The translations under genes were made by a program, and so were the position numbers. This document shows positions 1 through 64,000 of a stretch of DNA of 64,000 bases, in pieces; positions within the stretch are counted from its first letter, which is position 1; each line of letters begins with the position of its first letter. The notes beneath the pieces were generated by a model that ran no database searches, had not been told where the DNA came from, and saw only the letters and a program-made list of their open reading frames with translations. Source of the DNA: Blastochloris sulfoviridis (lineage in GTDB: Bacteria > Pseudomonadota > Alphaproteobacteria > Rhizobiales > Xanthobacteraceae); the NCBI RefSeq assembly GCF_008630065.1, contig NZ_VWPL01000006.1, positions 62,001 through 126,000 on the forward strand, written 5' to 3'.

Positions 1-1694
1 ATCACCCGCCTTCCGGTCGCCTCTAGGGCCGCATATGCCCTGCTCATGCGGTCGAGCATGCCCGCATCGATCGTGAGGACGCGGATCGGCGAGGGCTTGT
101 CCGGAAACAGCCGCCGCAACTGATCCTCGATGAAGCCGTTCCCCGGCGGCGGCCAGACGATCGGCGTCGCACCCGCATCCTGCAGAATATCGAGGCGCTC
201 CTGGCGCACCACCAGCACCATTTCGGCCGGCGTCACGGCGTCGAGGCAGGGCCGGACCATGGTGTCGAATCGCTCGCGGCTGAGCGCAGCATAGTATCTC
301 ACGAACCCCTGCAGGACCCGCAGATGCAGGATCCGCTGCGGACCGCGCACGAACGACTCGGCGACCCCGGCGCAGGCAGGCTCGATCTCCGCAAGGCGCT
401 GGGCGCGATAGCCGGCGTCCAGCAGCGCGAAATGAACGTAGCGGTCCTGATCCCACTCGTCGGTAATGACGATGCGCAGATCCGCATGGTCTGCCGCGAC
501 TGCCTGCCCGATCGCGGTCATCTCCGCCGCCACCGTCGTCTGCCAGTCACGCCAGTGCAGGATTCCGGGGATGCGGCCCAGGAGATCGCGCGGTCCGTCA
601 TCATAAGCCGTCCTGCCCGGCACGAGCAGGATCAGCACGATGGCAGCGGCGGCGGCACCACGCGCCCAAAGCCCCGCCCTGCCTGTTCCCGGTTGCGGCA
701 CGAGCTGCAGCAGGCCGACCGCGGCGAGCGCCGCCACGAAGGGCGCGAGAGGCAGAAGCTGGCGGGACTGCTGCAGGGTGCTGAAGAACACCGCATTGAC
801 CACGAGGAGCGGCACCAGAAGAATGGCGAGGCGCAGCAGCGCCCGCTGCCGGATCAGCGCCACCACGCCGATCGCCGCCAGCAAACCGGCGGGAAGCCCG
901 ATGAAGATCAACTCCTGGCGGACCTGGCGCAGGAGTCCGCGCAGAAGATCGTGCAGGTCGGCGTAGTTTCGATCCAGGATCTCGAAATAGCGATCGCCAA
1001 CCTTCATGACGTCGAAGGGCGTCACGCCCATGAGATGGAGCGGCCCGAGCCAGGTGATGGCGCCGCCGGTCGCGGCCGCCGCCAGTGAAATCGCACTGCG
1101 GCCCGTGAGCCCGGAGCGCTCGACGACGACAAGCGGCGCCACGATGCCGACGACGATGGTGTCCGGCCGGGTGAGCACGCCAAGCCCGAACAATGCGCCG
1201 CCGATCAGCGGCGCGAGAACGAGGGATCGCGAGCCGATGCAGACGAGGCCCAGGGTGGCCAGCGCGGCCGCCACCAAATTCTCGGCGTAGAAGAAGCTGT
1301 TCTCGATGATGCCTGGCACCAGCAGGACAGCGAGCGCCGCAATCAGCGGCGAGGCGCCGGACCAGCGGCGCACGAGAATGAATGTGGAGACGAGAAGTGC
1401 CGCCTCGCTGCTCCAGAGCATCAGCCGCAGCGCCGTCTCGCCGTCGATGCCGAGTGTCTTCACCAGCCCGGCGACGCCGAGCACCGCCCCAAGCTTCGCC
1501 AAACCGAAGAACTCCGTATGAAAGGGCTGGAGCTGATCAAACCCCGAAAGGTCACCCTGGGCGAGGTGGACGCCGAGACCGAGGATCGCCGCACTGAAAC
1601 CCTCGACCGGAACCGGAGAGAGAATTGGATAGAGCAGCCAGCCTCCCAGGATGACCGGAAGAACATACAGAGGCATCATCTCGATATCCTTCAT
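1..1694 (-). CDS. Putative GT-C-like multi-pass membrane protein, copy 3 (C-terminus cut by window edge)
   Basis: Third of three tandem paralogues. About 564 codons are visible; by comparison with its neighbours only some 25-30 C-terminal residues are missing. The ATG at 1694 is preceded by an AGGAAACGC spacer that makes a good ribosome site; the paralogues align from the internal Met at 1676. The N-terminal half is a run of hydrophobic segments, beginning with a signal-anchor-like helix followed by the shared motif PVPVEGFSAAIL. A conserved loop motif LTRPD follows, and the last third (from roughly residue 370) is soluble. Multi-helix architecture with a TRP(D/E) loop and a soluble C-terminal domain recalls GT-C lipid-linked sugar transferases (ArnT/GT39-like), but I see no diagnostic catalytic motif, so the function is an inference. 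It follows copy 2 after 100 bp and probably shares its transcript. Confidence 0.6.
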   Translation of the reverse strand, partial: MKDIEMMPLYVLPVILGGWLLYPILSPVPVEGFSAAILGLGVHLAQGDLSGFDQLQPFHTEFFGLAKLGAVLGVAGLVKTLGIDGETALRLMLWSSEAALLVSTFILVRRWSGASPLIAALAVLLVPGIIENSFFYAENLVAAALATLGLVCIGSRSLVLAPLIGGALFGLGVLTRPDTIVVGIVAPLVVVERSGLTGRSAISLAAAATGGAITWLGPLHLMGVTPFDVMKVGDRYFEILDRNYADLHDLLRGLLRQVRQELIFIGLPAGLLAAIGVVALIRQRALLRLAILLVPLLVVNAVFFSTLQQSRQLLPLAPFVAALAAVGLLQLVPQPGTGRAGLWARGAAAAAIVLILLVPGRTAYDDGPRDLLGRIPGILHWRDWQTTVAAEMTAIGQAVAADHADLRIVITDEWDQDRYVHFALLDAGYRAQRLAEIEPACAGVAESFVRGPQRILHLRVLQGFVRYYAALSRERFDTMVRPCLDAVTPAEMVLVVRQERLDILQDAGATPIVWPPPGNGFIEDQLRRLFPDKPSPIRVLTIDAGMLDRMSRAYAALEATGRRV

Positions 1695-1794
1695 GCGTTT
1701 CCTGGATGGTTGCGACCAGACCGCCTCCCCTGTTCGACCCCGGCGGCTTCACGGTCGCGGTCCCAAGCGCCGTCCCTCTGCGCGGAGCGACCCG

Positions 1795-3615
1795 TCAATC
1801 CCCTCTCGGAAACGGAATGATGCGGCGGGTGGCTTCGATCGCCTCGGCCGCCGTCCCCGGCGGGCGGCTTCCCATGGCGGCAAACCGCGTCCTGGTCTCG
1901 TCCTCCACGATGGCATAGGCCCGGCTCATCCCGTCGGCCATCCCGGCATCGACCGGCACGACGACGATGGGCCACGGCTTGTCCGTGAACAGGCGCCGCA
2001 GAAGGTTGTCGAACGGGCTCGCCGGCTGCGCCAGCCAGAGTTCCGCCAGATCCGCCTTGCCCTGCATGAGGGCCAGGAAATCCGCCGTCGTCAGCAGCGT
2101 CGTCTGGATAGGCGCCACCGCGTCGAGGCAGGGACGCGCCATGGTCTCGAACCGCTCGCGAATGAGCGCGGGGTAGTATTTCACGAAGCCCTGGAACAGC
2201 CGCACATGCAGGACGCGCGCGCCATCGCGCTCGAACGATTCGGCGATCGCGACGCAGGCCGGTTCGATCTCGGCGGGGCGCTGCGCGCGATAGCCGGCCT
2301 CGATCAGCGCGACATGCAGATAGCGGTCGGGGTTCCAGGAATCGGAGATGATGACGCGCAGGCCCGGACGATTCGCCGCGGCGATGTCGCCGATCGCCGC
2401 AACCTCCGCCGCCACGCCATCCTGCCAGTCGCGCCAGTCGACAATCCCCGGAATGCGGCCCAGGAGGTGATGCGGGCCGTCGTCATAGGCCGGCTTCATC
2501 GGCACGAGCAGCATCAGCGCGATGGCGGCGGCAGCGGCGCCCCGTGCCCACAGCCCCACCCGACCCGTGCCCGGCTGCGGCACAAGCTGCAGCAAGCCGA
2601 TGGCGGTCAGCGCCACCACGAACGGCGCCATGCCCAGCAGCGCGCGCGATTGCCACAGGCTGCCGGCGAACGCCGCATTGATGACGACGATCGGCACGAG
2701 AAGGAAGGCAAGCCGCAGGAACGCCCGCTGGCGGATCAGCGCCACCACGCCGAGTGTCGCCAGCAGACCGGCGGGCAGACCGACGAAGACGACGAGCTCG
2801 CGAATGTGGCGCGGATAGGAGACCTGGCGATCCCAGAGCTGGAGGGTGAGCTTGCCGACCTTGAGGATGTCGAGGGGCGTGACGCCCATGAGAAGGAGCG
2901 GCCCGAGCCAGGCGATGGCCCCGCCGGCGATTGCGGCCAGAAGCGCAACCATGCCGTGGCGCGTGAGGCCATGCTGCAGGACAATGAGGAGCGGCACCGC
3001 GACGCCGGCAAAGACGATGTCAGGCCGGGTGAGCACGCCGAGCCCGAACAGCGCGCCGCCGATCAGCGGTGCCACGATGGCCGAACGCATGCCGAAACAG
3101 ACGAAAGCCAGGCTGGTGAAGCCGGCCGCCACGACGTTGTCGGCATAGAAGAAGCTGTTCTCGATCACGCCGGGCACAAGCAGCACGGCCAGCGCGGCAA
3201 CGAGCGGCGGCGCGCCGGCCCAGCGGCGCGCCAGGATGAATGTCGAGACGAGGAGCGCCGCCTCGCCGAGCAACATCAGGATCCGCAGCGCCGTCTCGCC
3301 ATCGATGCCGAACAGCTTCACCAGCCCGGCGACACCGAGAATGGCGCCGAGCTTCGACAGGCCGTAGAACTCGACGTGGAGCGGCTGCAGCCGGTCGAAC
3401 GCCAGCATGTCGCCCTGTGCGAGATGGACGCCGAGACCGATGATCGCGGCGCTGAACCCCTCCAGCGGAACGGGATTGAGACTGGGATAGAGCAGCCACG
3501 CGGCGAGGATGGCCAGCGGAATGAAGAGAAGCTTCATCGTGCCATTCTCGCTCGACCACATGCGCCCTGCGTGCGACGCGGGGCGGGCCGTGGCCGCCTG
3601 CGTCGGAGAGCGCAT
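1795..3615 (-). CDS. Putative GT-C-like multi-pass membrane protein, copy 2
   Basis: 606 residues if it starts at the ATG at 3615, whose A is shared with the TGA of the upstream paralogue (TGATG). A GAGG-type ribosome site precedes that ATG, so translational coupling is likely. The conserved alignment only begins at an internal Met at 3537 (MKLLFIPLAILAAW), giving a 580-residue alternative; the extra 26 residues are hydrophilic. The order is N-terminal anchor, the block NPVPLEGFSAAII, several transmembrane helices, the loop motif LTRPDI, then a soluble C-terminal domain ending in IIPFPRGD. It is clearly homologous along its length to the genes on either side, down to the YDDGPHHLLGRIPGI block. 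Membrane location is evident; a polyprenyl-phosphate sugar transferase role is only inferred. Confidence 0.6.
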   Translation of the reverse strand: MRSPTQAATARPASHAGRMWSSENGTMKLLFIPLAILAAWLLYPSLNPVPLEGFSAAIIGLGVHLAQGDMLAFDRLQPLHVEFYGLSKLGAILGVAGLVKLFGIDGETALRILMLLGEAALLVSTFILARRWAGAPPLVAALAVLLVPGVIENSFFYADNVVAAGFTSLAFVCFGMRSAIVAPLIGGALFGLGVLTRPDIVFAGVAVPLLIVLQHGLTRHGMVALLAAIAGGAIAWLGPLLLMGVTPLDILKVGKLTLQLWDRQVSYPRHIRELVVFVGLPAGLLATLGVVALIRQRAFLRLAFLLVPIVVINAAFAGSLWQSRALLGMAPFVVALTAIGLLQLVPQPGTGRVGLWARGAAAAAIALMLLVPMKPAYDDGPHHLLGRIPGIVDWRDWQDGVAAEVAAIGDIAAANRPGLRVIISDSWNPDRYLHVALIEAGYRAQRPAEIEPACVAIAESFERDGARVLHVRLFQGFVKYYPALIRERFETMARPCLDAVAPIQTTLLTTADFLALMQGKADLAELWLAQPASPFDNLLRRLFTDKPWPIVVVPVDAGMADGMSRAYAIVEDETRTRFAAMGSRPPGTAAEAIEATRRIIPFPRGD

Positions 3616-5354
3616 CACTCGCCCCTCGGAAACGGAATGATGCGTCGGGTACCGGCGATCCCGTCGGCCACCGTACGCAGCGTGTAGCCCTTGGCGATGA
3701 AGTCCTGCCGCGTCTGCGCCTCCAGCGCCACATAGGCCGTGGCCATGCGGTCGAGCATCGCCGCATCGACCGCAACCGCCGTGAGGCCGGCGGCCTGCCC
3801 GGTGAACATCCGCTGCAGCAGATGGCCGAACGTACCCTTCGCCTCGGCGGGCCAGAGCAGCGCCACGTCGCCGCCGCCCTCGATGAAGCGCAGGCGATCG
3901 ACCGCCAGCACCAGCGTGGTTGCGGCCGGCGTCACGGCCTCGAGACAGGGGCGAGCCATCGTCTCGAAGCGCTCGCGATTGAGCGCGTTGGCGTCCTTCA
4001 GAAAGCTCTGGTGGATGCGCAGGTGCAAAACCTGCTGCGGGCCACGCACGAAGGACTCGGCAACACCCGCGCAGGCCGGCGCGATGCCGGCGAGGGGCTG
4101 CGGCCGAAAGCCGGCATCGACAAGCGCGAAATGGACGTAGCGGTCCGGGTTCCAGTCGTCGGTGATGATGGCGCGCAGGCCGGGCTTATCGTCATCGACG
4201 GCGCGCCGGATGGTCGCCATGTCGGCCGCGACGTCGTTCTGCCAGTTGCGCCAGTGGGCAATTCCCGGAATGCGGCCGAACAGATCGCGCGGCCCGTCAT
4301 CATAGGCGGTCGGGCCGGGCACCAGCAGGATCAGCGCGATCGCGGCGGCGGCCGCACCTCGCGCCCACGCGCCCGGCCGGCTCATGCCCGGCTGCGGCAG
4401 AAGCTGTATCAGGCCGATTGCCGTCAGCGCCACCACGAAGGGCGCGACGCTCAGGATCTGGCGCGACTGCCACAGGCTGCCGAAGAACACCACATTGACC
4501 ACGACGATCGGCAGCACCAGCAGAGCGAGGCGCGCGAATGCCCGCTGCCGGATCAGCGCCACCACGCCGGCCAGTGCCAGGAGACCGGCCGGCAGCCCGG
4601 CGAAGAACAGGAGTTCGCGCACGTGGCGCGGATAGGCGGGCTGGCGATCCCACAGCACGAAGGCGTGGCCGGCGGCCTTGAGGACGTCGAGGACGCTCGC
4701 CCCCATCAGCGCCAGCGCGCCGAACCAGGTGATCGCCCCGCCGAGTGAGGCGACGAGAAGCGCGATCGCGCTGCGGCGCGTGAGGCCGGAGCGCTCGAAG
4801 ACGATGAGTGGCACCGCGGCGCTGGCCAGCACGATGTCCGGCCGCGTCAACGCACCGAGGCCGAACAGCGCGCCGCCGATCAGCGGCAGGAGAACGCGCG
4901 ATTGCGTGCCGAAACAGACGAGCCCCAGCGCCGCGAGCGCGGCCGCCACCACGTTCTCATTGTAGTAGAAGCTGTTCTCGATCATGCCCGGCACGAGCAG
5001 GATCGCGGCGATGGCGATGAGCGGCGAGGCGCCGGACCAGCGGCGCACGAGGACGAAGGTCGAGACGAGAAGAACGGCCTCGCCGCTCCACATCAGCAGC
5101 CGCAGCGCCGTCTCGGCGTCGACGCCGAGGCTCTCCATCAGCCCGGCAATGCCGAGCACCGCCCCGAGCTTCGACAGGCTGAAGAATTCGACATTGAAGG
5201 GCTGCAGCCGGTCGAACGCCAGGAGGTCGCCATTGGTGAGGTGGACACCGAGGCTGAGAATGGCCGCGCTGAACCCTTCCACCGGAACCGGGAAGAGGAT
5301 GGGATAGACAAGCCAGCCCGCCAGGAGAAGCAGGGGAATATATAGAAGTCTCAC
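3615..5354 (-). CDS. Putative GT-C-like multi-pass membrane protein, copy 1
   Basis: 579 residues from a GTG at 5354, preceded by GGGAGAGGGCCGTAGC, a strong ribosome site. It is the first gene of the three-gene paralogue array. The hydrophobic N-terminal helix (MRLLYIPLLLLAGWLVYPIL) leads into the conserved block FPVPVEGFSAAIL, then a chain of membrane helices, the loop motif LTRPDI near residue 200, and a soluble region from about residue 370 containing YDDGPRDLFGRIPGI and DDWNPDRYVHFALVDAGF. The array ends in IIPFPRGE, almost identical to copy 2, so the copies diverged by tandem duplication. A long non-coding stretch lies upstream and should contain the promoter. GT-C fold membership is my best guess from layout; no substrate can be named. 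Confidence 0.6.
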   Translation of the reverse strand: MRLLYIPLLLLAGWLVYPILFPVPVEGFSAAILSLGVHLTNGDLLAFDRLQPFNVEFFSLSKLGAVLGIAGLMESLGVDAETALRLLMWSGEAVLLVSTFVLVRRWSGASPLIAIAAILLVPGMIENSFYYNENVVAAALAALGLVCFGTQSRVLLPLIGGALFGLGALTRPDIVLASAAVPLIVFERSGLTRRSAIALLVASLGGAITWFGALALMGASVLDVLKAAGHAFVLWDRQPAYPRHVRELLFFAGLPAGLLALAGVVALIRQRAFARLALLVLPIVVVNVVFFGSLWQSRQILSVAPFVVALTAIGLIQLLPQPGMSRPGAWARGAAAAAIALILLVPGPTAYDDGPRDLFGRIPGIAHWRNWQNDVAADMATIRRAVDDDKPGLRAIITDDWNPDRYVHFALVDAGFRPQPLAGIAPACAGVAESFVRGPQQVLHLRIHQSFLKDANALNRERFETMARPCLEAVTPAATTLVLAVDRLRFIEGGGDVALLWPAEAKGTFGHLLQRMFTGQAAGLTAVAVDAAMLDRMATAYVALEAQTRQDFIAKGYTLRTVADGIAGTRRIIPFPRGE

Positions 5355-6310
5355 GCTACGGCCCTCTCCCGGCGCACGCTGCCGCGCGCGGCCGGCCCTT
5401 CTGGTCTGTCTCGTCTCGAGCGTCGGCCAATCCGGCCGAGCCGGGTGGCTGCTCCCATATTTGCGGTCTTTGCGACCGATCCGCCGCCGTCATGGCCGGG
5501 CCTGTCGCGGCCATCGATGTCTTTTCTCCAAGAGACGTCTCATCCGGTTTCCGGCTGATCAAGTCTCCGAGCCGTATTCCGATCGCCGAAAATCCCGTTA
5601 TCGCGAGCCTCTTGCAGAACTCGGGTTTTCGGCGAGACCGTTTCCGGTATCTCGACGGGATCAACCGGAAATCCCATCAAGTCGTGGATGCCCGCGAGAG
5701 GCCAATCCATGCAGCCTGCGCAAGCTTGGCGGCGAGCACGGGGCATGGATCGTCACGTCTTGCGGCTCTCGGAATTCCGTCTCTGAGCGAACGCATTCTC
5801 TTTCGCAAGACAGGCCCCCACATTTGCGAAGAATGCTCCCGCGCGTCCCGCGTCACCGGGGCGTGACGACCATCACCTTGCTGGCCCGACTGAATTCATC
5901 AACTCGCCAGCAGCACATAGCTTTCTTCCCTTACAACCGGATGACGCCATCCACCGGATGACGGCATATGCGAAGTTCACGCGCGGACTCCGGGTGGTCC
6001 TGCGACGGCCCCGCACGTGTGCCCGCCGAATCACGGAGTCGTCCCGTTGTCGCGCGCGGCTCTTCCATGGGCTTTCCGACACCCGTGCCTGCAGAGCTCT
6101 GCGGCTGTCCTCGGCGAGCGGTCCATCGCGCCGTGGCTGAGGCGGATTATCGAGCAGGAAGCTTGCGTACGCTACCTTTTTACCTCCCTCTGCTCATGCG
6201 TCACCGCTCGGGTGGGATCCGGCCGCGACGAACCGGGTGGGGACGCGGTGGCGTCAAGGCCCGACCGGCGCACTGGCAGGGCGGGGCCGGAGCGGGTGAG
6301 GCCAGAAACG
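5355..6310. other. Long intergenic region without a supported gene
   Basis: About 950 bp between the membrane-protein array and the tRNA terminator. Open frames exist on both strands, but none has a ribosome site together with recognisable protein composition. A short direct repeat of the form CCGGATGACGCCAT occurs twice near 5938-5970. The stretch must hold the promoter of the three-gene array, but no convincing -35/-10 pair stands out. Confidence 0.5.
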
Positions 6311-6335
6311 CAAAACGGCCCTTCCGGGCCGTTTG
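6311..6335 (-). terminator. Rho-independent terminator of tRNA-Gly
   Basis: On the minus strand a stem AAACGGCCC / GGGCCGTTT closes a four-base loop and runs into a T-rich tail (TTTTGCGTTT). It sits about 25 bp beyond the CCA end of the tRNA, the expected place for a tRNA terminator. Confidence 0.8.
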
Positions 6336-6359
6336 CAAGCGCTTGATTGTCTTGAGTTT

Positions 6360-6434
6360 TGGAGCGGGCGAAGGGATTCGAACCCTCGACCCCAACCTTG
6401 GCAAGGTTGTGCTCTACCCCTGAGCTACACCCGC
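6360..6434 (-). tRNA. tRNA-Gly (anticodon GCC)
   Basis: The minus strand folds as a complete cloverleaf. The acceptor stem GCGGGTG pairs with CGCCCGC through a single U-G pair, the D arm carries GTAGCTCAGGGG-type sequence, the anticodon loop is CTTGCCAAG (GCC, glycine), and the T arm reads GGGTTCGAATCCC. The discriminator base is T and a 3' CCA is encoded in the DNA (6360-6362). The anticodon reads GGC and GGU codons, heavily used in this GC-rich genome. Confidence 0.96.
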
Positions 6435-6476
6435 ATCCATCAGCGTCCGGGGCAGTCCCGGCGCCGAGTGATCAGC

Positions 6477-6505
6477 ATATAGCGAAAGCCTCCCCCCCGA
6501 CGCAA
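6477..6505 (-). promoter_or_regulatory. Probable sigma-70 promoter of tRNA-Gly
   Basis: On the minus strand TTGCGT (6505-6500) is followed after exactly 17 bp by CTATAT (6482-6477). This would start transcription near 6470 and leave a 5' leader of roughly 35 nt before the mature tRNA end. The spacing and position fit; the hexamers match consensus only partly. Confidence 0.45.
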
Positions 6506-6636
6506 GGGGGTCGATCGCATCTTGTGCGCTTTCTGTGGAATTGGGGAGGGGACCCACAGACACGCGGCCCGATTGGCTTGAAATGCCACGAGAATTCGAA
6601 GGGCGGGGCAACGGACTCCGTCCGCCGCCATCGGCC

Positions 6637-8016
6637 TCAAACCGGCTCCGCCTCGGATTCGGCCGGTGCGGCGGGGCGGCCGGCGGGCTCGCGATTCACC
6701 ACTGTCTGCCCGCCCGGCCCCTGCTGCGCCGCCCGTCGCCACACGCCACGGGTGTCCACCACGATCTTGCCCGCAAGCTGCTCGGGCTTGATGGCGTAGA
6801 ACGGCCGGTGGTCGACCAGCATGACGATGACGTCTGCGGCCAGCGCCGCATCGATATCCACCTTGCGCACGCCATGCGCGCCGTCGAGTTCGTGCGGCAG
6901 CCGGTCGACGAACGGCTCGACCAGCAGGAGCTCGATCTCCGGCCGCGTCAGCTCGAGTTCGGAGGACAGATATTCGACGATCTCAACCGCCGGACTTTCG
7001 CGCAGATCGCCGATGTCGGGCTTGTAGGCGAGACCCAGGCAGGCGATCGAGCCCACCGGCCGGCCGGCGATCTTGCCGAGAATCTCGCGCACCACGGTGC
7101 GCGGCCGGCCACTGTTGATCCAACGTGCCTCACGGATGAGCCGCGCCTGATCGCCCAGCGCCGAAACGATGAACCAGGGATCGACCGCGATGCAGTGCCC
7201 ACCGACGCCAGGGCCGGGATTGAGGATGTTGACGCGCGGGTGGCGGTTCGCAAGCGAGATGAGCTCCCACACATCGATGCTGAAATCGCCGCAGATCTCG
7301 GCCAGTTCGTTGGCAAACGCGATGTTCACGTCGCGGAACGAATTCTCGCTGAGCTTGCAAAGCTCGGCCGTCCGGCTATCGGTGACGAAGCAATTGCCGG
7401 TGACGAAGGACTGGTAGAAGGCAAGGCCGGCCCGGCCGGCGGCGGCGCAGACGCCGCCAATGATGCGGTCGTTCTCCACCAGCTCCTTCAGCATCTGGCC
7501 CGGCAGCACCCGCTCCGGACAATGCGCCACCAGAATGTCGGGCGTTCGCGCGCTGCCGCGCCGCGAGCATGCCAGATCGGGCCGCGCCGTCTCGATCCAG
7601 CGCGCCACCTGCTCGGTGGCGCCAACCGGAATGGTCGATTCGACGATGACCAGGTCGCCCTTGCGCAGCACCGGCGCGATCGAACGGGCCGCCGCCGCCA
7701 CATAGGACAGGTCCGGCTTGTAGCCGCCGGTGAACGGCGTCGGCACGGCAATGACGAAGACGTCGCCGGCAACCGGCTCGCTCCGCGCCGATATGCGTCC
7801 GGCCGCCACCAGATCGGCCAGCGCCTCGGGGAGCCCCGGTTCCTCGATCGTGCAGGCGCCGGCATTCACCGCCGCGACGATGCGCGGGTTGATGTCGACG
7901 CCGACCACGCGGATGCCGGCGCGCGCCGCCACCACCGCGGTCGGCAGGCCGATATAGCCGAGACCGACGATGACGCAGGTCTCGAATCCGTTCTCGAATC
8001 TGGGCCGTGTTGTCAT
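6637..8016 (-). CDS. wecC: UDP-N-acetyl-D-mannosamine dehydrogenase WecC
   Basis: 459 residues. Oxidises UDP-ManNAc twice with NAD+ to UDP-ManNAcA, a cytoplasmic precursor for surface polysaccharides. The N-terminal Rossmann motif VGLGYIGLPTAVVAA is followed by VVGVDIN. The catalytic cysteine lies in the family motif GPGVGGHCIAVDPWF around residue 265, and the C-terminal UDP-binding domain contains GLAYKPDIGDLRESPA. The length is typical of the UDP-glucose/GDP-mannose dehydrogenase family. Its start overlaps the upstream wecB stop by 4 bp, so the two are co-translated and act consecutively. A GDP-mannose or UDP-glucose dehydrogenase is less likely because of the adjacent epimerase. It is the last gene of the polysaccharide locus. 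Confidence 0.93.
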   Translation of the reverse strand: MTTRPRFENGFETCVIVGLGYIGLPTAVVAARAGIRVVGVDINPRIVAAVNAGACTIEEPGLPEALADLVAAGRISARSEPVAGDVFVIAVPTPFTGGYKPDLSYVAAAARSIAPVLRKGDLVIVESTIPVGATEQVARWIETARPDLACSRRGSARTPDILVAHCPERVLPGQMLKELVENDRIIGGVCAAAGRAGLAFYQSFVTGNCFVTDSRTAELCKLSENSFRDVNIAFANELAEICGDFSIDVWELISLANRHPRVNILNPGPGVGGHCIAVDPWFIVSALGDQARLIREARWINSGRPRTVVREILGKIAGRPVGSIACLGLAYKPDIGDLRESPAVEIVEYLSSELELTRPEIELLLVEPFVDRLPHELDGAHGVRKVDIDAALAADVIVMLVDHRPFYAIKPEQLAGKIVVDTRGVWRRAAQQGPGGQTVVNREPAGRPAAPAESEAEPV

Positions 8017-9155
8017 GGCAGGAACTCGCTGGTCTGTCCGCGGGTGAGAATGTCGGCGATACGGCGCGACGCCTTGCCGTCGCCGTAGGGATTGTGGGCG
8101 CGGCTCATGCGCTCATAGGCGGCGCGATCGGCCAGCACTTCGCTCACGGCGTTGAAGATGCGCTCCCGGTCGGTGCCGACCAGCCGCACCGTGCCCGCTT
8201 CCACCGCCTCCGGCCGTTCGGTGACGTTGCGCATCACGAACACCGGCTTGCCGAGCGAGGGTGCCTCCTCCTGGATGCCGCCGCTGTCGGTCAGCACCAC
8301 GTGCGCCCGCATCATCAGATAGACGAACGGAAGATAATCGAGCGGCTCGATGAGATGGACGTGCGTCACGCCGCCCAGCACGCGCCGCACCGCCGACTGG
8401 ACGTTCGGATTGAGGTGGACCGGATAGACGACCTGGATATGCTGCGAGAGCGCGAGATCGCGGATCGCCTCGCACAGACTCTCGAACGGTGCGCCGAAAT
8501 TCTCGCGCCGATGGCCGGTCACCAGCAGGATCGGCCGCTTGGCATCGAGGAAGGCGAAGCGGCGCTCCAGCCCCACAACCAGATCCGGCCGCCGGCGGAT
8601 GCGCTCGACCACGTCGAGCAGCGCGTCGATGACCGTGTTGCCGGTGACATGGATCGCCTGCGCCGGCACATTCTCCTTCAGCAGATTGTCGCGCGAGCGC
8701 GCAGTCGGCGCGAAGAAGCGGTCGGCCACCACATCGGTGACGCGCCGGTTGATCTCCTCGGGCCAAGGCTGCAGCGGATCGCCCGAGCGCAGGCCGGCCT
8801 CGACGTGCGCCACCGGCACGCGCCTGTAGAATGCCGCCAACGTTGCGGCCATGGTGGTGGTGGTGTCGCCATGCACCAGAATGCGGTCCGGCCGTGCGTC
8901 GTCCAGCACGCGGCCGAGGCCGTTGAGCACCGCCGTCGTTACCTGTTCGAGACCCTGGCTGTGGGTCATCACGTCGAGGTCGTAATCGGGCCGCTCCTCG
9001 AACAGGTCAAGCACCTGATCGAGCATCTGCCGGTGCTGCGCGGTGACGCAGATCCGAACCTCGACGCTCGGCTCCTGCCGCAGCGCCTGGGCGACCGGCA
9101 GCATCTTGATCGCCTCCGGCCGCGTGCCGAAGACGAGAAGGATTTTCTGGGGCAT
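8013..9155 (-). CDS. wecB: Non-hydrolysing UDP-N-acetylglucosamine 2-epimerase WecB
   Basis: 380 residues. Interconverts UDP-GlcNAc and UDP-ManNAc in the cytoplasm, feeding WecC. The N-terminal motif FGTRPEAIKMLPVAQAL is the family signature. It is followed by HGDTTTTMAATLAA, HVEAGLRS and the C-terminal UDP-binding segment TDSGGIQEEAPSLGKPVFVMR, with TERPEAVEAGT after it. This is a GT-B-fold enzyme of normal length with no missing block. It lies between the WbuB-like glycosyltransferase (70 bp upstream) and wecC (4-bp overlap), a recurrent arrangement in polysaccharide loci that use ManNAcA. Confidence 0.94.
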   Translation of the reverse strand: MPQKILLVFGTRPEAIKMLPVAQALRQEPSVEVRICVTAQHRQMLDQVLDLFEERPDYDLDVMTHSQGLEQVTTAVLNGLGRVLDDARPDRILVHGDTTTTMAATLAAFYRRVPVAHVEAGLRSGDPLQPWPEEINRRVTDVVADRFFAPTARSRDNLLKENVPAQAIHVTGNTVIDALLDVVERIRRRPDLVVGLERRFAFLDAKRPILLVTGHRRENFGAPFESLCEAIRDLALSQHIQVVYPVHLNPNVQSAVRRVLGGVTHVHLIEPLDYLPFVYLMMRAHVVLTDSGGIQEEAPSLGKPVFVMRNVTERPEAVEAGTVRLVGTDRERIFNAVSEVLADRAAYERMSRAHNPYGDGKASRRIADILTRGQTSEFLP

Positions 9156-9225
9156 GTTGAAGACGTCTGACCTAAGGCCGTGAGCGATCTATCGTCGCTG
9201 CGGCTGCGGGCTCATCAATTTCGGC

Positions 9226-10497
9226 TCACGGATGCCGCGCGCTCATCGCGCCCGCCGGATGCGCCACTGTCTGGCCGCACGTGCGCTTCAGGGTCTCGAG
9301 CATTTCCTGCGCAAGCGCAGTGCGATCATAGGCCCGGGACGCTGCGATGCAGCCTTGCGACAGCTGGCGGCGGAGCGCGGGGTCATGCGCTAGCTTGATG
9401 ATATGATTAGCCAGCGCCGCATCGTCCTCCGGTTCGAAGACAAGGCCAACGTTCTCGCGCGTTACCAGTTCTGCTGACTCCCCCGCGACACCATGCAGGA
9501 TAGGGATGCCCATCGCCATGCACTCAAATAGCTTCGATGGAATGACGGTCTCGAACAACTCCGTCCGCTTGAGGTGGATGATGGAGATGTCGACGAGCGT
9601 CCAGTACCGAACGACGTCCTCTCGCGGCACGCTATCGACGAAGAATACGTTCGCTAGCTTGCGTTCTGCCGCTTCAGAGATCAGTGCCTTCTTCTGCGCG
9701 CCGTCGCCCAGAAACAGGAAGTGAATCTCCTTAGCCTCCGCGCGCGCCTGGAGACGCTCTGCGGCTCGCAAAATTGTCCCCAACGCATGTGCCATGCCAT
9801 GCGTGCCGACATAGCCGACCACCACCTTACCCTGCAGGCCGAGTTCGGCCGCGAGTTCCTCGTCTCGCGGCCGCGGCTGAAACCGCGCAAGGTCTGCTCC
9901 GTTCATTGTGATGCTGATCTTCTCAGCGGGTATTCCGCGGCCCACGAGATTCCTGCGGAACGCATTCGTCACACTCACGATATGCGCGGCACGACGGTAC
10001 AGAAACAATTCCAATGCTTCCAGGCGATCAAGCACGAATGACGCCTGCATCGCGCCGACCGCCCTGATGGATTCGGGCCAGAGATCCCGGAGCTCGAACA
10101 CATAGGGACGACGCTTGATGAATCCCGCGGCACACGCCGCGCACGCCGTGAACAACTGCGGCGATGTTCCGACGATGATATCGACGTCGCGCACGAACAG
10201 GCTCGCCGGAACGGCCGCAACGAAAAAACTCACATAGTCCAATGTGCGCTTCAGAAAGCCCTCATTGGCGGTGATATAGGTCCAGACTCGGATGACCTCG
10301 ATGCCGGCCATCGTCTCGCGCGACCACAGCCGGTTGCGGTAGCCCTCGAACACGCGGCCTTGCGGGAAGTTCGGTGCGCAGGTGATCACCGTCACGCTGT
10401 GCCCCAACCTCACCCATTCGCGGCAGTGCTCGAACGTTCTCGATGCCGGCGCATTGACCTCGGGCGGAAAATTATCGGTCAGAAACAGGATGTGCAT
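9226..10497 (-). CDS. Glycosyltransferase family 4, WbuB-like
   Basis: 423 residues from the ATG at 10497 (MHILFLTDNFPPEVNAPA), two bases after the stop of the heparinase-like gene. The N-terminal half carries the acceptor-side GT-B fold with SRTFEHCREWVRLGHSVTVI and a YVFELRDLWPESI segment typical of WbuB/WcaI-type transferases. The C-terminal half has the nucleotide-binding pattern VGYVGTHGMAHAL and the E-x7-E-like segment PSKLFECMAMGIPIL. WbuB relatives transfer 6-deoxyhexosamine or fucosamine residues; the actual sugar here is unknown, though the adjacent wecB/wecC make ManNAcA a candidate donor. Cytoplasmic, peripheral to the membrane. Confidence 0.85.
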   Translation of the reverse strand: MHILFLTDNFPPEVNAPASRTFEHCREWVRLGHSVTVITCAPNFPQGRVFEGYRNRLWSRETMAGIEVIRVWTYITANEGFLKRTLDYVSFFVAAVPASLFVRDVDIIVGTSPQLFTACAACAAGFIKRRPYVFELRDLWPESIRAVGAMQASFVLDRLEALELFLYRRAAHIVSVTNAFRRNLVGRGIPAEKISITMNGADLARFQPRPRDEELAAELGLQGKVVVGYVGTHGMAHALGTILRAAERLQARAEAKEIHFLFLGDGAQKKALISEAAERKLANVFFVDSVPREDVVRYWTLVDISIIHLKRTELFETVIPSKLFECMAMGIPILHGVAGESAELVTRENVGLVFEPEDDAALANHIIKLAHDPALRRQLSQGCIAASRAYDRTALAQEMLETLKRTCGQTVAHPAGAMSARHP

Positions 10498-10499
10498 GA

Positions 10500-12158
10500 T
10501 CAAACGGAGGGGCGCGCCCAAGCAAAACGCGTGACGAGTTGGCCAGCCGAGAGAGGAACAACAAGTGTGTCCGTCGACACACTGCGTCCGAATTCCGGAA
10601 ACCAAGGCGAATGGGCGATGCACGCTTCGCTGCTGGCCGACCAATTGACGACGCGGCCACCTTCACTCTGCAGCCGGCCGCTTCGCCGATCGGCATCGCT
10701 CTCGGCCGCAACGCCGGGGCCGAGGTGAAACCGGGCGACTGCCTTCTTCGAGAGGAGGCAGGCAACCTCATCCGCCACCACAAGCGATGCCCCCTCGAAC
10801 TGCCAAGTCCGCCGGCACGCCGGGCGGCCCAGAAGATGCCGGTAGCCGTCGTGCGCCGCAGACACGCGAATGGTGCCGCCGGCCGCCTCGATGCGTACAT
10901 CCTGAACGCGGGCACGCCGCGCCACGCGAAAGCTGGCCCACACCTCCGACGAGTTTTCGCCCTCGACCTCCACCGTGCTGTGCGCGGCGGTTGAGCGCTG
11001 CGCCTCGCGCAGCGCGCCCGGCGTATAGGTCGACGTGCCGCCATTGACGACGATGCGCTCGCAGCCCAGCGACAGCTCGAACGACAGCGTATCGGCGTGC
11101 GCGTGGCCCGGAATGTAGCCCGGCCCGACAGCGGCGAGGTCGAGAATCGCAGCCATGTCGCCGCGATTGACCCGGACATAGCCCGACGCCGCAAGGTGCT
11201 GCACGCCTTCGCCCGGCTCTTCGACCGCACCCAGGCCGAGCCGTCCGGCGTAGGCTTCGAGATCGGCACGGGAGGCGGCAACACCGAAGGCCGCGTCGTT
11301 GAAGAAGGCGGGGCCGCCGTCGGGGTGGGTCATTGCCGCGAGCCAGCTGCGCATGCGCGCCGCGATATCCGGCAGGTTGCGGAAGACCTTCGCGTCGCCC
11401 CGGCCAAAGGTGCGGCCGATATTGATGAGGTCGAGCACGTCCTCGAGAATGATGGCGTGGTACATCGGCGACAGCTCGAAATGGCCGCCATCGGGGAGGA
11501 TCTGCTCGGGCAGCTCACGCCTGAGAATTGACAGGCCGCGCGCCAGCCACTGGTCCGCTTCGGCCCCGTTGAAGAACAGACCGGCGAAGACGAGCGCCTT
11601 GGCATTGGCGAGGAGATGATTGCCGAGCAGATGCCACTCAATGTGCTCCGACAACCAGCGCACCTGCATCGCCAGGCTGTCGCGCCAATGCGGCTCAAGG
11701 CTCTCGCCCGCGAGCGCCCATTTGATCCAGTTCACGATACGCAGCGAGACCGGATAGGGCTCCCAGCCATTGCCCGCGCCGGGCGGATTTTCCGCAATCC
11801 AGCGGTTGATGACGTCCCGCTGCAGCGCCCGGTGCGCGGCATCGGCGGGCGGGCCGCAGAGGTCGTCGAAATAGTGAAGATTGTAGAGCCACAGCTTGGT
11901 CTGCGCCTTGTCGTTCCACTGTGGAGGCTGAGCGATCTCACCTTCCCTGTTGAGGAAGCGCACCCGCCAGCGGCCGAGCAGCGAGCGCACCTGCAAGGTC
12001 GGCGCGACGAAGGTCACGCGCACCGGCCGCAGTGCCGGTGCCGGCCTGTCCTCCGGCCACCCGCGCGGCAGAAGCAGGCGCGCCCGCGCATAGACCTGCA
12101 CCGGCTTGAGGTGCCGCACGGTGCGCACCAGCCGGGCCGCACTTGCGAGGTGTTGCAT
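10500..12158 (-). CDS. Heparinase II/III family protein in polysaccharide locus
   Basis: 552 residues. The N-terminal two thirds resemble the alpha/alpha-toroid (Heparinase_II_NC) with NLHYFDDL, NWIKWALAG and HLLGNHLLANAKALVFAGLFF. From about residue 355 the beta-sandwich domain begins with the hallmark IPGHAHADTLSFELS, then NGGTSTYTPGALREAQRSTAAHSTV. Family members cleave uronic-acid-containing glycans by beta-elimination. No signal peptide is visible: the first 30 residues are basic and not hydrophobic. It may therefore act in the cytoplasm or on nascent chains. Such genes recur in biosynthetic clusters beside a WbuB-type transferase and a bi-domain dehydrogenase, so a synthetic or editing role is possible. 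The next gene starts 2 bp downstream. Confidence 0.85.
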   Translation of the reverse strand: MQHLASAARLVRTVRHLKPVQVYARARLLLPRGWPEDRPAPALRPVRVTFVAPTLQVRSLLGRWRVRFLNREGEIAQPPQWNDKAQTKLWLYNLHYFDDLCGPPADAAHRALQRDVINRWIAENPPGAGNGWEPYPVSLRIVNWIKWALAGESLEPHWRDSLAMQVRWLSEHIEWHLLGNHLLANAKALVFAGLFFNGAEADQWLARGLSILRRELPEQILPDGGHFELSPMYHAIILEDVLDLINIGRTFGRGDAKVFRNLPDIAARMRSWLAAMTHPDGGPAFFNDAAFGVAASRADLEAYAGRLGLGAVEEPGEGVQHLAASGYVRVNRGDMAAILDLAAVGPGYIPGHAHADTLSFELSLGCERIVVNGGTSTYTPGALREAQRSTAAHSTVEVEGENSSEVWASFRVARRARVQDVRIEAAGGTIRVSAAHDGYRHLLGRPACRRTWQFEGASLVVADEVACLLSKKAVARFHLGPGVAAESDADRRSGRLQSEGGRVVNWSASSEACIAHSPWFPEFGRSVSTDTLVVPLSAGQLVTRFAWARPSV

Positions 12159-12205
12159 CGGTCCTTTCGGTCCGCGAACTAAAAACGACAGCCCGCAGGA
12201 AGGCC

Positions 12206-12925
12206 TTAGTTCCCGGACCTCTTGAGCGCACCAACCAGCAGGATGCGCACCGGCGCAAAGAGCGGTGCCATGTTGACGAACCGCTCATAGGCTGCGCCGG
12301 CCAGATAGGTCGGGACAGAAAACCGAAGATATTCCGGTCGGCGTTCGATACGATCAATCGCGATCACATCAAATCCTGTTGCCGCCGCCAACGATTCGAC
12401 GTCGCTCCTTGAGTTTGCGCGATAGAGTGTCGGGAAGACATCGTCTGCTTCGCGTCCACGCCAGCCATTGACCGCCGCGTGAAACCAATGGGGCGTCATC
12501 CGGGCAATGGTCGGCACATAGTGCCACTTGTTTGGCGTCTTGAAGAGAAACATGCCCCCGGGCTTGAGGACGCGCGCCACTTCCTGAAATACGCTCATCG
12601 GCTCGGCGAGATGCTCAAGCACATTGTCGGCGAAGACAAGATCGAATGTCTCGGCTTCGTAGGGAATCGCGCTGGCGTCGGAAATGCGCCCCTCGTCCAG
12701 CATCGGATTATCGACAACGCGCGGGTCGATGTCGACGCCGCAAACGCGCCTAGCGACACCTTTGAAGTTCATTTGTTTGACGATACCTGCACCCGCACCA
12801 AGGTCGAGTACGACATCATCGGGCTTGAGATGCTCAAGAATGCGGTCCCGAAACAGCTCATCGTCCCAATTCCGGCTGATGTCGGGATAGAGCGTGGCAT
12901 CGAGCCACTGCGTCAGTGCGCCCAT
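12206..12925 (-). CDS. Class I SAM-dependent methyltransferase
   Basis: 239 residues from the ATG at 12925, five bases after the stop of the bi-domain dehydrogenase. It has a clear Methyltransf_11-type core: motif I VVLDLGAGAGIVKQ at about residue 40, the acidic ribose-binding segment CGVDIDPRV, and the motif FDLVFADNVLEHLAEP followed by VARVLKPGGMFLFKTPN. The HWFHAAVNGWRG segment after the core is common in sugar-locus methyltransferases. It probably methylates a sugar or lipid intermediate of the polysaccharide; the target cannot be told from the sequence. Confidence 0.8.
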   Translation of the reverse strand: MGALTQWLDATLYPDISRNWDDELFRDRILEHLKPDDVVLDLGAGAGIVKQMNFKGVARRVCGVDIDPRVVDNPMLDEGRISDASAIPYEAETFDLVFADNVLEHLAEPMSVFQEVARVLKPGGMFLFKTPNKWHYVPTIARMTPHWFHAAVNGWRGREADDVFPTLYRANSRSDVESLAAATGFDVIAIDRIERRPEYLRFSVPTYLAGAAYERFVNMAPLFAPVRILLVGALKRSGN

Positions 12926-12930
12926 GGCCC

Positions 12931-15063
12931 TCACTGCTCCTGCGCCAGCCCGATCGAGGTCCGCCCGACCTCGATGAGTTCGTCGTAGGCGATCGGTGCG
13001 CTGCCGCCCATCCGAATCGCCTCCAGGAACGCCTTGGCGCAGGCGCCCTGCCCCTTGTCCTGGCGCCACAGCTTCATCCTGCGGAACCCGCTCCAGCCGA
13101 AGCCGTACAGCGCGCGGAAATTGTCGAGCTGGAGAATGCGCCCGGCGGCGAACACCTCAAGGCGTTCCTTCGCCACGCCCTTGTTGCCATTCGCGAGATA
13201 ATTCACCGTGCCGATCGAGCCGTCGGCAAAGCCGAGCGTGATGGTCGCGGTGTCGCCCGTCTCGCTGGCCATCGGCTGCAGGTGCCGTGCCGTGATCGGC
13301 GCGCCGGCAAGATGGCGCATGAGATCGATGAAATGGCACGCCTCGCCGATGATACGGCCGCCGCCGGTCTGGCGATCCTGCGTCCAGTGATCGGCGGGGA
13401 TGGCGCCGGCATTGACCGTCATCACCATCGCACGCGGGCCATGCAGCGGGGCCAGCAGCGCCTTCATGCGCACCACATGCGGCGCAAAGCGGCGATTGAA
13501 TCCGACCATCAGCAGCGGCGCCGCGCCGCGCGCGCAGGCCGCCCGATAGGCGGCGTCGATGGCGTCGATCTCGGACTCCTTCAGCGCCAGCGGCTTTTCG
13601 ACGAACACGTGCTTGCCGGCCTGCAGCGCCCGCACGACCAGTTCCGCGTGGGTATCGTGGCGCGTGGTAATCACCACGGCATCGACCGCCGCGTCGGCCA
13701 GGACGCTCTCAACATCCGTCGTCGCCGCCTCGAAGCCGAATTTGCGGGCGGCATGCACGCCGCTGACGCCGGCATTCGACGCCACGGTCTTGAGCCGCGC
13801 GCCGGCCGCCTTGAACGCTGGGATCAGCACGCCGGTGGCATAATTGCCGGCACCGATGACGCCGACCGACACCGCGCGCCCCACGCCCTTGGCCACCCTC
13901 GGCGCCGGCATCACGACCGTGCGCGCCTGCGCAGTCTCAAGGAGCGCCTCAGGATCATCGCGATAGCTGAGCAGCACACCGAGCGAGCGCTCTGCCCCGC
14001 CGACGATCTCGTAGGCGCGCTCGGCTTCCTCGATCGCAAAGCGGTGCGACACCAGCGCCATCGCATCGAGCCGGCCATCGGCCAGCATGTCGAGCACCGC
14101 CTCGAAATTGCGCTGCTCGGTCCAGCGCACGAAGCCGATGGGATAATCGAGCCCCTTCTGCTCATAGGCGGGGTCGTAGCGGCCGGGGCCATAGGAGCAG
14201 GAGACCTGGAACGTGAGCTCCTTTTCGTAGAAATCGGCGCGCGACAGTTCGAGCCCCGTCACGCCGACCAGCACGATGCGCCCGCGCTTGCGGCACATCA
14301 GCGCCGCCTGATGCACCGGCTCGCTGCTTTTCGTCGCCGCGGTGATGATGACGCCATCCACGCCATGGCCACGGGTGATGGCGGCGGCCGCGGCCACCGG
14401 GTCGGCGCCGGCCGCGAGATCGACGGTCTCGGCGCCGAACGCACGCGCCAGCGCCAGCCGCTCGGGGTCGAAATCGAGCCCCAGCACGCGGCAGCCATGG
14501 GCGCGCAGCAGCTGCACCGCGACGAGGCCGATGAGGCCGAGCCCGGTGACCGCGAAGGTCTCGCCGAGCGTCGGCTGGGCGAGGCGGATGCCCTGCAGCG
14601 CGATCGCCCCCAGCACGGTGAAGGCGGCCTGATCGTCCGAAACGGCGTCGGGAACCTTGGCGCACAGATTGACGGGCACGGCGACGATCTCGGCATGCTT
14701 GCCGTTGGAGGCCACCCGGTCGCCGACGGCAAAGCCGCTGACGCCGCGCCCGACCTCGACCACGTGGCCGACATTGCAGTAGCCGAGCGCCAGCGGCTGA
14801 TCGAGCTTGCTGCGCACAGCCTCCAGCGTCGGCACCAGCCCGTCGGTCTTCACCTTCTCCAGCACCATGCGCACCTTGTCCGGCTGCTGGCGCGCCTTGT
14901 CGATCAGGCTCGCTCTGCCGAAATCGAGCAGCATGCGCTCGGTGCCGGCCGACACCAGCGAGCGCGTGGTGCGGATGAGGAGGTGCCCCGCCGGCACGGC
15001 CGGGCTCGGCACCTCGGCGAGCTCGGTCTCACCGCTGCGGAGGTTCTGGAGGATTTGCTTCAT
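12931..15063 (-). CDS. Bi-domain oxidoreductase: zinc-type alcohol dehydrogenase fused to Gfo/Idh/MocA
   Basis: 710 residues from the ATG at 15063. Residues 1-350 form a medium-chain dehydrogenase/reductase: VSAGTERMLLDFG near the start, then GYCNVGHVVEVG, then a Rossmann segment FAVTGLGLIGLVAVQLLRAHG and DFDPERL. Residues 370-700 form a Gfo/Idh/MocA oxidoreductase with VGVIGAGNYATGVLIPAF, HVFVEKPLAL (the catalytic EKP) and ADHWTQDRQTGGGRIIGEACHFIDL. The fusion is a recurrent partner of heparinase-like, WbuB-like and WecBC genes in polysaccharide loci, where it presumably handles two successive oxidation/reduction steps on a nucleotide sugar. The first coding bases show no strong ribosome site. 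Confidence 0.88.
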   Translation of the reverse strand: MKQILQNLRSGETELAEVPSPAVPAGHLLIRTTRSLVSAGTERMLLDFGRASLIDKARQQPDKVRMVLEKVKTDGLVPTLEAVRSKLDQPLALGYCNVGHVVEVGRGVSGFAVGDRVASNGKHAEIVAVPVNLCAKVPDAVSDDQAAFTVLGAIALQGIRLAQPTLGETFAVTGLGLIGLVAVQLLRAHGCRVLGLDFDPERLALARAFGAETVDLAAGADPVAAAAAITRGHGVDGVIITAATKSSEPVHQAALMCRKRGRIVLVGVTGLELSRADFYEKELTFQVSCSYGPGRYDPAYEQKGLDYPIGFVRWTEQRNFEAVLDMLADGRLDAMALVSHRFAIEEAERAYEIVGGAERSLGVLLSYRDDPEALLETAQARTVVMPAPRVAKGVGRAVSVGVIGAGNYATGVLIPAFKAAGARLKTVASNAGVSGVHAARKFGFEAATTDVESVLADAAVDAVVITTRHDTHAELVVRALQAGKHVFVEKPLALKESEIDAIDAAYRAACARGAAPLLMVGFNRRFAPHVVRMKALLAPLHGPRAMVMTVNAGAIPADHWTQDRQTGGGRIIGEACHFIDLMRHLAGAPITARHLQPMASETGDTATITLGFADGSIGTVNYLANGNKGVAKERLEVFAAGRILQLDNFRALYGFGWSGFRRMKLWRQDKGQGACAKAFLEAIRMGGSAPIAYDELIEVGRTSIGLAQEQ

Positions 15064-15172
15064 GGCGCCATGACACAAGACAAACGACCATTCCAATTTG
15101 CAATTGACAACAATTCACTCACCGCGCCCCACCCGAGTCAAAAAAACCTCAATACCTTCAAATAACACAATT

Positions 15173-16300
15173 TTAACATATTCTCCTACACTCTTCCGCT
15201 ATTGAAAATGACTTAAAATTATATCCTCTCTCCACCATCTCCGCTATACACAACATCAACAACGTTGAAATCTCCACTTCCCGCCACTCCCGCGCCGGAT
15301 CTCTGCAAAACATTTGCAACACAGACATCTTATGACCAACATCTTTTGGAAAGTATTTTCTTCTAATTATTTTATCGTCATCCCAAATTGTTAAGCTGCG
15401 AAAGTCATCAATTTTTGCAGAGACGCCTCCTATCTGAAGGTTTATTGTCTCATTGATTCCCTCAAATGGCTCCGCCCGCGCAGACATGACGATATTTATT
15501 AAATCTCCCCTTTCGCTGACGAGCGTAATAACAACGTTTTCATCGCGAACATCAGGGTTTGACCAAGTCAAATGAATTCCCCACTTATCTGGCAACGTCC
15601 CCCAACATAAAATGTGAACTGCCAAATCGATCCAGTGGCCTGCATTGCCACAAATACGCGTCCCCTCACCTTTATTTCGATACCAGTGATCGGCGGGAAG
15701 GAAATGCCCAACCACGAAACACGATAGCGTCAACGGACCTGGGGCATCTTTAATAACACTCTTTAGCAATCGAATCGCCCCAGAAAATGGCCGGTTGTAG
15801 CCGGCGAATAGATGCCCGCAACCTGATTTAACCGCCCGCCGAAGTTCGGCAAGTTGATCAACACTGACCGCGACCGGCTTCTCGCAGTGCACATAATGAC
15901 CGCGAATTAATGCGTTAACCGCATACTCTGCATGACTCGCATGATTTGATGCAATATATATATACTTTTTTTCATTTTCGCTTATCACTTCATCTATGCT
16001 TTTTGATATTTTCGACACATTGTGCGCCTTTGCAAAGCTCTTTGATCTATCTATATCGGTATCGTAGCATGTGTATATCGATATCCCTTTCTCTGCAAGG
16101 TAGTACGCAATCGTCGAGTATGCAAACTGCCCACATCCAATTATCCCTACACCTTCCGTCGCCTTGCGGAGACGCCAGGTCGGGAAACTAATATGCGTTC
16201 TAATGCGTCCGTTTACCTTATAAATGACGCGACCAACCCCGTAGATCTCTAAAAATCGGAAAACTTTTCTGGCTTCCCGTAACATATATCTGCCTGCCAT
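15173..16300 (-). CDS. Gfo/Idh/MocA family oxidoreductase
   Basis: 375 residues from the ATG at 16300. A 45-residue basic N-terminal extension precedes the dinucleotide-binding motif VGIIGCGQFAYSTIAYYL. The EKP catalytic motif is present as VHCEKPVAVS, followed by FAGYNRPFSGAIRLL and LPADHWYRNKGEGTRICGNAG. The C-terminal half lines up with the second domain of the neighbouring bi-domain enzyme, so the two are distant paralogues. Base composition is strikingly AT-rich compared with that neighbour, suggesting separate acquisition. It probably acts on a nucleotide sugar of the same polysaccharide. A short (AT)n tract and a T7 run lie inside the coding sequence near 15954-15972. Confidence 0.82.
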   Translation of the reverse strand: MAGRYMLREARKVFRFLEIYGVGRVIYKVNGRIRTHISFPTWRLRKATEGVGIIGCGQFAYSTIAYYLAEKGISIYTCYDTDIDRSKSFAKAHNVSKISKSIDEVISENEKKYIYIASNHASHAEYAVNALIRGHYVHCEKPVAVSVDQLAELRRAVKSGCGHLFAGYNRPFSGAIRLLKSVIKDAPGPLTLSCFVVGHFLPADHWYRNKGEGTRICGNAGHWIDLAVHILCWGTLPDKWGIHLTWSNPDVRDENVVITLVSERGDLINIVMSARAEPFEGINETINLQIGGVSAKIDDFRSLTIWDDDKIIRRKYFPKDVGHKMSVLQMFCRDPAREWREVEISTLLMLCIAEMVERGYNFKSFSIAEECRRIC

Positions 16301-16314
16301 CAACGATTTCCGCG

Positions 16315-17481
16315 TTAATTACGCGCACTTACGAGAAGCATCCGGCGATTACTTTCAATCGCACTGCCTTGATCACGCATCTTTTTTACATATGATAGAG
16401 CACAGATGCGCATTCGCGTTCGCTCTACACACACCGCTCGCGCAAGCCATTCTATCTTTTCGGCGAATGCGCCGGGCGCGGACAGCGGCAACGCCCACCC
16501 GACGCCAGATTCCGCCAGATCTCGCCACGGCGTGGTGTCGGCGATGAGAACTGGCGTGCCGGCCGCAAGGGCCTCGCAGATGACATGCCCGTAGTTTTCG
16601 CCCAGCGTCGGGAGGAAGAATAGATCGTACCGAGCGAGCACGGACAGCACCTCGGCGTGCCCTACCGCTCCGCGATAGTCCGCTACGACGTTGGCCGGAA
16701 GTCTCGAAATTCGGGAGCGACATTCGTCCCAATACCGGCGATCATCGAGCGGCCCGTAAATATCGAAGCGAACCGGCACGCGAACGCGGGCCAGGACATC
16801 GAGTGCATATGCCAGGTTCTTCATTGGCGACACACGCGACAGAAAACAAATCCGCAGCGGCTCGCCATCCTTCCGTGGACCTGCGACCGCGGCATTCGCC
16901 GGCGCCGCGCCACCGGGGAGATCGGGTGCGATATGGATCCGCTCCGCATCGCTGCCGAGCGCCCGCCGGATGTCGGCCTCCTCGTGCTCGCTCGACGCCT
17001 GCCAGGTCAACCCGCGATAGACACCCGCCGCACGCACCCCTGCGATGAACGGCCGCTTCTTCCACGCCTTGAGGTCCAGCGCGCCTGGCGAGAACTCGCC
17101 ACGCGGCGCAATGATCCAACGCGCGTCCGGCACGAGACCGAGCCGCCGTGCCAGAAGCGGCTTCAGGGTGAACACCGGATCGAAGAAGCTGTTGAGATAA
17201 ACACTGTCGTGCGGCGTCTCGCGGATGATCCTGGCGAAATGCCGAAAGCTCTTCTTGTCGGGCGGCAGATAGAGCACCGCTGCCTTGCCGACGTTTACCC
17301 AACCGCCATCCGACGGAAGGTCCGGATAGGGCTCGGTGTCAGTCGCGTCGCGATCCAAGGTCACGATGCGAAACGAAAACTCATCACCGAGAGCCTCGAC
17401 CATATTGGCGATCGTCCGAAGCGGCCCCCCGTGCTTGTAGCCGGGAAGGTAGTGGCGAACGAATGTGAGCACCGACAACAT
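16315..17481 (-). CDS. Glycosyltransferase family 4
   Basis: 388 residues from the ATG at 17481. From there the sequence aligns with the GT4 N-terminus (FVRHYLPGYKHGGPLRTIANMVEAL). Longer starts at 17556 or 17568 are possible and would overlap or abut the upstream gene. The donor-binding half carries RICFLSRVSPMKNLAYALDVL and the segment FFLPTLGENYGHVICEALAAGTPVLIADTTPW, the family E-x7-E region. It is GC-rich although both neighbours are AT-rich. It adds one sugar to the lipid-linked repeat unit on the cytoplasmic face; the donor and linkage are unknown. Confidence 0.85.
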   Translation of the reverse strand: MLSVLTFVRHYLPGYKHGGPLRTIANMVEALGDEFSFRIVTLDRDATDTEPYPDLPSDGGWVNVGKAAVLYLPPDKKSFRHFARIIRETPHDSVYLNSFFDPVFTLKPLLARRLGLVPDARWIIAPRGEFSPGALDLKAWKKRPFIAGVRAAGVYRGLTWQASSEHEEADIRRALGSDAERIHIAPDLPGGAAPANAAVAGPRKDGEPLRICFLSRVSPMKNLAYALDVLARVRVPVRFDIYGPLDDRRYWDECRSRISRLPANVVADYRGAVGHAEVLSVLARYDLFFLPTLGENYGHVICEALAAGTPVLIADTTPWRDLAESGVGWALPLSAPGAFAEKIEWLARAVCVERTRMRICALSYVKKMRDQGSAIESNRRMLLVSARN

Positions 17482-17536
17482 TATATTATACACCAAAGGA
17501 GTGCGTTCAAAGAACGCCAGTGTAACTAAAATGACG

Positions 17537-18823
17537 CTATCTTTGCCTAATTGCATACCGCCGATCATCACATGTATTGATATACGCCCCCGCATTTTTT
17601 ATACGAACTCGCGCCCACAGCATACCAATACACACTCCGTGTATTATGTTTAACTCTTCTGCATTACCAAAGTAACACACAATCCACGCCACGTGCCCAG
17701 CAACGCAACCAATGAACATATAGTCCTTCGACAACTCTCGGCAGTTAATATACGCCAAGAACGGATATGCCATAAATAAACCAATCATTGCAAAGCCAAC
17801 AACACCAAGGCTGTAAATAATATTTACAAATAAATTTAAATGGCTTGATATCATTATATTTTTTAAATATTCACTTAGTACAATGTTTGAATTTCCAATT
17901 CCATAACCTATAATTTTTGGACTCGATTCTATTAAGTACCACCATACGTATGATCTATTGGTATTTTGAACGCCCGATCCCAACTCTTCCAGACGCGGCA
18001 TTATTGTCCCGATATAATCTATACTAAACATATATGACGTCAGGAACAAACCGACCCAGATCGAGGTCGCTATACTCGCCAACATAATTTTTCTTGTATT
18101 TCTACTAAATATTGCAATTGACATTATTCCTAATGCGAATCCAATGATACCCAATAGACTTCCTGTCAACACCAGCACAGATAACGCAATCATTATCACG
18201 ACCAAAATCGCCCCTCTTCGATACCTCATATACAACGCGGAGGCCATCAGAAGTGGAGCCAGCATCCATTGCGCTAAGTGACTTGGCTCTTGGAATGTTC
18301 CAAGCGCACGGTGGAATGCGTATTGAAATGAAACTTCCGTAGTTGTGAAATCTTGGCCTCCAGTGCCCATTCGCGTCCGTAGCGGCTCCCACAAACCAAT
18401 TTTCTGTGCTATATATATATATATCGCACTCACCGAGACCGCCACGAGAATAATCAAAATACTTGCCGCAAGCTTTTCAACCCCACAATTGATGCAGTAT
18501 TTATATACAGCAACCGTTATCAGTATATAATTTAATAGAGATATATATCTTACACCTATGAAGTACTCGTAGGGAAGGGTTGCCAGAGACGGCATTTGAC
18601 TGACGGTCCCAACAGCAATATTTACTGCCGAAATGATTATCGACCACACAACGATTACGTATAGCGGGCGCATCCATACTATACGATTGGTTTTCAGCCT
18701 TAATGTCGATGCGTATGCAAGAATTATGAACGCCGTTGAAAGCCATGGAATCGGTATCGAAAACACACTATAGGCTGCAAGTGTCTGGCAGTACAGTGCA
18801 GAAATTATGAAAACAAGCGCCAC
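17537..18823 (-). CDS. wzy: Wzy-like O-antigen/exopolysaccharide polymerase
   Basis: 428 residues from a GTG at 18823, very hydrophobic with about ten membrane helices and strongly AT-rich codons. A large periplasmic-type loop between helices contains TGGQDFTTTEVSFQYAFHRALGTFQEPSHLAQW. A second loop with LEELGSGVQNTNRSYVWWYLIESSPKIIGYGIGNSN fits the two-loop Wzy/WaaL layout (an R/N-rich loop followed by GxGxGN). Wzy enzymes polymerise undecaprenyl-linked repeat units in the periplasm. The call rests on topology, loop pattern and position beside wzx and glycosyltransferases; O-antigen ligase is the alternative. A (TA)7 tract lies inside the coding sequence. The ribosome site is weak. Confidence 0.72.
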   Translation of the reverse strand: MALVFIISALYCQTLAAYSVFSIPIPWLSTAFIILAYASTLRLKTNRIVWMRPLYVIVVWSIIISAVNIAVGTVSQMPSLATLPYEYFIGVRYISLLNYILITVAVYKYCINCGVEKLAASILIILVAVSVSAIYIYIAQKIGLWEPLRTRMGTGGQDFTTTEVSFQYAFHRALGTFQEPSHLAQWMLAPLLMASALYMRYRRGAILVVIMIALSVLVLTGSLLGIIGFALGIMSIAIFSRNTRKIMLASIATSIWVGLFLTSYMFSIDYIGTIMPRLEELGSGVQNTNRSYVWWYLIESSPKIIGYGIGNSNIVLSEYLKNIMISSHLNLFVNIIYSLGVVGFAMIGLFMAYPFLAYINCRELSKDYMFIGCVAGHVAWIVCYFGNAEELNIIHGVCIGMLWARVRIKNAGAYINTCDDRRYAIRQR

Positions 18824-18873
18824 CGAGAATAACAGTTTCTAAATTGTGAGAGATATATATCTTGTAAATGCAG

Positions 18874-20010
18874 TCAAGAGGCTAGCCAATCCATTACTCG
18901 ATCCCGCCAAGCCTCTACGGAGAATGCTTCCCTCATCGAAAGACAATTTCGGTGATGTCTTTGCCACAGCGTATGATCGCGATAGCGTAGAATTGCTTCG
19001 GCGATTGATGCCGGTTGCGGCGGGCAGACGTAGCCGTTGAACCCCGGGACAACGAGATTAGGTAGACCTCCAACGGTGGTCGTCACAACAGGCAATCCCG
19101 CCGCAATCGATTCCACCGCAGTGTAACTCGTTCCCTCTGACCAAAGCGTTGGGACGACGCTCACGTCCGCGTCCCTGTAGACACTGTAAACTGAATTCAA
19201 GTTATTAACTGCGGTCTTCACATGGCGTTCGATGCCTCGCTTTCGGGCTTCGTCCCGTATGGTATCGCTTCCGTCATGCCCTTCAGCGGACGACATCAAT
19301 AGTTCGAACTCGAAAGAAGCGTCGGCGAGCTTGCGTGCGGTGTCCAGCATCAGAAACGGACCGCGCTTCATCTCGAAACGGCGCGCAAACACGATCTTGA
19401 GTGGCGTTGAAGGCCGCATTCGTTCAGATACGTTCAATGATGAGAGATCGACGCAGTTCGGGATGTAAACGGCTTCATTCGCACTGTCCTGATGCTTCCG
19501 GTCTCGTGTGCGGAGCCAATTGATTACATTCGTATCACAGCAGGCAATCGACCGGCACGCTTGAAAGAGCGCCTGGGTTCGAATGCCCGTGGCCCATTTC
19601 GCCATGCTGCTATTTGGGCCGTCCCACCAGACGCCAACGTGATATGCTTTCGCGCCTTTAACGAAGAACGGCCAAGCATCCTCGCCTCCCATATAAATAA
19701 TGGCATCCCCAGGCCGAAGAAAGCTGCGCGTGCGCCAGCCGAACTCGGGATCACCCGACACGCGAAGGCCGGCATTCAACCCGATGACAGGCGTTCCATC
19801 AGCATCCTTGGTCTTCCAATCGGACACCCCTTTCTGAAGGATGACGCAAGGAATTTGCATCCTCTCACGTATGATCCGCGCGATATCACGGACCTTACGT
19901 TGCCTTCCACCACTCGTAGGCTCACCGACATATGATAAATAATCAGGGACGTGGAGGATGATGCGCTTGACCCATTCCGCCCACGGCTCGCTTGGAAGTT
20001 CTTTTATCAT
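18874..20010 (-). CDS. Glycosyltransferase family 4
   Basis: 378 residues. The N-terminal half has HVPDYLSYVGEPTSGGRQRKV, an acceptor-domain opening, and AKAYHVGVWWDGPNSS. The C-terminal half shows the GT-B donor site with KIVFARRFEMKRGPFLMLDTA, VSVVPTLWSEGTSYTAVESIAAGLPVVTTTVGGLPNLV and FNGYVCPPQ, the classical E-x7-E GT4 pattern. It should be a retaining transferase on the cytoplasmic face, building the repeat unit. The first 15 residues may not belong to the protein, since the fold begins near IILHVPDYL, but no better start with a ribosome site was found. It lies 18 bp from the GT2 gene upstream and 50 bp from wzy downstream. Confidence 0.84.
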   Translation of the reverse strand: MIKELPSEPWAEWVKRIILHVPDYLSYVGEPTSGGRQRKVRDIARIIRERMQIPCVILQKGVSDWKTKDADGTPVIGLNAGLRVSGDPEFGWRTRSFLRPGDAIIYMGGEDAWPFFVKGAKAYHVGVWWDGPNSSMAKWATGIRTQALFQACRSIACCDTNVINWLRTRDRKHQDSANEAVYIPNCVDLSSLNVSERMRPSTPLKIVFARRFEMKRGPFLMLDTARKLADASFEFELLMSSAEGHDGSDTIRDEARKRGIERHVKTAVNNLNSVYSVYRDADVSVVPTLWSEGTSYTAVESIAAGLPVVTTTVGGLPNLVVPGFNGYVCPPQPASIAEAILRYRDHTLWQRHHRNCLSMREAFSVEAWRDRVMDWLAS

Positions 20011-20028
20011 TTGATTTATCCAGCCAAA

Positions 20029-20973
20029 TTACGAACGCCGTCGATTAGCTCTATTTGGTAACGTTATAAACTCTATTATATCTGATTTTATACTGTTAAT
20101 TATTATACATACCGCTATTATTTCTAATTTAACAAATATCGATATATTGGCAGCAACGATGATATTTAACAAACTTATTCTAGTTTTTACGTAGTCAATA
20201 TTTCTTATAATTATTCTTAATATTGCTGCTTTGCGGATTTTATTTTTCATTATTTGCTTTGATTCCGACGCATCTCTTATGCGGTATTTACGTAAAACAT
20301 ATGGAATTGACACTATTTGTCCATATGTGGCAATGATCGCCATAATTTTTGTATCTGTGCAGTCAATTTGATCTTTATCACGTAACGCCTTTAAGGCTCC
20401 CTTGACAACTTCAGTCCTCATCAAGCCGTATATACTAAAGTACGGCCTATCTGGAAAGCATGGGAAGATAAAGAATCTTCGGCGCCGGCGTCGCCACGGG
20501 ACAGCGGCGCGAATGCTTTCTAGCTTCACATATTCCAGATGCACGCCGTAACTATCTACTACAATACTATCGCCAGATACCGCAACAACCGCCAAGTTTT
20601 TATCAAGATATTCTGACGTGTCTTGTAAAAAATCTGGCAACAATGCGTCGTCGTGAGCTAAAAATGCAAAATATTCTCCGCGCGCATGCGCTGCCACGAA
20701 TTCGAAGTTGCGAATCATTCCAATGTTAGCGCCCTGCCGAATATAATGAAATCGTGGATCTTTACGACATATCTTTTCGCATATCTCTTCCGTGGCGTCT
20801 TTCGATGCATTGTCTGAAATTATGACTTCAAAGTCGTTAAAATTCTGTGCTAACACTGATTCTAAAGCTTCTTGAATATATTGCGCGCCGTTGTGTACAG
20901 GTACTCCGATTGATACTTTGGGACGAGCGCTCATATGCTGACATTTTTCTTCCGCCATGATTTGCGATGTCAT
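20029..20973 (-). CDS. Glycosyltransferase family 2
   Basis: 314 residues from the ATG at 20973, two bases after the wzx stop with a GAGG ribosome site. The GT-A core begins with KVSIGVPVHNGAQYIQEALESVLAQ, followed by EVIISDNASKDAT and the DXD-type metal site in YFAFLAHDDALLPDF. The last third is unusual: after a basic stretch (RRRRRRFF) it becomes hydrophobic and Ile-rich, possibly a membrane-associating tail. Coding sequence is AT-rich in the 3' half. Inverting transfer of one sugar to the lipid-linked repeat unit is likely; the donor is unknown. Confidence 0.85.
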   Translation of the reverse strand: MTSQIMAEEKCQHMSARPKVSIGVPVHNGAQYIQEALESVLAQNFNDFEVIISDNASKDATEEICEKICRKDPRFHYIRQGANIGMIRNFEFVAAHARGEYFAFLAHDDALLPDFLQDTSEYLDKNLAVVAVSGDSIVVDSYGVHLEYVKLESIRAAVPWRRRRRRFFIFPCFPDRPYFSIYGLMRTEVVKGALKALRDKDQIDCTDTKIMAIIATYGQIVSIPYVLRKYRIRDASESKQIMKNKIRKAAILRIIIRNIDYVKTRISLLNIIVAANISIFVKLEIIAVCIIINSIKSDIIEFITLPNRANRRRS

Positions 20974-20975
20974 CG

Positions 20976-22487
20976 TTACCTCACATACCCCTCGCGCACC
21001 CGCCCCCACTGAACCGCCACCCGCCGGCGCACCAGCGGGGCGGCGGCAGCGGCGGCCATGAGGGCGCAGCAGCCGTAGAGAACGAGCAGGCCGGCATCCG
21101 CCACGCGGCCGATGGGATCAGGCGCCAAGGCGCGGCAGGCGAGCGCGGTGGCTGCGGCCGCAGCCAGAGGTGCTGCGACATCCTCGCCGTACCAGCGCCA
21201 TTTGTCGTTCGGCAGCAGCCGGCGGTGCATCAGGCCGATGGCGATGGTGACATAGCCCGTGGTGAGCGTGACCCAGATCCAGGCGGCCCCTATGCCGCCG
21301 AACGCCGGCACCACCACCAGAAGCGCCGGCACCAGGACAATCACCGCCGCCGTATTGACCTTGAAGGTCAGCGACGTCCATCCGTGCGCGAGCTGCAAAT
21401 TATAGGGAATGAACATGAAGCCGTGCAGCAGGCTGCCGAACGCCAGCACCCGCAGAATGGGCGCGACCTCCGCGGCAAGGGCAGCATCGCCGGTCCAGAT
21501 CGCCACGATCCGCTCGCCGAACAGGATCAGCATCATCGCCGCCGGCGCCAGCATCACCGTCACCAGCTGCGCGCCCAGATGATAGGTCTCGCGCAGCGCC
21601 GCCTGATCGCCTCTGGCGACGAGCTGTGTGAAGCGGGGGTAGAAGGCGTTCGAGATCGGCCCCACCATCAGATAGAGGGCACCCGCCAATGTCGCGGCCA
21701 GCGCATAATGGGCGAATTCCTCCAGCGGCAGCAGGCGCGACAACAGTGTCTTGTCGACCTGCGTCAGCAGCAGCGCCATCAACGTGATGCCGACCATGCC
21801 GGCGGCGAAGCGGCCGACCTCGCGCAGGGCCGCAACCGAGAAGCGGGCGAAGCGGCCGATCGCCGGCAGAACGCGATAGACGCAGATGTGGAGCACCACC
21901 ACCGAGAGCGCTGCGACTGCCATCTGCCAGATGAAGAAGGCCTCGATGGTCGGCGACACGAAGGCCAGAACGCCGATGACGCCGACATTGCGCAGCGTGA
22001 CCATCGTGCTGGTCACCGCGTTCTGCAGCACCTGGCGCTGCAGGCCACTGAGGGCGCTGACATAGACGCTCTCGATGAACGACAGCCCCACCACGCCGCC
22101 CATGATGGCGATCGCCTGCGCCACGGTCTCGGCCGGCAGGCCCCGCGCATTCAGCCAGCCTGTCGCGATCCAGCCCGAGGCAGCCCACATCGCCGCCGCG
22201 GCAGCAACGGCGATCCCCAACGCAATCAGCTCGATGCTGCGCAGCAGGTCACGGATATGCTCGGCGCTGCGCTCGCCGCCGAGAAAGCGCGCCATCTCGC
22301 GATTGAGCGCCGGCCGCAGCCCCATGTCGAACAGGCTGAGCCACGCCAGGAGAACCGCATAGACCGCGATCAGCCCGTAGGCCTCGACGCCGAGATAGCG
22401 GATGTAGACGGGAATGAAGGCGAAGGCGAGCAGCCCCCGCCAGGCCTGACCGGCGAAGTTGGCCGCGACGTTGGCCTTGAGCGCCAT
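20976..22487 (-). CDS. wzx: Wzx-type oligosaccharide flippase
   Basis: 503 residues with a continuous pattern of hydrophobic helices (about 12-14) and the polysaccharide-flippase N-terminus: NFAGQAWRGLLAFAFIPVYIRYLGVEAYGL, interrupted here by family-typical glycine and proline positions. DMGLRPALNREMARFLGG follows, and it is a hallmark of this family. It moves the undecaprenyl-pyrophosphate-linked repeat unit across the inner membrane for Wzy. Its ATG overlaps the stop of the upstream CmcI-family gene by one base (TGATG). It is GC-rich, unlike the wzy gene of the same locus. Confidence 0.87.
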   Translation of the reverse strand: MALKANVAANFAGQAWRGLLAFAFIPVYIRYLGVEAYGLIAVYAVLLAWLSLFDMGLRPALNREMARFLGGERSAEHIRDLLRSIELIALGIAVAAAAAMWAASGWIATGWLNARGLPAETVAQAIAIMGGVVGLSFIESVYVSALSGLQRQVLQNAVTSTMVTLRNVGVIGVLAFVSPTIEAFFIWQMAVAALSVVVLHICVYRVLPAIGRFARFSVAALREVGRFAAGMVGITLMALLLTQVDKTLLSRLLPLEEFAHYALAATLAGALYLMVGPISNAFYPRFTQLVARGDQAALRETYHLGAQLVTVMLAPAAMMLILFGERIVAIWTGDAALAAEVAPILRVLAFGSLLHGFMFIPYNLQLAHGWTSLTFKVNTAAVIVLVPALLVVVPAFGGIGAAWIWVTLTTGYVTIAIGLMHRRLLPNDKWRWYGEDVAAPLAAAAATALACRALAPDPIGRVADAGLLVLYGCCALMAAAAAAPLVRRRVAVQWGRVREGYVR

Positions 22488-23272
22488 CAGCCGATGCGCT
22501 TCAGATAGCCGTCAGGGGCCACGGTGATCAGCAGCTTGTTCTCGATCGATTTGTCGATCTCGAACTCGGGATGCGATTTCAGATACTGCCACACCGCCGT
22601 TTTCGGGTTGTCGCCCTTGCCCCAGGGGCGATCGGGGAAGAAGTCGTCGGGCAGGTCCTCGACCACGGTGTCGAACACCACGCAGTAGCTGTCGCGGCTG
22701 ACGAGCGGCGCGTACGCCTCAAGCTCCGCCAGCACGTGGGCGTGGGTGTGGTTGGAATCGAGAAACACCATGATGCGCTCTGCGCTCTTCGCGCGCTCCT
22801 GCACCCGCGCCACCACGTCGGGCGCGATGGAGGACCCCTCGATCATCTCGATGCGGCTGCGCATGGGGTGCGCCTCAAGCGCCGCGCGATTGTGGGCGCG
22901 GATGTCGATGTCGAGGCCCAGCACCTTGCGCTTCGGAGATGTCGGATCGAGCGTCTCGCCGCGCCCCGCCGCGTCGGCATAATCGAGCAGCGCCAGGATC
23001 GAGGCGCTGAGCACCAGCGAGCCGCCATGGGCGATGCCGGTCTCGATGATGAGGTCCGGCTTGACCTGCCAGATGAGTTCTTGAACGGCGACAATGTCCT
23101 GGGGGAACTGAATAATTGGCCTTCCAAGCCAGTCATAGTTGTATGAATATTTGTACTTCGCGGTATTTTTGACAAATTCGATACCAAATTCGTTCAGAGA
23201 GCGATCTCCACCCAATTCAACAATAGTCATTGAGCGATTTTGCTTAAATTCGATGACAGCCTCAGACATCAT
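22487..23272 (-). CDS. CmcI-family protein (cephalosporin hydroxylase / O-methyltransferase-like)
   Basis: 261 residues. It has the CmcI signature: YNYDWLGRPIIQFPQDIVAVQELIW, then the SAM-binding strand DLIIETGIAHGGSLVLSASIL, LGLDIDIR and VMVFLDSNHTHAHV-like segments. Despite the family name, members in polysaccharide loci are SAM-dependent methyltransferases of Rossmann fold. Here it most likely O-methylates a sugar of the repeat unit. The first of two consecutive ATGs (23272) overlaps the acetyltransferase stop as ATGA; the second (23269) is better spaced from the GGGGGAG ribosome site. Its stop overlaps the wzx start by one base. Confidence 0.82.
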   Translation of the reverse strand: MMSEAVIEFKQNRSMTIVELGGDRSLNEFGIEFVKNTAKYKYSYNYDWLGRPIIQFPQDIVAVQELIWQVKPDLIIETGIAHGGSLVLSASILALLDYADAAGRGETLDPTSPKRKVLGLDIDIRAHNRAALEAHPMRSRIEMIEGSSIAPDVVARVQERAKSAERIMVFLDSNHTHAHVLAELEAYAPLVSRDSYCVVFDTVVEDLPDDFFPDRPWGKGDNPKTAVWQYLKSHPEFEIDKSIENKLLITVAPDGYLKRIG

Positions 23273-23925
23273 TTCTCCCCCGTGAACTTAATAATGCGTC
23301 CTGGATTTCCTGCGACGACAGCCCGAGGAGGAACATCCTTGGTCACAACGGATCCAGCGCCGATAATGGCACCGGATCCGATACTCAATCGAGGCAGCAC
23401 AACCGAACCAGCTCCGATGAATGCAAACGCGCCGACGTTTATGCACCCGCAAAGAACTGCGCCGGGGCCAATGTGAACGCCGTCGTCGATTTGTGTTTCA
23501 TGGTCGACGACGGATCCATGGTTGATGATGCAAGCGTCACCGACGCCAACATCGGCCGCGACTGTTGCATTTGCTAACACTTGGCAACCTTTTCCGATGC
23601 GAACACTCGAAGAAACTATCGAGCCTGGATGGATAATCGAACTCACGTTGATCTCTGCATTCTCAAAATCTTTCTGTATACAAAGCCGGTCCCGCCCTCG
23701 GGCACCTCCAATTGCGACTATCCCACTATAGTCGGATGGATCGTTTATAATATTTCTCCACTCTATAAATCCATCCCACCCATGTCTCAATTCAACTCCG
23801 CTCAGGATACTTCTCGCTGAGCGGTCATTGTCGAATAGCGCTACGACCTGTCCGCCAATCAGGTTCACAAGTTCAGAGACAACCTTTGCATGCCCCGAGC
23901 TGCCCCAGATCACGAATTTGCGCAT
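23269..23925 (-). CDS. NeuD/PglD-family sugar O/N-acyltransferase
   Basis: 218 residues. The N-terminal nucleotide-sugar-binding subdomain begins VIWGSSGHAKVVSELVNL, the NeuD/PglD signature. From about residue 95 there is a left-handed beta-helix of hexapeptide repeats (IIHPGSIVSSSVRIGKG and so on), with the catalytic-type histidine in IINHGSVVDHE and the C-terminal VVAGNPGRIIKF. PglD relatives acetylate the amino group of UDP-4-amino-sugars made by an adjacent aminotransferase, and the gene here overlaps a DegT-family aminotransferase by 16 bp, supporting N-acylation of an amino sugar. Confidence 0.86.
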   Translation of the reverse strand: MRKFVIWGSSGHAKVVSELVNLIGGQVVALFDNDRSARSILSGVELRHGWDGFIEWRNIINDPSDYSGIVAIGGARGRDRLCIQKDFENAEINVSSIIHPGSIVSSSVRIGKGCQVLANATVAADVGVGDACIINHGSVVDHETQIDDGVHIGPGAVLCGCINVGAFAFIGAGSVVLPRLSIGSGAIIGAGSVVTKDVPPRAVVAGNPGRIIKFTGEK

Positions 23926-25040
23926 TTTTTTGAATTTGACATCAGAGTGTTGGCAACTATTTTCGTAACTAACCGCATCTCGGCAGTCTTCAAATCGTGA
24001 AACGTCGGAAGATTAATTCCCTGAAAAAATTGCCCGTAACTCACCCGGTTCTCTGGCTTTGAATGAAATGCTGGTAACATGCTCAGCGGCCAAAAGAACA
24101 CTCGTCCGTCTATATTGTTTCTTTTGAACTCGATCAGCAGAGCGTCACGATCAAAGGCAACCCCTTCCTCCGCCACGATCGTCGGCATCCAGAACCCGTT
24201 CACTGTCCCGTCAGGCTCCGGATTCATTCGCAACGGCAGCCCGGCAAGTGCGGCCCTATAAAACTCGAACACCCGCCGCTTTCCGGCGATAAGCTCATCA
24301 ATCCGCTCGACCTGCGCACAGCCAATCGCTGCTTCAATATTCGACATCTTGTATTTGAAGCCGATCATGTCAGGCCAAAACTGCTTGGTCTGGCTACGGG
24401 AACGTCCGTGATTGCTGAGCGTCAGAACCCTTTCGTAGAGGGCTTCGTCATTCGTGACGAACATCCCGCCTTCACCGGTGGAGACCGTCTTGGTGCCGTG
24501 AAACGAGAAGGTGCCGAACACACCCATGGAACCGGCGTGGCGGCCTCTCCACCGAGAGCCGATCGCCTCCGCGGCATCCTCAATGATCGGAATTCCATGC
24601 CGGCGGCCGATTTCCAGCAGCCGGTCCATGTCGCAGAGATTGCCATAGAGGTGCGTCGCGATAATGGCCTTGGTCCGCGGTGTGATGGCGGCTTCTGCGC
24701 AATCTGGGTCAATGCACCATGTGTCGGGAAGCACATCAACGAGGATCGGTGTCGCCCCGACATAGGTGATCGGCGCGGCCGTCGCGATCCAATTGATATC
24801 GGCGAGAATGACCTCATCTCCGACACCGACACCGAGACCGGCCAGCCCCATGTGCAAAGCGCCGGTGCAGCTCGATGTCGCAATGGCGTAGCGTGTCCCA
24901 ACAAATGTCCGCCATAGATCCTCGAACCGATAGATATAGTCGTAGCAGTGCTCGCCCCAACCGTTCCGGGCAGCGTCCGTGGCGTACGCGACCTCCTTCT
25001 CGGTGATCGACGGCTTCGTATAGGCAATTCGACCGCTCAT
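23910..25040 (-). CDS. DegT/DnrJ/EryC1/StrS PLP-dependent sugar aminotransferase
   Basis: 376 residues from the ATG at 25040, which overlaps the upstream methyltransferase stop as ATGA. Family landmarks: the early KPSITEKEV and SCTGALHMGLAGLGVGVGDEV, the aspartate segment PIIEDAAEAIGS, and the PLP-lysine motif SFHGTKTVSTGEGGM around residue 185. It transfers an amino group from glutamate to a keto-sugar nucleotide. The substrate could be CDP-4-keto-6-deoxyhexose from the upstream genes or a UDP-4-keto sugar made elsewhere. It is not a RfbH-type 3-dehydratase: the lysine is present, whereas RfbH has histidine there, and no iron-sulfur cysteine motif is seen. Confidence 0.88.
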   Translation of the reverse strand: MSGRIAYTKPSITEKEVAYATDAARNGWGEHCYDYIYRFEDLWRTFVGTRYAIATSSCTGALHMGLAGLGVGVGDEVILADINWIATAAPITYVGATPILVDVLPDTWCIDPDCAEAAITPRTKAIIATHLYGNLCDMDRLLEIGRRHGIPIIEDAAEAIGSRWRGRHAGSMGVFGTFSFHGTKTVSTGEGGMFVTNDEALYERVLTLSNHGRSRSQTKQFWPDMIGFKYKMSNIEAAIGCAQVERIDELIAGKRRVFEFYRAALAGLPLRMNPEPDGTVNGFWMPTIVAEEGVAFDRDALLIEFKRNNIDGRVFFWPLSMLPAFHSKPENRVSYGQFFQGINLPTFHDLKTAEMRLVTKIVANTLMSNSKKCANS

Positions 25041-26263
25041 AACACGTCCAACTCCGGAACTGCCGTTACGAACCGACCGCCCCAGCCCGCCACGTCGCCG
25101 TGCGCCGCGGCGATTTCGTCCTTGAGGTTCCACGGCAGGATCAGCACGAAATCGGGTCGCTGCTCCGCCAGCGCTTGCGGCGGCAGGATCGGGATGTGGC
25201 TTCCCGGCAGGAAGCGTCCCTGCTTGGAGGGCGCCGCATCGCAGACGAAGGCGAGAAGGTCCGGCCGGATGCCGGCGAAATTGAGCAGGGTGTTGCCCTT
25301 GGCAGCCGCGCCATAGGCGGCAAAGGTGCGGCCTGCCCGCCTCTGCTCGACGAGAAACGACAACAGATCGAGCTTCACCCGCTCGGCCCGGCGCTGCAGG
25401 TCGCCATAATAGGCCAGTCCGGTGACGCCGGCGGCGCGCTCGCGCGCCAGCAATGCTTCCACACGCGGGCTCGCCGCGTGCGCCTGCGCCTCGCTGCGAC
25501 AGGCAAAGACGCGCAATGAGCCGCCATGGGTCGGCAGCTCCTCGACATCGAACACCCGCAGGCCCTGGCTGGCAAAGATCGTCGTCACCGCATGCAGCGA
25601 CAGATAGGAATAGTGTTCGTGATAGATGGTGTCGAACTGGCAGCCATCGACCAGCCGCGTCAGGTGCGGAAACTCGAAGGTCGCCACGCCCTCCGGCGCC
25701 AAGGCCTCGCGGAAGCCGGCGACGAAGTCGTTGATGTCGGGGACGTGCGCCAGCACGTTGTTGGCGGCGATGAGGTCCGCCGACCGGCGCGTTCCGGCCA
25801 ATTGCCGGCCGGTTTCGGCGCCGAAGAACAGCTCGAGCGTCTCGATGCCCCTAGCGCGAGCCGCGGCGGCCGTGGACGCGGTCGGCTCGATACCGAGGCA
25901 GGGAATGCCGGCGGCCTGCACGAACTGCAGCAGATAGCCGTCATTCGAGGCGATCTCGACGACGAAGCTGTCGCCATTGAGGCCGAACCGCTCGATCATC
26001 GCCGCCACATACCGGCGCGCGTGCTCGACCCAACTCGCCGAGACCGACGAGAAATAGGCGTAGTCCGGCGTGAACAGTTCGTCCGCGCGATGATAGGCCG
26101 GTGCCTGCACCAGCCAGCAGCGATCGCACACCAGGGCCTTGAGCGGCGCGTAGAGCTCCGGCTCGCCAAGCTGATCGCGCGACAGATAGGCGTTCGACGG
26201 CGGCTGGTGACCGAGATCGACCAGCACATGATCGAGCGGTGCACCGCAGTGACGGCACTTCAT
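25037..26263 (-). CDS. Sugar C-methyltransferase (EvaC/TylCIII-like) with N-terminal zinc site
   Basis: 408 residues from the ATG at 26263 (MKCRHCGAPL). The N-terminal zinc site is CRHCG with CDRCW about 35 residues later. The SAM domain has FVVEIASNDGYLLQFV. The family catalytic-region motif is FDTIYHEHYSYLSLHAV, followed by LPTHGGSLRVFA and the C-terminal YGAAAKGNTLLNF. These are the exact landmarks of Methyltransf_13/14 enzymes, which put a methyl on the carbon next to a keto group of a nucleotide sugar (usually C-3 of a 4-keto-6-deoxy sugar). The genes immediately upstream make and epimerise CDP-4-keto-6-deoxyglucose, so a 3-C-methyl branched sugar is the likely product. ATGA overlaps occur at both ends. 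Confidence 0.88.
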   Translation of the reverse strand: MKCRHCGAPLDHVLVDLGHQPPSNAYLSRDQLGEPELYAPLKALVCDRCWLVQAPAYHRADELFTPDYAYFSSVSASWVEHARRYVAAMIERFGLNGDSFVVEIASNDGYLLQFVQAAGIPCLGIEPTASTAAAARARGIETLELFFGAETGRQLAGTRRSADLIAANNVLAHVPDINDFVAGFREALAPEGVATFEFPHLTRLVDGCQFDTIYHEHYSYLSLHAVTTIFASQGLRVFDVEELPTHGGSLRVFACRSEAQAHAASPRVEALLARERAAGVTGLAYYGDLQRRAERVKLDLLSFLVEQRRAGRTFAAYGAAAKGNTLLNFAGIRPDLLAFVCDAAPSKQGRFLPGSHIPILPPQALAEQRPDFVLILPWNLKDEIAAAHGDVAGWGGRFVTAVPELDVL

Positions 26264-26811
26264 GCGGCGATCCCCTCGAACGCATCGTCGAGCAGCGGAT
26301 GGCCGCGGTCTCGCGTCGAGATGTCGGTGACCGGCAGCGGCCAGTCGATCGCCAGACCAGGATCGTCCCACCGCACTGCACCTTCGAGGGCCGGCGTATA
26401 TGGGGCGGTGTGAAGGTAGAGCAGTTCGCTGTCCGGCTTGATCACCTGGAAGCCGTGCGCGCAGCCCTCCGGAATGAACAGCGCGTTCATGCGTTCGGCA
26501 TCAAGCTCAGTCGCATGCCAGCGAAGGAAGGTCGGCGAACCGCGCCGGAGATCCACCGCAACGTCCCACACTTTTCCGCGCAGGCAGCGCACCCATTTGC
26601 CCTCCGCCTGTGGCGGATGCTGGAAATGCAGGCCGCGGATGGCACCGACCGTGCGCGTCAGCGAGTGGTTGATCTGGACGATCGGCCGATCGCGATGGGC
26701 GGCCGCCAGTTCATGCTGGCAGAACAGCCGCGCAAACTGCCCACGCTGGTCGCGCATCGGCACGACCTCGGCTTCGAAGACGCCCGGCAGTGGGGTTTCG
26801 AGGAGATTCAT
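26260..26811 (-). CDS. rfbC: RmlC-like nucleotide-sugar 3,5- (or 3-/5-)epimerase
   Basis: 183 residues from the ATG at 26811, overlapping the rfbG stop. It is a cupin of the RmlC family: the catalytic histidine lies in GAIRGLHFQHPP, followed by KWVRCLRGKVWDVAVDLR, FIPEGCAHGFQV and YTPALEGAVRWDDPGLAIDW, with the conserved Tyr before the WDDP motif. RmlC itself uses dTDP-4-keto-6-deoxyglucose, but here the gene is embedded between the CDP-glucose dehydratase and a C-methyltransferase, so a CDP-linked substrate is more likely. Length and all core motifs are normal. Confidence 0.87.
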   Translation of the reverse strand: MNLLETPLPGVFEAEVVPMRDQRGQFARLFCQHELAAAHRDRPIVQINHSLTRTVGAIRGLHFQHPPQAEGKWVRCLRGKVWDVAVDLRRGSPTFLRWHATELDAERMNALFIPEGCAHGFQVIKPDSELLYLHTAPYTPALEGAVRWDDPGLAIDWPLPVTDISTRDRGHPLLDDAFEGIAA

Positions 26812-27884
26812 AGTGCCATGCACGGCACCAGGGATGCCTCGTAGGCGACGATCTGATCGAGAGAGCGCTCGATCAGCCGCCGCGGTGTTGCCTCCATGCT
26901 GTCGCGATACCACTCGATCGTCTCGCGAACCGAGCGGCGGAAGTCCCAGCGCGGGTTCCAACCCAGCCGTGTGCGGGCTCGGTCGATGCAGAGCGCGAGC
27001 CGCCCGGCCTCGTGTGGCTGGTTGGTGCGCGACACGTCCGTCCAGGAGCCGGGCCAATGCTGCAGGCTTTCCTCGACCAGTTCCCGTACCGTGCGTTCCG
27101 CATCCGCCAGTGGGCCAAAATTGAAGGCGTCCTGGAACTGCGGATCGTCGCTTCCGGCCAGCCGTTCGGCCAGCCGGATATAGCCGCCGAGCGGCTCCAG
27201 AACGTGCTGCCACGGCCGCGTCGCGTGCGGGTTGCGCACCTCGATGCCGCGGCCGGCACCGAGCGCCCGCACCATGTCGGGGACGATGCGGTTCTCCGCC
27301 CAGTCGCCGCCGCCGATCACATTGCCGGCGCGCACCGAGGCGATCCGCAACGGCGAGTCACCGTCGAGGAAGGACTGACGCCAGCAGTCGACGACGAACT
27401 CGGTCGCGGCCTTCGAGGCGCTGTAGGGGTCATGTCCACCGAGACGGTCCGTCTCGCGATAGCCGAACTGCCATTCCCGGTTCCGGTAGACCTTGTCGGT
27501 GGTGACGAGCACGGCAGCGCACGGCTTGTCGAGCCGCCGCAGCGCCTCAAGCACATGGGCTGTGCCCATCACATTCACCGCCCAGGTGTCGACGGGAAGA
27601 CGATAGCCGCGCAGAACCAGCGACTGGGCGGCGAGGTGGAACACAATGTCGGGCGCCACCTCGGCGATCGTGTGCGCGACGGCCACCTGATCGCGGATAT
27701 CCACCAGCCGGTGGTCGATCTCCCGGGCCAGCTTGAGCTGCTCGAACAGCGACGGCTCGGTCTCTGGCGGCAACGCCATGCCGATCACACGTGCGCCACG
27801 CTGCAGCAGCCACAGCGTCAACCAAGCGCCCTTGAAACCGGTATGGCCGGTCACAAGGACGGTTTTGTTTTTCCAGAAGTTCAC
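26808..27884 (-). CDS. rfbG: CDP-glucose 4,6-dehydratase
   Basis: 358 residues from a GTG at 27884 that overlaps the rfbF stop (GTGA); the frame stays open further upstream but inside rfbF. Short-chain dehydrogenase/reductase of the extended type: VLVTGHTGFKGAWLTLWLL, the CDP-glucose-dehydratase variant of the glycine-rich motif, then VFHLAAQSLV, TTDKVYRNREW and the catalytic YSASK. The motifs RAGNVIGGGDWAENRIVPD and RPWQHVLEPLGGY are characteristic of RfbG. It converts CDP-D-glucose to CDP-4-keto-6-deoxy-D-glucose with NAD+ recycled in the active site. Confidence 0.93.
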   Translation of the reverse strand: MNFWKNKTVLVTGHTGFKGAWLTLWLLQRGARVIGMALPPETEPSLFEQLKLAREIDHRLVDIRDQVAVAHTIAEVAPDIVFHLAAQSLVLRGYRLPVDTWAVNVMGTAHVLEALRRLDKPCAAVLVTTDKVYRNREWQFGYRETDRLGGHDPYSASKAATEFVVDCWRQSFLDGDSPLRIASVRAGNVIGGGDWAENRIVPDMVRALGAGRGIEVRNPHATRPWQHVLEPLGGYIRLAERLAGSDDPQFQDAFNFGPLADAERTVRELVEESLQHWPGSWTDVSRTNQPHEAGRLALCIDRARTRLGWNPRWDFRRSVRETIEWYRDSMEATPRRLIERSLDQIVAYEASLVPCMAL

Positions 27885-28654
27885 GTCCAGCTCTTCCAAG
27901 GCGCGCGACCGGACTGCCACAGCTCTTCGAGAAGGTTCTTCTCGCGCAGCGTATCCATCGCCTGCCAGAATCCGCGGTGGCGGAACGCCTCAAGCTGGCC
28001 GGCGGCGGCGATCCTGGGCAGCGATTCGCCTTCGAAGCTGCTCGCGTCGCCATCAATGAAATCGATTGCCTTCGGTGACAGCACGAAAAAGCCGCCATTG
28101 ACCCAGCCGCCTTCGCCTTGCGGCTTCTCGACGAAGCCGGTCACCTGGTCGCCCTCGGTGATCAGAGCGCCGTAGCGGCCGGCCGGCTCCACCGCCGTCA
28201 CGGTGGCGAAGCGGCCATGCGTCTTGTGGAAGGCGATGAGGCCGGCGATGTCGATGTCGGCGAGCCCGTCGCCATAGGTGAAGCAGAACGCCTCCTCATC
28301 GGCCACATGGTCGCGCACGCGCCGCAGGCGGCCGCCGGTGAGGGTGTTTTCGCCGGTGTCGACCAGCGTCACCCGCCACGGCTCAGCATTGTTGCGGTGG
28401 ATGATCCGCTCGTTGTTTTTCAGGTCGATCGTGACGTTCGACATATGCAGGAAGTAGTTCGCGAAATATTCCTTGATGACATAGCCCTTGTATCCGCAGC
28501 AGATGATGAATTCGTTCACCCCATGCGATGAGAATACCTTCATGATATGCCAGATGATGGGCCGGCCGCCGACCTCGATCATCGGCTTAGGCTTGAGGTG
28601 CGTCTCCTCCGAAATGCGTGTGCCAAGCCCGCCGGCCAGGATGACGGCTTTCAT
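27881..28654 (-). CDS. rfbF: Glucose-1-phosphate cytidylyltransferase
   Basis: 257 residues from the ATG at 28654 (MKAVILAGGLGTRISEET). The nucleotidyltransferase signature continues with KPKPMIEVGGRPIIWHIMK and HGVNEFIICCGYKG, both specific for RfbF. Later come FCFTYGDGLADIDI, the metal-binding aspartate region, and GGWVNGGFFVLSPKAIDFI. It makes CDP-D-glucose from glucose-1-phosphate and CTP, the first step of the CDP-sugar branch. Stop and start overlap with rfbG. The ribosome site is weak although a 287-bp gap precedes the gene, so it is probably transcribed from the upstream sugar-transferase promoter or from a promoter inside that gap. Confidence 0.95.
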   Translation of the reverse strand: MKAVILAGGLGTRISEETHLKPKPMIEVGGRPIIWHIMKVFSSHGVNEFIICCGYKGYVIKEYFANYFLHMSNVTIDLKNNERIIHRNNAEPWRVTLVDTGENTLTGGRLRRVRDHVADEEAFCFTYGDGLADIDIAGLIAFHKTHGRFATVTAVEPAGRYGALITEGDQVTGFVEKPQGEGGWVNGGFFVLSPKAIDFIDGDASSFEGESLPRIAAAGQLEAFRHRGFWQAMDTLREKNLLEELWQSGRAPWKSWT

Positions 28655-28784
28655 GTCGGTATTGGTGCCGAATGTTCTTGCGGAATGGGCGCGACCCGCC
28701 ATCCCACGCTACCGCACTTCGGGTGAAGCGCTTTGGCTTCAGCCGTTGAGGTGCCGGGCGGCGCGCAAAGCGGGGCCGTGGCGG

Positions 28785-28812
28785 GCTGCAGCCGGGCAGG
28801 CCCGGCTGCAGC
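28785..28812 (-). promoter_or_regulatory. Perfect 13-bp hairpin in the leader of rfbF
   Basis: A 13-base arm GCTGCAGCCGGGC and its exact complement are separated by two bases (AG). It lies in the 287-bp gap between the sugar transferase and rfbF. It has no U-tract on the minus-strand side, so it is not a standard intrinsic terminator; an attenuation, pausing or RNA-binding site is possible. Confidence 0.5.
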
Positions 28813-28941
28813 GTTTGGTGAGGCCGAGGTCTCGGCCTGGGACGGATGAAGGCTCCCGGCGAACGCGCCGCCGCCTCTGCCTTTCACCCGCGCGAAATCA
28901 GTTGCCTCCCGCCATGGCGTCGCCCGGCATCGCGGGACGCA

Positions 28942-30462
28942 TCACGCCCGCACCTCCTGCAGCTCACGCCACGCCTGGGCGATGGCGTCCTCGGCGACAC
29001 GCTCGCCGAACAGCACCATCGGGATGGTTCCCAGCAGGATGCGGAGATCGAGGGCGAGCGAGGCGTTGCGGACGTACCAGACGTCGAGCGCCGCCTTGTC
29101 CTCCGCGGAAATGATGCGGCCGCCCTTGATCTGCGCCCAGCCGGTGAGGCCGGGCCGCACGAGAAGGCGCGCCGAATGGCCGGCCGGCTGGTCGACCGGC
29201 AGCAGCGGCCGCGGCCCGACGAACGACATGTGGCCAAGCAGGATGCTGAACAGTTGCGGCAGCTCGTCGAGCCGGGTCCGCCGAAGCAGCTGGCCAATGG
29301 CCGACACCCGCTCGGCATCCGACCGGCGGCGGCCGCTGGCGTCGTGCGCCGCGCCCATGGTGCGGAACTTGTAGACCCGGAACGGGCGGCCGCGGCGCCC
29401 CGGCCGCTGCTGCCAGAACAGGACGGGCGAGCCCACGTCGGCGGCGACGGCGAGCGCCACGACTGCCATCACCGGCGCCAGGACGAGCAACAGTATCGAC
29501 GACGCGGCGATATCGATGAGGCGCTTGACGGCCCAGTAGCGCGACCGCGCGAAGGGCCGCAGGCCGACGTCGACCCGCGCGTGGGGGGGCAGCGGTGCGG
29601 TTGGGGCCAGCGGCGCGGCGGCCGGCTGCGACGGCGCGGCGGCGAGGGTGGCGGCGGTGGGGGTGGAGGTGGCATCAAGGCCGCCGGCCCCCGTGGCCTC
29701 GCCATCGAGGCCCATCCTCTGGTCGAGGAATTCGAGCGCGATCGCGGAGCCGGCCTCAAGCGCGAGCAGAGCCCGCTGCGCGGCCTGCGGCAACTCGCGG
29801 AACGGCAGGGCGATGATCACGCGGTCGACGAAGACGCCGTGAACCTCCAGCGTGCGGATCACGTCGGAGACCTGCTCGGCGGTGCCAAGCACCGGGTGGG
29901 TGATGAGCACGCGCCCGACATTGCCGTGCGGATCGAGCACGCCGGCGACGTGAATGCGGTCCGGCGCGAAATCGGCGACGCAATGAAGATAGAGCTCGGC
30001 CAGCCGCGTCAGGCCGACCACCAGCACGGTCTCCGCCTGGTCGTGCAGCAGCGCCGGGCGGACGCGGGCCAGCCGGCACCGGCGGGCATGCCACATGCGC
30101 ACGGCAATCCGCGCGCCGATGAGCACCACCATGATCAGCAGCGCCTGGATGATCGGCAGCGCCCGCGGCGTGCCGTCGAGCCGGGTGGCGACGAAGGCGA
30201 GGGCCACCGCGCCGATCACCGTGGCGCCGGTGGCGGCCACGATGTCGATGTAGTTGCGCATCGAGCTGTACTTCCACACAGCCCGTGTCACCCCGAACAG
30301 CGGGAAGGCGATGAGGGCGGTCCCGAGCGTGGCCAGGAGGTAGGGCAGGACGGCCGCAAAGCGATCCTCCGAGAACTCCAGGTTGTCCCTCAATAGAATC
30401 GCAAATACAGTCGCCGCCAGGATCAGCAACAGATCGATGACAAGCATGTATGCCGATCGCAT
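28942..30462 (-). CDS. Polyprenyl-phosphate sugar-1-phosphate transferase (initiating enzyme, WbaP/WcaJ-like)
   Basis: 506 residues from the ATG at 30462. The N-terminal part has four membrane helices starting at residue 5 and a Rossmann-like CoA_binding_3 domain (VLVVGLTRLAELYL). A Pro/Ala/Thr-rich linker of about 45 residues precedes the catalytic C-terminal bacterial sugar transferase domain: AVKRLIDIAASSILLLVLAP, FRVYKFRTM, RRTRLDELPQLFSILLGHMSF, VGPRPLLPVDQP and RPGLTGWAQIKGGR. It transfers a sugar-1-phosphate from a nucleotide sugar to undecaprenyl phosphate, starting the repeat unit. It is the first gene of the minus-strand locus. The donor sugar cannot be read from the sequence. Confidence 0.92.
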   Translation of the reverse strand: MRSAYMLVIDLLLILAATVFAILLRDNLEFSEDRFAAVLPYLLATLGTALIAFPLFGVTRAVWKYSSMRNYIDIVAATGATVIGAVALAFVATRLDGTPRALPIIQALLIMVVLIGARIAVRMWHARRCRLARVRPALLHDQAETVLVVGLTRLAELYLHCVADFAPDRIHVAGVLDPHGNVGRVLITHPVLGTAEQVSDVIRTLEVHGVFVDRVIIALPFRELPQAAQRALLALEAGSAIALEFLDQRMGLDGEATGAGGLDATSTPTAATLAAAPSQPAAAPLAPTAPLPPHARVDVGLRPFARSRYWAVKRLIDIAASSILLLVLAPVMAVVALAVAADVGSPVLFWQQRPGRRGRPFRVYKFRTMGAAHDASGRRRSDAERVSAIGQLLRRTRLDELPQLFSILLGHMSFVGPRPLLPVDQPAGHSARLLVRPGLTGWAQIKGGRIISAEDKAALDVWYVRNASLALDLRILLGTIPMVLFGERVAEDAIAQAWRELQEVRA

Positions 30463-30935
30463 CGTATGCCCCCGCCCCCGCGGCGCCCGTGGCGGTATCT
30501 CGCCCAGGTGGTGCCAAGCGGGGTGACACAACCAAAAATCCGCGCCTGCCGCAACATAAAATTTGTTTTCTCCCTTATTTGGTGCATTCGCGCGTCCACC
30601 CACAGCTTGCGGAGGCAGCCGGAAACCGCCCTTCCGGTCGCATCCGGACTGGGTGCTGTGCGCCGGCTACCGAATCAGACGCGCCGTGGCCCGCGCCGGC
30701 CGGCTGGCAAACGCGGATTCGCCGGCGGGCAAACCGGCCGGAATTGCGGACGTGACTCCGTCCGTCCGCACGCTTAAATTGCGACCGTCGTTCGCCCGCC
30801 CGACTGGCGGAACGGGGCGGCGCGGGCGGCAATCGTATCGGAGGCGATGACGCTGACGACGCTGGAGACGACGACGCCGAAGGCGATGGCGTTGAAGGCG
30901 ATCCTCTCGACGGCAAGGATGAGGACGAGCGCGCG
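30463..30935. promoter_or_regulatory. Divergent control region between the sugar transferase and the NusG paralogue
   Basis: 473 bp with no supported gene; it must hold the promoters of both the polysaccharide locus and the NusG-like gene. An AT-rich patch lies at about 30535-30590. An inverted repeat with 8-bp arms (TGCGGACG, 30745-30752; CGTCCGCA, 30763-30770) and a 10-bp loop could be a regulator site or hairpin. No ops-type GGCGGTAGC element was seen on either strand. A 33-codon frame (30847-30948) overlaps the NusG-like start. Confidence 0.5.
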
Positions 30936-31529
30936 ATGGAAGCTTTAGAACGAAGCGACTGCGCAACTGCGGTGACCGCCGGCTTCGCAGCCGGCAATCT
31001 GACGGGGCCGACGACGGACAATGTGCCCTTGGGCGCACGCTGGTATGTCGGCCACACGCTGCCGCGGAAGGAGGTGCTGGCGCGTACCAATCTGCTGCAG
31101 CAGGGGTTCGCGGCCTATCTGCCGCGGGTCCTGACCACAAGGCGCCACGCCCGGCGCTTCGAGGTGGTCAAGACGGCGCTGTTTCCGCGCTACATCTTCA
31201 TCCGGCTCGACCTCGCGCGCGACCGCTGGCGGTCGGTGAACGGCACGATCGGCATTTCGCACATCGTGTCGTCGGGCGACCTGCCCTGCCCGGTTCCGGC
31301 CGGCATCGTCGAGGAGCTCAGCCGCCTGACCGGCGACGACGACATCGTCCATTTCGAGCCGGAGCTGGCGCCGGGCGACCGGGTGCGGCTGACCGGCGGC
31401 CCGTTCACCGGCGGGCTCGGCGTCCTGGAGCGGCTCGACGCCAGGGGGCGGGTGGAGATCCTCCTCGAACTGCTCAACGGCACGGTCCGTCTCAAGGTGG
31501 CGCGCGAGCTGATCGAGCCCATCCGCTGA
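30936..31529 (+). CDS. NusG-family transcription antiterminator (RfaH/LoaP-like paralogue)
   Basis: 197 residues. The NGN domain runs from about residue 35 to 130: RWYVGHTLPRKEVLARTNLLQQGFAAYLP with ALFPRYIFIRLDL, a pattern shared by NusG, RfaH and LoaP. A C-terminal KOW domain follows, with APGDRVRLTGGPFTGGLGVLERLDARGRVEILLELLNG (the PF-x-G-x2-G core). A 33-residue N-terminal extension is poorly conserved in character. It is not the housekeeping nusG, which normally sits with secE and rplK. Position, divergent to a 24-kb polysaccharide operon, fits an operon-specific processivity factor binding RNA polymerase. The ribosome site is mediocre (GAGGACGAGCGCGCG). Confidence 0.85.
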   Translation: MEALERSDCATAVTAGFAAGNLTGPTTDNVPLGARWYVGHTLPRKEVLARTNLLQQGFAAYLPRVLTTRRHARRFEVVKTALFPRYIFIRLDLARDRWRSVNGTIGISHIVSSGDLPCPVPAGIVEELSRLTGDDDIVHFEPELAPGDRVRLTGGPFTGGLGVLERLDARGRVEILLELLNGTVRLKVARELIEPIR

Positions 31530-31649
31530 CATCCTGAGCGTTCAAGCCCCTTTTGCCGCGCAGTCCGAGCCGGTACCCTTGCGCGGCGCGGCCAGCCGGT
31601 TCGCGCCTGCGCCGGCCGGCGCGGATGACACTGACGCAAGGGGACAGTC

Positions 31650-32741
31650 GTGCAGGATGCGAAGTCGGAACAGGCGCACGGCACCCGGCTGATCATCGAG
31701 CGGGCGATCATCCTGGCGCTGCTGGGCGGGCTGCTTGCCGGCGTGGCGCTGATCCTGCGCCCGTTCGTCACCGCCATCCTGTTCGGCGGCACGCTGGCGA
31801 TCGCCGCCTGGCCGTTGCGGGCGCTGATGGTCCGCCACGGCGTCCGGCCGGGCCTTGCCGCCTCGCTGCTGCTGGGCGTGGCGCTGGTGGTGATCGTGGT
31901 GCCGATCGTCGTGCTGGTTCCGAGCCTGTCGCAGCAGGTCGCCACCGCCACCGGGTTCGTGCACGATTTCACCACCAATCCGCCGCCGGCACCGGCGTTC
32001 CTCGCCCGCATTCCGCTCGTTGGATCCGACCTCGAATCGGCCTGGACGCGCATCATCGATGGCCAGGGCGATTTCCGCACCCTCGTCGCGCCCTACGCCG
32101 AAACGCTGCGCGGCTTCATGCTGGATGCCGCCAAGGCGCTGGCCGACAGCGTGCTGCAGCTCGTGCTGTCGCTGATCGTCGCGACCATGTTCTGGGCAAG
32201 CGGCGACACGCTCGGCGTGGCGATCCGCGACATTCTCGACCGGCTCGGCGGCAAGGCGGCGACGCGGTCGCTGGAGGTGGCGGTGGGCGCGGTGGCCGGC
32301 GTCGCCTATGGCGTGGTCGGCACCGCGGTGGTGCAGAGCGCGGTGATGGCGGTGGGCCTGGCGATTGCCGGCGTGCCGGGCGTGGCGCTGCTGAGCTTCC
32401 TCACGCTGCTGTTCGCCATCAGCCAGATCGGCGCTGTGCTGATGATCTTCGTGTGGGGCGGCGCGGCGTGGTGGCTGCTCGATGGCGGCGCCACCGGCTG
32501 GGCGGTGTTCATGGTGGTGTGGGGCCTGTTCGTCGGCACGGTGGACAATTTCGTGCGGCCCTGGCTGATCAGCTTCGGCGTCAAGATGCCGCTGGCGCTG
32601 GTCATTCTCGGCGTGTTCGGCGGCTTCGTCTCGTTCGGCTTCCTCGGCCTGTTCATCGGCCCGAGCCTGCTCGCCGTGCTGTTCACGCTGCTCGACCAGT
32701 GGCGCCGCCACGGCGACGACCGCGTGACGGCCGAGCCCTGA
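31650..32741 (+). CDS. AI-2E family transporter (PerM/YdiK-like permease)
   Basis: 363 residues from a GTG at 31650, preceded by AAGGGGACA. About eight membrane helices follow the AI-2E exporter layout: two N-terminal helices (AIILALLGGLLAGVALIL), LLLGVALVVIVVPIVVLVP, then a soluble insertion, then a C-terminal helical bundle with VQSAVMAVGLAIAGVPGVALLSFLTLLFA and the conserved TVDNFVRPWLIS motif. Members export small molecules or act as sodium/proton antiporters; the family name does not prove quorum-signal transport. It seems to be monocistronic. Confidence 0.83.
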   Translation: MQDAKSEQAHGTRLIIERAIILALLGGLLAGVALILRPFVTAILFGGTLAIAAWPLRALMVRHGVRPGLAASLLLGVALVVIVVPIVVLVPSLSQQVATATGFVHDFTTNPPPAPAFLARIPLVGSDLESAWTRIIDGQGDFRTLVAPYAETLRGFMLDAAKALADSVLQLVLSLIVATMFWASGDTLGVAIRDILDRLGGKAATRSLEVAVGAVAGVAYGVVGTAVVQSAVMAVGLAIAGVPGVALLSFLTLLFAISQIGAVLMIFVWGGAAWWLLDGGATGWAVFMVVWGLFVGTVDNFVRPWLISFGVKMPLALVILGVFGGFVSFGFLGLFIGPSLLAVLFTLLDQWRRHGDDRVTAEP

Positions 32742-32791
32742 ACCGCTCGGCATCAGCCGGGTGAAAACGTATCCGAAGCTCGTTCGACTTC

Positions 32792-32853
32792 ACCCCTCAC
32801 CCGCCTCGCGATCGTTCGATCGCTCGGCACCCTCTCCCACAAGGGGAGAGGGA
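32792..32853. repeat. Interspersed intergenic repeat with terminator-like hairpin
   Basis: The segment contains CCTCACCCGCCTCGC, a palindromic block around CGATCGTTCGATCG, and a hairpin CCCTCTCCC / GGGGAGAGGG. This layout is common between genes in Alphaproteobacteria. It lies between the convergent ends of the AI-2E permease and fabI, so it could terminate both transcripts. Confidence 0.55.
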
Positions 32854-32887
32854 AGAAGAAAGGCGAGCCGATCGACCGGAAACCGCC

Positions 32888-33670
32888 TCAATCGATGATG
32901 TGGTAGCCGCCATCGACATAGAGCGTCTCGCCGGTGATCAGGCGGGCGGCATCGTGGGCCAGGAACGCCGTGGCGAGGCCGACATCGTCGATGGTGACGA
33001 GCTGGCGGGCCGGCGCCTTGGTGCGGGCCTTCTCCAGAAGCTCGTCGAACTCGGGAATGCCGGAGGCGGCGCGGGTGGCGAGCGGGCCGGGCGAGATGGC
33101 ATGCACGCGGATGCCGCCGGGGCCGAGCTCGGCGGCGAGATAGCGCACCGCCGCCTCCAGCGCCGCCTTGGCCACGCCCATGATGTTGTAGTGCTCCACC
33201 ACCATCTGGCTGCCGTAATAGGTCATGGTGAACAGCGCGCCGCCATGGGTCATCAGCGGCTCGGCCAGGTGCGCCATGCGGATGAACGACCAGCACGAAA
33301 CGTCCATGGTGGTGAGGAAGCCGTCGCGGCCGACATCGATCACCCGGCCGCCCAGCGCCTCCTTGGGCGAAAACGCGATCGAGTGCACCAGGAAATCGAG
33401 CCGGCCCCAGGTCTTGGCGATCGTCTCGAACACCGCCTCCATCTCGCCGGGCTTGGCGACATCGAGCGGCATGAAGATCGGCGCCTCGACCTCGCGCGCC
33501 AGCGGCTCGACGTAGGGCTTGGCCTTGTCGTTGAGATAGGTGACCGCAAGCTCGGCACCGAGCGCGCGGAACGCCTTGGCGCAGCCCCAGGCGATCGACT
33601 GGTCGTTGGCGATGCCGACGATCAGGCCACGGCGGCCCTCATGGATGCGGACCTTGTAGGCGGGGATCAT
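32888..33670 (-). CDS. fabI: Enoyl-[acyl-carrier-protein] reductase FabI
   Basis: 260 residues. NADH-dependent reduction of trans-2-enoyl-ACP, the last step of fatty acid elongation. The cofactor loop is GLIVGIANDQSIAWGCAKA, the FabI signature; catalytic residues are the pair Y-x6-K in HYNIMGVAK, with an upstream Tyr in MTYYGSQ. The C-terminal ARLITGETLYVDGGYHI is standard. It ends the DUF3141-pta-ackA-fabI group, only 15 bp after ackA, so it may be a second, cluster-specific FabI rather than the only one in the genome. Confidence 0.94.
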   Translation of the reverse strand: MIPAYKVRIHEGRRGLIVGIANDQSIAWGCAKAFRALGAELAVTYLNDKAKPYVEPLAREVEAPIFMPLDVAKPGEMEAVFETIAKTWGRLDFLVHSIAFSPKEALGGRVIDVGRDGFLTTMDVSCWSFIRMAHLAEPLMTHGGALFTMTYYGSQMVVEHYNIMGVAKAALEAAVRYLAAELGPGGIRVHAISPGPLATRAASGIPEFDELLEKARTKAPARQLVTIDDVGLATAFLAHDAARLITGETLYVDGGYHIID

Positions 33671-33685
33671 GGGCGAGTCCCTCCC

Positions 33686-34888
33686 TCAGCATCTTCCCTG
33701 CGCCGTCACCACGGCGAGCGTGTGGCGGGCGATCATCAATTCCTCGTCGGTCGGCATGACCAGCACGGGGATGCGGCTGTCGGGGGCCGAGATGCGCAGG
33801 TCGCGCCGCGCATTGGCGGTGACGTCCAGCCTGACGCCGAGCCAGGCCAGCCGCTCGGCGACGCGGGCGCGGATCGACGCTGAATTCTCGCCGATGCCGG
33901 CGGTGAACACGAAGGCGTCGAGCCCGCCAAGCGCCGCCGCCAGCATGCCGGTTGAGAGCGCGATGCGGTAGACGAAATAGTCGACGGCGAAGGCTGCGCG
34001 CGGATCGTCGCTGGCCTCAAGCTCGCGCATGTCGTTGCTGATGCCCGACAGACCCTTGAGCCCGCACTCATGATAAAGAAACCGCTCGATGGCGGCGGCA
34101 TCCCAGCCCTTGCCGGACATCAGGTGCAATATCACGCCGGGGTCGATCTGCCCCGGCCTTGTGCCCATCGGCAGGCCGTCGAGGCCGGTGAAGCTCATCG
34201 TGCTGTCGATGCTGCGCCCGCCATCGAGCGCGCACATTGAGGCGCCGCTGCCGAGATGGGCGACGACCACACGGCCGCGGGCGATGTCGGGCGCCACCGC
34301 CGGCAGGCGGCTGGCGATGTATTCGTAGGACAGGCCGTGGAAGCCGTAGCGGCGCACGCCCTCCTCATAGAGCGCCAGCGGAATGGCGAAGTGGTCGGCG
34401 AGCGGGCCGTGGCTGCGGTGGAAGGCGGTGTCGAAGCAGGCGACCTGCGGCAGATCGGGCCGGCGCGCCGCCAGCACGCGGATCGGCGCCAGATTGTGCG
34501 GCTGGTGCAGCGGCGCCAGCGGAATGCAGCGCTCCAGCGCCGCCAGCACCTCGGGCGTCACCAGCCGCGGCTGGTCGCCGGCCGGGCCGCCATGCACGAC
34601 GCGATGGCCGACCGCGAACAGATCGACGTGCTGCTGCGTGCTGCGCAGCCAGTCGGCGGCGACAGTCATGGCCGTCGCCATATCCGGCATCTCGTCGGTC
34701 GAGAAGGTCCGGTCGGTCGCCGCCGAGCCATCCCAATTGACGGCGCGCAGCCGCGGTCGCGAGCCGACGCCGTCGACCTGCCCCTTGAGCTGGCGCTTGA
34801 GGCCCGACGCGCCTTGTTGCGGATCGACTTCGAACAGCTGGAATTTGAGGCTGGAGGAGCCGGCATTGACGACGAGGATGGTCTGCAT
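33686..34888 (-). CDS. ackA: Acetate kinase AckA
   Basis: 400 residues from the ATG at 34888, five bases after the pta stop. It converts acetyl phosphate and ADP to acetate and ATP, or the reverse. All family signatures are present: [87 protein letters not shown] and the C-terminal [14 protein letters not shown]. The length is typical. Translation is probably coupled to pta because the upstream ribosome site is weak. Confidence 0.95.
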
Positions 34889-34893
34889 CGAAG

Positions 34894-35901
34894 CTATCCG
34901 GGCGGCACGGCGAGGGTGTGCCGGCGCGCATGCGCATAGAGCACGGCGACGGCGCAGGAGGCCATGCGCGTGCGCACCGAATCGGCGCGCGAGGTGAGGA
35001 TGATCGGCACGCGCGCCCCCAGCACGATGCCGGCGGCATCGGCGTGGGCGAGGAAGGTGAGGTTCTTGGCCAGCATGTTGCCGGCTTCGAGATTGGGCAC
35101 CACCAGGATCTGGGCGCGGCCCGCCACCTCGGAGCGGATGCCCTTGATCTTCGCCGCTTCGGGGTCGATCGCATTGTCGAAGGCGAGCGGCCCGTCGAGA
35201 ATGCCGCCGGTGATCTGGCCGCGCTCGGCCATCTTGCACAGCGCCGCCGACTCGATGGTCGAGGGGATCTTGGTGGTCACCGTCTCGACCGCCGACAGCA
35301 GCGCCACGCGCGGCGTGCCGAGCCCGATCTGGGTGTAGAGGTCGATGACGTTCTGGACGATGTCGCGCTTCACGTCGAGATCGGGCGAAATGTTGATCGC
35401 CGCGTCGGTGATGAACAGCGTCTCGGGATAGGTCGGCACGTCCATGATGAAGACGTGGCTGATCCGCCGCTCGGTCCGCAGGCCCGTGGCCGACGCGGTC
35501 ACGTAGCGCATCAGTTCGTCGGTGTGCAGGCTGCCCTTCATCAGGAGTTCGCCCCGCCCCTCGCGGATCAGTTCGACCGCCTTCTGGGCGGCGGCCTCGC
35601 TGTGGGGGACATCGACCAGCTCGAAGGCGCCGATGTCGAGCCCGTGCGCCTTGGCGACCGCGGCGATCTTGGCCTTCGGGCCGACCAGGATCGGCACGAT
35701 GATGCCGGCTTCGGCCGCCTCGACCGCCCCGCGCAGCGAGGTCTCGTCGCAGGGGTGGGCGACCACGGTGTTGATCGGCTGCTGCTCCCTGGCGAGCGCG
35801 ATCAGCCGCTCATATTTGGCGTGGCGCGGATGCGAGGCGGGCGCAACCTCGGCTTCCGCCCCCAGCGCGTCGTGTGCCATCGAGACGTCGGACGCGGTCA
35901 T
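34894..35901 (-). CDS. pta: Phosphate acetyltransferase (short PTA/PTB family)
   Basis: 335 residues, with a good ribosome site (GGGAGG) before the ATG at 35901. Interconverts acetyl-CoA and acetyl phosphate, paired with AckA downstream. It belongs to the short phosphate acetyl/butyryltransferase type, without the long N-terminal domain of E. coli Pta and without a MaoC domain: [64 protein letters not shown] and the C-terminal [29 protein letters not shown]. Phosphate butyryltransferase is the alternative, less likely next to ackA. Confidence 0.88.
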
Positions 35902-35990
35902 GGACCTCGCCTCCCTGTGATGCCGGCGGCCAGGATGGAAACGGCCGACCGGTGACGCGCCGGGCCGCAGATCCGTGGCCGGACGGCCGG

Positions 35991-38453
35991 TCAGACGCTT
36001 CGGAGAAACGGCTTGCCGCTTCCCGACGTCGCCTCCTTCAGCGCCGGCCCGCCGCCTTCGAAAATGCGGGCGATCCGCTGCAGCCGCGCCTTCGATTCGC
36101 CGTCGATGTCGCCCGCGGCGGCCAGCACCTCGCGGATGATTGCCATCGCCTTGGCGCGCGCCGCGGCATCCTGCGGCAGCATCGCCGGCAGGGCGGCGAT
36201 GGCACCGTCGGGATCGATCAGCAGCAGGAAGAACTGCTCGCGCACGAGCGCCTTGAAGTCCTGCAGCGAGATCGGCGGCATGTCCTCCTGGCTGCGCCGG
36301 ATGCGGCGCACCATCTCGAAGCCGCGCTCGTCCACCGAGGCGCGCGGCATGCCGACATAAAGCAGCGCGCGGACCACCGCCTCGCGCAGCCCGCCCTTGC
36401 CGATGTGCGATTTCAGCTCGGCGATCCGCCGCTCCACCAGCTCGCGGTGCAGCGCGCTCTTGCCCGCCTTGCGCAGCGGACGTTCGGACGACGGATCGAT
36501 GCCGACCATCGCCTGCACGACCGGCGAGCCATAGATCGCCTTGAACAGCGTCTCGCTGAAGCTGTCGCGGGCGTCGCGCCAGGCATTGAGCCCGGCGATG
36601 ATCTGGCGCGACATGGTCTCCTGCAGCGTGAGGAACGGATTGTCCTTGCCGGCTTCGACCCGGTTCTCGCGCACCAGATCGGCTGCCGGCGCCAGCATCG
36701 CCGCGAGCGGATTGGCGTCGGACATCGCCTCGTACTGGACCCGCAACGGGTGCAGGCGATACATCAGGTCGGCCGCCTGCGCGGTGACGGCGGCGCGCAC
36801 GAAGGGCTGGGCGAAAGTGCGGTAGAGCGCGAGATTGATCTCCGACACCCGCGCCGCCGCGGCGAAGCTGCGGTCCTCGGCGACGTCGTTGCCGCCCAGC
36901 GCGCGGATGTCGTCGAGGGTGCGCGCCTCGCAGCGCATGATCCAGTCGCCGTGCGCGAGATCGGGATTGGCGGTGTCGGCGGATTTGGTCTCGAACACCG
37001 CCTCGTAGAGGCCGGGCGGCAGCACGTCGATCAGATCGATATTGCTGGCGAATTCGCCATGCTCCTTGCGGGCCACGCCGCCGGATACGAAAATGCCGAG
37101 GTGGCCGACCTTCTCATGCACCGAATAGACGATGGTCTGGCCGTAGCAGCGGATTTCGTTCACGTCGTCATAGAGGTCGAGAATCCAGCCCAGCGCCTGC
37201 TGCGGCGGAGTGATGTTGTCGCCCTTGGAGCAGAACACGATGATCGGCGAGCGGATGTTGCGCAGGTCGATCGCCGTGCCGTTCGACGACTTGACCTCGC
37301 CGGCGGCGAGCTTGTTGCCGACGAACAGCTCGTCGACGATGAACTGCATCTCCTCGGCGTTGAGGTTGACGTGGCCGCCCCACCAGCGCTCGAAGCCGAG
37401 ATAGTGCGGCGCCTCGGTGTCGACCTTGGCGAACAGATTGTACGGCTTGGACCACAGCGTGTTGGCGGGGTTGAGGTTCTCGAAGTTCTGCACCAGCCAG
37501 GCGCCGTCGAAGCGGCCGTGCCCGAGATCGCCGGTCAACGCCGCAAGCCAGCTGCCGCCGAGCAGGCCGCCGGAATAGCGCATCGGGTTGAGGCCGCTCT
37601 GGCCGGTCCAGTAGGAGAGCGGCGAGCCGGCGACGATGATCGGACCGAACAGGTCCGGCGCCACCGCGGCCAGCATCATCATCGCCCAGCCGGCCTGGCA
37701 GTTGCCGATCACGCACGGCTTGCCGTCGACGTCGGGATGGCGCTCGATCACCGTTTTGAGGAAGACCGCCTCGGCGCGGGCGACGTCCTCAATGGTCTGG
37801 CCCGGCATCGGATCGGGCAGGAAGCCGACGAAATAACAAGGATGGCCGGCGCGCAGCGCCACGCCGATCTCGCTGTCGGCCTTGAAGCCACCGATCCCCG
37901 GCCCGTGGCCGGCGCGCGGATCGACGACGACGAACGGCCGGAGCTTGGAATCGATGGTCACGCCCTCGGGCGGAATGATGCGCACGAGACCGTAATTGAC
38001 CGGCCGCTCCAGCGTGCGCCCGTCGACGATCAGCTCGGCCTCATAGTCGAGCACGTGGGGGGCGGCCATCGCCATGTGCTCGCGATAGACATTGCCGCGC
38101 TGGCGCATGACGTCCCAGAACAGCACCGTGCGCTGGGACAGGTCGACCATGTATTCGAACGCCGCCGCCATCGGGTTGAGCGCCACCGCCATGGGATCGT
38201 GGGCAAACGGGTAGCGGCTCGCGCTTTGACCGGGCGCGGTCTCGGAGGGTGTCGTCTCGGGGCGCCCGGCGGAGCCGGTGACGGCCCGCGTTCCCGTGAC
38301 TTGCGTTCTGGCGACTTGCGTGCCGACGACTTGCGTGCCGACGACCTGGCCGGGGTCGGCCGGCCGGGATTCGGCCGGGACGGAATTGACGGAACCGGAC
38401 TTGCGGTCCGCGGGCCTGCTGCGCTCGGGGGATTTGGGTCGATTCGCCGACAT
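35991..38453 (-). CDS. DUF3141 family protein (PHA-synthase-like alpha/beta hydrolase)
   Basis: 820 residues from the ATG at 38453, with AGGAG nine bases upstream; a TTG nine codons earlier is possible. After a low-complexity N-terminus (four imperfect pentapeptides, QVVGT type, residues 36-55) the conserved body starts near YPFAHDPMAVALNPMAAAFEYMVD. An alpha/beta-hydrolase fold is apparent, with the nucleophile-elbow-like GNCQAGWAMMMLAA carrying Cys in place of Ser, as in polyhydroxyalkanoate synthases, and a later aspartate/histidine region (FCSKGDNITPP, HEKVGHLGIFVSG). The family sits upstream of pta-ackA-fabI in several Rhizobiales. Its biochemical role is not established; an acyl-CoA or acyl-ester function is an inference. 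Confidence 0.85.
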   Translation of the reverse strand: MSANRPKSPERSRPADRKSGSVNSVPAESRPADPGQVVGTQVVGTQVARTQVTGTRAVTGSAGRPETTPSETAPGQSASRYPFAHDPMAVALNPMAAAFEYMVDLSQRTVLFWDVMRQRGNVYREHMAMAAPHVLDYEAELIVDGRTLERPVNYGLVRIIPPEGVTIDSKLRPFVVVDPRAGHGPGIGGFKADSEIGVALRAGHPCYFVGFLPDPMPGQTIEDVARAEAVFLKTVIERHPDVDGKPCVIGNCQAGWAMMMLAAVAPDLFGPIIVAGSPLSYWTGQSGLNPMRYSGGLLGGSWLAALTGDLGHGRFDGAWLVQNFENLNPANTLWSKPYNLFAKVDTEAPHYLGFERWWGGHVNLNAEEMQFIVDELFVGNKLAAGEVKSSNGTAIDLRNIRSPIIVFCSKGDNITPPQQALGWILDLYDDVNEIRCYGQTIVYSVHEKVGHLGIFVSGGVARKEHGEFASNIDLIDVLPPGLYEAVFETKSADTANPDLAHGDWIMRCEARTLDDIRALGGNDVAEDRSFAAAARVSEINLALYRTFAQPFVRAAVTAQAADLMYRLHPLRVQYEAMSDANPLAAMLAPAADLVRENRVEAGKDNPFLTLQETMSRQIIAGLNAWRDARDSFSETLFKAIYGSPVVQAMVGIDPSSERPLRKAGKSALHRELVERRIAELKSHIGKGGLREAVVRALLYVGMPRASVDERGFEMVRRIRRSQEDMPPISLQDFKALVREQFFLLLIDPDGAIAALPAMLPQDAAARAKAMAIIREVLAAAGDIDGESKARLQRIARIFEGGGPALKEATSGSGKPFLRSV

Positions 38454-38678
38454 GCGCTTGCGCTCCTGCTGGAGGTTCAAGTCAGCGTGCTGTGCTCGGT
38501 CTTCGATCGATGACGCAACATGATGCGGGACGTTGCGGCGCGATGCCCTGCAGACTCATTGAAGCCGGCAAAGTTTCCGCTCCGCGCATCCCGTACTCCG
38601 GACGCTGCCCGTGACAGGCGTGTGACGAACCGAGGTGCTGCACGCTGGGGTCTTGAGCACGCCGGCCGCGACCGCCCC

Positions 38679-39131
38679 TCACCCCCAGCTCAGCGTCATT
38701 CCGATGTCACCCGGTATTCCGCCGGGAAAGTCGACAACCTCCACCCGCAGCCGATAGCCCCGCGACCGCATGTGCTTGTCCCAGAACTCGTAGAGCTCCT
38801 TGGGCAGGCCGGTGAGCGTGGTCTCCCACCCCGGCTCCTGGTTGTTGATGGCGCGGCCGCGATCGGTGCACAGTTCGTTGGGAAAGCGGAAGACCTGGGT
38901 CTCCGTCAGGCCGTTCGCCACCGCGCGGTTGATGATCGCGGCGGCGCGCTTGAGCCGTTCCTCGTCGTCGATGCCGGAGGGCCGCTTGAACCGGTCGAGC
39001 AGCGCGTGCTTCTCGGCCTCTTCATGCTCGCGGGCGCGGACGACCTGCATCGCCCGGTCCGCCTCGACCTGGGCGATCACCTTGCGGCAGTCTGCCGCGT
39101 TCGGCAGGAGATCATCCGCATTGGCGACCAT
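38679..39131 (-). CDS. Conserved hypothetical protein
   Basis: 150 residues from the ATG at 39131, seven bases after GGGGAG. No known domain recognised. The N-terminal half is helical and charged (DCRKVIAQVEADRAMQVVRAREHEEAEKH) and could form a coiled coil. The C-terminal half is more globular, with LPKELYEFWDKHMRSRGYRL and the ending FPGGIPGDIGMTLSWG. No signal peptide or membrane segment. It stands alone between the DUF3141 gene (225 bp away) and the divergent RND efflux operon; no functional link is evident. Confidence 0.65.
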   Translation of the reverse strand: MVANADDLLPNAADCRKVIAQVEADRAMQVVRAREHEEAEKHALLDRFKRPSGIDDEERLKRAAAIINRAVANGLTETQVFRFPNELCTDRGRAINNQEPGWETTLTGLPKELYEFWDKHMRSRGYRLRVEVVDFPGGIPGDIGMTLSWG

Positions 39132-39382
39132 GGCAATCTCCCCTGATGCTGCTGATTTCATTATTTCAGACGAAACGAATTATGCTACCAAAATCCGCAC
39201 CGTTTCAAGCGGCGCACAGCCGCGTCATTTCCCTATGTTCATTAAATAATTATAGTTATTTCGCAAATGTCGGCGGTGCGGCCATGGTGTGGAACATCTC
39301 CAGCATTCGCAAGGCCGGCATTCGCAATGGCGGCTCAATGCCGGCCGACCGGCGTCACAAGGCCAAGGACGGAGACTGACGT

Positions 39383-40543
39383 ATGCGGAGACTCTGCATC
39401 ACCCTCTTGATGTGTGCCCTGGCCGTGCCGGCGCCGGTCCAGGCCAAGGATCAGGCGAAGGACCAGGCGAAGGACCAGCCCAAGGACCAAGCCCAAGGCC
39501 CAGCCCAGGGCAGCCCCGAGGTGCCGGTGGGCGTGGTCATGGCCGAGCTGAAGCCGGTCGCCCAGCAGGCGGGCTTCGTCGGCCGCGTCGAGGCGATGGA
39601 CCGGGTCGACGTGCGCGCGCGCGTCAAGGGCTTCCTGGAGCAGGTGCGCTTCAAGGAAGGCGACGTCATCAAGACGGGCGACCCGCTCTACACCATCGAG
39701 AAGGGGCAGTTCCAGGCCGCCGTCGAACAGGCGCAGGGCGCGCTGGAGCGGGCCAAGGCCGCGCTGACGCTGGCCAGCCTGCAGCGGGCGCGCGCCGAGG
39801 ATCTCTACGCCAAGAAGGTCGGCACCGAGGTGGCGCGCGACCAGACGGTCGCCGAGGAGACCGCGGCCAAGGGCGCCGTGCTGGCGGCCCAAGCCGACCT
39901 CGACAATGCCAACATCAACCTTGGCTATACCGACATCACCTCGCCGATCGTCGGCAAGATCGGGCGCACCATCATCACCAAGGGCAATGTGGTCGGCCCC
40001 GACAGCGGCGTGCTCACCACCATCGTCAGCCAGGACCCGATGTACGTCCTCTTCCCGGTGAGCCAGCGCGACTTCCTGCGCGCCGCCGAGCGCGGCGGCC
40101 GGCCCGACCTCACCGGCATCAAGGTGCTCATCCGCTTCGCCGACGGCAAGCTCTACGATCAGGTCGGCCAGATCAACTTCATCAACGTCACGGTCGACCG
40201 CTCGACCGACACGGTGCTGGTGCGCGCCTCCATCCCCAACCCGCGCGGCGCGCTGATCGACGGCCAGTTCCTCCAGGTCGAGCTTGAGGCCGCAAAGCCC
40301 GAGGAGCAGGTGGTGGTGCCGCAGGCGGCGCTGATCGCCGACCAGCAGGGCCTCTACGTGTTCGTCGTCGAGGACGGCAAGGCGGTGGTGCGCCGCATCA
40401 AGGCGGGCGCCGAGGTGGGCGGCGACATGGTGATCTCCGAGGGGCTGAAGGCCGGCGAACTGGTCATCGTCCAGGGGCTGCAGGGCCTCAGGCCCGGCGC
40501 GCCGGTGCGCGCCACCCCGGTGCAGCCGGTCGGCCGGAGCTGA
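39383..40543 (+). CDS. RND efflux periplasmic adaptor (AcrA/MexA type)
   Basis: 386 residues. A signal peptide (MRRLCITLLMCALAVPAPVQA) is followed by a tandem AKDQ tetrapeptide repeat and then the membrane-fusion-protein core: VGRVEAMDRVDVRARVKGFLEQVRFKEGDVIKTGDPLYTIEK split over the lipoyl domain, the helical hairpin of residues 105-160, and a return strand LGYTDITSPIVGKIGRTIITKGNVVG. The beta-barrel and membrane-proximal domains end near QGLRPGAPVRA. There is a Cys at position 11, but it lies inside the hydrophobic segment and a lipobox is not convincing. The inner-membrane pump starts 3 bp after its stop. Confidence 0.93.
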   Translation: MRRLCITLLMCALAVPAPVQAKDQAKDQAKDQPKDQAQGPAQGSPEVPVGVVMAELKPVAQQAGFVGRVEAMDRVDVRARVKGFLEQVRFKEGDVIKTGDPLYTIEKGQFQAAVEQAQGALERAKAALTLASLQRARAEDLYAKKVGTEVARDQTVAEETAAKGAVLAAQADLDNANINLGYTDITSPIVGKIGRTIITKGNVVGPDSGVLTTIVSQDPMYVLFPVSQRDFLRAAERGGRPDLTGIKVLIRFADGKLYDQVGQINFINVTVDRSTDTVLVRASIPNPRGALIDGQFLQVELEAAKPEEQVVVPQAALIADQQGLYVFVVEDGKAVVRRIKAGAEVGGDMVISEGLKAGELVIVQGLQGLRPGAPVRATPVQPVGRS

Positions 40544-40546
40544 CCG

Positions 40547-43500
40547 ATGCTCTCCGCCATCTTCGTCGACCGGCCGCGCTTCGCCATCGTCATCGCCATC
40601 GTCACCACCATTGCGGGCCTGCTGTCGCTCGCCGCGATCCCGTTCGCGCAATATCCGGATATCGTCCCGCCGCAGGTGTCGGTCACCACCAGCTATCCGG
40701 GTGCGTCCGCCGCCGTGGTCGAAGCCACCGTCGCCCAGCCGATCGAGGCGCAGGTGATCGGCGTCGACAAGATGATCTACATGAAGAGCGTCAGCGGCGA
40801 CGACGGCAGCTATACGCTGCTGGTGTCGTTCGAGCTCGGCACCGATCCCGACATCAACGCGGTGAACGTCAACAACCGCGTTCAGGTCGCGCTGTCCAAG
40901 CTGCCGCAGGACGTGCAGCGCCAGGGCGTCACCGTCAAGAAGAAGTCCTCGGCGCTGCTCGGCGTGGTGGCGGTGTCCTCGCCCAAGCAGACCTACGACC
41001 CGCTGTTCATCTCGAACTACGTCACCATCAACCTGCTCGACCAGATCAAGAGCACGCCGGGCGTCGGCGACGCCACGCTGTGGGGTCCGCAGGACTATGC
41101 CATGCGCGCCTGGGTGGAGACCGACCGGCTCACCGGGCTCAACCTGACCACCGGCGACGTCATCAACGCCATCCAGTCGCAGAACGTGCAGGCCGCCGTC
41201 GGCCGCATCGGCGCGCGCCCGATCTCGAACGACCAGCAGCTCCAGCTCAACATCCAGACCAAGGGGCGGCTCGCCTCGGTGGAAGAGTTCGAGAACATCG
41301 TGATCCGCACCAATCCCGACGGGTCGGTGCTGCGATTGCGCGACATCGCCCGCGTCGAGCTCGGCGCCGCCAATCTCGACCGCGACACCAGCCTGAACGG
41401 CGCCCCGGCGGCGGCGATCGCCATCTACCAGACGCCGGGCGCCAATGCGCTCTCCACGCTCGCCGCGGTGCGCACCCTGCTCGGCGATCTCGAAAAGCGC
41501 TTCCCCGAGGATCTGACCTGGAAGATCACCTACGATCCCACCACCTTCGTCAAGGCCACCATCCACGAGGTGCAGAAGACGCTCGTCGAGGCCTTCGTGC
41601 TGGTGGTGCTGGTGGTGTTCCTGTTCCTGGGAAGCCTGCGCGCCACGCTGATCCCCACCATCGCCGTGCCGGTGAGCCTGATCGGCGCGTTCATCGTGCT
41701 CAATGCCATCGGCTATTCGGCGAACTCGGTGTCGCTCTTGGCCGTCGTGCTGGCGATCGGCATCGTGGTCGACGACGCCATCGTGGTGGTGGAGAATGTC
41801 GAGCGGGTGATGGAGGAGCATCCCGACCTCACGCCCGCCGAGGCCACCAAGAAGGCGATGACGGAGATCACCGCGCCGATCATCGCCATCACGCTGGTGC
41901 TGCTGTCGGTGTTCGTACCTGTCGCCTTCATCCCCGGCATTTCGGGTGAATTGTTCCGCCAGTTCGCGGTCACCGTCGCGGTGGCGATGTTCCTGTCGGC
42001 GATCAACGCGCTGACGCTCTCCCCCGCGCTGTGCGCCATGCTGCTGCGTCGCCACCATGGGCCGCGGCGCGGGCCGATCGGCTGGGTGATGCGCTCGATC
42101 GACCGCGTGCGCGATGCCTACGGCACGGCTGCGGCGCGGCTGGTGCGCATCTCGATCGTCGGCATCGTCGCGGTGGCGGCGGCGGGGATCGGTACGGTCG
42201 GCCTGTCCAAGATGACGCCCACCGGCTTCCTGCCGGAGGACGACCAGGGCGCCTTCTTCGTGGTGGTGCAGATGCCGGGCGGCGCCTCGGTGTCGCGCAC
42301 CTCCGAGGTGGTGCGGCAGGCCGAGACCATGCTGCGCGCGGAGACCGCGGTCGCCGACTTCACCTCGGTGGTCGGCCTCAACTTCATCGACAACTATTCG
42401 CAGTCGAACGCCGCGTTCATCGTCGTGACGCTCAAATCGTTCGACGATCGCGCCGGCGATGACCAGACCGCATCCGCCATCATGGCGCGGCTCGCCCCGA
42501 AGTTCCGCCAGATCCAGGGCGGCACTGTGGTGACGCTGGCGCCGCCGCCGATCATCGGCCTGGGCACCGGCGGCGGCTTCGCCTATGTGCTGGAGGATCT
42601 GCAGGCCGGCGATCCCAAGGTGCTGGCGCAGGTGCTGCGCGGCCTGCTGATCGCAGCCAACCAGGATCCCAACCTGTCGCGGGTGTTCAGCACGTTCTCG
42701 GCCACCAACCCGTCGATCTATCTCGATATCGACCGCGACAAGGTGCAGGTGCTGGGCGTCCAGCTCTCCGACGTGTTCCAGGCGCTGCAGGCGACGCTCG
42801 GCGGCTACTACGTCAACGACATGAACCTGTTCGGCCGCACGTGGCAGGTGCAGGTGCAGGGCGAGGCGAGCGACCGCGTCAAGATCGACGACATCTTCCG
42901 GATCAACATCCGCAACAATGAAGGCAAGATGATCCCGATGCGCAGCCTCGCCGAGGTGCGCCTCATCGTCGGGCCGCCGTCGCTGATCCGCTACAACAAC
43001 CGCCGCGCCGTCACCGTGCAGGGCGCGCCGGCGCCGGGCGTCTCCTCCGGCCAGGCGCTCGCCGCCATGGAGCAGGTGGCGGCCAAGACGCTGCCCGCCG
43101 GCTTCGCCGGCGAGTGGACCGACACCGCCTTCCAGGAGAAGCGCGCCGAGGGCAAGACCGGCATCATTCTCGGCTTCGCCGTGCTGTTCGCCTTCCTGTT
43201 CCTGGTGGCGCTCTATGAAAGCTGGACGATCCCGGTGCCGGTGCTGCTGTCGGTGGCGGTCGGCATCTTCGGCTCGTTCCTGGCCATCGTGATGGGCGGG
43301 CTGACGCTCGACCTCTACGGCCAGATCGGCATGGTCGTGCTGATCGGCCTCGCCGCCAAGAACGGCATCCTGATCGTCGAGTTCGCCAAGGAGCAGCGCG
43401 AGCGCGGCCTGCCGCTGCTGCACGCCGCAACCGAGGGCGCGCGCCTGCGGTTCCGCCCGGTGATGATGACGTCGTTCGCCTTCATCCTCGGCCTCTACCC

Positions 43501-43759
43501 GCTGGTGGTGGCCACCGGCGCCTCGGAACTGGCGCGCCGCCATGTCGGCACGCCGGTGTTCGGCGGCATGATCCTGGCCTCCTTCGTCGGCATCTTCGTC
43601 ATCCCGCCGCTCTATGTGTTCTTCCAGGCGATCCGCGAGAAGCTGCGCCCGGGCGCGCGGCCGAAGGTGGAGATCCCGGCGCCCGGTACGGCAAAGCCCG
43701 AGGCCGAGCCGGCGGTGCCGGTGCCGGCCGCACCCGCGCCGAACGGCCCGGCGGATTGA
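40547..43759 (+). CDS. RND multidrug efflux transporter, HAE1 family (AcrB type)
   Basis: 1070 residues, normal for AcrB homologues. It opens with [21 protein letters not shown] and the periplasmic [15 protein letters not shown]. The proton-relay helix 4 carries [18 protein letters not shown] with the paired aspartates, and later [19 protein letters not shown] with the conserved Lys of helix 10. Two large periplasmic loops and 12 membrane helices follow the usual repeat. It drives proton-coupled export of hydrophobic compounds together with the adaptor. No outer-membrane TolC gene and no TetR regulator lie in the window, so the pump probably shares a TolC encoded elsewhere. Confidence 0.95.
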
Positions 43760-43779
43760 GGAGCGGATCGAGAGTGGCG

Positions 43780-44040
43780 AGCTTGTTCTGACAACGATCC
43801 CGGCTCGGCGCTGCGCGCCGTCCGGGATGACGTGCGGGGGATGCGCGCAGGGAAAGGCTGTCGTCCCGGGCAAGCAGCCTTGGCTGCGCGACCCGGGACC
43901 GTCAGCAGGCTCGCACACTCGTCGTCCCGGCCAAGCGCCGCAAGGCGCGCGAGCCGGGACCGTCAGCAGGATGATGAGCTTGTTCTGAAAGCGATCCCGG
44001 CTCGGCGCTGCGCGCCGTCCGGGATGACGTGCGGGCGGCG
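43780..44040. repeat. Cluster of REP-like palindromic direct repeats
   Basis: Two near-identical copies of about 58 bp (43780-43837 and 43976-44034) share AGCTTGTTCTGA, ATCCCGG, GCGCTGCGCGCC and CCGGGATGACG, forming an inverted repeat ATCCCGG/CCGGGAT. Between them lie two copies (about 43859-43909 and 43920-43970) of a second palindrome that starts TCGTCCCGG and ends CCGGGACCGTCAGCAGG. The cluster fills the gap between the convergent RND pump and flgL genes and could act as a bidirectional terminator. Confidence 0.75.
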
Positions 44041-44120
44041 GCGGAGACGCGCCCGGGACGGAGAGACGCGCCCATGATGACGCGACGGCGGAGCGCGTCG
44101 GGACGACTTGTGAAGGCCGC

Positions 44121-45038
44121 TCAGCGCAGGAAGTCGACCAGCCGCAGATTCTGGATCTTCGAGATCGCCGAATAGGAGGCCTGGAGCTGGGCCTCGTAGG
44201 TCGACACGCTGGCCGCCACCGCGGCGATGTCCACCTCGCCGAGGCTGCTCGCCATCGCCTCGGCATAGTCGACATAATCGAGCTGGTTCTGCTCGGCACG
44301 CTCCAGGGCGCGCGCATCGAGCGACAGCATGGTCTGTACCGTCGTCATGGAATCGAGCGCCTCCAGCACCAGGGAGGACGCCTCGGTCAATGCCGCCGTA
44401 TCGAGCGGCGAGACCGCCATGTTGGCAACCAGATTGAACACCCGCAGCGTCTTCTCGAACGCCGGATCGGCGGCGGTGACGCCATACTCGATGACGTCGT
44501 CGTTGGACACCCGCACCGAGGTGATCGCATCGTCGCCATTGTAGTAGGACGTGTCGGCGGTGGTCGGCGCGGTCGACTGCGCCGCCAGCGCCGTCAGGTC
44601 GACCGGCTTGGTGTCGACACGGCTGCCGGCGAACAGATAGCGCCCCTCGAACTGGGTGTTCATCAGCGAGGCCGCTTCCTCCATCAGCTCCGAAGCCACG
44701 GCGTTGATCGCCTCGCCGCTGGTCGCATCGAGCGTGCCGGTGGCCTGCGAGATCTTGGCGCGCAGCTCGGTGAGCACGTCGACGATCGCGCCGCAGGCGT
44801 CATACATCACCTCGACGCGGTCGCCGCTGAGCGACGCGGCCTTGGCGAACGCCTCGGCGCGCGCCTTCGAGACCTCGACATTGACCAGCCGGCCCGCCGA
44901 CGAGCCAAGTCCGCCATAGTCGGTCGAGATCTTGCCGGTCGCCTGCTGCATCTGCAGCTCGGCCAGGCGTGCCTGCGTGCCCAAGGTGGTCGCCAGCATC
45001 CGGGTGGAGGTGTTGAAGGTTGCAACACGCATCGACAT
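44121..45038 (-). CDS. flgL: Flagellar hook-filament junction protein FlgL
   Basis: 305 residues from the ATG at 45038, with GGGAGG well placed upstream. The flagellin-like N-terminus MRVATFNTSTRMLATTLGTQARLAELQMQQ is followed by TGKISTDYGGLGSSAG, and the C-terminal helix SVSTYEAQLQASYSAISKIQNLRLVDFL is the typical D0/D1 closing helix. The middle FEGRYLFAGSRVDTKPV is a FlgL hallmark. It forms the second junction ring between hook (via FlgK) and filament and is exported by the flagellar type III system. It lies downstream of flgK, separated by two copies of an interspersed repeat. Confidence 0.88.
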   Translation of the reverse strand: MSMRVATFNTSTRMLATTLGTQARLAELQMQQATGKISTDYGGLGSSAGRLVNVEVSKARAEAFAKAASLSGDRVEVMYDACGAIVDVLTELRAKISQATGTLDATSGEAINAVASELMEEAASLMNTQFEGRYLFAGSRVDTKPVDLTALAAQSTAPTTADTSYYNGDDAITSVRVSNDDVIEYGVTAADPAFEKTLRVFNLVANMAVSPLDTAALTEASSLVLEALDSMTTVQTMLSLDARALERAEQNQLDYVDYAEAMASSLGEVDIAAVAASVSTYEAQLQASYSAISKIQNLRLVDFLR

Positions 45039-45050
45039 GGGGCGTCCTCC

Positions 45051-45154
45051 CTAGACACTCTCCGCAACCGTGGATGCCGGCCTTGCGAAAGAGACTGCCA
45101 CAACTCAAGAAACTGGAGCGTCCGACCGGTCAGTCCGACCGGCGGCTGCTCTAG
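45051..45154. repeat. Interspersed intergenic repeat, copy 1
   Basis: Starts CTAGACACTC and ends GCTGCTCTAG, with the internal landmarks CCGTGGATGCCGG, TTGCGAAAGA and GGAGCGTCCGA. It matches copy 2 (45150-45260) along its length and shares the CTAG junction with it. It is located between flgL and flgK. Confidence 0.75.
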
Positions 45155-45260
45155 AGCATTTTATTCCGCAAACGTGGATACCGGTTTTGCGAAAGAAAAT
45201 GCGACAAACCAGAAACGTAGAGCGTCCGATCCGGTGCAGTCAGATCGGATAGCGCTCTAG
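45150..45260. repeat. Interspersed intergenic repeat, copy 2
   Basis: Bounded by the inverted ends TCTAGAGC and GCGCTCTAG, with inner motifs GTGGATACCGGTTTTGCG, GAAAATGCGAC and TAGAGCGTCCGAT. This layout is widespread as a dispersed intergenic repeat in Rhizobiales. It ends right at the flgK stop. Confidence 0.8.
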
Positions 45261-47005
45261 GCCGTCCGCGCCGCCTGCAGCAGCGCGTCGAACATGTCGT
45301 TCAGCGCGGCGATGATCTGCGTCGCGACGCTGTAGAGGTCTTCGAGCTCGCTCAGCCGCGCCGTCTCCTCGTCGATATTGACGCCAGCCTGCGAGGCTAG
45401 CGAATCGGCCAGGGTGGATTGCGCGCCTTCCGCCGTCTTGTGGCCGGTCTCCGCGCCCTGCGAGATCGCCGCGACGTCCGAAATGATATCCGCCGCGTAG
45501 CTCGAGAACGAGGTCGAGGTGCTGCCCAGCCGGCCGGCGGCGGAGAAGGCGTGCGTATCGGTGAGCGTGTCGTAGAGCCCGTTGGCGATCGTGGCGTTGC
45601 CGCTGGTCACCACCTGGCTGCCGACCGTCAGCGTCGCCGCGCCGGAGAGCTGCGAGCTCGACAGCAGGCCCGGCGTCGCCAGCAGGTCGGCGCGGACATT
45701 GATGTCGGTGGCGTTGGTTCCGGTCAGCAGGTCGTTGAGCCCGAAGAAGCTCGACATCCCCTGCCCGCCCGCGCCCACGGCGCTGGTCATCTCATTGATC
45801 GCGATGCCGGTGCCGGAGGCATCCGCGCCGACCACCAGGTGGCCGGAGGCATCGAAATGGGCCGACACGCCGGCAAGTCCGTCGATGGCGGACGCCAGGT
45901 CGCCGACCGTCGCATAGGCGGTCAGATCGAGGTCGGAATAGGACGCCAGCGTGCCATCCTCGTTGACCACCGCGATGCGCACCGTGCCGGTCGCCGACAG
46001 CGCATCGGCCGCATCCACCACCTTCGTGCCGGTGAGGGTCGACGACGGCGGCAGCGATGTGCCCTGATTGTGCACGGCATTGATCGCGCCGATCAGCTTG
46101 GCGGCGAGCTCGTCAAGCTCATCCTGGACGGCCGGCAGGAGATTGTCGCGCTGCTCGATCAGCGCGCCGATCTCGCCGCTGGTGATCGAGGCGGTGATGT
46201 CCTTGCCATCGACGGTGATGGCGTTGAAGACCGTCGACGAGGTGACGGCACCGACCGACTCGTAGGAGAGCTGGTGGGCGGAGCTGTCGACCAGCGGACT
46301 GCCCGACGCCGAATAGACGTACATCACCCCCGCCGAATTGGTGAAGTAGGACACGTTCATCTTGTCGGCGACGGTCTGCAGCGCGGTGTTGCGCCGGTCG
46401 TCCAGGTCCGCCGTGGAGTCGCCGCGCGCCTGCGCGGCGATGATCTGCTTGTTGAGCGAGGAGATCTCCTCAAGCGCGGCGTTGACGTCGGAGATCACGG
46501 CCTCGATCGAGCCGTCGGCCTCCGCCCGCAGATCCTGGACGCTGCGCGAGGTCTCGCGCAACTGGATGGCGGCCGCCTCGAACTGATCGACCACCGCCGC
46601 CTGCAGGCTCTCGCCCTCCGGGGTGGCGGCGAGATTGGTGAGCGCGGTCTCCAGCGATGCCAGCGTGTTGCCCAGCGACGTCCCCGTCCCGGTCTCGTCA
46701 CCGCCGAAGGTCTGTCCGAACAGGCTCTGCAGGCGATCGGCGTAATTCGCCTTGGTCTCGGCGGCGCCGAGCACCGAGATCGATTCGACCAGGGCCTTGA
46801 CCAGGTACTTGTCGACCTTGCTGGTGATGCCGGTGATCGTCGTGCCCGCGCCGACGCCGGCGGTCGAGGTCGCCACCTGCGTCGCGATCTTGCGCGTATA
46901 GCCTTCGACGTCCGCATTGGCGATGTTCGAGGAGGTCAGCGACACCTGGACCGAGGTTGCCATCAGCGAGCTGGTGGCAATGTTGCGGATCACCGAGAAG
47001 GACAT
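45257..47005 (-). CDS. flgK: Flagellar hook-associated protein 1 FlgK
   Basis: 582 residues. The N-terminus has the rod/hook helix pattern SLMATSVQVSLTSSNIANADVEGYTRK. Residues 130-200 form an amphipathic helical region, and a variable centre follows. The C-terminal signature QAGVNIDEETARLSELEDLYSVATQIIAALNDMFDALL is diagnostic for FlgK. It is the first junction protein at the hook tip, exported by the flagellar type III system with the FlgN-type chaperone encoded just upstream (15 bp). Composition is rich in Ser/Thr/Ala, as expected for an extracellular axial protein. Confidence 0.9.
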   Translation of the reverse strand: MSFSVIRNIATSSLMATSVQVSLTSSNIANADVEGYTRKIATQVATSTAGVGAGTTITGITSKVDKYLVKALVESISVLGAAETKANYADRLQSLFGQTFGGDETGTGTSLGNTLASLETALTNLAATPEGESLQAAVVDQFEAAAIQLRETSRSVQDLRAEADGSIEAVISDVNAALEEISSLNKQIIAAQARGDSTADLDDRRNTALQTVADKMNVSYFTNSAGVMYVYSASGSPLVDSSAHQLSYESVGAVTSSTVFNAITVDGKDITASITSGEIGALIEQRDNLLPAVQDELDELAAKLIGAINAVHNQGTSLPPSSTLTGTKVVDAADALSATGTVRIAVVNEDGTLASYSDLDLTAYATVGDLASAIDGLAGVSAHFDASGHLVVGADASGTGIAINEMTSAVGAGGQGMSSFFGLNDLLTGTNATDINVRADLLATPGLLSSSQLSGAATLTVGSQVVTSGNATIANGLYDTLTDTHAFSAAGRLGSTSTSFSSYAADIISDVAAISQGAETGHKTAEGAQSTLADSLASQAGVNIDEETARLSELEDLYSVATQIIAALNDMFDALLQAARTA

Positions 47006-47020
47006 GACGGGGGCTCCGGG

Positions 47021-47521
47021 TCAAACGTTCAGCGGCGCACGCAGCGACGGCGACGCGGCGGGCGCGATGCGAACCTGGCCCTTGGCGTCGTAGGGCGCGT
47101 TCTGCGTCATGTCCTCGCGGATCGCCCGCATCACCGCATCGAGCCGGCGGTGACTTGCGTCGAGCGCCGCCTGCAGCCGCTCGACGTTCTCGCCGACGGC
47201 GGTGTTGAGCACGCGCGAGCGGGCGACCATGGCCTCGCGCAGCCGTTCGTCGGCCGCGGTCAGGTCGATGTGGCGCGTACGCACCGCGGCGACCCACTGC
47301 TCGAACGCCCCGCCCAGCTCGCTCTTGCGCGCGGTCGAGCCGATCAGCGAGGCCGGGAAGCCACGGCCGAGGATCTTGTTCTCCTCGGTCAGCACCTCGA
47401 CCAGCCGGTCGATCAGCTCGATCGCCTCGGCGACGGCGGCGTCGATGTCGGACGCATCGATGTTGGCGGCATCCTTGTCGAAGACTTGGCTGCCCGGCAT
47501 TCGGGGCGTGTTGTCCATCAT
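47021..47521 (-). CDS. FlgN-like flagellar export chaperone (probable)
   Basis: 166 residues, highly helical and acidic. It has the FlgN-type pattern EAIELIDRLVEVLTEENKILGRG in the N-terminal third, followed by KSELGGAFEQWVAAVR and a long helix (ERLREAMVARSRVLNTAVGENVERLQAALDA). FlgN proteins escort FlgK and FlgL to the export gate; the gene immediately precedes flgK here. Sequence conservation in this family is low, so the call rests on length, helical pattern and position. The last 25 residues are disordered and Pro/Ala-rich. Confidence 0.65.
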   Translation of the reverse strand: MMDNTPRMPGSQVFDKDAANIDASDIDAAVAEAIELIDRLVEVLTEENKILGRGFPASLIGSTARKSELGGAFEQWVAAVRTRHIDLTAADERLREAMVARSRVLNTAVGENVERLQAALDASHRRLDAVMRAIREDMTQNAPYDAKGQVRIAPAASPSLRAPLNV

Positions 47522-47540
47522 GGCACTCTCGCGGGTTGGA

Positions 47541-47834
47541 TCAGGTCCGCTTGCGGTTCATGTTCAGGGTCTGGGCGATTTGGCCATAGGCGGTGACGGC
47601 GGCCTTCTGGCGCACGGCGGCATCCAGCTGCGCCTTGATCGCCTCGCACTCCTCGCCCATGGCGCGGTAGACGTCGGCCAGCTCCGCCGCCAGCGACGCC
47701 ACGAGCTCGGCGCGGTAGGGCTGGCCTGTGGACGACGACGCGCCGATCCGCTGCGCCTCGGCGATAAGCCGCTTCGCCCGGCGCAGCAGAGGCTCGTCGT
47801 CAGACTGCGCGCTGGTTCGGCATCCCGGCAGCAT
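47541..47834 (-). CDS. Small flagellar-cluster protein of unknown function
   Basis: 97 residues from an ATG at 47834 with an excellent ribosome site (GAGGTGATCCG). It is a short, mostly helical protein (LLRRAKRLIAEAQRIGA and ELADVYRAMGEECEAIKAQLDAAV), without cysteine pairs, membrane helix or signal. It lies between flgE and the FlgN-like gene with minimal spacing, so it is surely co-transcribed. Size and helical character could suit a second export chaperone (FliT-like), but nothing in the sequence proves it. Confidence 0.6.
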   Translation of the reverse strand: MLPGCRTSAQSDDEPLLRRAKRLIAEAQRIGASSSTGQPYRAELVASLAAELADVYRAMGEECEAIKAQLDAAVRQKAAVTAYGQIAQTLNMNRKRT

Positions 47835-47838
47835 CGGA

Positions 47839-49092
47839 TCACCTCATCGCCGAAATCAGCGTGTCGTACATGGTGCTGACGGTGCTGATCACCTGCGCGG
47901 AGGCGGAATAGGCCTGCTGCGCCGAGATCATCACGCTGAACTCCTCGGAGGTGTCGGTCTTCGAGGCTTCGAGCGTCGAGCCATTGACCGTCCCGGCGCC
48001 GCCGCTGCCCGAGAGCTGCATGGTCGCCGAACCGGACGACCCGCTCTCGCGGTAGAGGCCGCCGCTTTCCGCCTGCAGGCCGTTGGCATTGGTGAAGGTG
48101 GCCACCGCGATCTGATAGATCGAGCGCACCGCGCCATTGCTGTAGGAGGCGTAGACGATACCGTCCTCGATCGAGATTCCGCTCAACGAGCCGTAGGACA
48201 GACCGTCCTTCTCGATTGTGCCGAGATCGACCTTGATGGTGCCGTCCACCGACTGCTGGGTGAGACCGCTGAAGCTGCCGGGATCGCCGAGATCCAGGCT
48301 GATCGCGCTGTTGGCGGCGCCTGTGGTCCAGCCGGTGATGGAGAGCGTGGTCGGCGCGGCCGAGGCGATCGAGCCGTCGCTGTTGAAGGTGATTGCGATC
48401 GGCGTTGCCATCGAGGTGCCGACCACCGTGGTGCCGTCCGACGACAGCACAGGGTCGGAGAAGGTCGCCTCCCAGGTGCCGATGCCGGTCTTCTCCCAGG
48501 TGATGGAGACCAGCGCCGAGGTGCCGAGCGAGTCGTAGATCTCCAGCGTGGTCTCGAACGTGTCGCCCACCGCCGCATTGGCCGGCAGGTTGGCGCTCAT
48601 CGACACCTCGGTGGTGGGCGCGGCGCAGCTGGTGATGACGTTGGTGTCGATGCTCTCGAGATTGCCGGCGGTGGGCGCGCCGATGACATTGCCGTCGGCA
48701 TCGGTGCGCCAGCCCATCAGAAAATAGCCGTTATTGACGAGATAGCCGTTGTTGTCCTTCGAGAACTCGCCGTTGCGGGTGTAGAACTTTTCGTTCGAGC
48801 CCGCCGTGCCGGTGACCGTGAGGAAGCCGTTGCCCTCGATCGCGAGGTCCGTGGTGCTGCTGGTGCGGGTGAGCTGGCCCTGGGCGCTGATATTGGAGCG
48901 CGTGTTGCTGAGCACGCCGCCGGACGAATAGGACGAGGACGAGGCGCCGGTGACCAGGCTTTCGAAGCTGGCGACGGTGGTCTTGTAGCCGTAGGTGCTG
49001 GAATTGGCGAGGTTGTCCGAGACGGTGGCGATCGCCGTGCTCTGGGCCTTGAGCGCGGAGACCGACGAATTGAGGGCGCCGGAGAGACTCAT
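47839..49092 (-). CDS. flgE: Flagellar hook protein FlgE
   Basis: 417 residues from the ATG at 49092. The N-terminal D0 segment is SLSGALNSSVSALKAQSTAIATVSDNLANSSTYGYK, with the hook-family ANS-x-T-x-GYK pattern. DLAIEGNGFLTVTG follows, and the C-terminal closing helix reads FSVMISAQQAYSASAQVISTVSTMYDTLI. Long Ser/Thr/Gly-rich beta domains lie between. It polymerises into the universal joint between basal body and filament; FlgD, encoded 13 bp upstream, is its cap. Confidence 0.92.
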   Translation of the reverse strand: MSLSGALNSSVSALKAQSTAIATVSDNLANSSTYGYKTTVASFESLVTGASSSSYSSGGVLSNTRSNISAQGQLTRTSSTTDLAIEGNGFLTVTGTAGSNEKFYTRNGEFSKDNNGYLVNNGYFLMGWRTDADGNVIGAPTAGNLESIDTNVITSCAAPTTEVSMSANLPANAAVGDTFETTLEIYDSLGTSALVSITWEKTGIGTWEATFSDPVLSSDGTTVVGTSMATPIAITFNSDGSIASAAPTTLSITGWTTGAANSAISLDLGDPGSFSGLTQQSVDGTIKVDLGTIEKDGLSYGSLSGISIEDGIVYASYSNGAVRSIYQIAVATFTNANGLQAESGGLYRESGSSGSATMQLSGSGGAGTVNGSTLEASKTDTSEEFSVMISAQQAYSASAQVISTVSTMYDTLISAMR

Positions 49093-49105
49093 GGAACACT
49101 GCTCC

Positions 49106-49765
49106 TCAGGACTTGATGGCGATGACGTTCGCGAAGGCGACCTCGGCATCGCCGATCTGCAGCATCACGGTGCCGCTTGAACTGTCGACGCCGGTGACGG
49201 TGCCGATCACGTTGGTCGTGGCGTCGATCGCATTGCCGGCGGCATCGGTGGCGGTGATGGAGATGGTGTAGGCGCCATCCGGCGCCGTGCTGCCGGACGT
49301 GGTCTTGCCGTTCCAGACGAAGCTGTGCTCGCCCGCCGCGGTCTCGCCGGTCGTGGTGTAGACGGTCTTGCCGCTCTCGTCGGTGATCTTGATGGCGACC
49401 TTGGAGGCGTCCGAGGCAAGCGTGTAGTTCCAGGTCGCCTGGCCGTCGGCCAGCGCGTTGGTCTTGCCGACGGCTTCCACGGTGTGGCCGACATAGCCCA
49501 CGGCGTTCGCCGCCAGCAGGCTCGCCAGCGCGGTGGTCACATTGCCGAGCTGCTCGTTGATCTGCGTCTGCTCGCCGAGGCTCGCATAGGACACGAGCTG
49601 GTTCATATACTCGTTCGGATCGGTCGGGCTCAGCGGGTTCTGGTTCTGGAGCTGCACGCACATCAGCGTGAGGAAGTCCGACATGTCCAGATCGGTCGAA
49701 CTGGAGCTGGCGCTCGTGCTCGACGTATAGGCTGACGACGATGAAATCGAAGAAACGGATGTCAT
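49106..49765 (-). CDS. flgD: Flagellar hook capping protein FlgD
   Basis: 219 residues from the ATG at 49765. A Ser-rich N-terminus leads to the FlgD signature MSDFLTLMCVQLQNQNPLSPTDPNEYMNQL and the segment SLGEQTQINEQLGN. The C-terminal half has the tudor/FnIII-type cap domain with GHTVEAVG, FVWNGKTTSGSTAPDGAYTISITATDAAGN. It forms the scaffold at the hook tip and is needed for FlgE assembly. A variant Cys replaces the usual Thr/Ala in the LTLMCVQLQ stretch. Confidence 0.9.
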   Translation of the reverse strand: MTSVSSISSSSAYTSSTSASSSSTDLDMSDFLTLMCVQLQNQNPLSPTDPNEYMNQLVSYASLGEQTQINEQLGNVTTALASLLAANAVGYVGHTVEAVGKTNALADGQATWNYTLASDASKVAIKITDESGKTVYTTTGETAAGEHSFVWNGKTTSGSTAPDGAYTISITATDAAGNAIDATTNVIGTVTGVDSSSGTVMLQIGDAEVAFANVIAIKS

Positions 49766-50158
49766 GACGAATCTCGACCAATGTCCCGCCGCCCGGCGCG
49801 GGCGGGCAGGATCGCTCTCGGCTTCTGCACGAATGGGACGATCTGGAGATTTAACGATGCTGCCCGAAATTCCGGGCGCACTTTCCGCACGGCAGGCGCG
49901 CGCGATGCGCAGGCGCGCAAGACAGAAGCGCGCCGACAAGACATGCGCGCGCTGTCGTCATCGCCGGGCTTGGTCCCAACTTTTGGTCATCGCCGGGCCT
50001 GGCCCGGCGATCTCGATGGGATTGTCACGATGCTGACGCGGACGGTGCCGGACCAACAGGCGGCCGGCGGGGCGATCACGGCATCGAGATGGCCGGGTCA
50101 AGCCCGGCCATGACGGCGTGGCGGCGGCGAGGGTCGGGCCAATCCGCCCGCCTTCGGG
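49766..50158. repeat. Intergenic region with REP-like palindromes
   Basis: 393 bp between fliS and flgD without a gene. It holds two GC-rich palindromes: ATCGCCGGGCC around 49989-50011, and ATGGCCGGGTC with its complement at 50089-50111. A half-copy (CATCGCCGGGCTTGG) lies about 30 bp before the first. Such elements can act as terminators for fliS or as REP sequences; a promoter for flgD should also be here. Confidence 0.6.
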
Positions 50159-50644
50159 TCAGGCCGCCGACGAGGCCGGCGTCTCGGTGCCGGCATTCGC
50201 GCTGGCGCTTGGGCGGGCAGCGAGCGGCGGAATCTTGGCGATCTGCGCCCAGGCGTCGCGCAACTCAGTCAGGCCTTCGGCCAGCTTCTGATAGCGGCGG
50301 ATGGCGTCGGGCTTGCCCATCGCCAGCAGCATCGCCATGATGTTGGCGTGGTAGGTCTTCTGCAGCCGTTCGGCCATCGCGCCGCCCTTGGCGACGTCGA
50401 TATGATGAGCGAGGCCGCGCAGGATCTGCGTCGAATGCGAGGTGAGATTGAACGCCTCTTCGAAGCGCTTCGCCTCGGTTGCGGCGATCGTGCGCTTGAG
50501 GTTGAGCAGCACGCGGTCGAGCGCCATGACGATGGCGGTGGTCGGCGCCACGGTGACGGCGGCGCTGCGATAGGCTGCCGAGACGGCGACGGCCGAGGGG
50601 GCCGATTGCTGTGCCTTGGCGTCAATCATTGCTGTTTGCAGCAT
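50159..50644 (-). CDS. fliS: Flagellar export chaperone FliS
   Basis: 161 residues from the ATG at 50644 (a later ATG at 50629 is possible); it overlaps the end of fliD by 23 bp. The FliS core is recognisable: AAYRSAAVTVAPTTAIVMALDRVLLNLKRTI, then a four-helix pattern with LTSHSTQILRGLAHHID and LQKTYHANIMAMLLAMG, and a disordered Pro/Ala tail. It binds the C-terminus of flagellin and prevents premature polymerisation in the cytoplasm. Gene order fliC-fliD-fliS is the classical one. Confidence 0.82.
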   Translation of the reverse strand: MLQTAMIDAKAQQSAPSAVAVSAAYRSAAVTVAPTTAIVMALDRVLLNLKRTIAATEAKRFEEAFNLTSHSTQILRGLAHHIDVAKGGAMAERLQKTYHANIMAMLLAMGKPDAIRRYQKLAEGLTELRDAWAQIAKIPPLAARPSASANAGTETPASSAA

Positions 50645-52298
50645 CAAGCATTGCCTTGAGATAAGCGAGGGTCGATTCGGCCTTGGCCATCGCGGCCTGA
50701 TATTTCGCGTATCGGGCGGTCAGGCGCTCGCGCAGAGCTTCTGCCCGATCCTCAATGGTCGCGACGTCCGACTCATAGTCGCTAATCTTTTCATTCAGGT
50801 TATCGACCACCGTCTGGATCGAGCCCGAGGAGGTGTCGCTCGCCTTGTTTGCGGCGTTATGGAGCCGGTCGGCTAGGCCGTAGCTCAACGTCACATTGAT
50901 CGATTCGGATGCGTTGCCGATGAAGACGAAGGTGAAGCCCTCATAGGCGGTGCCTGCAGCCCCAATGATGCTGTTGCCGCTGACCGTGAACAGCGAGTTG
51001 TCGCCACCGACTGAAGCCGAGATGATGGTGCCGGCACCGTCCGTGGTGATATCGAGTGTGAACGCAGTCGGCGCCGAGGTGCCGCGCCGCAGCACGGTCA
51101 GGTCGTCCGACGAAGAGGTGAATTGAAAGGTCAGAAGCGACTTGACCTTTTCCAGATTTTCCAGCAGCGCATCCTGCAGCTTGCCGCTGTCAAGTACGAG
51201 ATGGTTGGTGGCGTCGAAGCTGAAGCCGAGAAGCGCCATCGTATTCTGGTCGATCACGGTGTTGAGCGCATTCATCACATCGGAGTTGACCGAACGCAGC
51301 GTACTGTCGCCAAACAGCACGGCGCTGTCGGCAGCGCCGCCGGAGGCGCTCGTCGCCTGCTGGGCGATGACGAAATCGCGATAAGCATTGTAGGCGTCGA
51401 CCAGTTCCTGGACCGAGTCGGCAACCGAATTGAGGTCGGCCCCGACCTCCACCGTCACCGAGGTGTCCGTCGCCGTGGTGGCGTAGAGATAGAATGTCAC
51501 GCCATCGAGCGCGTCGCTGATCTCGTTCGAATCGCGGGTGATCTGCACGCCGTCGATCGTGAGGATGGCGTCCTTGGCCTGCTGCAGCACATTGGCGAAG
51601 GTGCCGGTACCGCTGGTGACGCCGAGGCCGTTCAGCACATCGTCGCCGGACACGGCCGTTGCCGTGATCTCCTTGCCGGTTTCGGTCGCGGTCAGCACCA
51701 GCTTGTAGGAGGAGTCGGACACCTTCAGCACCGTGGCCTTGACGCCGCTCTGGCTGGAGACGGTGTTGATCGCTGCGGCCAACTCGCTGAGATTCATCGT
51801 CGCGGTGACATCGATCTCGACGGCAGTGCCGCCATCGACGGCCAGGCTGAAGACGCCGTTGTAGCCGAGATCGGCGCTCTTGCTCGTCTGGGCACTGCTC
51901 GCCACCTTATGGGCGGTGGCAATCTGGGTTACCTCGATATCGTAGGTGCCAAGCTCGGTGCCACTATCAATGCTGACGCCCAGAACATCGCTGGTGTCGT
52001 AGCTGCCATCGGTCGACAGATAGGCGCTGCGATTGTTGAACACATCATCGGCCTTGGCGAGGTAGCCGGAAGGCGCGCTCAAGCCATAAGCGGCGGACGA
52101 GATGGACGAGAGCAGCGACTGCAATTCCTGATAGGCGGCGACCTTGGTCTCGGTCTTGGTGATCCGGGTCTCGATGCTGTCGGCGGCCGACAGCTTGGCC
52201 GCGACGGCGTCCTCGATCAGCGCGCTCCAGTCCGAGTTCAATGCCGAACTGGTGTAGCTCGTCGAGGTCGAGGAACCGGTGCCGGAGACGCTGGCCAT
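50622..52298 (-). CDS. fliD: Flagellar filament capping protein FliD (HAP2)
   Basis: 558 residues. N-terminal ALNSDWSALIEDAVAAKLSAADSIETRITKTETKVAAYQELQSLLSSI is a FliD_N coiled coil. The middle carries beta-rich domains (GTYDIEVTQIATAHKVAS, AILTIDGVQITRDSNEISDALDGVTFYL). The C-terminal FliD_C includes LVDAYNAYRDFVIAQQ, LGFSFDATNHLVLDSGKLQDALLENLEKVKSLL and the closing helix KISDYESDVATIEDRAEALRERLTARYAKYQAAM. It forms the cap on which flagellin folds. A separate flagellin terminator lies in front of it. Confidence 0.92.
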   Translation of the reverse strand: MASVSGTGSSTSTSYTSSALNSDWSALIEDAVAAKLSAADSIETRITKTETKVAAYQELQSLLSSISSAAYGLSAPSGYLAKADDVFNNRSAYLSTDGSYDTSDVLGVSIDSGTELGTYDIEVTQIATAHKVASSAQTSKSADLGYNGVFSLAVDGGTAVEIDVTATMNLSELAAAINTVSSQSGVKATVLKVSDSSYKLVLTATETGKEITATAVSGDDVLNGLGVTSGTGTFANVLQQAKDAILTIDGVQITRDSNEISDALDGVTFYLYATTATDTSVTVEVGADLNSVADSVQELVDAYNAYRDFVIAQQATSASGGAADSAVLFGDSTLRSVNSDVMNALNTVIDQNTMALLGFSFDATNHLVLDSGKLQDALLENLEKVKSLLTFQFTSSSDDLTVLRRGTSAPTAFTLDITTDGAGTIISASVGGDNSLFTVSGNSIIGAAGTAYEGFTFVFIGNASESINVTLSYGLADRLHNAANKASDTSSGSIQTVVDNLNEKISDYESDVATIEDRAEALRERLTARYAKYQAAMAKAESTLAYLKAMLDAANSND

Positions 52299-52321
52299 GG
52301 CGAGTCATCCATTTTGGAGAA

Positions 52322-52348
52322 ACGGCGGCGGGCCGGGCCCGCCGCCGT
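52322..52348 (-). terminator. Strong hairpin terminator between flagellin and fliD
   Basis: Perfect 13-bp arms ACGGCGGCGGGCC and the complement centre on 52335, followed on the minus strand by TTTCTCC. It lies 12 bp past the flagellin stop. It probably ends most flagellin transcripts, giving more flagellin than FliD and FliS. Confidence 0.65.
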
Positions 52349-52360
52349 CCGGGAGCGTGA

Positions 52361-53176
52361 TCAGCCGAGCAGCTTCAGCAGCGCCTGCGGCATGGAGTTC
52401 GCCGACGCCGCGGCGGCAACGGCCGCCTGCACCTTCACCTCGGACGACGACAGCTTGGCCTGCTCGGCCGCGATGTCGACGTCGGCGATCGCCGAACTGG
52501 CCGCATCGAGGTTTTCGATCGACGTCGCAATCGTTTCGCTCTGGAAGTCGAACCGGGACTGCAGGGCACCGATATTGGCACGCGCGGCCGACACGGTGCT
52601 GATCGCGGTGGTCACGCCGGCAATCGCGGTTTCGGCAGCGGCCTGGGTCGTGGCACCGGCCGCGGCGACGCCGAGGGCGGCAGCGTCAATATCGGTGAAC
52701 GACAGCTCGATCACATCGGCCGCATCCGAGCCGACGAACACGTCGGCGGCGGTGAAGGAGCCAGTGAGCAGCGACTGGCCGTTGTAGCGGGTGCCGGTCG
52801 CGACCGAGCCGATTTCGAGCACCAGCGCGTCGTACTCCGCCCCGATATAGGCACGCTCCGTGTCGGTGACGGTGGCCGAGGCCGACTGCGTGACCAGCGC
52901 CTTCATGCGCATCAGGATGTCGGAGATGCGGGCCGCGCCGCCGTCGGCGGTCTGCAGCATCGACATGGCGTGCGAGGCGTTGGTGGCCGCCTGCTCGAGC
53001 GCCACGACGTCCGAGTTGATGCGGGTCGAGATGGCGAGGCCGGCGGCGTCGTCCGACGCCTTGGTGATACGCGACCCGGACGCGATCTTCGACAGCGAGC
53101 TCGACTGGTCGGCCGCGTTGACGTTCAGGTAGCGGACGGCCGAGTTGGCGGCGGTGTTGGTCGAAATAACGGGCAT
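52361..53176 (-). CDS. fliC: Flagellin
   Basis: 271 residues from the ATG at 53176 (MPVISTNTAANSAVRYLN), with AGAAAGG about ten bases upstream. N-terminal D0/D1: SLSKIASGSRITKASDDAAGLAIS, the flagellin hallmark. C-terminal D1/D0: ARANIGALQSRFDFQSETIATSIENL with AIADVDIAAEQAKLSSSEV and a terminal LLKLLG. The variable centre is only about 70 residues long, so D2/D3 domains are missing or minimal, as in many alphaproteobacterial flagellins. A small hairpin (CCGGC-TTCT-GCCGG) lies in the 5' leader near 53207-53220. The gene is followed by a strong terminator. Confidence 0.94.
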   Translation of the reverse strand: MPVISTNTAANSAVRYLNVNAADQSSSLSKIASGSRITKASDDAAGLAISTRINSDVVALEQAATNASHAMSMLQTADGGAARISDILMRMKALVTQSASATVTDTERAYIGAEYDALVLEIGSVATGTRYNGQSLLTGSFTAADVFVGSDAADVIELSFTDIDAAALGVAAAGATTQAAAETAIAGVTTAISTVSAARANIGALQSRFDFQSETIATSIENLDAASSAIADVDIAAEQAKLSSSEVKVQAAVAAAASANSMPQALLKLLG

Positions 53177-53323
53177 TGGTGTCAACCTTTCTGTTGAACG
53201 AGGCCTCCGGCTTCTGCCGGCGGCGGCGACGCGATCGGGTCTGTGTCCCGGTGGCGTCTACAGGTTCAACGAAAGCCCGCCCCCCAAACTGGCGGACCGG
53301 ACCGCGGCCATGCTTGCGCGTGG

Positions 53324-54055
53324 TTAGTCCGCGGTTAATGACTGGCGGATCGAGCGCTCCTGGCTGCGCAACAGCTTGCGAAGCTGCTGGCGGCCGCGCT
53401 TGAGCAGCGATTCCACCGCCGACACCGTGGTCTGCATCACCTCGGCGATCTCGGCGTTGGACAGGTTCTCGTGGTAGGAGAGGATCAGCACCACCCGCTG
53501 GTGGTCGGGCAGCTGGCCCATGGCGCCTTCGAGCGCATTCACCACCTCGGTGCGGTGGAGCTGGCTCTCGGCGCCCGGCGCGCCGTCCGGCACTTCCGGC
53601 GCGGTCTCCAGATCCTGGTTGCGCGGCTGGCGGCGCAGGTCGATGCAGCGGTTGGTCACCACCCGGTAGAGCCAGGTCGAGAACTTGGCCCGGCCGCCCT
53701 CCCAGCGGCCGCGATGGGTCCACACCTTCAGCAGCACATCCTGCACCACGTCCTCGGCGTCGGCCGGATTGTCGAGGATGCGCAGCGCCAGCGCGTAGGC
53801 GCGGTCGATGTGGCGGCGCACCAGCAGCGCGAACGCCGTCTCGTCGCTCTCGCCGATGCGCTGCAGAAGCTCGTCGTCGCTGGCGGCGCTTGAGGCCGCC
53901 GGACTGGCGGGACGCCGCGCCGCGCCAGGAGCGTCAGGCTGCAGCGCCGCAGCGCCCGGCTGAAGCGTCGCAGCGTCCGGCTGAAGCGTCGCAACGTCCG
54001 GCTGGAGCGTCGCAACGTCCGCGACCGGCGCCGTCAAGACCGATGCGTTCGCCAT
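53324..54055 (-). CDS. ECF-type RNA polymerase sigma factor
   Basis: 243 residues from the ATG at 54055 with a perfect GGAGG site. Residues 14-41 hold four heptads of the form VATLQPD, a low-complexity N-terminus not part of the sigma fold. Region 2 runs from about residue 62: DETAFALLVRRHIDRAYALALRILDNPADAEDVVQDVLLKVW with STWLYRVVTNRCIDLRRQ. Region 4 is near the C-terminus: LPDHQRVVLILSYHENLSNAEIAEVMQTTVSAVESLLKRGRQQLRKLL. Region 3 is absent, as in group IV sigma factors. No anti-sigma gene is adjacent; the next gene downstream is flagellin, 147 bp away, so control of motility genes is possible but unproven. Confidence 0.9.
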   Translation of the reverse strand: MANASVLTAPVADVATLQPDVATLQPDAATLQPGAAALQPDAPGAARRPASPAASSAASDDELLQRIGESDETAFALLVRRHIDRAYALALRILDNPADAEDVVQDVLLKVWTHRGRWEGGRAKFSTWLYRVVTNRCIDLRRQPRNQDLETAPEVPDGAPGAESQLHRTEVVNALEGAMGQLPDHQRVVLILSYHENLSNAEIAEVMQTTVSAVESLLKRGRQQLRKLLRSQERSIRQSLTAD

Positions 54056-54598
54056 CACCAACCTCCACGCCGACGCGGCCTCGTCCGTTCAACGTACAAT
54101 ATTTGGACTATCTTCAAGGTGAATTCAAGCGTATTGACGCGCGGACTCGCAAATTTATTGGCGTTCGCTAGGCATTTCCTTCCCATTTGTTGTAGGAAAT
54201 TTTTGCCTACTTGTACATTTGAAGTAATTATAAATGAATTGACTGCGATCCGAGCAGCCGGCCGCAGCCCGGCCGCGACACCTCCGGCCCGCATCGCGAT
54301 CGAGACGCGCGCCTTGGCCGGCCTCACCCGCCGTCCCCGGACGTAGACCGACGGCGACTTGGTTGGGACTTCCGGCGACTTGGTTGGGGCTTGATTGCGA
54401 CTTGGCGGCGACCTCGGACGCGGTCGCCGGCCATCTGACGCCAATCAGACGGAACATCGCAGCGCCATAATCATATCCGCCTTATCTCGATATAGTTGTA
54501 TATTTCGCTATAAGGTTACAATTGCCGCCCACGCTGCCGCAAAATATTCATAATGTATTAACCATAATATTTCGAATTTTATTGTTTTCTTTAACCAG
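54056..54598. other. Intergenic region upstream of the sigma factor
   Basis: About 540 bp without a convincing gene. Two AT-rich patches lie at roughly 54095-54240 and 54470-54600. Between them 54352-54414 holds three tandem 21-bp units of the type GGCGACTTGGTTGGG, the third degenerate. The promoter of the sigma factor should be in the first AT-rich patch. Confidence 0.5.
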
Positions 54599-54601
54599 TT
54601 G

Positions 54602-54630
54602 TTGACCCTATTTGAGGTGCCGGCCTTAAT
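54602..54630 (+). promoter_or_regulatory. Possible promoter of the isocyanide-synthase-like gene
   Basis: TTGACC at 54602-54607 and CTTAAT at 54625-54630 are 17 bp apart. Transcription would begin near 54637, which favours the TTG at 54659 as start codon over the earlier TTG at 54599. Confidence 0.3.
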
Positions 54631-54658
54631 CGAGTGCGAACACGGGCGGGGGGCCACC

Positions 54659-55780
54659 TTGGCAAAGCACGAGACATCGTCGGCACATGCGATCGCACCG
54701 GCCGGTCTTGCATCGGTCGGTCTTGCATCGGGCGCACACGCGCCGAGCGGGCCCGCTTCGGGACCACACGCCCCGGGGCACGTTTCAGGTGGCCATGCGT
54801 TGGGCGGGCATGTCTCTGGCGGGCATGGTTCCAACTCGCATGGTTCGAACTCGCATGGGCCGCACGCGCATTCCAGCGGCGCTCACATGCCGTCCGGGCA
54901 TGCCGGGGGCGGCTGGGCGCCGGCGCGCGCGCCGGCCGGCGGCCTGCCGGGCGCCGGGGTTGCGCGCCGCCCGGGCGAACTGGAGGCGACCCGCCCGCAC
55001 CTGAAGGCGCCCGGCAAGGGTGGCGCCAAGCGCGAGCAATTGCACCAGCGGCCGGCGCCCGAGAAGATCCTGCAGGCGTTCAACACCTGGTCGTTCAAGC
55101 GGGAGCAGCCGGACAATAAGCCGGCGATCCTGAACCTGATCGGCGATCTCGTGCACCACGATCTGCCGATCCAGTTCCTGATGTACTGGGGCAAGGGTCC
55201 GCGGCATTCGCTGGCGAAGCCGGACACCGCCTGCCTCGATCATCTGAAGGATCTCACGCGGCGCGTCGACGAGGTCTACCGGCATGGCGCGACGTTCCGG
55301 CTGATCTTCACCGACACGCATGCCGAGCTGAACGGCTACGCCAAGGACGCCTGCGAGCGCTATTTCCAGGCCGTGGCGGCGGCGGCGGCGGCGCGCGGCT
55401 TCGACGCCTGCCGGCTGAGCCATCTGATGGCGGCGGTCGGCATGGTCGAGTGCGACGGCGACCTCGACGAGGCGGTGCCCGAGGACACGCTGGAGAAGCT
55501 GCGCGTCTGTGCCGAGAAATGGTACCACGGCGAAGGCGGCGCCGCCGACGGCGCCGAGAAATACTACCGCATGAACATGCGCGAGAAGCGGGTGGTCGAG
55601 CTCGCCTTCCCGCGCGCCATCTTCACCACCTTCAATGGCAGCCAGTTCCGCAGCCTGTTCCCGGACCGGCTGCCGGTGTTCTACATGTATTCGCTGCGGC
55701 GCGGCGTCAGCATCAAGCCGTGGTTCATCCCAGCCGACGCCCCCCTCCCCGACGCGCCGCCGGCCGAGCCGGCATCCTGA
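54659..55780 (+). CDS. Uncharacterised protein, remote resemblance to isocyanide synthases (PvcA/Dit1)
   Basis: 373 residues from a TTG at 54659; the frame is open back to a TTG at 54599, and no ATG occurs before the middle of the His-rich region. Residues 20-80 are rich in His, Gly and Ser (GGHVSGGHGSNSHGSNSHG) and could bind metal. The folded part starts near EKILQAFNTWSFKRE. Its central block LPIQFLMYWGKGP, then RVDEVYRHGATFRLIFTDTH, RYFQAVAAAAAARGFD and the later AFPRAIFTTFNGSQF and GVSIKPWF follow the order and spacing of PvcA-type enzymes as I know them: P-I, a VY-x2-GA segment, an acidic D-x-H, a Y-x2-A helix, and a final PW. PvcA makes an isonitrile from tyrosine or tryptophan. The resemblance is by eye only. 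A DMT transporter gene follows 15 bp downstream. Confidence 0.5.
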   Translation: MAKHETSSAHAIAPAGLASVGLASGAHAPSGPASGPHAPGHVSGGHALGGHVSGGHGSNSHGSNSHGPHAHSSGAHMPSGHAGGGWAPARAPAGGLPGAGVARRPGELEATRPHLKAPGKGGAKREQLHQRPAPEKILQAFNTWSFKREQPDNKPAILNLIGDLVHHDLPIQFLMYWGKGPRHSLAKPDTACLDHLKDLTRRVDEVYRHGATFRLIFTDTHAELNGYAKDACERYFQAVAAAAAARGFDACRLSHLMAAVGMVECDGDLDEAVPEDTLEKLRVCAEKWYHGEGGAADGAEKYYRMNMREKRVVELAFPRAIFTTFNGSQFRSLFPDRLPVFYMYSLRRGVSIKPWFIPADAPLPDAPPAEPAS

Positions 55781-55795
55781 CCCGCGGGCCCGGCG

Positions 55796-56860
55796 ATGAC
55801 CGACACCGTCCGGCCGCACGTGCGGCATTCGCCCGCGCCCTCCCCCGCCATGACCCCTCGGGAGCGGAGCGCCCTGGGATATGCCGAGCGCCGCACCGCC
55901 GTCGTTCCCCCGGCAGCAGCCGGGCTGAGGGCGGCCCGCCCCGCGGCCGCGCCGCGGCCGGAGCCGGCGCGCGCGCCGGCCAGGATGCTGCGCGTCGACA
56001 ATGTGCCGCGCGGCATTCTCTACATGATCGCGGCGACGATGTTCTTCGCGGTGTCGCACGCCATCAGCAAGTGGCTGGTGGCCACCTATCCGGTCGGCGA
56101 GGTGATGTTCCTCCGCTCGCTGTCGTCGCTTCTCGTCACCGCGGCGCTGGTCCTGCCTTTCACCGGGCTGGCGGTATTCGATACGCCGCGGCCGGGCGCG
56201 CACCTAGCGCGCGGCTTCTCCCAGGCCTGCTCGCAGACCTTCGCGGTCATCGCCTTCAGCATGATGCCGCTGGCCGGCGCCATCGCCATCAATTTCTCGG
56301 CGCCGCTGTGGGCGGCGCTGCTGTCGGTGTTCTGGCTGAAGGAGCGGGCGGGGCCGGCGCGCTGGGCGGCGCTGCTCACCGGCTTCAGCGGCGTGGTCAT
56401 CGTCGCCAATCCCGGCGCCGATGCGCTGCAGATCGGCGCGCTGTTCGCGCTGGCCAATGCGGTGATGTATGGCAGCGTCACGGTGGCGGTGCGCGGCATG
56501 TCGGCCACCGAGTCCGCCAACACGCTGATGATGTGGCAGCTGATGACGGTTGCGGCCTGCCACGCCGCGCTGCTGCCGTTCGGGCTGGTCACGCCGACGC
56601 CGCAGGACGCGCTGCTGCTCTTCCTCACCGGGGCGGCCAATTCGGGGGCGCAATACACCTGGACCAAGGCGCTGTCGCTGGCGCCGACCGCCGCCGTCTC
56701 GCCCTTCTACTACCTGCTCTTGGTGTGGGCGATGGGCGTCGGCTTCCTGGTGTGGGGCGACGTGCCGACGCTCGGCCTCGTCGCCGGCTCGGCGGTGGTG
56801 GTGGGCTCCGGCCTGTTCCTGCTGTGGCACGAGACGCGGCGCCACAAGGAAAAGAACTAG
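55796..56860 (+). CDS. DMT/EamA family transporter
   Basis: 354 residues. After a hydrophilic, Pro/Ala/Arg-rich N-terminus of about 70 residues there are ten membrane helices in two EamA repeats: GILYMIAATMFFAVSHAISKWLVATYPVGEVMFLRS opens the first, and ALFALANAVMYGSVTVAVRGMS opens the second. FSAPLWAALLSVFWLKER is the conserved DMT helix 4 segment. A start at 55985 would remove the hydrophilic tail but has no ribosome site. Members export metabolites or amino acids. It follows the isocyanide-synthase-like gene by 15 bp and is probably co-transcribed, making export of that product a reasonable guess. Confidence 0.87.
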   Translation: MTDTVRPHVRHSPAPSPAMTPRERSALGYAERRTAVVPPAAAGLRAARPAAAPRPEPARAPARMLRVDNVPRGILYMIAATMFFAVSHAISKWLVATYPVGEVMFLRSLSSLLVTAALVLPFTGLAVFDTPRPGAHLARGFSQACSQTFAVIAFSMMPLAGAIAINFSAPLWAALLSVFWLKERAGPARWAALLTGFSGVVIVANPGADALQIGALFALANAVMYGSVTVAVRGMSATESANTLMMWQLMTVAACHAALLPFGLVTPTPQDALLLFLTGAANSGAQYTWTKALSLAPTAAVSPFYYLLLVWAMGVGFLVWGDVPTLGLVAGSAVVVGSGLFLLWHETRRHKEKN

Positions 56861-56869
56861 CGGTTGGGG

Positions 56870-57694
56870 TCAGTCGATCCCCTCTCCGCCGCCGAGCGGC
56901 CCCGGCGCCAGTGCTGCCATGTCGAAGGCGTCGACGTCGCGCAGAAGCGCGATGAAGGCGCGCGCCCCGTGATCCGCGGCGGCGCGGCCCTTCTCCGCCG
57001 TCGCGGCGGCGGCGTTGCCGACCACACCCGCGGCGTTGAGATCCTGCGCCATCCAGCCGAAGCCGACCGGGCTCGTCGCCCGCAGCCGGGCGAAGCGCGT
57101 CTCCATGCCCTCGGCGTGCGAGGCGAAGTCTTGCGCCAGCTCCATGCGCACCAGATCGGGCCGGAAGGCCAGCATCAGCGAGGTCTCGATCTCGCCGCCA
57201 TGGATGCCGAAGCGCACCTCATGTGCTCCGAACAGCCCCTCGGGATAGCCGAGCTTGTGCCAGGAGCAGGTGACGGCGAACACGCCGTGGCGCGCCCGCA
57301 GATCGCGCGCCAGCATGTCGGCGGCGGCGACATTGCCGCCATGGCTGGTGGCGATGACCAGCTTGCGCAAGCCGGCGCGGTGAAGTGCCGTGCCGATGGC
57401 CTGCCAGCCGGCCATCGCGGTGGCCGCCTCCAGGCTCAGCGTGCCGGGAAAGGCGAGATGCTCGGGCGAGATGCCGATGGCCTGCACCGGCAGCAGCACC
57501 GCCGGCAGGTCGTCCGGCAGAAGCTCGGCCACCCGCGCCAGATAGCCTTCGGCGATGACGGTGTCGGTGCCGAGCGGCAGGTGCGGCCCGTGCTGCTCGA
57601 CCGCGGCAAGCGGCAGCACCGCGATCCAGCGCGCGGTGTCGCCGCCCGCGATCTCGGGCCATGTCAGATGCGTCCACCACCGCCTGGGCGGCAT
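56870..57694 (-). CDS. Creatininase family amidohydrolase
   Basis: 274 residues from the ATG at 57694, with GAGGAG upstream. Metal ligands of the family are visible: the E-x-H pair and Asp in AVEQHGPHLPLGTDTVIAEGY, the His of IATSHGGNVAAADML, and the Glu of HGGEIETSLML. These enzymes open cyclic amides (creatinine) or act on related amides and formamides such as FAPy precursors and mycofactocin peptides; the substrate here is unknown. It converges with the DMT transporter with only 9 bp between the stop codons. Confidence 0.88.
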   Translation of the reverse strand: MPPRRWWTHLTWPEIAGGDTARWIAVLPLAAVEQHGPHLPLGTDTVIAEGYLARVAELLPDDLPAVLLPVQAIGISPEHLAFPGTLSLEAATAMAGWQAIGTALHRAGLRKLVIATSHGGNVAAADMLARDLRARHGVFAVTCSWHKLGYPEGLFGAHEVRFGIHGGEIETSLMLAFRPDLVRMELAQDFASHAEGMETRFARLRATSPVGFGWMAQDLNAAGVVGNAAAATAEKGRAAADHGARAFIALLRDVDAFDMAALAPGPLGGGEGID

Positions 57695-57707
57695 GACCCT
57701 GCTCCTC

Positions 57708-57812
57708 TTGAGCATCTTTCGTAAAAGCTTGTACCGGTTCGGCGCAAGAAAATGCGATCCGTCAGAAACCTGCAGCGCCAATCTGCGGCTGGCAGACCGG
57801 ATTGCGCTCCAG
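57708..57812. repeat. Interspersed intergenic repeat, copy 3
   Basis: Same family as the pair next to flgK: begins GAGCATCTTTCG, then TGTACCGGTTCGGCGCAAGAAAATGCG, and ends GATTGCGCTCCAG. It is more diverged than copies 1 and 2. It lies just upstream of the creatininase-family start. Confidence 0.7.
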
Positions 57813-57946
57813 GACTCGCCTTTTTCCTTCGCCGACATACAGATTTCACGAAGACACGGAAACTATCCGGTGGGCAGGCTGTACGGAATGCCTGCAAGAA
57901 TTGACCTTGCCGGCGATGCCGGCAAAGATTCGGCGGGAGCTGGGCG

Positions 57947-58480
57947 ATGAAGGACGGCGGCGCCAAGGACGTCTACAGCAAGACAGTCGGCTACCGGCTC
58001 AATCACACGGCCCGGCTGCAGCGGGCGCGCGCCGCCCGCCTGCTGGCCGGTCTCGGCCTGTTTCCCGGCCAGGAGACGGTGCTGAAGCTGCTGGCCGAGG
58101 GCGACGGCCGCACCATGGGCGATCTCGCCGGCGCGCTGCGGGTGCGCCCGCCCACCGCCTCCAAGACCATCGCCCGGCTCGCCGTGCAGGGCCTCGTCGA
58201 GCGCCGGGCCTCGAACGGCGACGGCCGGCTGGTGCGCGTCCACCTCACCGAGACCGGGCGCGCGCGCGCCGACGCCATCGACGGCATCTGGCACGCCCTC
58301 GAACAGGAGATGGTCGAGGGGCTGGACGGCAAGGACAAGAAGCGCCTGCGCAAGCTCTTGCGCCGGATCGAGAAGAACCTCGCCGCCCGGCTCGGCACCG
58401 AGCCGCACGAGGACGACGCCGAGGACGCCGAGGACGAGCCGGTATCCCCGACGATCAAGCCGGCGGTGGCATCAGAATAG
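57947..58480 (+). CDS. MarR family transcriptional regulator
   Basis: 177 residues. A winged helix-turn-helix fills residues 45-120: GLFPGQETVLKLLAEGDGRTMGDLAGALRVRPPTASKTIARLAVQGLVERRASNGDGRLVRVHLTETG contains the recognition helix (PPTASKTIARL) and the wing (SNGDGRLVRV). C-terminal dimerisation helices are rich in charged residues and end in an acidic tail. Ligand and targets are unknown. It overlaps the 3' end of the convergent chromate transporter gene by 9 bp, and its promoter region contains part of the copy-3 repeat. Confidence 0.88.
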   Translation: MKDGGAKDVYSKTVGYRLNHTARLQRARAARLLAGLGLFPGQETVLKLLAEGDGRTMGDLAGALRVRPPTASKTIARLAVQGLVERRASNGDGRLVRVHLTETGRARADAIDGIWHALEQEMVEGLDGKDKKRLRKLLRRIEKNLAARLGTEPHEDDAEDAEDEPVSPTIKPAVASE

Positions 58481-59770
58481 GCTCGCCAGCACGCCGAGCC
58501 CGGCCATGATCGCCACCGTGGCGATGAGCCCGCGCTTGGCCACGAACACCAGCCCCATCGCGATGGCGGCGAGCGCGGCCGCCCGCGCATCGAAGCTTGC
58601 CGGATCCGGCACCAAGAGCCGGACCGGGCCGAGCTGGACGGTCCCGACCGTCGCGAACAGCGTATGCAGCGCGAACCAGGCCGCGAGGTGCGCCATCACC
58701 CCCACCACCGCCGCGGTGATGCCCCGGAGCGCCGCCGCCAGCCGGCGGTTGGCCTGCAGCGTCTCCAGCCACGGCGCGCCGGCGAAGATCCACAGGAAGG
58801 ACGGCGCGAATGTCACCCAGGTGGTGACGGCGGCGCCGAGCAGGCCGGCAGCGAGCGGCGCGAACGGCGCGGGCGCCCGGTAGGCGCCGAGGAAGCCCGC
58901 GAACTGCGTCACCAGGATCAGCGGCCCCGGCGTGGTCTCGGCAAGGCCGAGCCCGGCCAGCATGTCGGCAGGGTCCGCCCAGCCGCGTCCCACCGCCTGC
59001 TCGGCGAGATAGGCGAGGATGGCGTAGGCGCCGCCGAACGTCACCACCGCCAGCTTGGCGAAGAACGCCCCGATCTCGAACAGCACGTGGCCCGCACCGA
59101 GCGTCGCGGCGATCAGGCCGAGCGGCGCAAGCCACAGCAGCGCGGCGATGGCGGCCGGCCACAGGCCCGCGCCCGCGGGCCGCACCGCGGCTGGCGGCGC
59201 CTCGGGCACGGCGGCGAACAGCAGGGCGCCGGCCAGAGCCGCGGCGGCCACCACCAGCGGAAACGGCAGCGCGAACAGCCCCACCGCCAGCAGGGCGGCC
59301 AGGGCCACCGCCTGCGCCGGCCGCGGCTTCAGCACGCGGCGCGAGACGCGGATCAGCGCCTCCAGCACGATCGCCAGCACCGCCGCCTTGATGCCGAAGA
59401 ACAGCCCGCCGACGAGGGGGGCCCCGGCGAACAGCACATAGGCGATGCTCAGCGCCAGCATCACCAGCGCACCCGGCAGCACGAACAGCCCGCCGGCAAT
59501 GACCCCGCCCCGCCAGCCCTTGAGCCGCCAGCCGATATAGGTGGCGAGCTGCTGGGCCTCGGGGCCGGGCAGCAGCATGCAGAAGTTCAGCGCCCGCAGG
59601 AACTGGCCCTCGTCCAGCCATCCCCGCTCCTCGACCGCCACGCGATGCATCAGTGCGATCTGCGCCGCCGGCCCACCGAAGGACAGGAGTCCGATGGCGA
59701 GGAAGGCGCGCGTCAGGCCGGCGAGGGTCGGAGCAAGGGTCGGAGGAAGGGTCGGGGGCGGCTCGCTCAT
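58472..59770 (-). CDS. chrA: Chromate transporter ChrA
   Basis: 432 residues, the long two-domain CHR type. The N-terminal half has FLAIGLLSFGGPAAQIALMH and FLRALNFCMLLPGPEAQQLATYIGW, with the signature PGPEAQQLAT. The C-terminal half repeats the fold with AFFAKLAVVTFGGAYAILAYLAEQ and LAETTPGPLILVTQFAGFLGAY. About ten membrane helices in total. It exports chromate, reducing its toxicity; some members may move sulfate-like anions. The usual companion ChrB regulator is absent, and a MarR gene is convergent instead. Confidence 0.92.
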   Translation of the reverse strand: MSEPPPTLPPTLAPTLAGLTRAFLAIGLLSFGGPAAQIALMHRVAVEERGWLDEGQFLRALNFCMLLPGPEAQQLATYIGWRLKGWRGGVIAGGLFVLPGALVMLALSIAYVLFAGAPLVGGLFFGIKAAVLAIVLEALIRVSRRVLKPRPAQAVALAALLAVGLFALPFPLVVAAAALAGALLFAAVPEAPPAAVRPAGAGLWPAAIAALLWLAPLGLIAATLGAGHVLFEIGAFFAKLAVVTFGGAYAILAYLAEQAVGRGWADPADMLAGLGLAETTPGPLILVTQFAGFLGAYRAPAPFAPLAAGLLGAAVTTWVTFAPSFLWIFAGAPWLETLQANRRLAAALRGITAAVVGVMAHLAAWFALHTLFATVGTVQLGPVRLLVPDPASFDARAAALAAIAMGLVFVAKRGLIATVAIMAGLGVLASLF

Positions 59771-59871
59771 GCCGAATCCTGCATAACGCAGACGGCACTA
59801 TAGCGACGGCCGCGGGATTTGCCGCGGGCGACAGGGGTCCGGCGGCCAGCCGTTCGGACCGGACCGGCCAC

Positions 59872-62589
59872 CTACCCGCCAGCCGCCTTCGACAGGCCCC
59901 ACTTCTCGATGATGCCGGCGATCTCGTCGGCCGGCACGGCACCGGAGAACAGGAAGCCCTGCGCCTCGTCGCAGCCCAGCGCCGCCAGGAATTCGCACTG
60001 ATAGTCGGACTCGACGCCCTCGGCGGTGGTGGTCATGCCGAGCGCGCGGGCGATCGAGACCACCGCCTGCACGATGACCACGCGGTCGGTGCCGTGCACC
60101 AGATCGGTGACGAAGGAGCGGTCGATCTTGACCTTGTCAAAGGGGAAGGTCCGCAGATAGCTCAAGGACGAATAGCCGGTGCCGAAATCGTCCATGGCGA
60201 TGCGCACGCCGAGATTTTTCAGCCGCCGCAGGGTGGCGATGGTGTTCTCATTGTCCTCGAGCACGATCTGCTCGGTGATCTCGATCTCCAGGCGGCAGGG
60301 CGCGAGCCCGGTCTCGGCCAGCAGATGCTCGATCCGCTCGCCGAGATCGGGGGCGAGAAGCTGCACCGGCGACAGGTTGACCGCGATCTTGAGATTGCCG
60401 GGCCAGCGGGCGGCCTCGCGGCAGGCGGCGTCCAGCGCCCATTCGCCGATCGGCATGATCAGCCCGGTATCCTCGGCGACCGGGATGAACAGGCCCGGCG
60501 GAATGAGGCCCTTGACCGGGTGGCGCCAGCGGGCCAGCGCCTCGAAGCCGGCCACGCAGTCATCCCGCAGATCGATGATCGGCTGGTAGTGCAGCTCCAG
60601 CTCGCCGCGCTCGATGGCGGTGCGCAGATCGGTCTCGATCTCGCGCCGGTCGTTGAGCTCGGTGCTCATGGCGTGGCTGTAGAAGCGGAACGTGCCGCGG
60701 CTGTCGGCCTTCACCGAATAGAGCGCGAGATCGGCGGCCACCAGCAGGTCGTCGACATTGCGCCCGTCGGCGGGGCCCATGGCGATGCCGATGCTGGCGC
60801 CGGTGCGCACCTTGTAGCCGTCGACGTCGAAGGGCGGGGCGATGCAGTCGAGCAGGCGGCGCGCCAGGTCGCCGATCTCGGCGCGCGAGCCGGCCATCGG
60901 CACCAGGATCGAGAATTCGTCGCCGCCAAGCCGCGCCAGCAGCACGCCGGGTTCGACCGCCTGCTTCAGCCGGTTGCCGACCCGCCGCAGCAGCAGGTCG
61001 CCGATGCGATGGCCGAGCGTGTCGTTGATCACCTTGAAGCGGTCGAGATCGAGGAACAGCACGGCGAAGCCCGGCGCCTCGGGATCGTCGCACTGCGCGG
61101 CGTAGGCGCTGCAGATCTCCTCCAGCCGCGCGCGGAAGATGCGGCGGTTGGGCAGATCGGTCAGCGGGTCTTCCGAGGCGAGGCGCGCCACGTGGGTTTC
61201 CGCCTCGCGCCGCTTGGTGATGTCGGTGAAGGTCTGGACGAGGCCGCCGTCCGGCAGCGGCGCACTGCGGATCTCGATGACCGTGCCGTTGGCCATCAGC
61301 CGCTCGGAGATCGCGCAATGGGGGGCGGGGCTCCAGGGCTGGCTGCCCTCGAGCGGATTCAGGCTGGCGTGCTCGCCCGCGTGCTGCAGCGCGCTGTTGC
61401 GGGCCTGATAGGCCATCAGCTCGTCGAAGCGCGGCGGCGTCTCGATGAATTTCGGCGGCAGGTCCAGCAGCTCGCCGCACTTGGCGTTGATGATCGGGAT
61501 CTCGAGATCCTTGGTGATCAGCATGATGCCCTGGCTCATGTTCTCCAGGGTCAGGTGCAACTGCTCGGCCTTCTGGCGGGCCTTGGCCTCGGCCTGCAGG
61601 ATGTTCTTGACGGCGATGAGGATCAGCACCGTCAGCACGAAGCCGACGATGGCGTTCAGCCGGAGATTGGCGGCCGAGCCGGCATAGACGGCGCGCAGAT
61701 CGGTGCTGACGCTCATCCACAAGGGCTGGCCGCGGACATGGCGGAAGGTGACGAGGCGCCGGTTGCCGGAGGCGGAATCGGTCTCCTCGAAGGTGACCAT
61801 CCCGGCGCTGCGGGCGATCGACACGAACCGGGTGCCGTTCAGATCCTCGCCGAGCGCAAACCCGCCGGCGCTGCCGCCGGCCGAGCGCACGATGCCGTCA
61901 TTGCCCACCAGCGCGATCGACACCGAGGAGGCAAAGTCGATCTTGTTGTAGAAATTGGTCAGGTGCTCCGGCTTCAGCGAGGCGACGACCACCCCGCCGA
62001 ACGAGCCGTCGCTGTTGAGAAACCGCCGCGTGAACTGCACGGACCATTGCCGGCTGACGCGGCCGACGACCGGCTTGCTGACGAACAGCCGGTCCTCACC
62101 GCTGCTGAGGTGGACGCGGTAGTGCTCGCGGTCGCTGAGGTCGAGCGGCGCCGCGGGCTGCGGGCCGGCGTTCGAGGCGCGCATGATGCCGCTGGCATCG
62201 ATGATCGCCACCTGGACGATGATCTCGCTCAGGACGTCGGTGGTGCTGACGATGGTGTGGAAATCGGTGGTGTCCTTGCGGGTCTCGATGGTGCGGCGAA
62301 GATAGAGGAGCGCCTTGTCGATCTCGCCGATCGAGCGCAGCACGTTCTCCTCGAACACCATCGAGAAGTTCTCGTTGGTGCGGACGGCTTCGCGCAGATC
62401 GCTGCGCAAATCGTCGGAATATTTCAGGAAGATGCCGACCCACAGCATGACGATGAGCGCCAAGCCGAAAATGGCCGAGCTCCGCCACTTGCCCAAGCGT
62501 TTAGACAAGCGCTTGGCAAAAAGGCGGGGAAATTGAGCAAGGTGCCGTCTCATCAGCGAATGCCGTGTCACGCTCCCATCAGGCAGCAC
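59872..62589 (-). CDS. Membrane-bound GGDEF-EAL cyclic-di-GMP enzyme with Cache and PAS sensors
   Basis: 905 residues from a GTG at 62589 with AGAGGTGG upstream (an ATG at 62553 lacks a ribosome site). A first membrane helix (residues 37-56) and a second (about 310-335) flank a periplasmic dCache-type sensor. A PAS domain (LENMSQGIMLITKDLEIPIINAKC) precedes the GGDEF domain, which carries FLDLDRFKVINDTLGH and an intact active site LARLGGDEFSIL. The EAL domain has GFEALARWRHP and the later DDFGTGYSSLSYLRTFPFDKVKID, with all usual acidic ligands. It could both make and degrade cyclic di-GMP. Nearby polysaccharide and flagellar genes are typical outputs of that signal, but no direct link is shown. 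Confidence 0.93.
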   Translation of the reverse strand: MLPDGSVTRHSLMRRHLAQFPRLFAKRLSKRLGKWRSSAIFGLALIVMLWVGIFLKYSDDLRSDLREAVRTNENFSMVFEENVLRSIGEIDKALLYLRRTIETRKDTTDFHTIVSTTDVLSEIIVQVAIIDASGIMRASNAGPQPAAPLDLSDREHYRVHLSSGEDRLFVSKPVVGRVSRQWSVQFTRRFLNSDGSFGGVVVASLKPEHLTNFYNKIDFASSVSIALVGNDGIVRSAGGSAGGFALGEDLNGTRFVSIARSAGMVTFEETDSASGNRRLVTFRHVRGQPLWMSVSTDLRAVYAGSAANLRLNAIVGFVLTVLILIAVKNILQAEAKARQKAEQLHLTLENMSQGIMLITKDLEIPIINAKCGELLDLPPKFIETPPRFDELMAYQARNSALQHAGEHASLNPLEGSQPWSPAPHCAISERLMANGTVIEIRSAPLPDGGLVQTFTDITKRREAETHVARLASEDPLTDLPNRRIFRARLEEICSAYAAQCDDPEAPGFAVLFLDLDRFKVINDTLGHRIGDLLLRRVGNRLKQAVEPGVLLARLGGDEFSILVPMAGSRAEIGDLARRLLDCIAPPFDVDGYKVRTGASIGIAMGPADGRNVDDLLVAADLALYSVKADSRGTFRFYSHAMSTELNDRREIETDLRTAIERGELELHYQPIIDLRDDCVAGFEALARWRHPVKGLIPPGLFIPVAEDTGLIMPIGEWALDAACREAARWPGNLKIAVNLSPVQLLAPDLGERIEHLLAETGLAPCRLEIEITEQIVLEDNENTIATLRRLKNLGVRIAMDDFGTGYSSLSYLRTFPFDKVKIDRSFVTDLVHGTDRVVIVQAVVSIARALGMTTTAEGVESDYQCEFLAALGCDEAQGFLFSGAVPADEIAGIIEKWGLSKAAGG

Positions 62590-64000
<1,411 letters not shown>

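Follow-up and report, generated by a model that had tools for sequence, protein, structure and literature searches.

The closest described systems are the isonitrile synthases of the PF05141 family, PvcA (PDB 3e59) and PIsnA (9dh4, 9dhm), which act on L-Tyr or L-Trp and have a fold in common with the core of the protein described below; the defining reaction of such enzymes yields an isonitrile from an amino acid plus ribulose-5-phosphate. An oxygenase of the PvcB/IsnB type is commonly, but not universally, encoded beside an isonitrile synthase; no paper under the name PIsnA was found in the literature searched. Yeast Dit1, a further PF05141 relative that takes part in the spore wall pathway together with the P450 Dit2, is described in an excerpted account as resembling isocyanide synthases without being one: PvcA does not substitute for it and formyl tyrosine is its most likely product, so members of the PvcA superfamily need not produce isonitriles (PMC7345447). 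In the pvc operon of Pseudomonas aeruginosa, an enzyme of the PvcA type yields a small product that affects attachment genes. According to excerpts of the report, this product, the PvcA-pathway isonitrile paerucumarin, raised cup and roc expression when added externally to a pvcA mutant, and the authors suggest that it may be a molecular signal that sensor kinases perceive (PMC3639982). The pvc pathway comprises four genes and is proposed to act via PtxR/Roc, unlike the locus reported here, and the term 'c-di-GMP' is absent from the main text of the same paper (PMC3639982).

In this work we analyzed a locus within a 64 kb stretch of bacterial DNA (hereafter the window) that is centered on a gene for a synthase-like protein, called X, followed by a transporter gene and, further downstream, by a gene of c-di-GMP metabolism (Table 1). 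X represents a separate family related to isonitrile synthases, as judged from profiles, fold and residues. The family is apparently undescribed: no description was found in the literature searched, which includes a minority of subscription journals. The X gene is present in a single copy in the 3.85 Mb genome that holds the window, and the pair of open reading frames for X and the transporter is arranged as the initial annotation had it. An in-frame ATG at residue 77 is a possible alternative start of X.

Table 1. Coordinates of the main features of the X locus within the window
Feature	Position	Strand	Remarks
TTAA-rich promoter element (putative)	54557..54598	+	ATTAACCATAATATT at 54557-54571; TTAACCAG at 54591-54598
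X, PvcA/Dit1-superfamily synthase-like protein	54659..55780	+	373 aa, TTG start
X N-terminal stretch before FNTW, His/Gly/Ser-rich, genus-specific	54659..55078	+	16 His in 140 aa
X conserved core, basis of alignments and structure models	54974..55780	+	
DMT-family (EamA) inner-membrane transporter, proposed exporter	55796..56860	+	ATG start, 354 aa, 15 bp after X
CACHE-PAS-GGDEF-EAL protein, proposed periplasmic sensor	59872..62589	-	Pfam domains, dCache_1 below its cut-off

The likeness of X to PvcA/Dit1 isocyanide synthases, originally proposed from sequence elements alone, was assessed by profile and structure comparison. The elements themselves are present in X (the LPIQF strand, VYRHGA, TDTHA, the YFQAVA helix and KPWF), and the motifs of its core are FNTWxFKREQP, YWGKGPR, TDTHAxLNG, KWYxG, TFNGS, FYMYS and KPWF. 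PF05141 is the only Pfam family matched by X at E up to 1 (0.0018 for the full length, 9.4e-4 for the core), with 18.3 and 19.2 bits, respectively, which do not reach the curated cut-off of 26.4. Of the 38 X-family members, 26 are matched by this model within an E of 1, the best at 1.1e-4 (inferred to be about 22 bits), and the NCBIfam PvcA model matches two of the 38 (best 0.0036). A PF05141 search of the whole genome that holds the window gave no match, but neither did 14 control genomes, so that this search carries no weight as evidence of absence. Isonitrile synthases are rare: of 299 genomes sampled across the window's phylum, 3 have a PF05141 match above the cut-off. Since X alone gave only a spurious match (0.34) against the PDB, a family profile was needed; its top three PDB matches are isonitrile-synthase sequences, all weak (E 0.027-0.072), and hhalign of the X family against six true PvcA proteins gave a match at 95% (2e-8, 103 columns). 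The proposed membership in PF05141 thus falls below the Pfam cut-off, while the relationship emerges at the profile-profile level.

Structure prediction points to the same superfamily. The AlphaFold model of X reached a pLDDT of 78.9 with 10 sequences, and 87.7 with a pTM of 0.83 with 38 sequences. Foldseek placed PvcA 3e59 (1.1e-8) ahead of the first tyrosyl-tRNA synthetase (TyrRS; 3.3e-5), and overlay of the model on PvcA 3e59_B gave Z 19.1 with 226 of 268 model residues aligned at 3.6 A (VIA), so that the PvcA fold spans nearly the whole X core. PIsnA 9dhm and 9dh4 follow at Z 18.0 and 17.6 (VIA), and the catalytic core of class I TyrRS is the next fold, clearly lower (Z 14.8 and below, VIA). 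No TyrRS family appears among the Pfam or NCBIfam matches of the X family at E up to 1, a range in which the HMMER filters remove most matches above 0.1. Taken together, the weak PDB profile matches, the hhalign result and the model matches ahead of TyrRS settle the predicted fold of X and its membership in the PvcA/Dit1 superfamily as far as computation can.

The homology in fold does not extend to most of the residues that are invariant in PvcA. X is 12-15% identical to PvcA and PIsnA and has a short C-terminus. Residues were mapped by hhalign against the six true PvcA proteins as a reference set for invariant positions, with PvcA numbered by the first sequence of alignment A5 and X by its core. 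Common to PvcA and X are K66/K74, G103/G105, D111/D114, Y129/Y130 and P276-W277/P249-W250. Changed from PvcA to X are S110/T113, G112/T115, R232/M200, S233/N201 and W236/E204, as well as R249/F217, S251/T219, H253/N221, T275/K248 and H278/F251, the mapping of the C-terminal positions being of low confidence. In terms of motifs, SDG becomes TDT, RS..W becomes MN..E, RLSIHPQ becomes FTTFNGS and TPWH becomes KPWF, so that of all four X keeps only the D and the PW, again with a low-confidence C-terminal mapping. In line with the earlier statement that key residues differ from classical members, H253, H278 and the RS..W triad are replaced. Across 38 X-family sequences, the two distant ones included, the invariant columns include R43, P46, W72, G73, T113-A117, N120, Y130, E204, F217, Y237 and K248-F251; K74, N201, T219 and N221 belong to the nearly invariant ones and M200 does not. 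Most of the mapped positions are thus constrained but occupied by other residues, which suggests a related family whose chemistry is probably altered relative to PvcA. Because many residues invariant in the six true PvcA proteins differ in X, PvcA chemistry is not to be assumed. The differing residues at matching positions show where the isonitrile-synthase fold has changed and offer a test of their role.

These substitutions bear directly on the explanation suggested initially, in which X is a true isonitrile synthase whose product, a small and possibly metal-binding isonitrile, is exported by the DMT protein, the c-di-GMP gene being a mere neighbor. The PvcA fold, the retained D, Y, K and PW positions and the pairing with a transporter are consistent with it, and an isonitrile is a possible product of X. 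However, H253, H278, R249 and the RS..W triad, all invariant in the six true PvcA proteins, are replaced, and X lacks the PvcB-like neighbor: as initially annotated, no such gene lies next to X, and tblastn with two PvcB-like queries (neighbors of true PvcA proteins, identified by position and by eye) gave no match at 1e-3, either in the window or at the 38 related loci. Given also the genus-specific His-rich tail and a co-occurrence of X with the sensor gene that is too tight for a bystander, we regard this explanation as unlikely.

The N-terminal tail was the sole pointer to a metallophore. Its last part (from about 54974) is counted within the alignment core. The His/Gly/Ser-rich composition noted initially is indeed present, but among 23 sequences counted for the stretch before FNTW it is limited to one genus: the same-genus relative (L017) has 13 His and the other 21 sequences have 0-5. 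The tail lends no support to the metallophore idea. Relative to L017, residues 1-105 of X are fast-evolving: over 92 codons they carry 25 nonsynonymous and 14 synonymous changes, versus 18 and 29, respectively, over the 268 codons of the core.

Relatives of X were collected in two steps, a first set of nine at 43-93% identity and a genome scan with 37 matches, eight of which coincide with contigs of the first set. The scan was alignment-derived and pattern-based, so the 37 loci are a lower bound; a single-sequence contig scan had given nine pattern matches and no relatives. By record titles, 35 of the 37 scan loci are alphaproteobacterial or possibly so (L055 is titled Proteobacteria only and L061 Alphaproteobacteria only; L043 is titled Rhodovulum and has a twin contig, G926, in the window's family). 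The hosts include Methylobacterium, Rhodoplanes, Bradyrhizobium, Lichenibacterium, Xanthobacteraceae, Hyphomicrobiaceae and metagenome-assembled genomes (MAGs) of Rhizobiales/Hyphomicrobiales. X occurs in 8 of 61 genomes sampled from the window's family (five genera) and is rare in broader samples, with 2 of 199 genomes of the order, 3 of 385 of the class and 3 of 398 of the phylum; the class matches include G329, which was discarded as spurious (19.7 bits, three internal stops). No relatives were found among plasmids and viral contigs.

Two distant relatives come from MAG records of Oligoflexus (L063) and Micrarchaeota (L064), in which X is fused to an AMP-ligase and to an asparagine synthetase, respectively. 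A carbamoyltransferase-like ORF lies near the L063 fusion, together with a putative carrier protein that falls just short of its cut-off (20.1 vs 20.8 bits). Both fusions fit a biosynthetic enzyme for amino or carboxylic acids, and neither has a transporter, sensor or pxpB-pxpC genes in its stretch.

The genomic neighborhood was surveyed in 39 loci (the window, L017 and L028-L064), of which 37, mostly from Hyphomicrobiales, are close relatives; these counts keep L061, a fragment that on visual inspection duplicates the C-terminus of L056 and was excluded from alignment A4. The EamA domain of the DMT protein in the window is well over the cut-off (1.6e-22, 80.7 bits vs 28.2). A DMT or TauE-type protein is encoded at 35 of the 37 close loci, which bears out the suggested pairing of synthase and exporter; the two without a visible transporter are L055, where the contig ends, and the fragment L061. 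At 30 loci, including L036 that is cut by a contig end, the DMT gene follows X on its strand, either immediately or with pxpBC in between, and in two Bradyrhizobium loci it lies ~3 kb upstream. In L057-L059 it is replaced by TauE (by Pfam in L057 and L059, by tblastn in L058), and this swap of unrelated transporters suggests that transport itself is needed. DMT relatives of at least 55% identity occur in 8 of 8 family genomes with X and 7 of 53 without it. The X gene pair is more than a chance arrangement; no paper in the literature searched links an isocyanide synthase with a DMT transporter. The DMT paralogs gave no clear lead as a hint to the substrate (11 loci, in genomes with and without X). 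Three of them (L128, L129 and L131) lie near a GST-like gene, as assigned by Pfam for L128 only.

The neighboring genes with a more limited distribution bear on what X might make. PxpB and PxpC are parts of the ATP-dependent 5-oxoprolinase. Proteins of these types (Pfam CT_C_D and CT_A_B) are encoded at 14 of the 37 loci, following X in the same direction at 12 and divergent at two, with only part of pxpC in L061. PxpBC was accordingly ruled out as an essential partner of X. A search of 10 genomes with X gave no PxpA in two (G042 and G956, the latter only 82% complete), both of which have pxpB in the cluster. In a second explanation X resembles Dit1 and, instead of producing an isonitrile, adds a formyl or other acyl group to the nitrogen of an amino acid, giving a stable product that is exported. 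The residue changes relative to PvcA favor it, as does the excerpted description of Dit1 as isocyanide-synthase-like, not replaced by PvcA and likely to yield formyl tyrosine (PMC7345447), and PxpB/PxpC-type proteins could act on an amide. On the other hand, their genes occur at 14 loci only and may serve ordinary recycling of 5-oxoproline. We consider this explanation improbable.

Between the DMT and sensor genes of the window lie three genes (creatininase, MarR and a chromate transporter), which recur only at the same-genus L017, except for a chrA match in L061. The creatininase gene is relevant to a third explanation, a nutrient or stress module in which X detoxifies or salvages an amino-acid derivative, the DMT protein exports the leftover and the CACHE domain senses a nutrient and not the product of X. 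CACHE domains are commonly nutrient sensors, and the pxpBC and creatininase families are known for lactam or amide hydrolysis, both of which would suit such a module. However, the creatininase gene is present at 2 of the 37 loci, both of the window's genus, and the AMP-ligase fusion, with a carbamoyltransferase and a putative carrier protein close by, suggests biosynthesis; the module is in our view rather improbable.

The third component is more constant than these genes, and nearly on a par with the transporter. The CACHE-GGDEF-EAL gene is present at 33 of the 37 close loci, L059 being counted on its GGDEF-EAL part alone as the contig ends; with this gene, and with pxpB-pxpC added at 14 loci, the 'two-gene unit' of the initial annotation proves too small. 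Three gene arrangements were observed: in most loci the sensor and DMT genes converge, in L031/L032 the sensor gene sits between DMT and X, and in L045/L055 it is upstream. It is absent from L046, which has X and DMT, within about 8 kb on each side, and from the 7 kb of L061; the contigs of L036 and L040 end before it could appear. In the window, the GGDEF (133 bits) and EAL (254 bits) domains are over the cut-off with both motifs intact, and dCache_1 scores 39.9 bits against a 45-bit cut-off, which the L057 relative passes with 45.6 bits. Two hydrophobic segments (37-55 and 313-331) are located on either side of the CACHE region. Given these segments and the intact GGDEF and EAL motifs, the protein should read something periplasmic.

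An ortholog of the sensor (at least 52% identity) was found in 8 of 8 family genomes with X versus 1 of 53 without it (Fisher 3e-9), where the genomes are not independent (the eight belong to five genera) and the threshold was chosen after a gap down to 38% was visible. The single exception is G953, whose sensor is 52% identical. At 1e-20, less similar counterparts of the sensor region are present in 28 of 61 family genomes, which indicates that the CACHE type itself is common. This co-occurrence has to be weighed against a fourth explanation, an inherited gene order with no functional link. Nearly all close loci seem to come from one taxonomic order, and the same-genus pairs L018/L019 and L021/L022 have further flanking genes in common. 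The flanking genes mostly change between genera, however, whereas X, DMT and the sensor remain: of the 17 genes called over the final 20 kb of the window, these are the three in common with loci of other genera (eight loci compared). The genes also stay linked despite rearrangement in L031/L032 and L045/L055, and TauE takes the place of DMT in three loci. We therefore find a merely inherited order very unlikely.

In the reading that we prefer, and to which we give about an even chance, the three conserved genes form a synthase-exporter-sensor loop. Cytoplasmic X would modify an amino acid or a similar small substrate, perhaps, like PvcA, together with a phosphorylated sugar, for which the surroundings of the shared K-S/G loop are a possible binding site. 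The product would be small, N-functionalised and probably amino-acid-derived, carrying an isonitrile, N-formyl or related group, and in some species might be processed further by PxpB-PxpC. After export by DMT (or TauE), a direction that is itself inferred, it would bind the putative periplasmic CACHE domain and, through the GGDEF/EAL output, change c-di-GMP. With regard to the product, this loop overlaps with the isonitrile-synthase and the Dit1-like explanations. By analogy, and as far as the excerpts of the report go, paerucumarin is a possible precedent for a PvcA-type product acting as a signal (PMC3639982). The near-constant transporter and c-di-GMP partner lead to a specific, testable proposal, namely that Methylobacterium, Bradyrhizobium, Rhodoplanes and their relatives export a small molecule linked to c-di-GMP control. 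No isocyanide synthase was named among the literature matches listed for these three genera, and for isocyanide synthase together with c-di-GMP the literature gave one table entry, naming an isocyanide synthase family protein.

A wider version of this proposal, which we offer as a tentative possibility, is a signaling system of Hyphomicrobiales in which a remodelled PvcA-fold synthase would make an amino-acid-derived autoinducer by a new isonitrile or formyl variant of the chemistry, with DMT/TauE export, a dedicated CACHE-GGDEF-EAL receptor and a shared TTAA-rich promoter element. The element upstream of X is conserved at the sequence level. In the 64 kb window, TTAACCAT has one occurrence, at 54558. 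TTAA-N7-TTAA sites with at most one mismatch precede X at 24 of 25 loci and 22 of 116 other gene starts, and TTAACCTTAA-type sites at 18 of 25 and 1 of 116, respectively, the control promoters being GC-richer (0.62 vs 0.505) and the 25-locus set omitting 10 of 35 loci (nine Methylobacterium, one Bradyrhizobium). When all 35 loci that have upstream DNA are counted, 34 carry the N7 site and 19 the TTAACCTTAA type; the upstream regions were anchored at an in-frame stop codon, a choice that can favor TAA. The N7 site was also seen in 57 of 415 AT-rich windows and 5 of 15 ORF-free control windows. The TTAA elements resemble the consensus of CtrA sites; other TTAA spacings (N2, N6) are frequent too, and the assignment to CtrA was dropped in favor of a conserved TTAA-rich element only. 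N7 sites are also found upstream of the sensor gene, at 16 of 31 loci.

Flanking the PvcA/Dit1-superfamily synthase-like gene (X) and the gene for the EamA-family transporter (DMT) are the neighbours listed in the table. In the same-genus locus L017, ORFs resembling the flagellar and sigma-70-type factor region were recognized by eye, and the three genes between DMT and the CACHE-GGDEF-EAL protein (the proposed sensor) are found there too; one chrA match was also observed in the fragment L061.

Coordinates of neighbouring genes, fused ORFs and the sensor relative
Feature	Location	Strand
Flagellar cluster (FlgK, FlgE-like, FliD, two flagellin-type genes) and sigma-70-type factor gene, adjoining X	window 44121-53185 and 53324-54061	-
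Creatininase-family, MarR and chromate-transporter genes, between DMT and sensor	window 56870-59770	
AMP-binding ligase–X fusion	L063:6423-8702	
Asparagine synthetase–X fusion	L064:4143-6419	
Sensor relative	L124:9668-12295	

The clusters at L015 (genome G042) and L020 (G956) include pxpB, and the PxpBC proteins at these two loci may be other than an ordinary 5-oxoprolinase, because PxpA was looked for and not found in either G042 or G956, the latter 82% complete.

Two distant relatives carry the X domain within a single fused ORF. In an Oligoflexus MAG it is joined to an AMP-binding ligase. An ORF resembling carbamoyltransferases lies nearby, as do an aldehyde dehydrogenase and a possible carrier protein, and together with the fusion they form a candidate biosynthetic cluster. 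In a Micrarchaeota MAG the partner is an asparagine synthetase that includes the glutamine amidotransferase domain.

Relatives of the other two proteins occur in genomes without X. DMT paralogs at L128, L129 and L131 match at 51-54% over the full-length query, each near a gene judged GST-like on visual inspection, with a Pfam GST match behind that call at L128 alone. The sensor relative of G953, at L124, has 52% identity and is adjoined by a second GGDEF/EAL gene.
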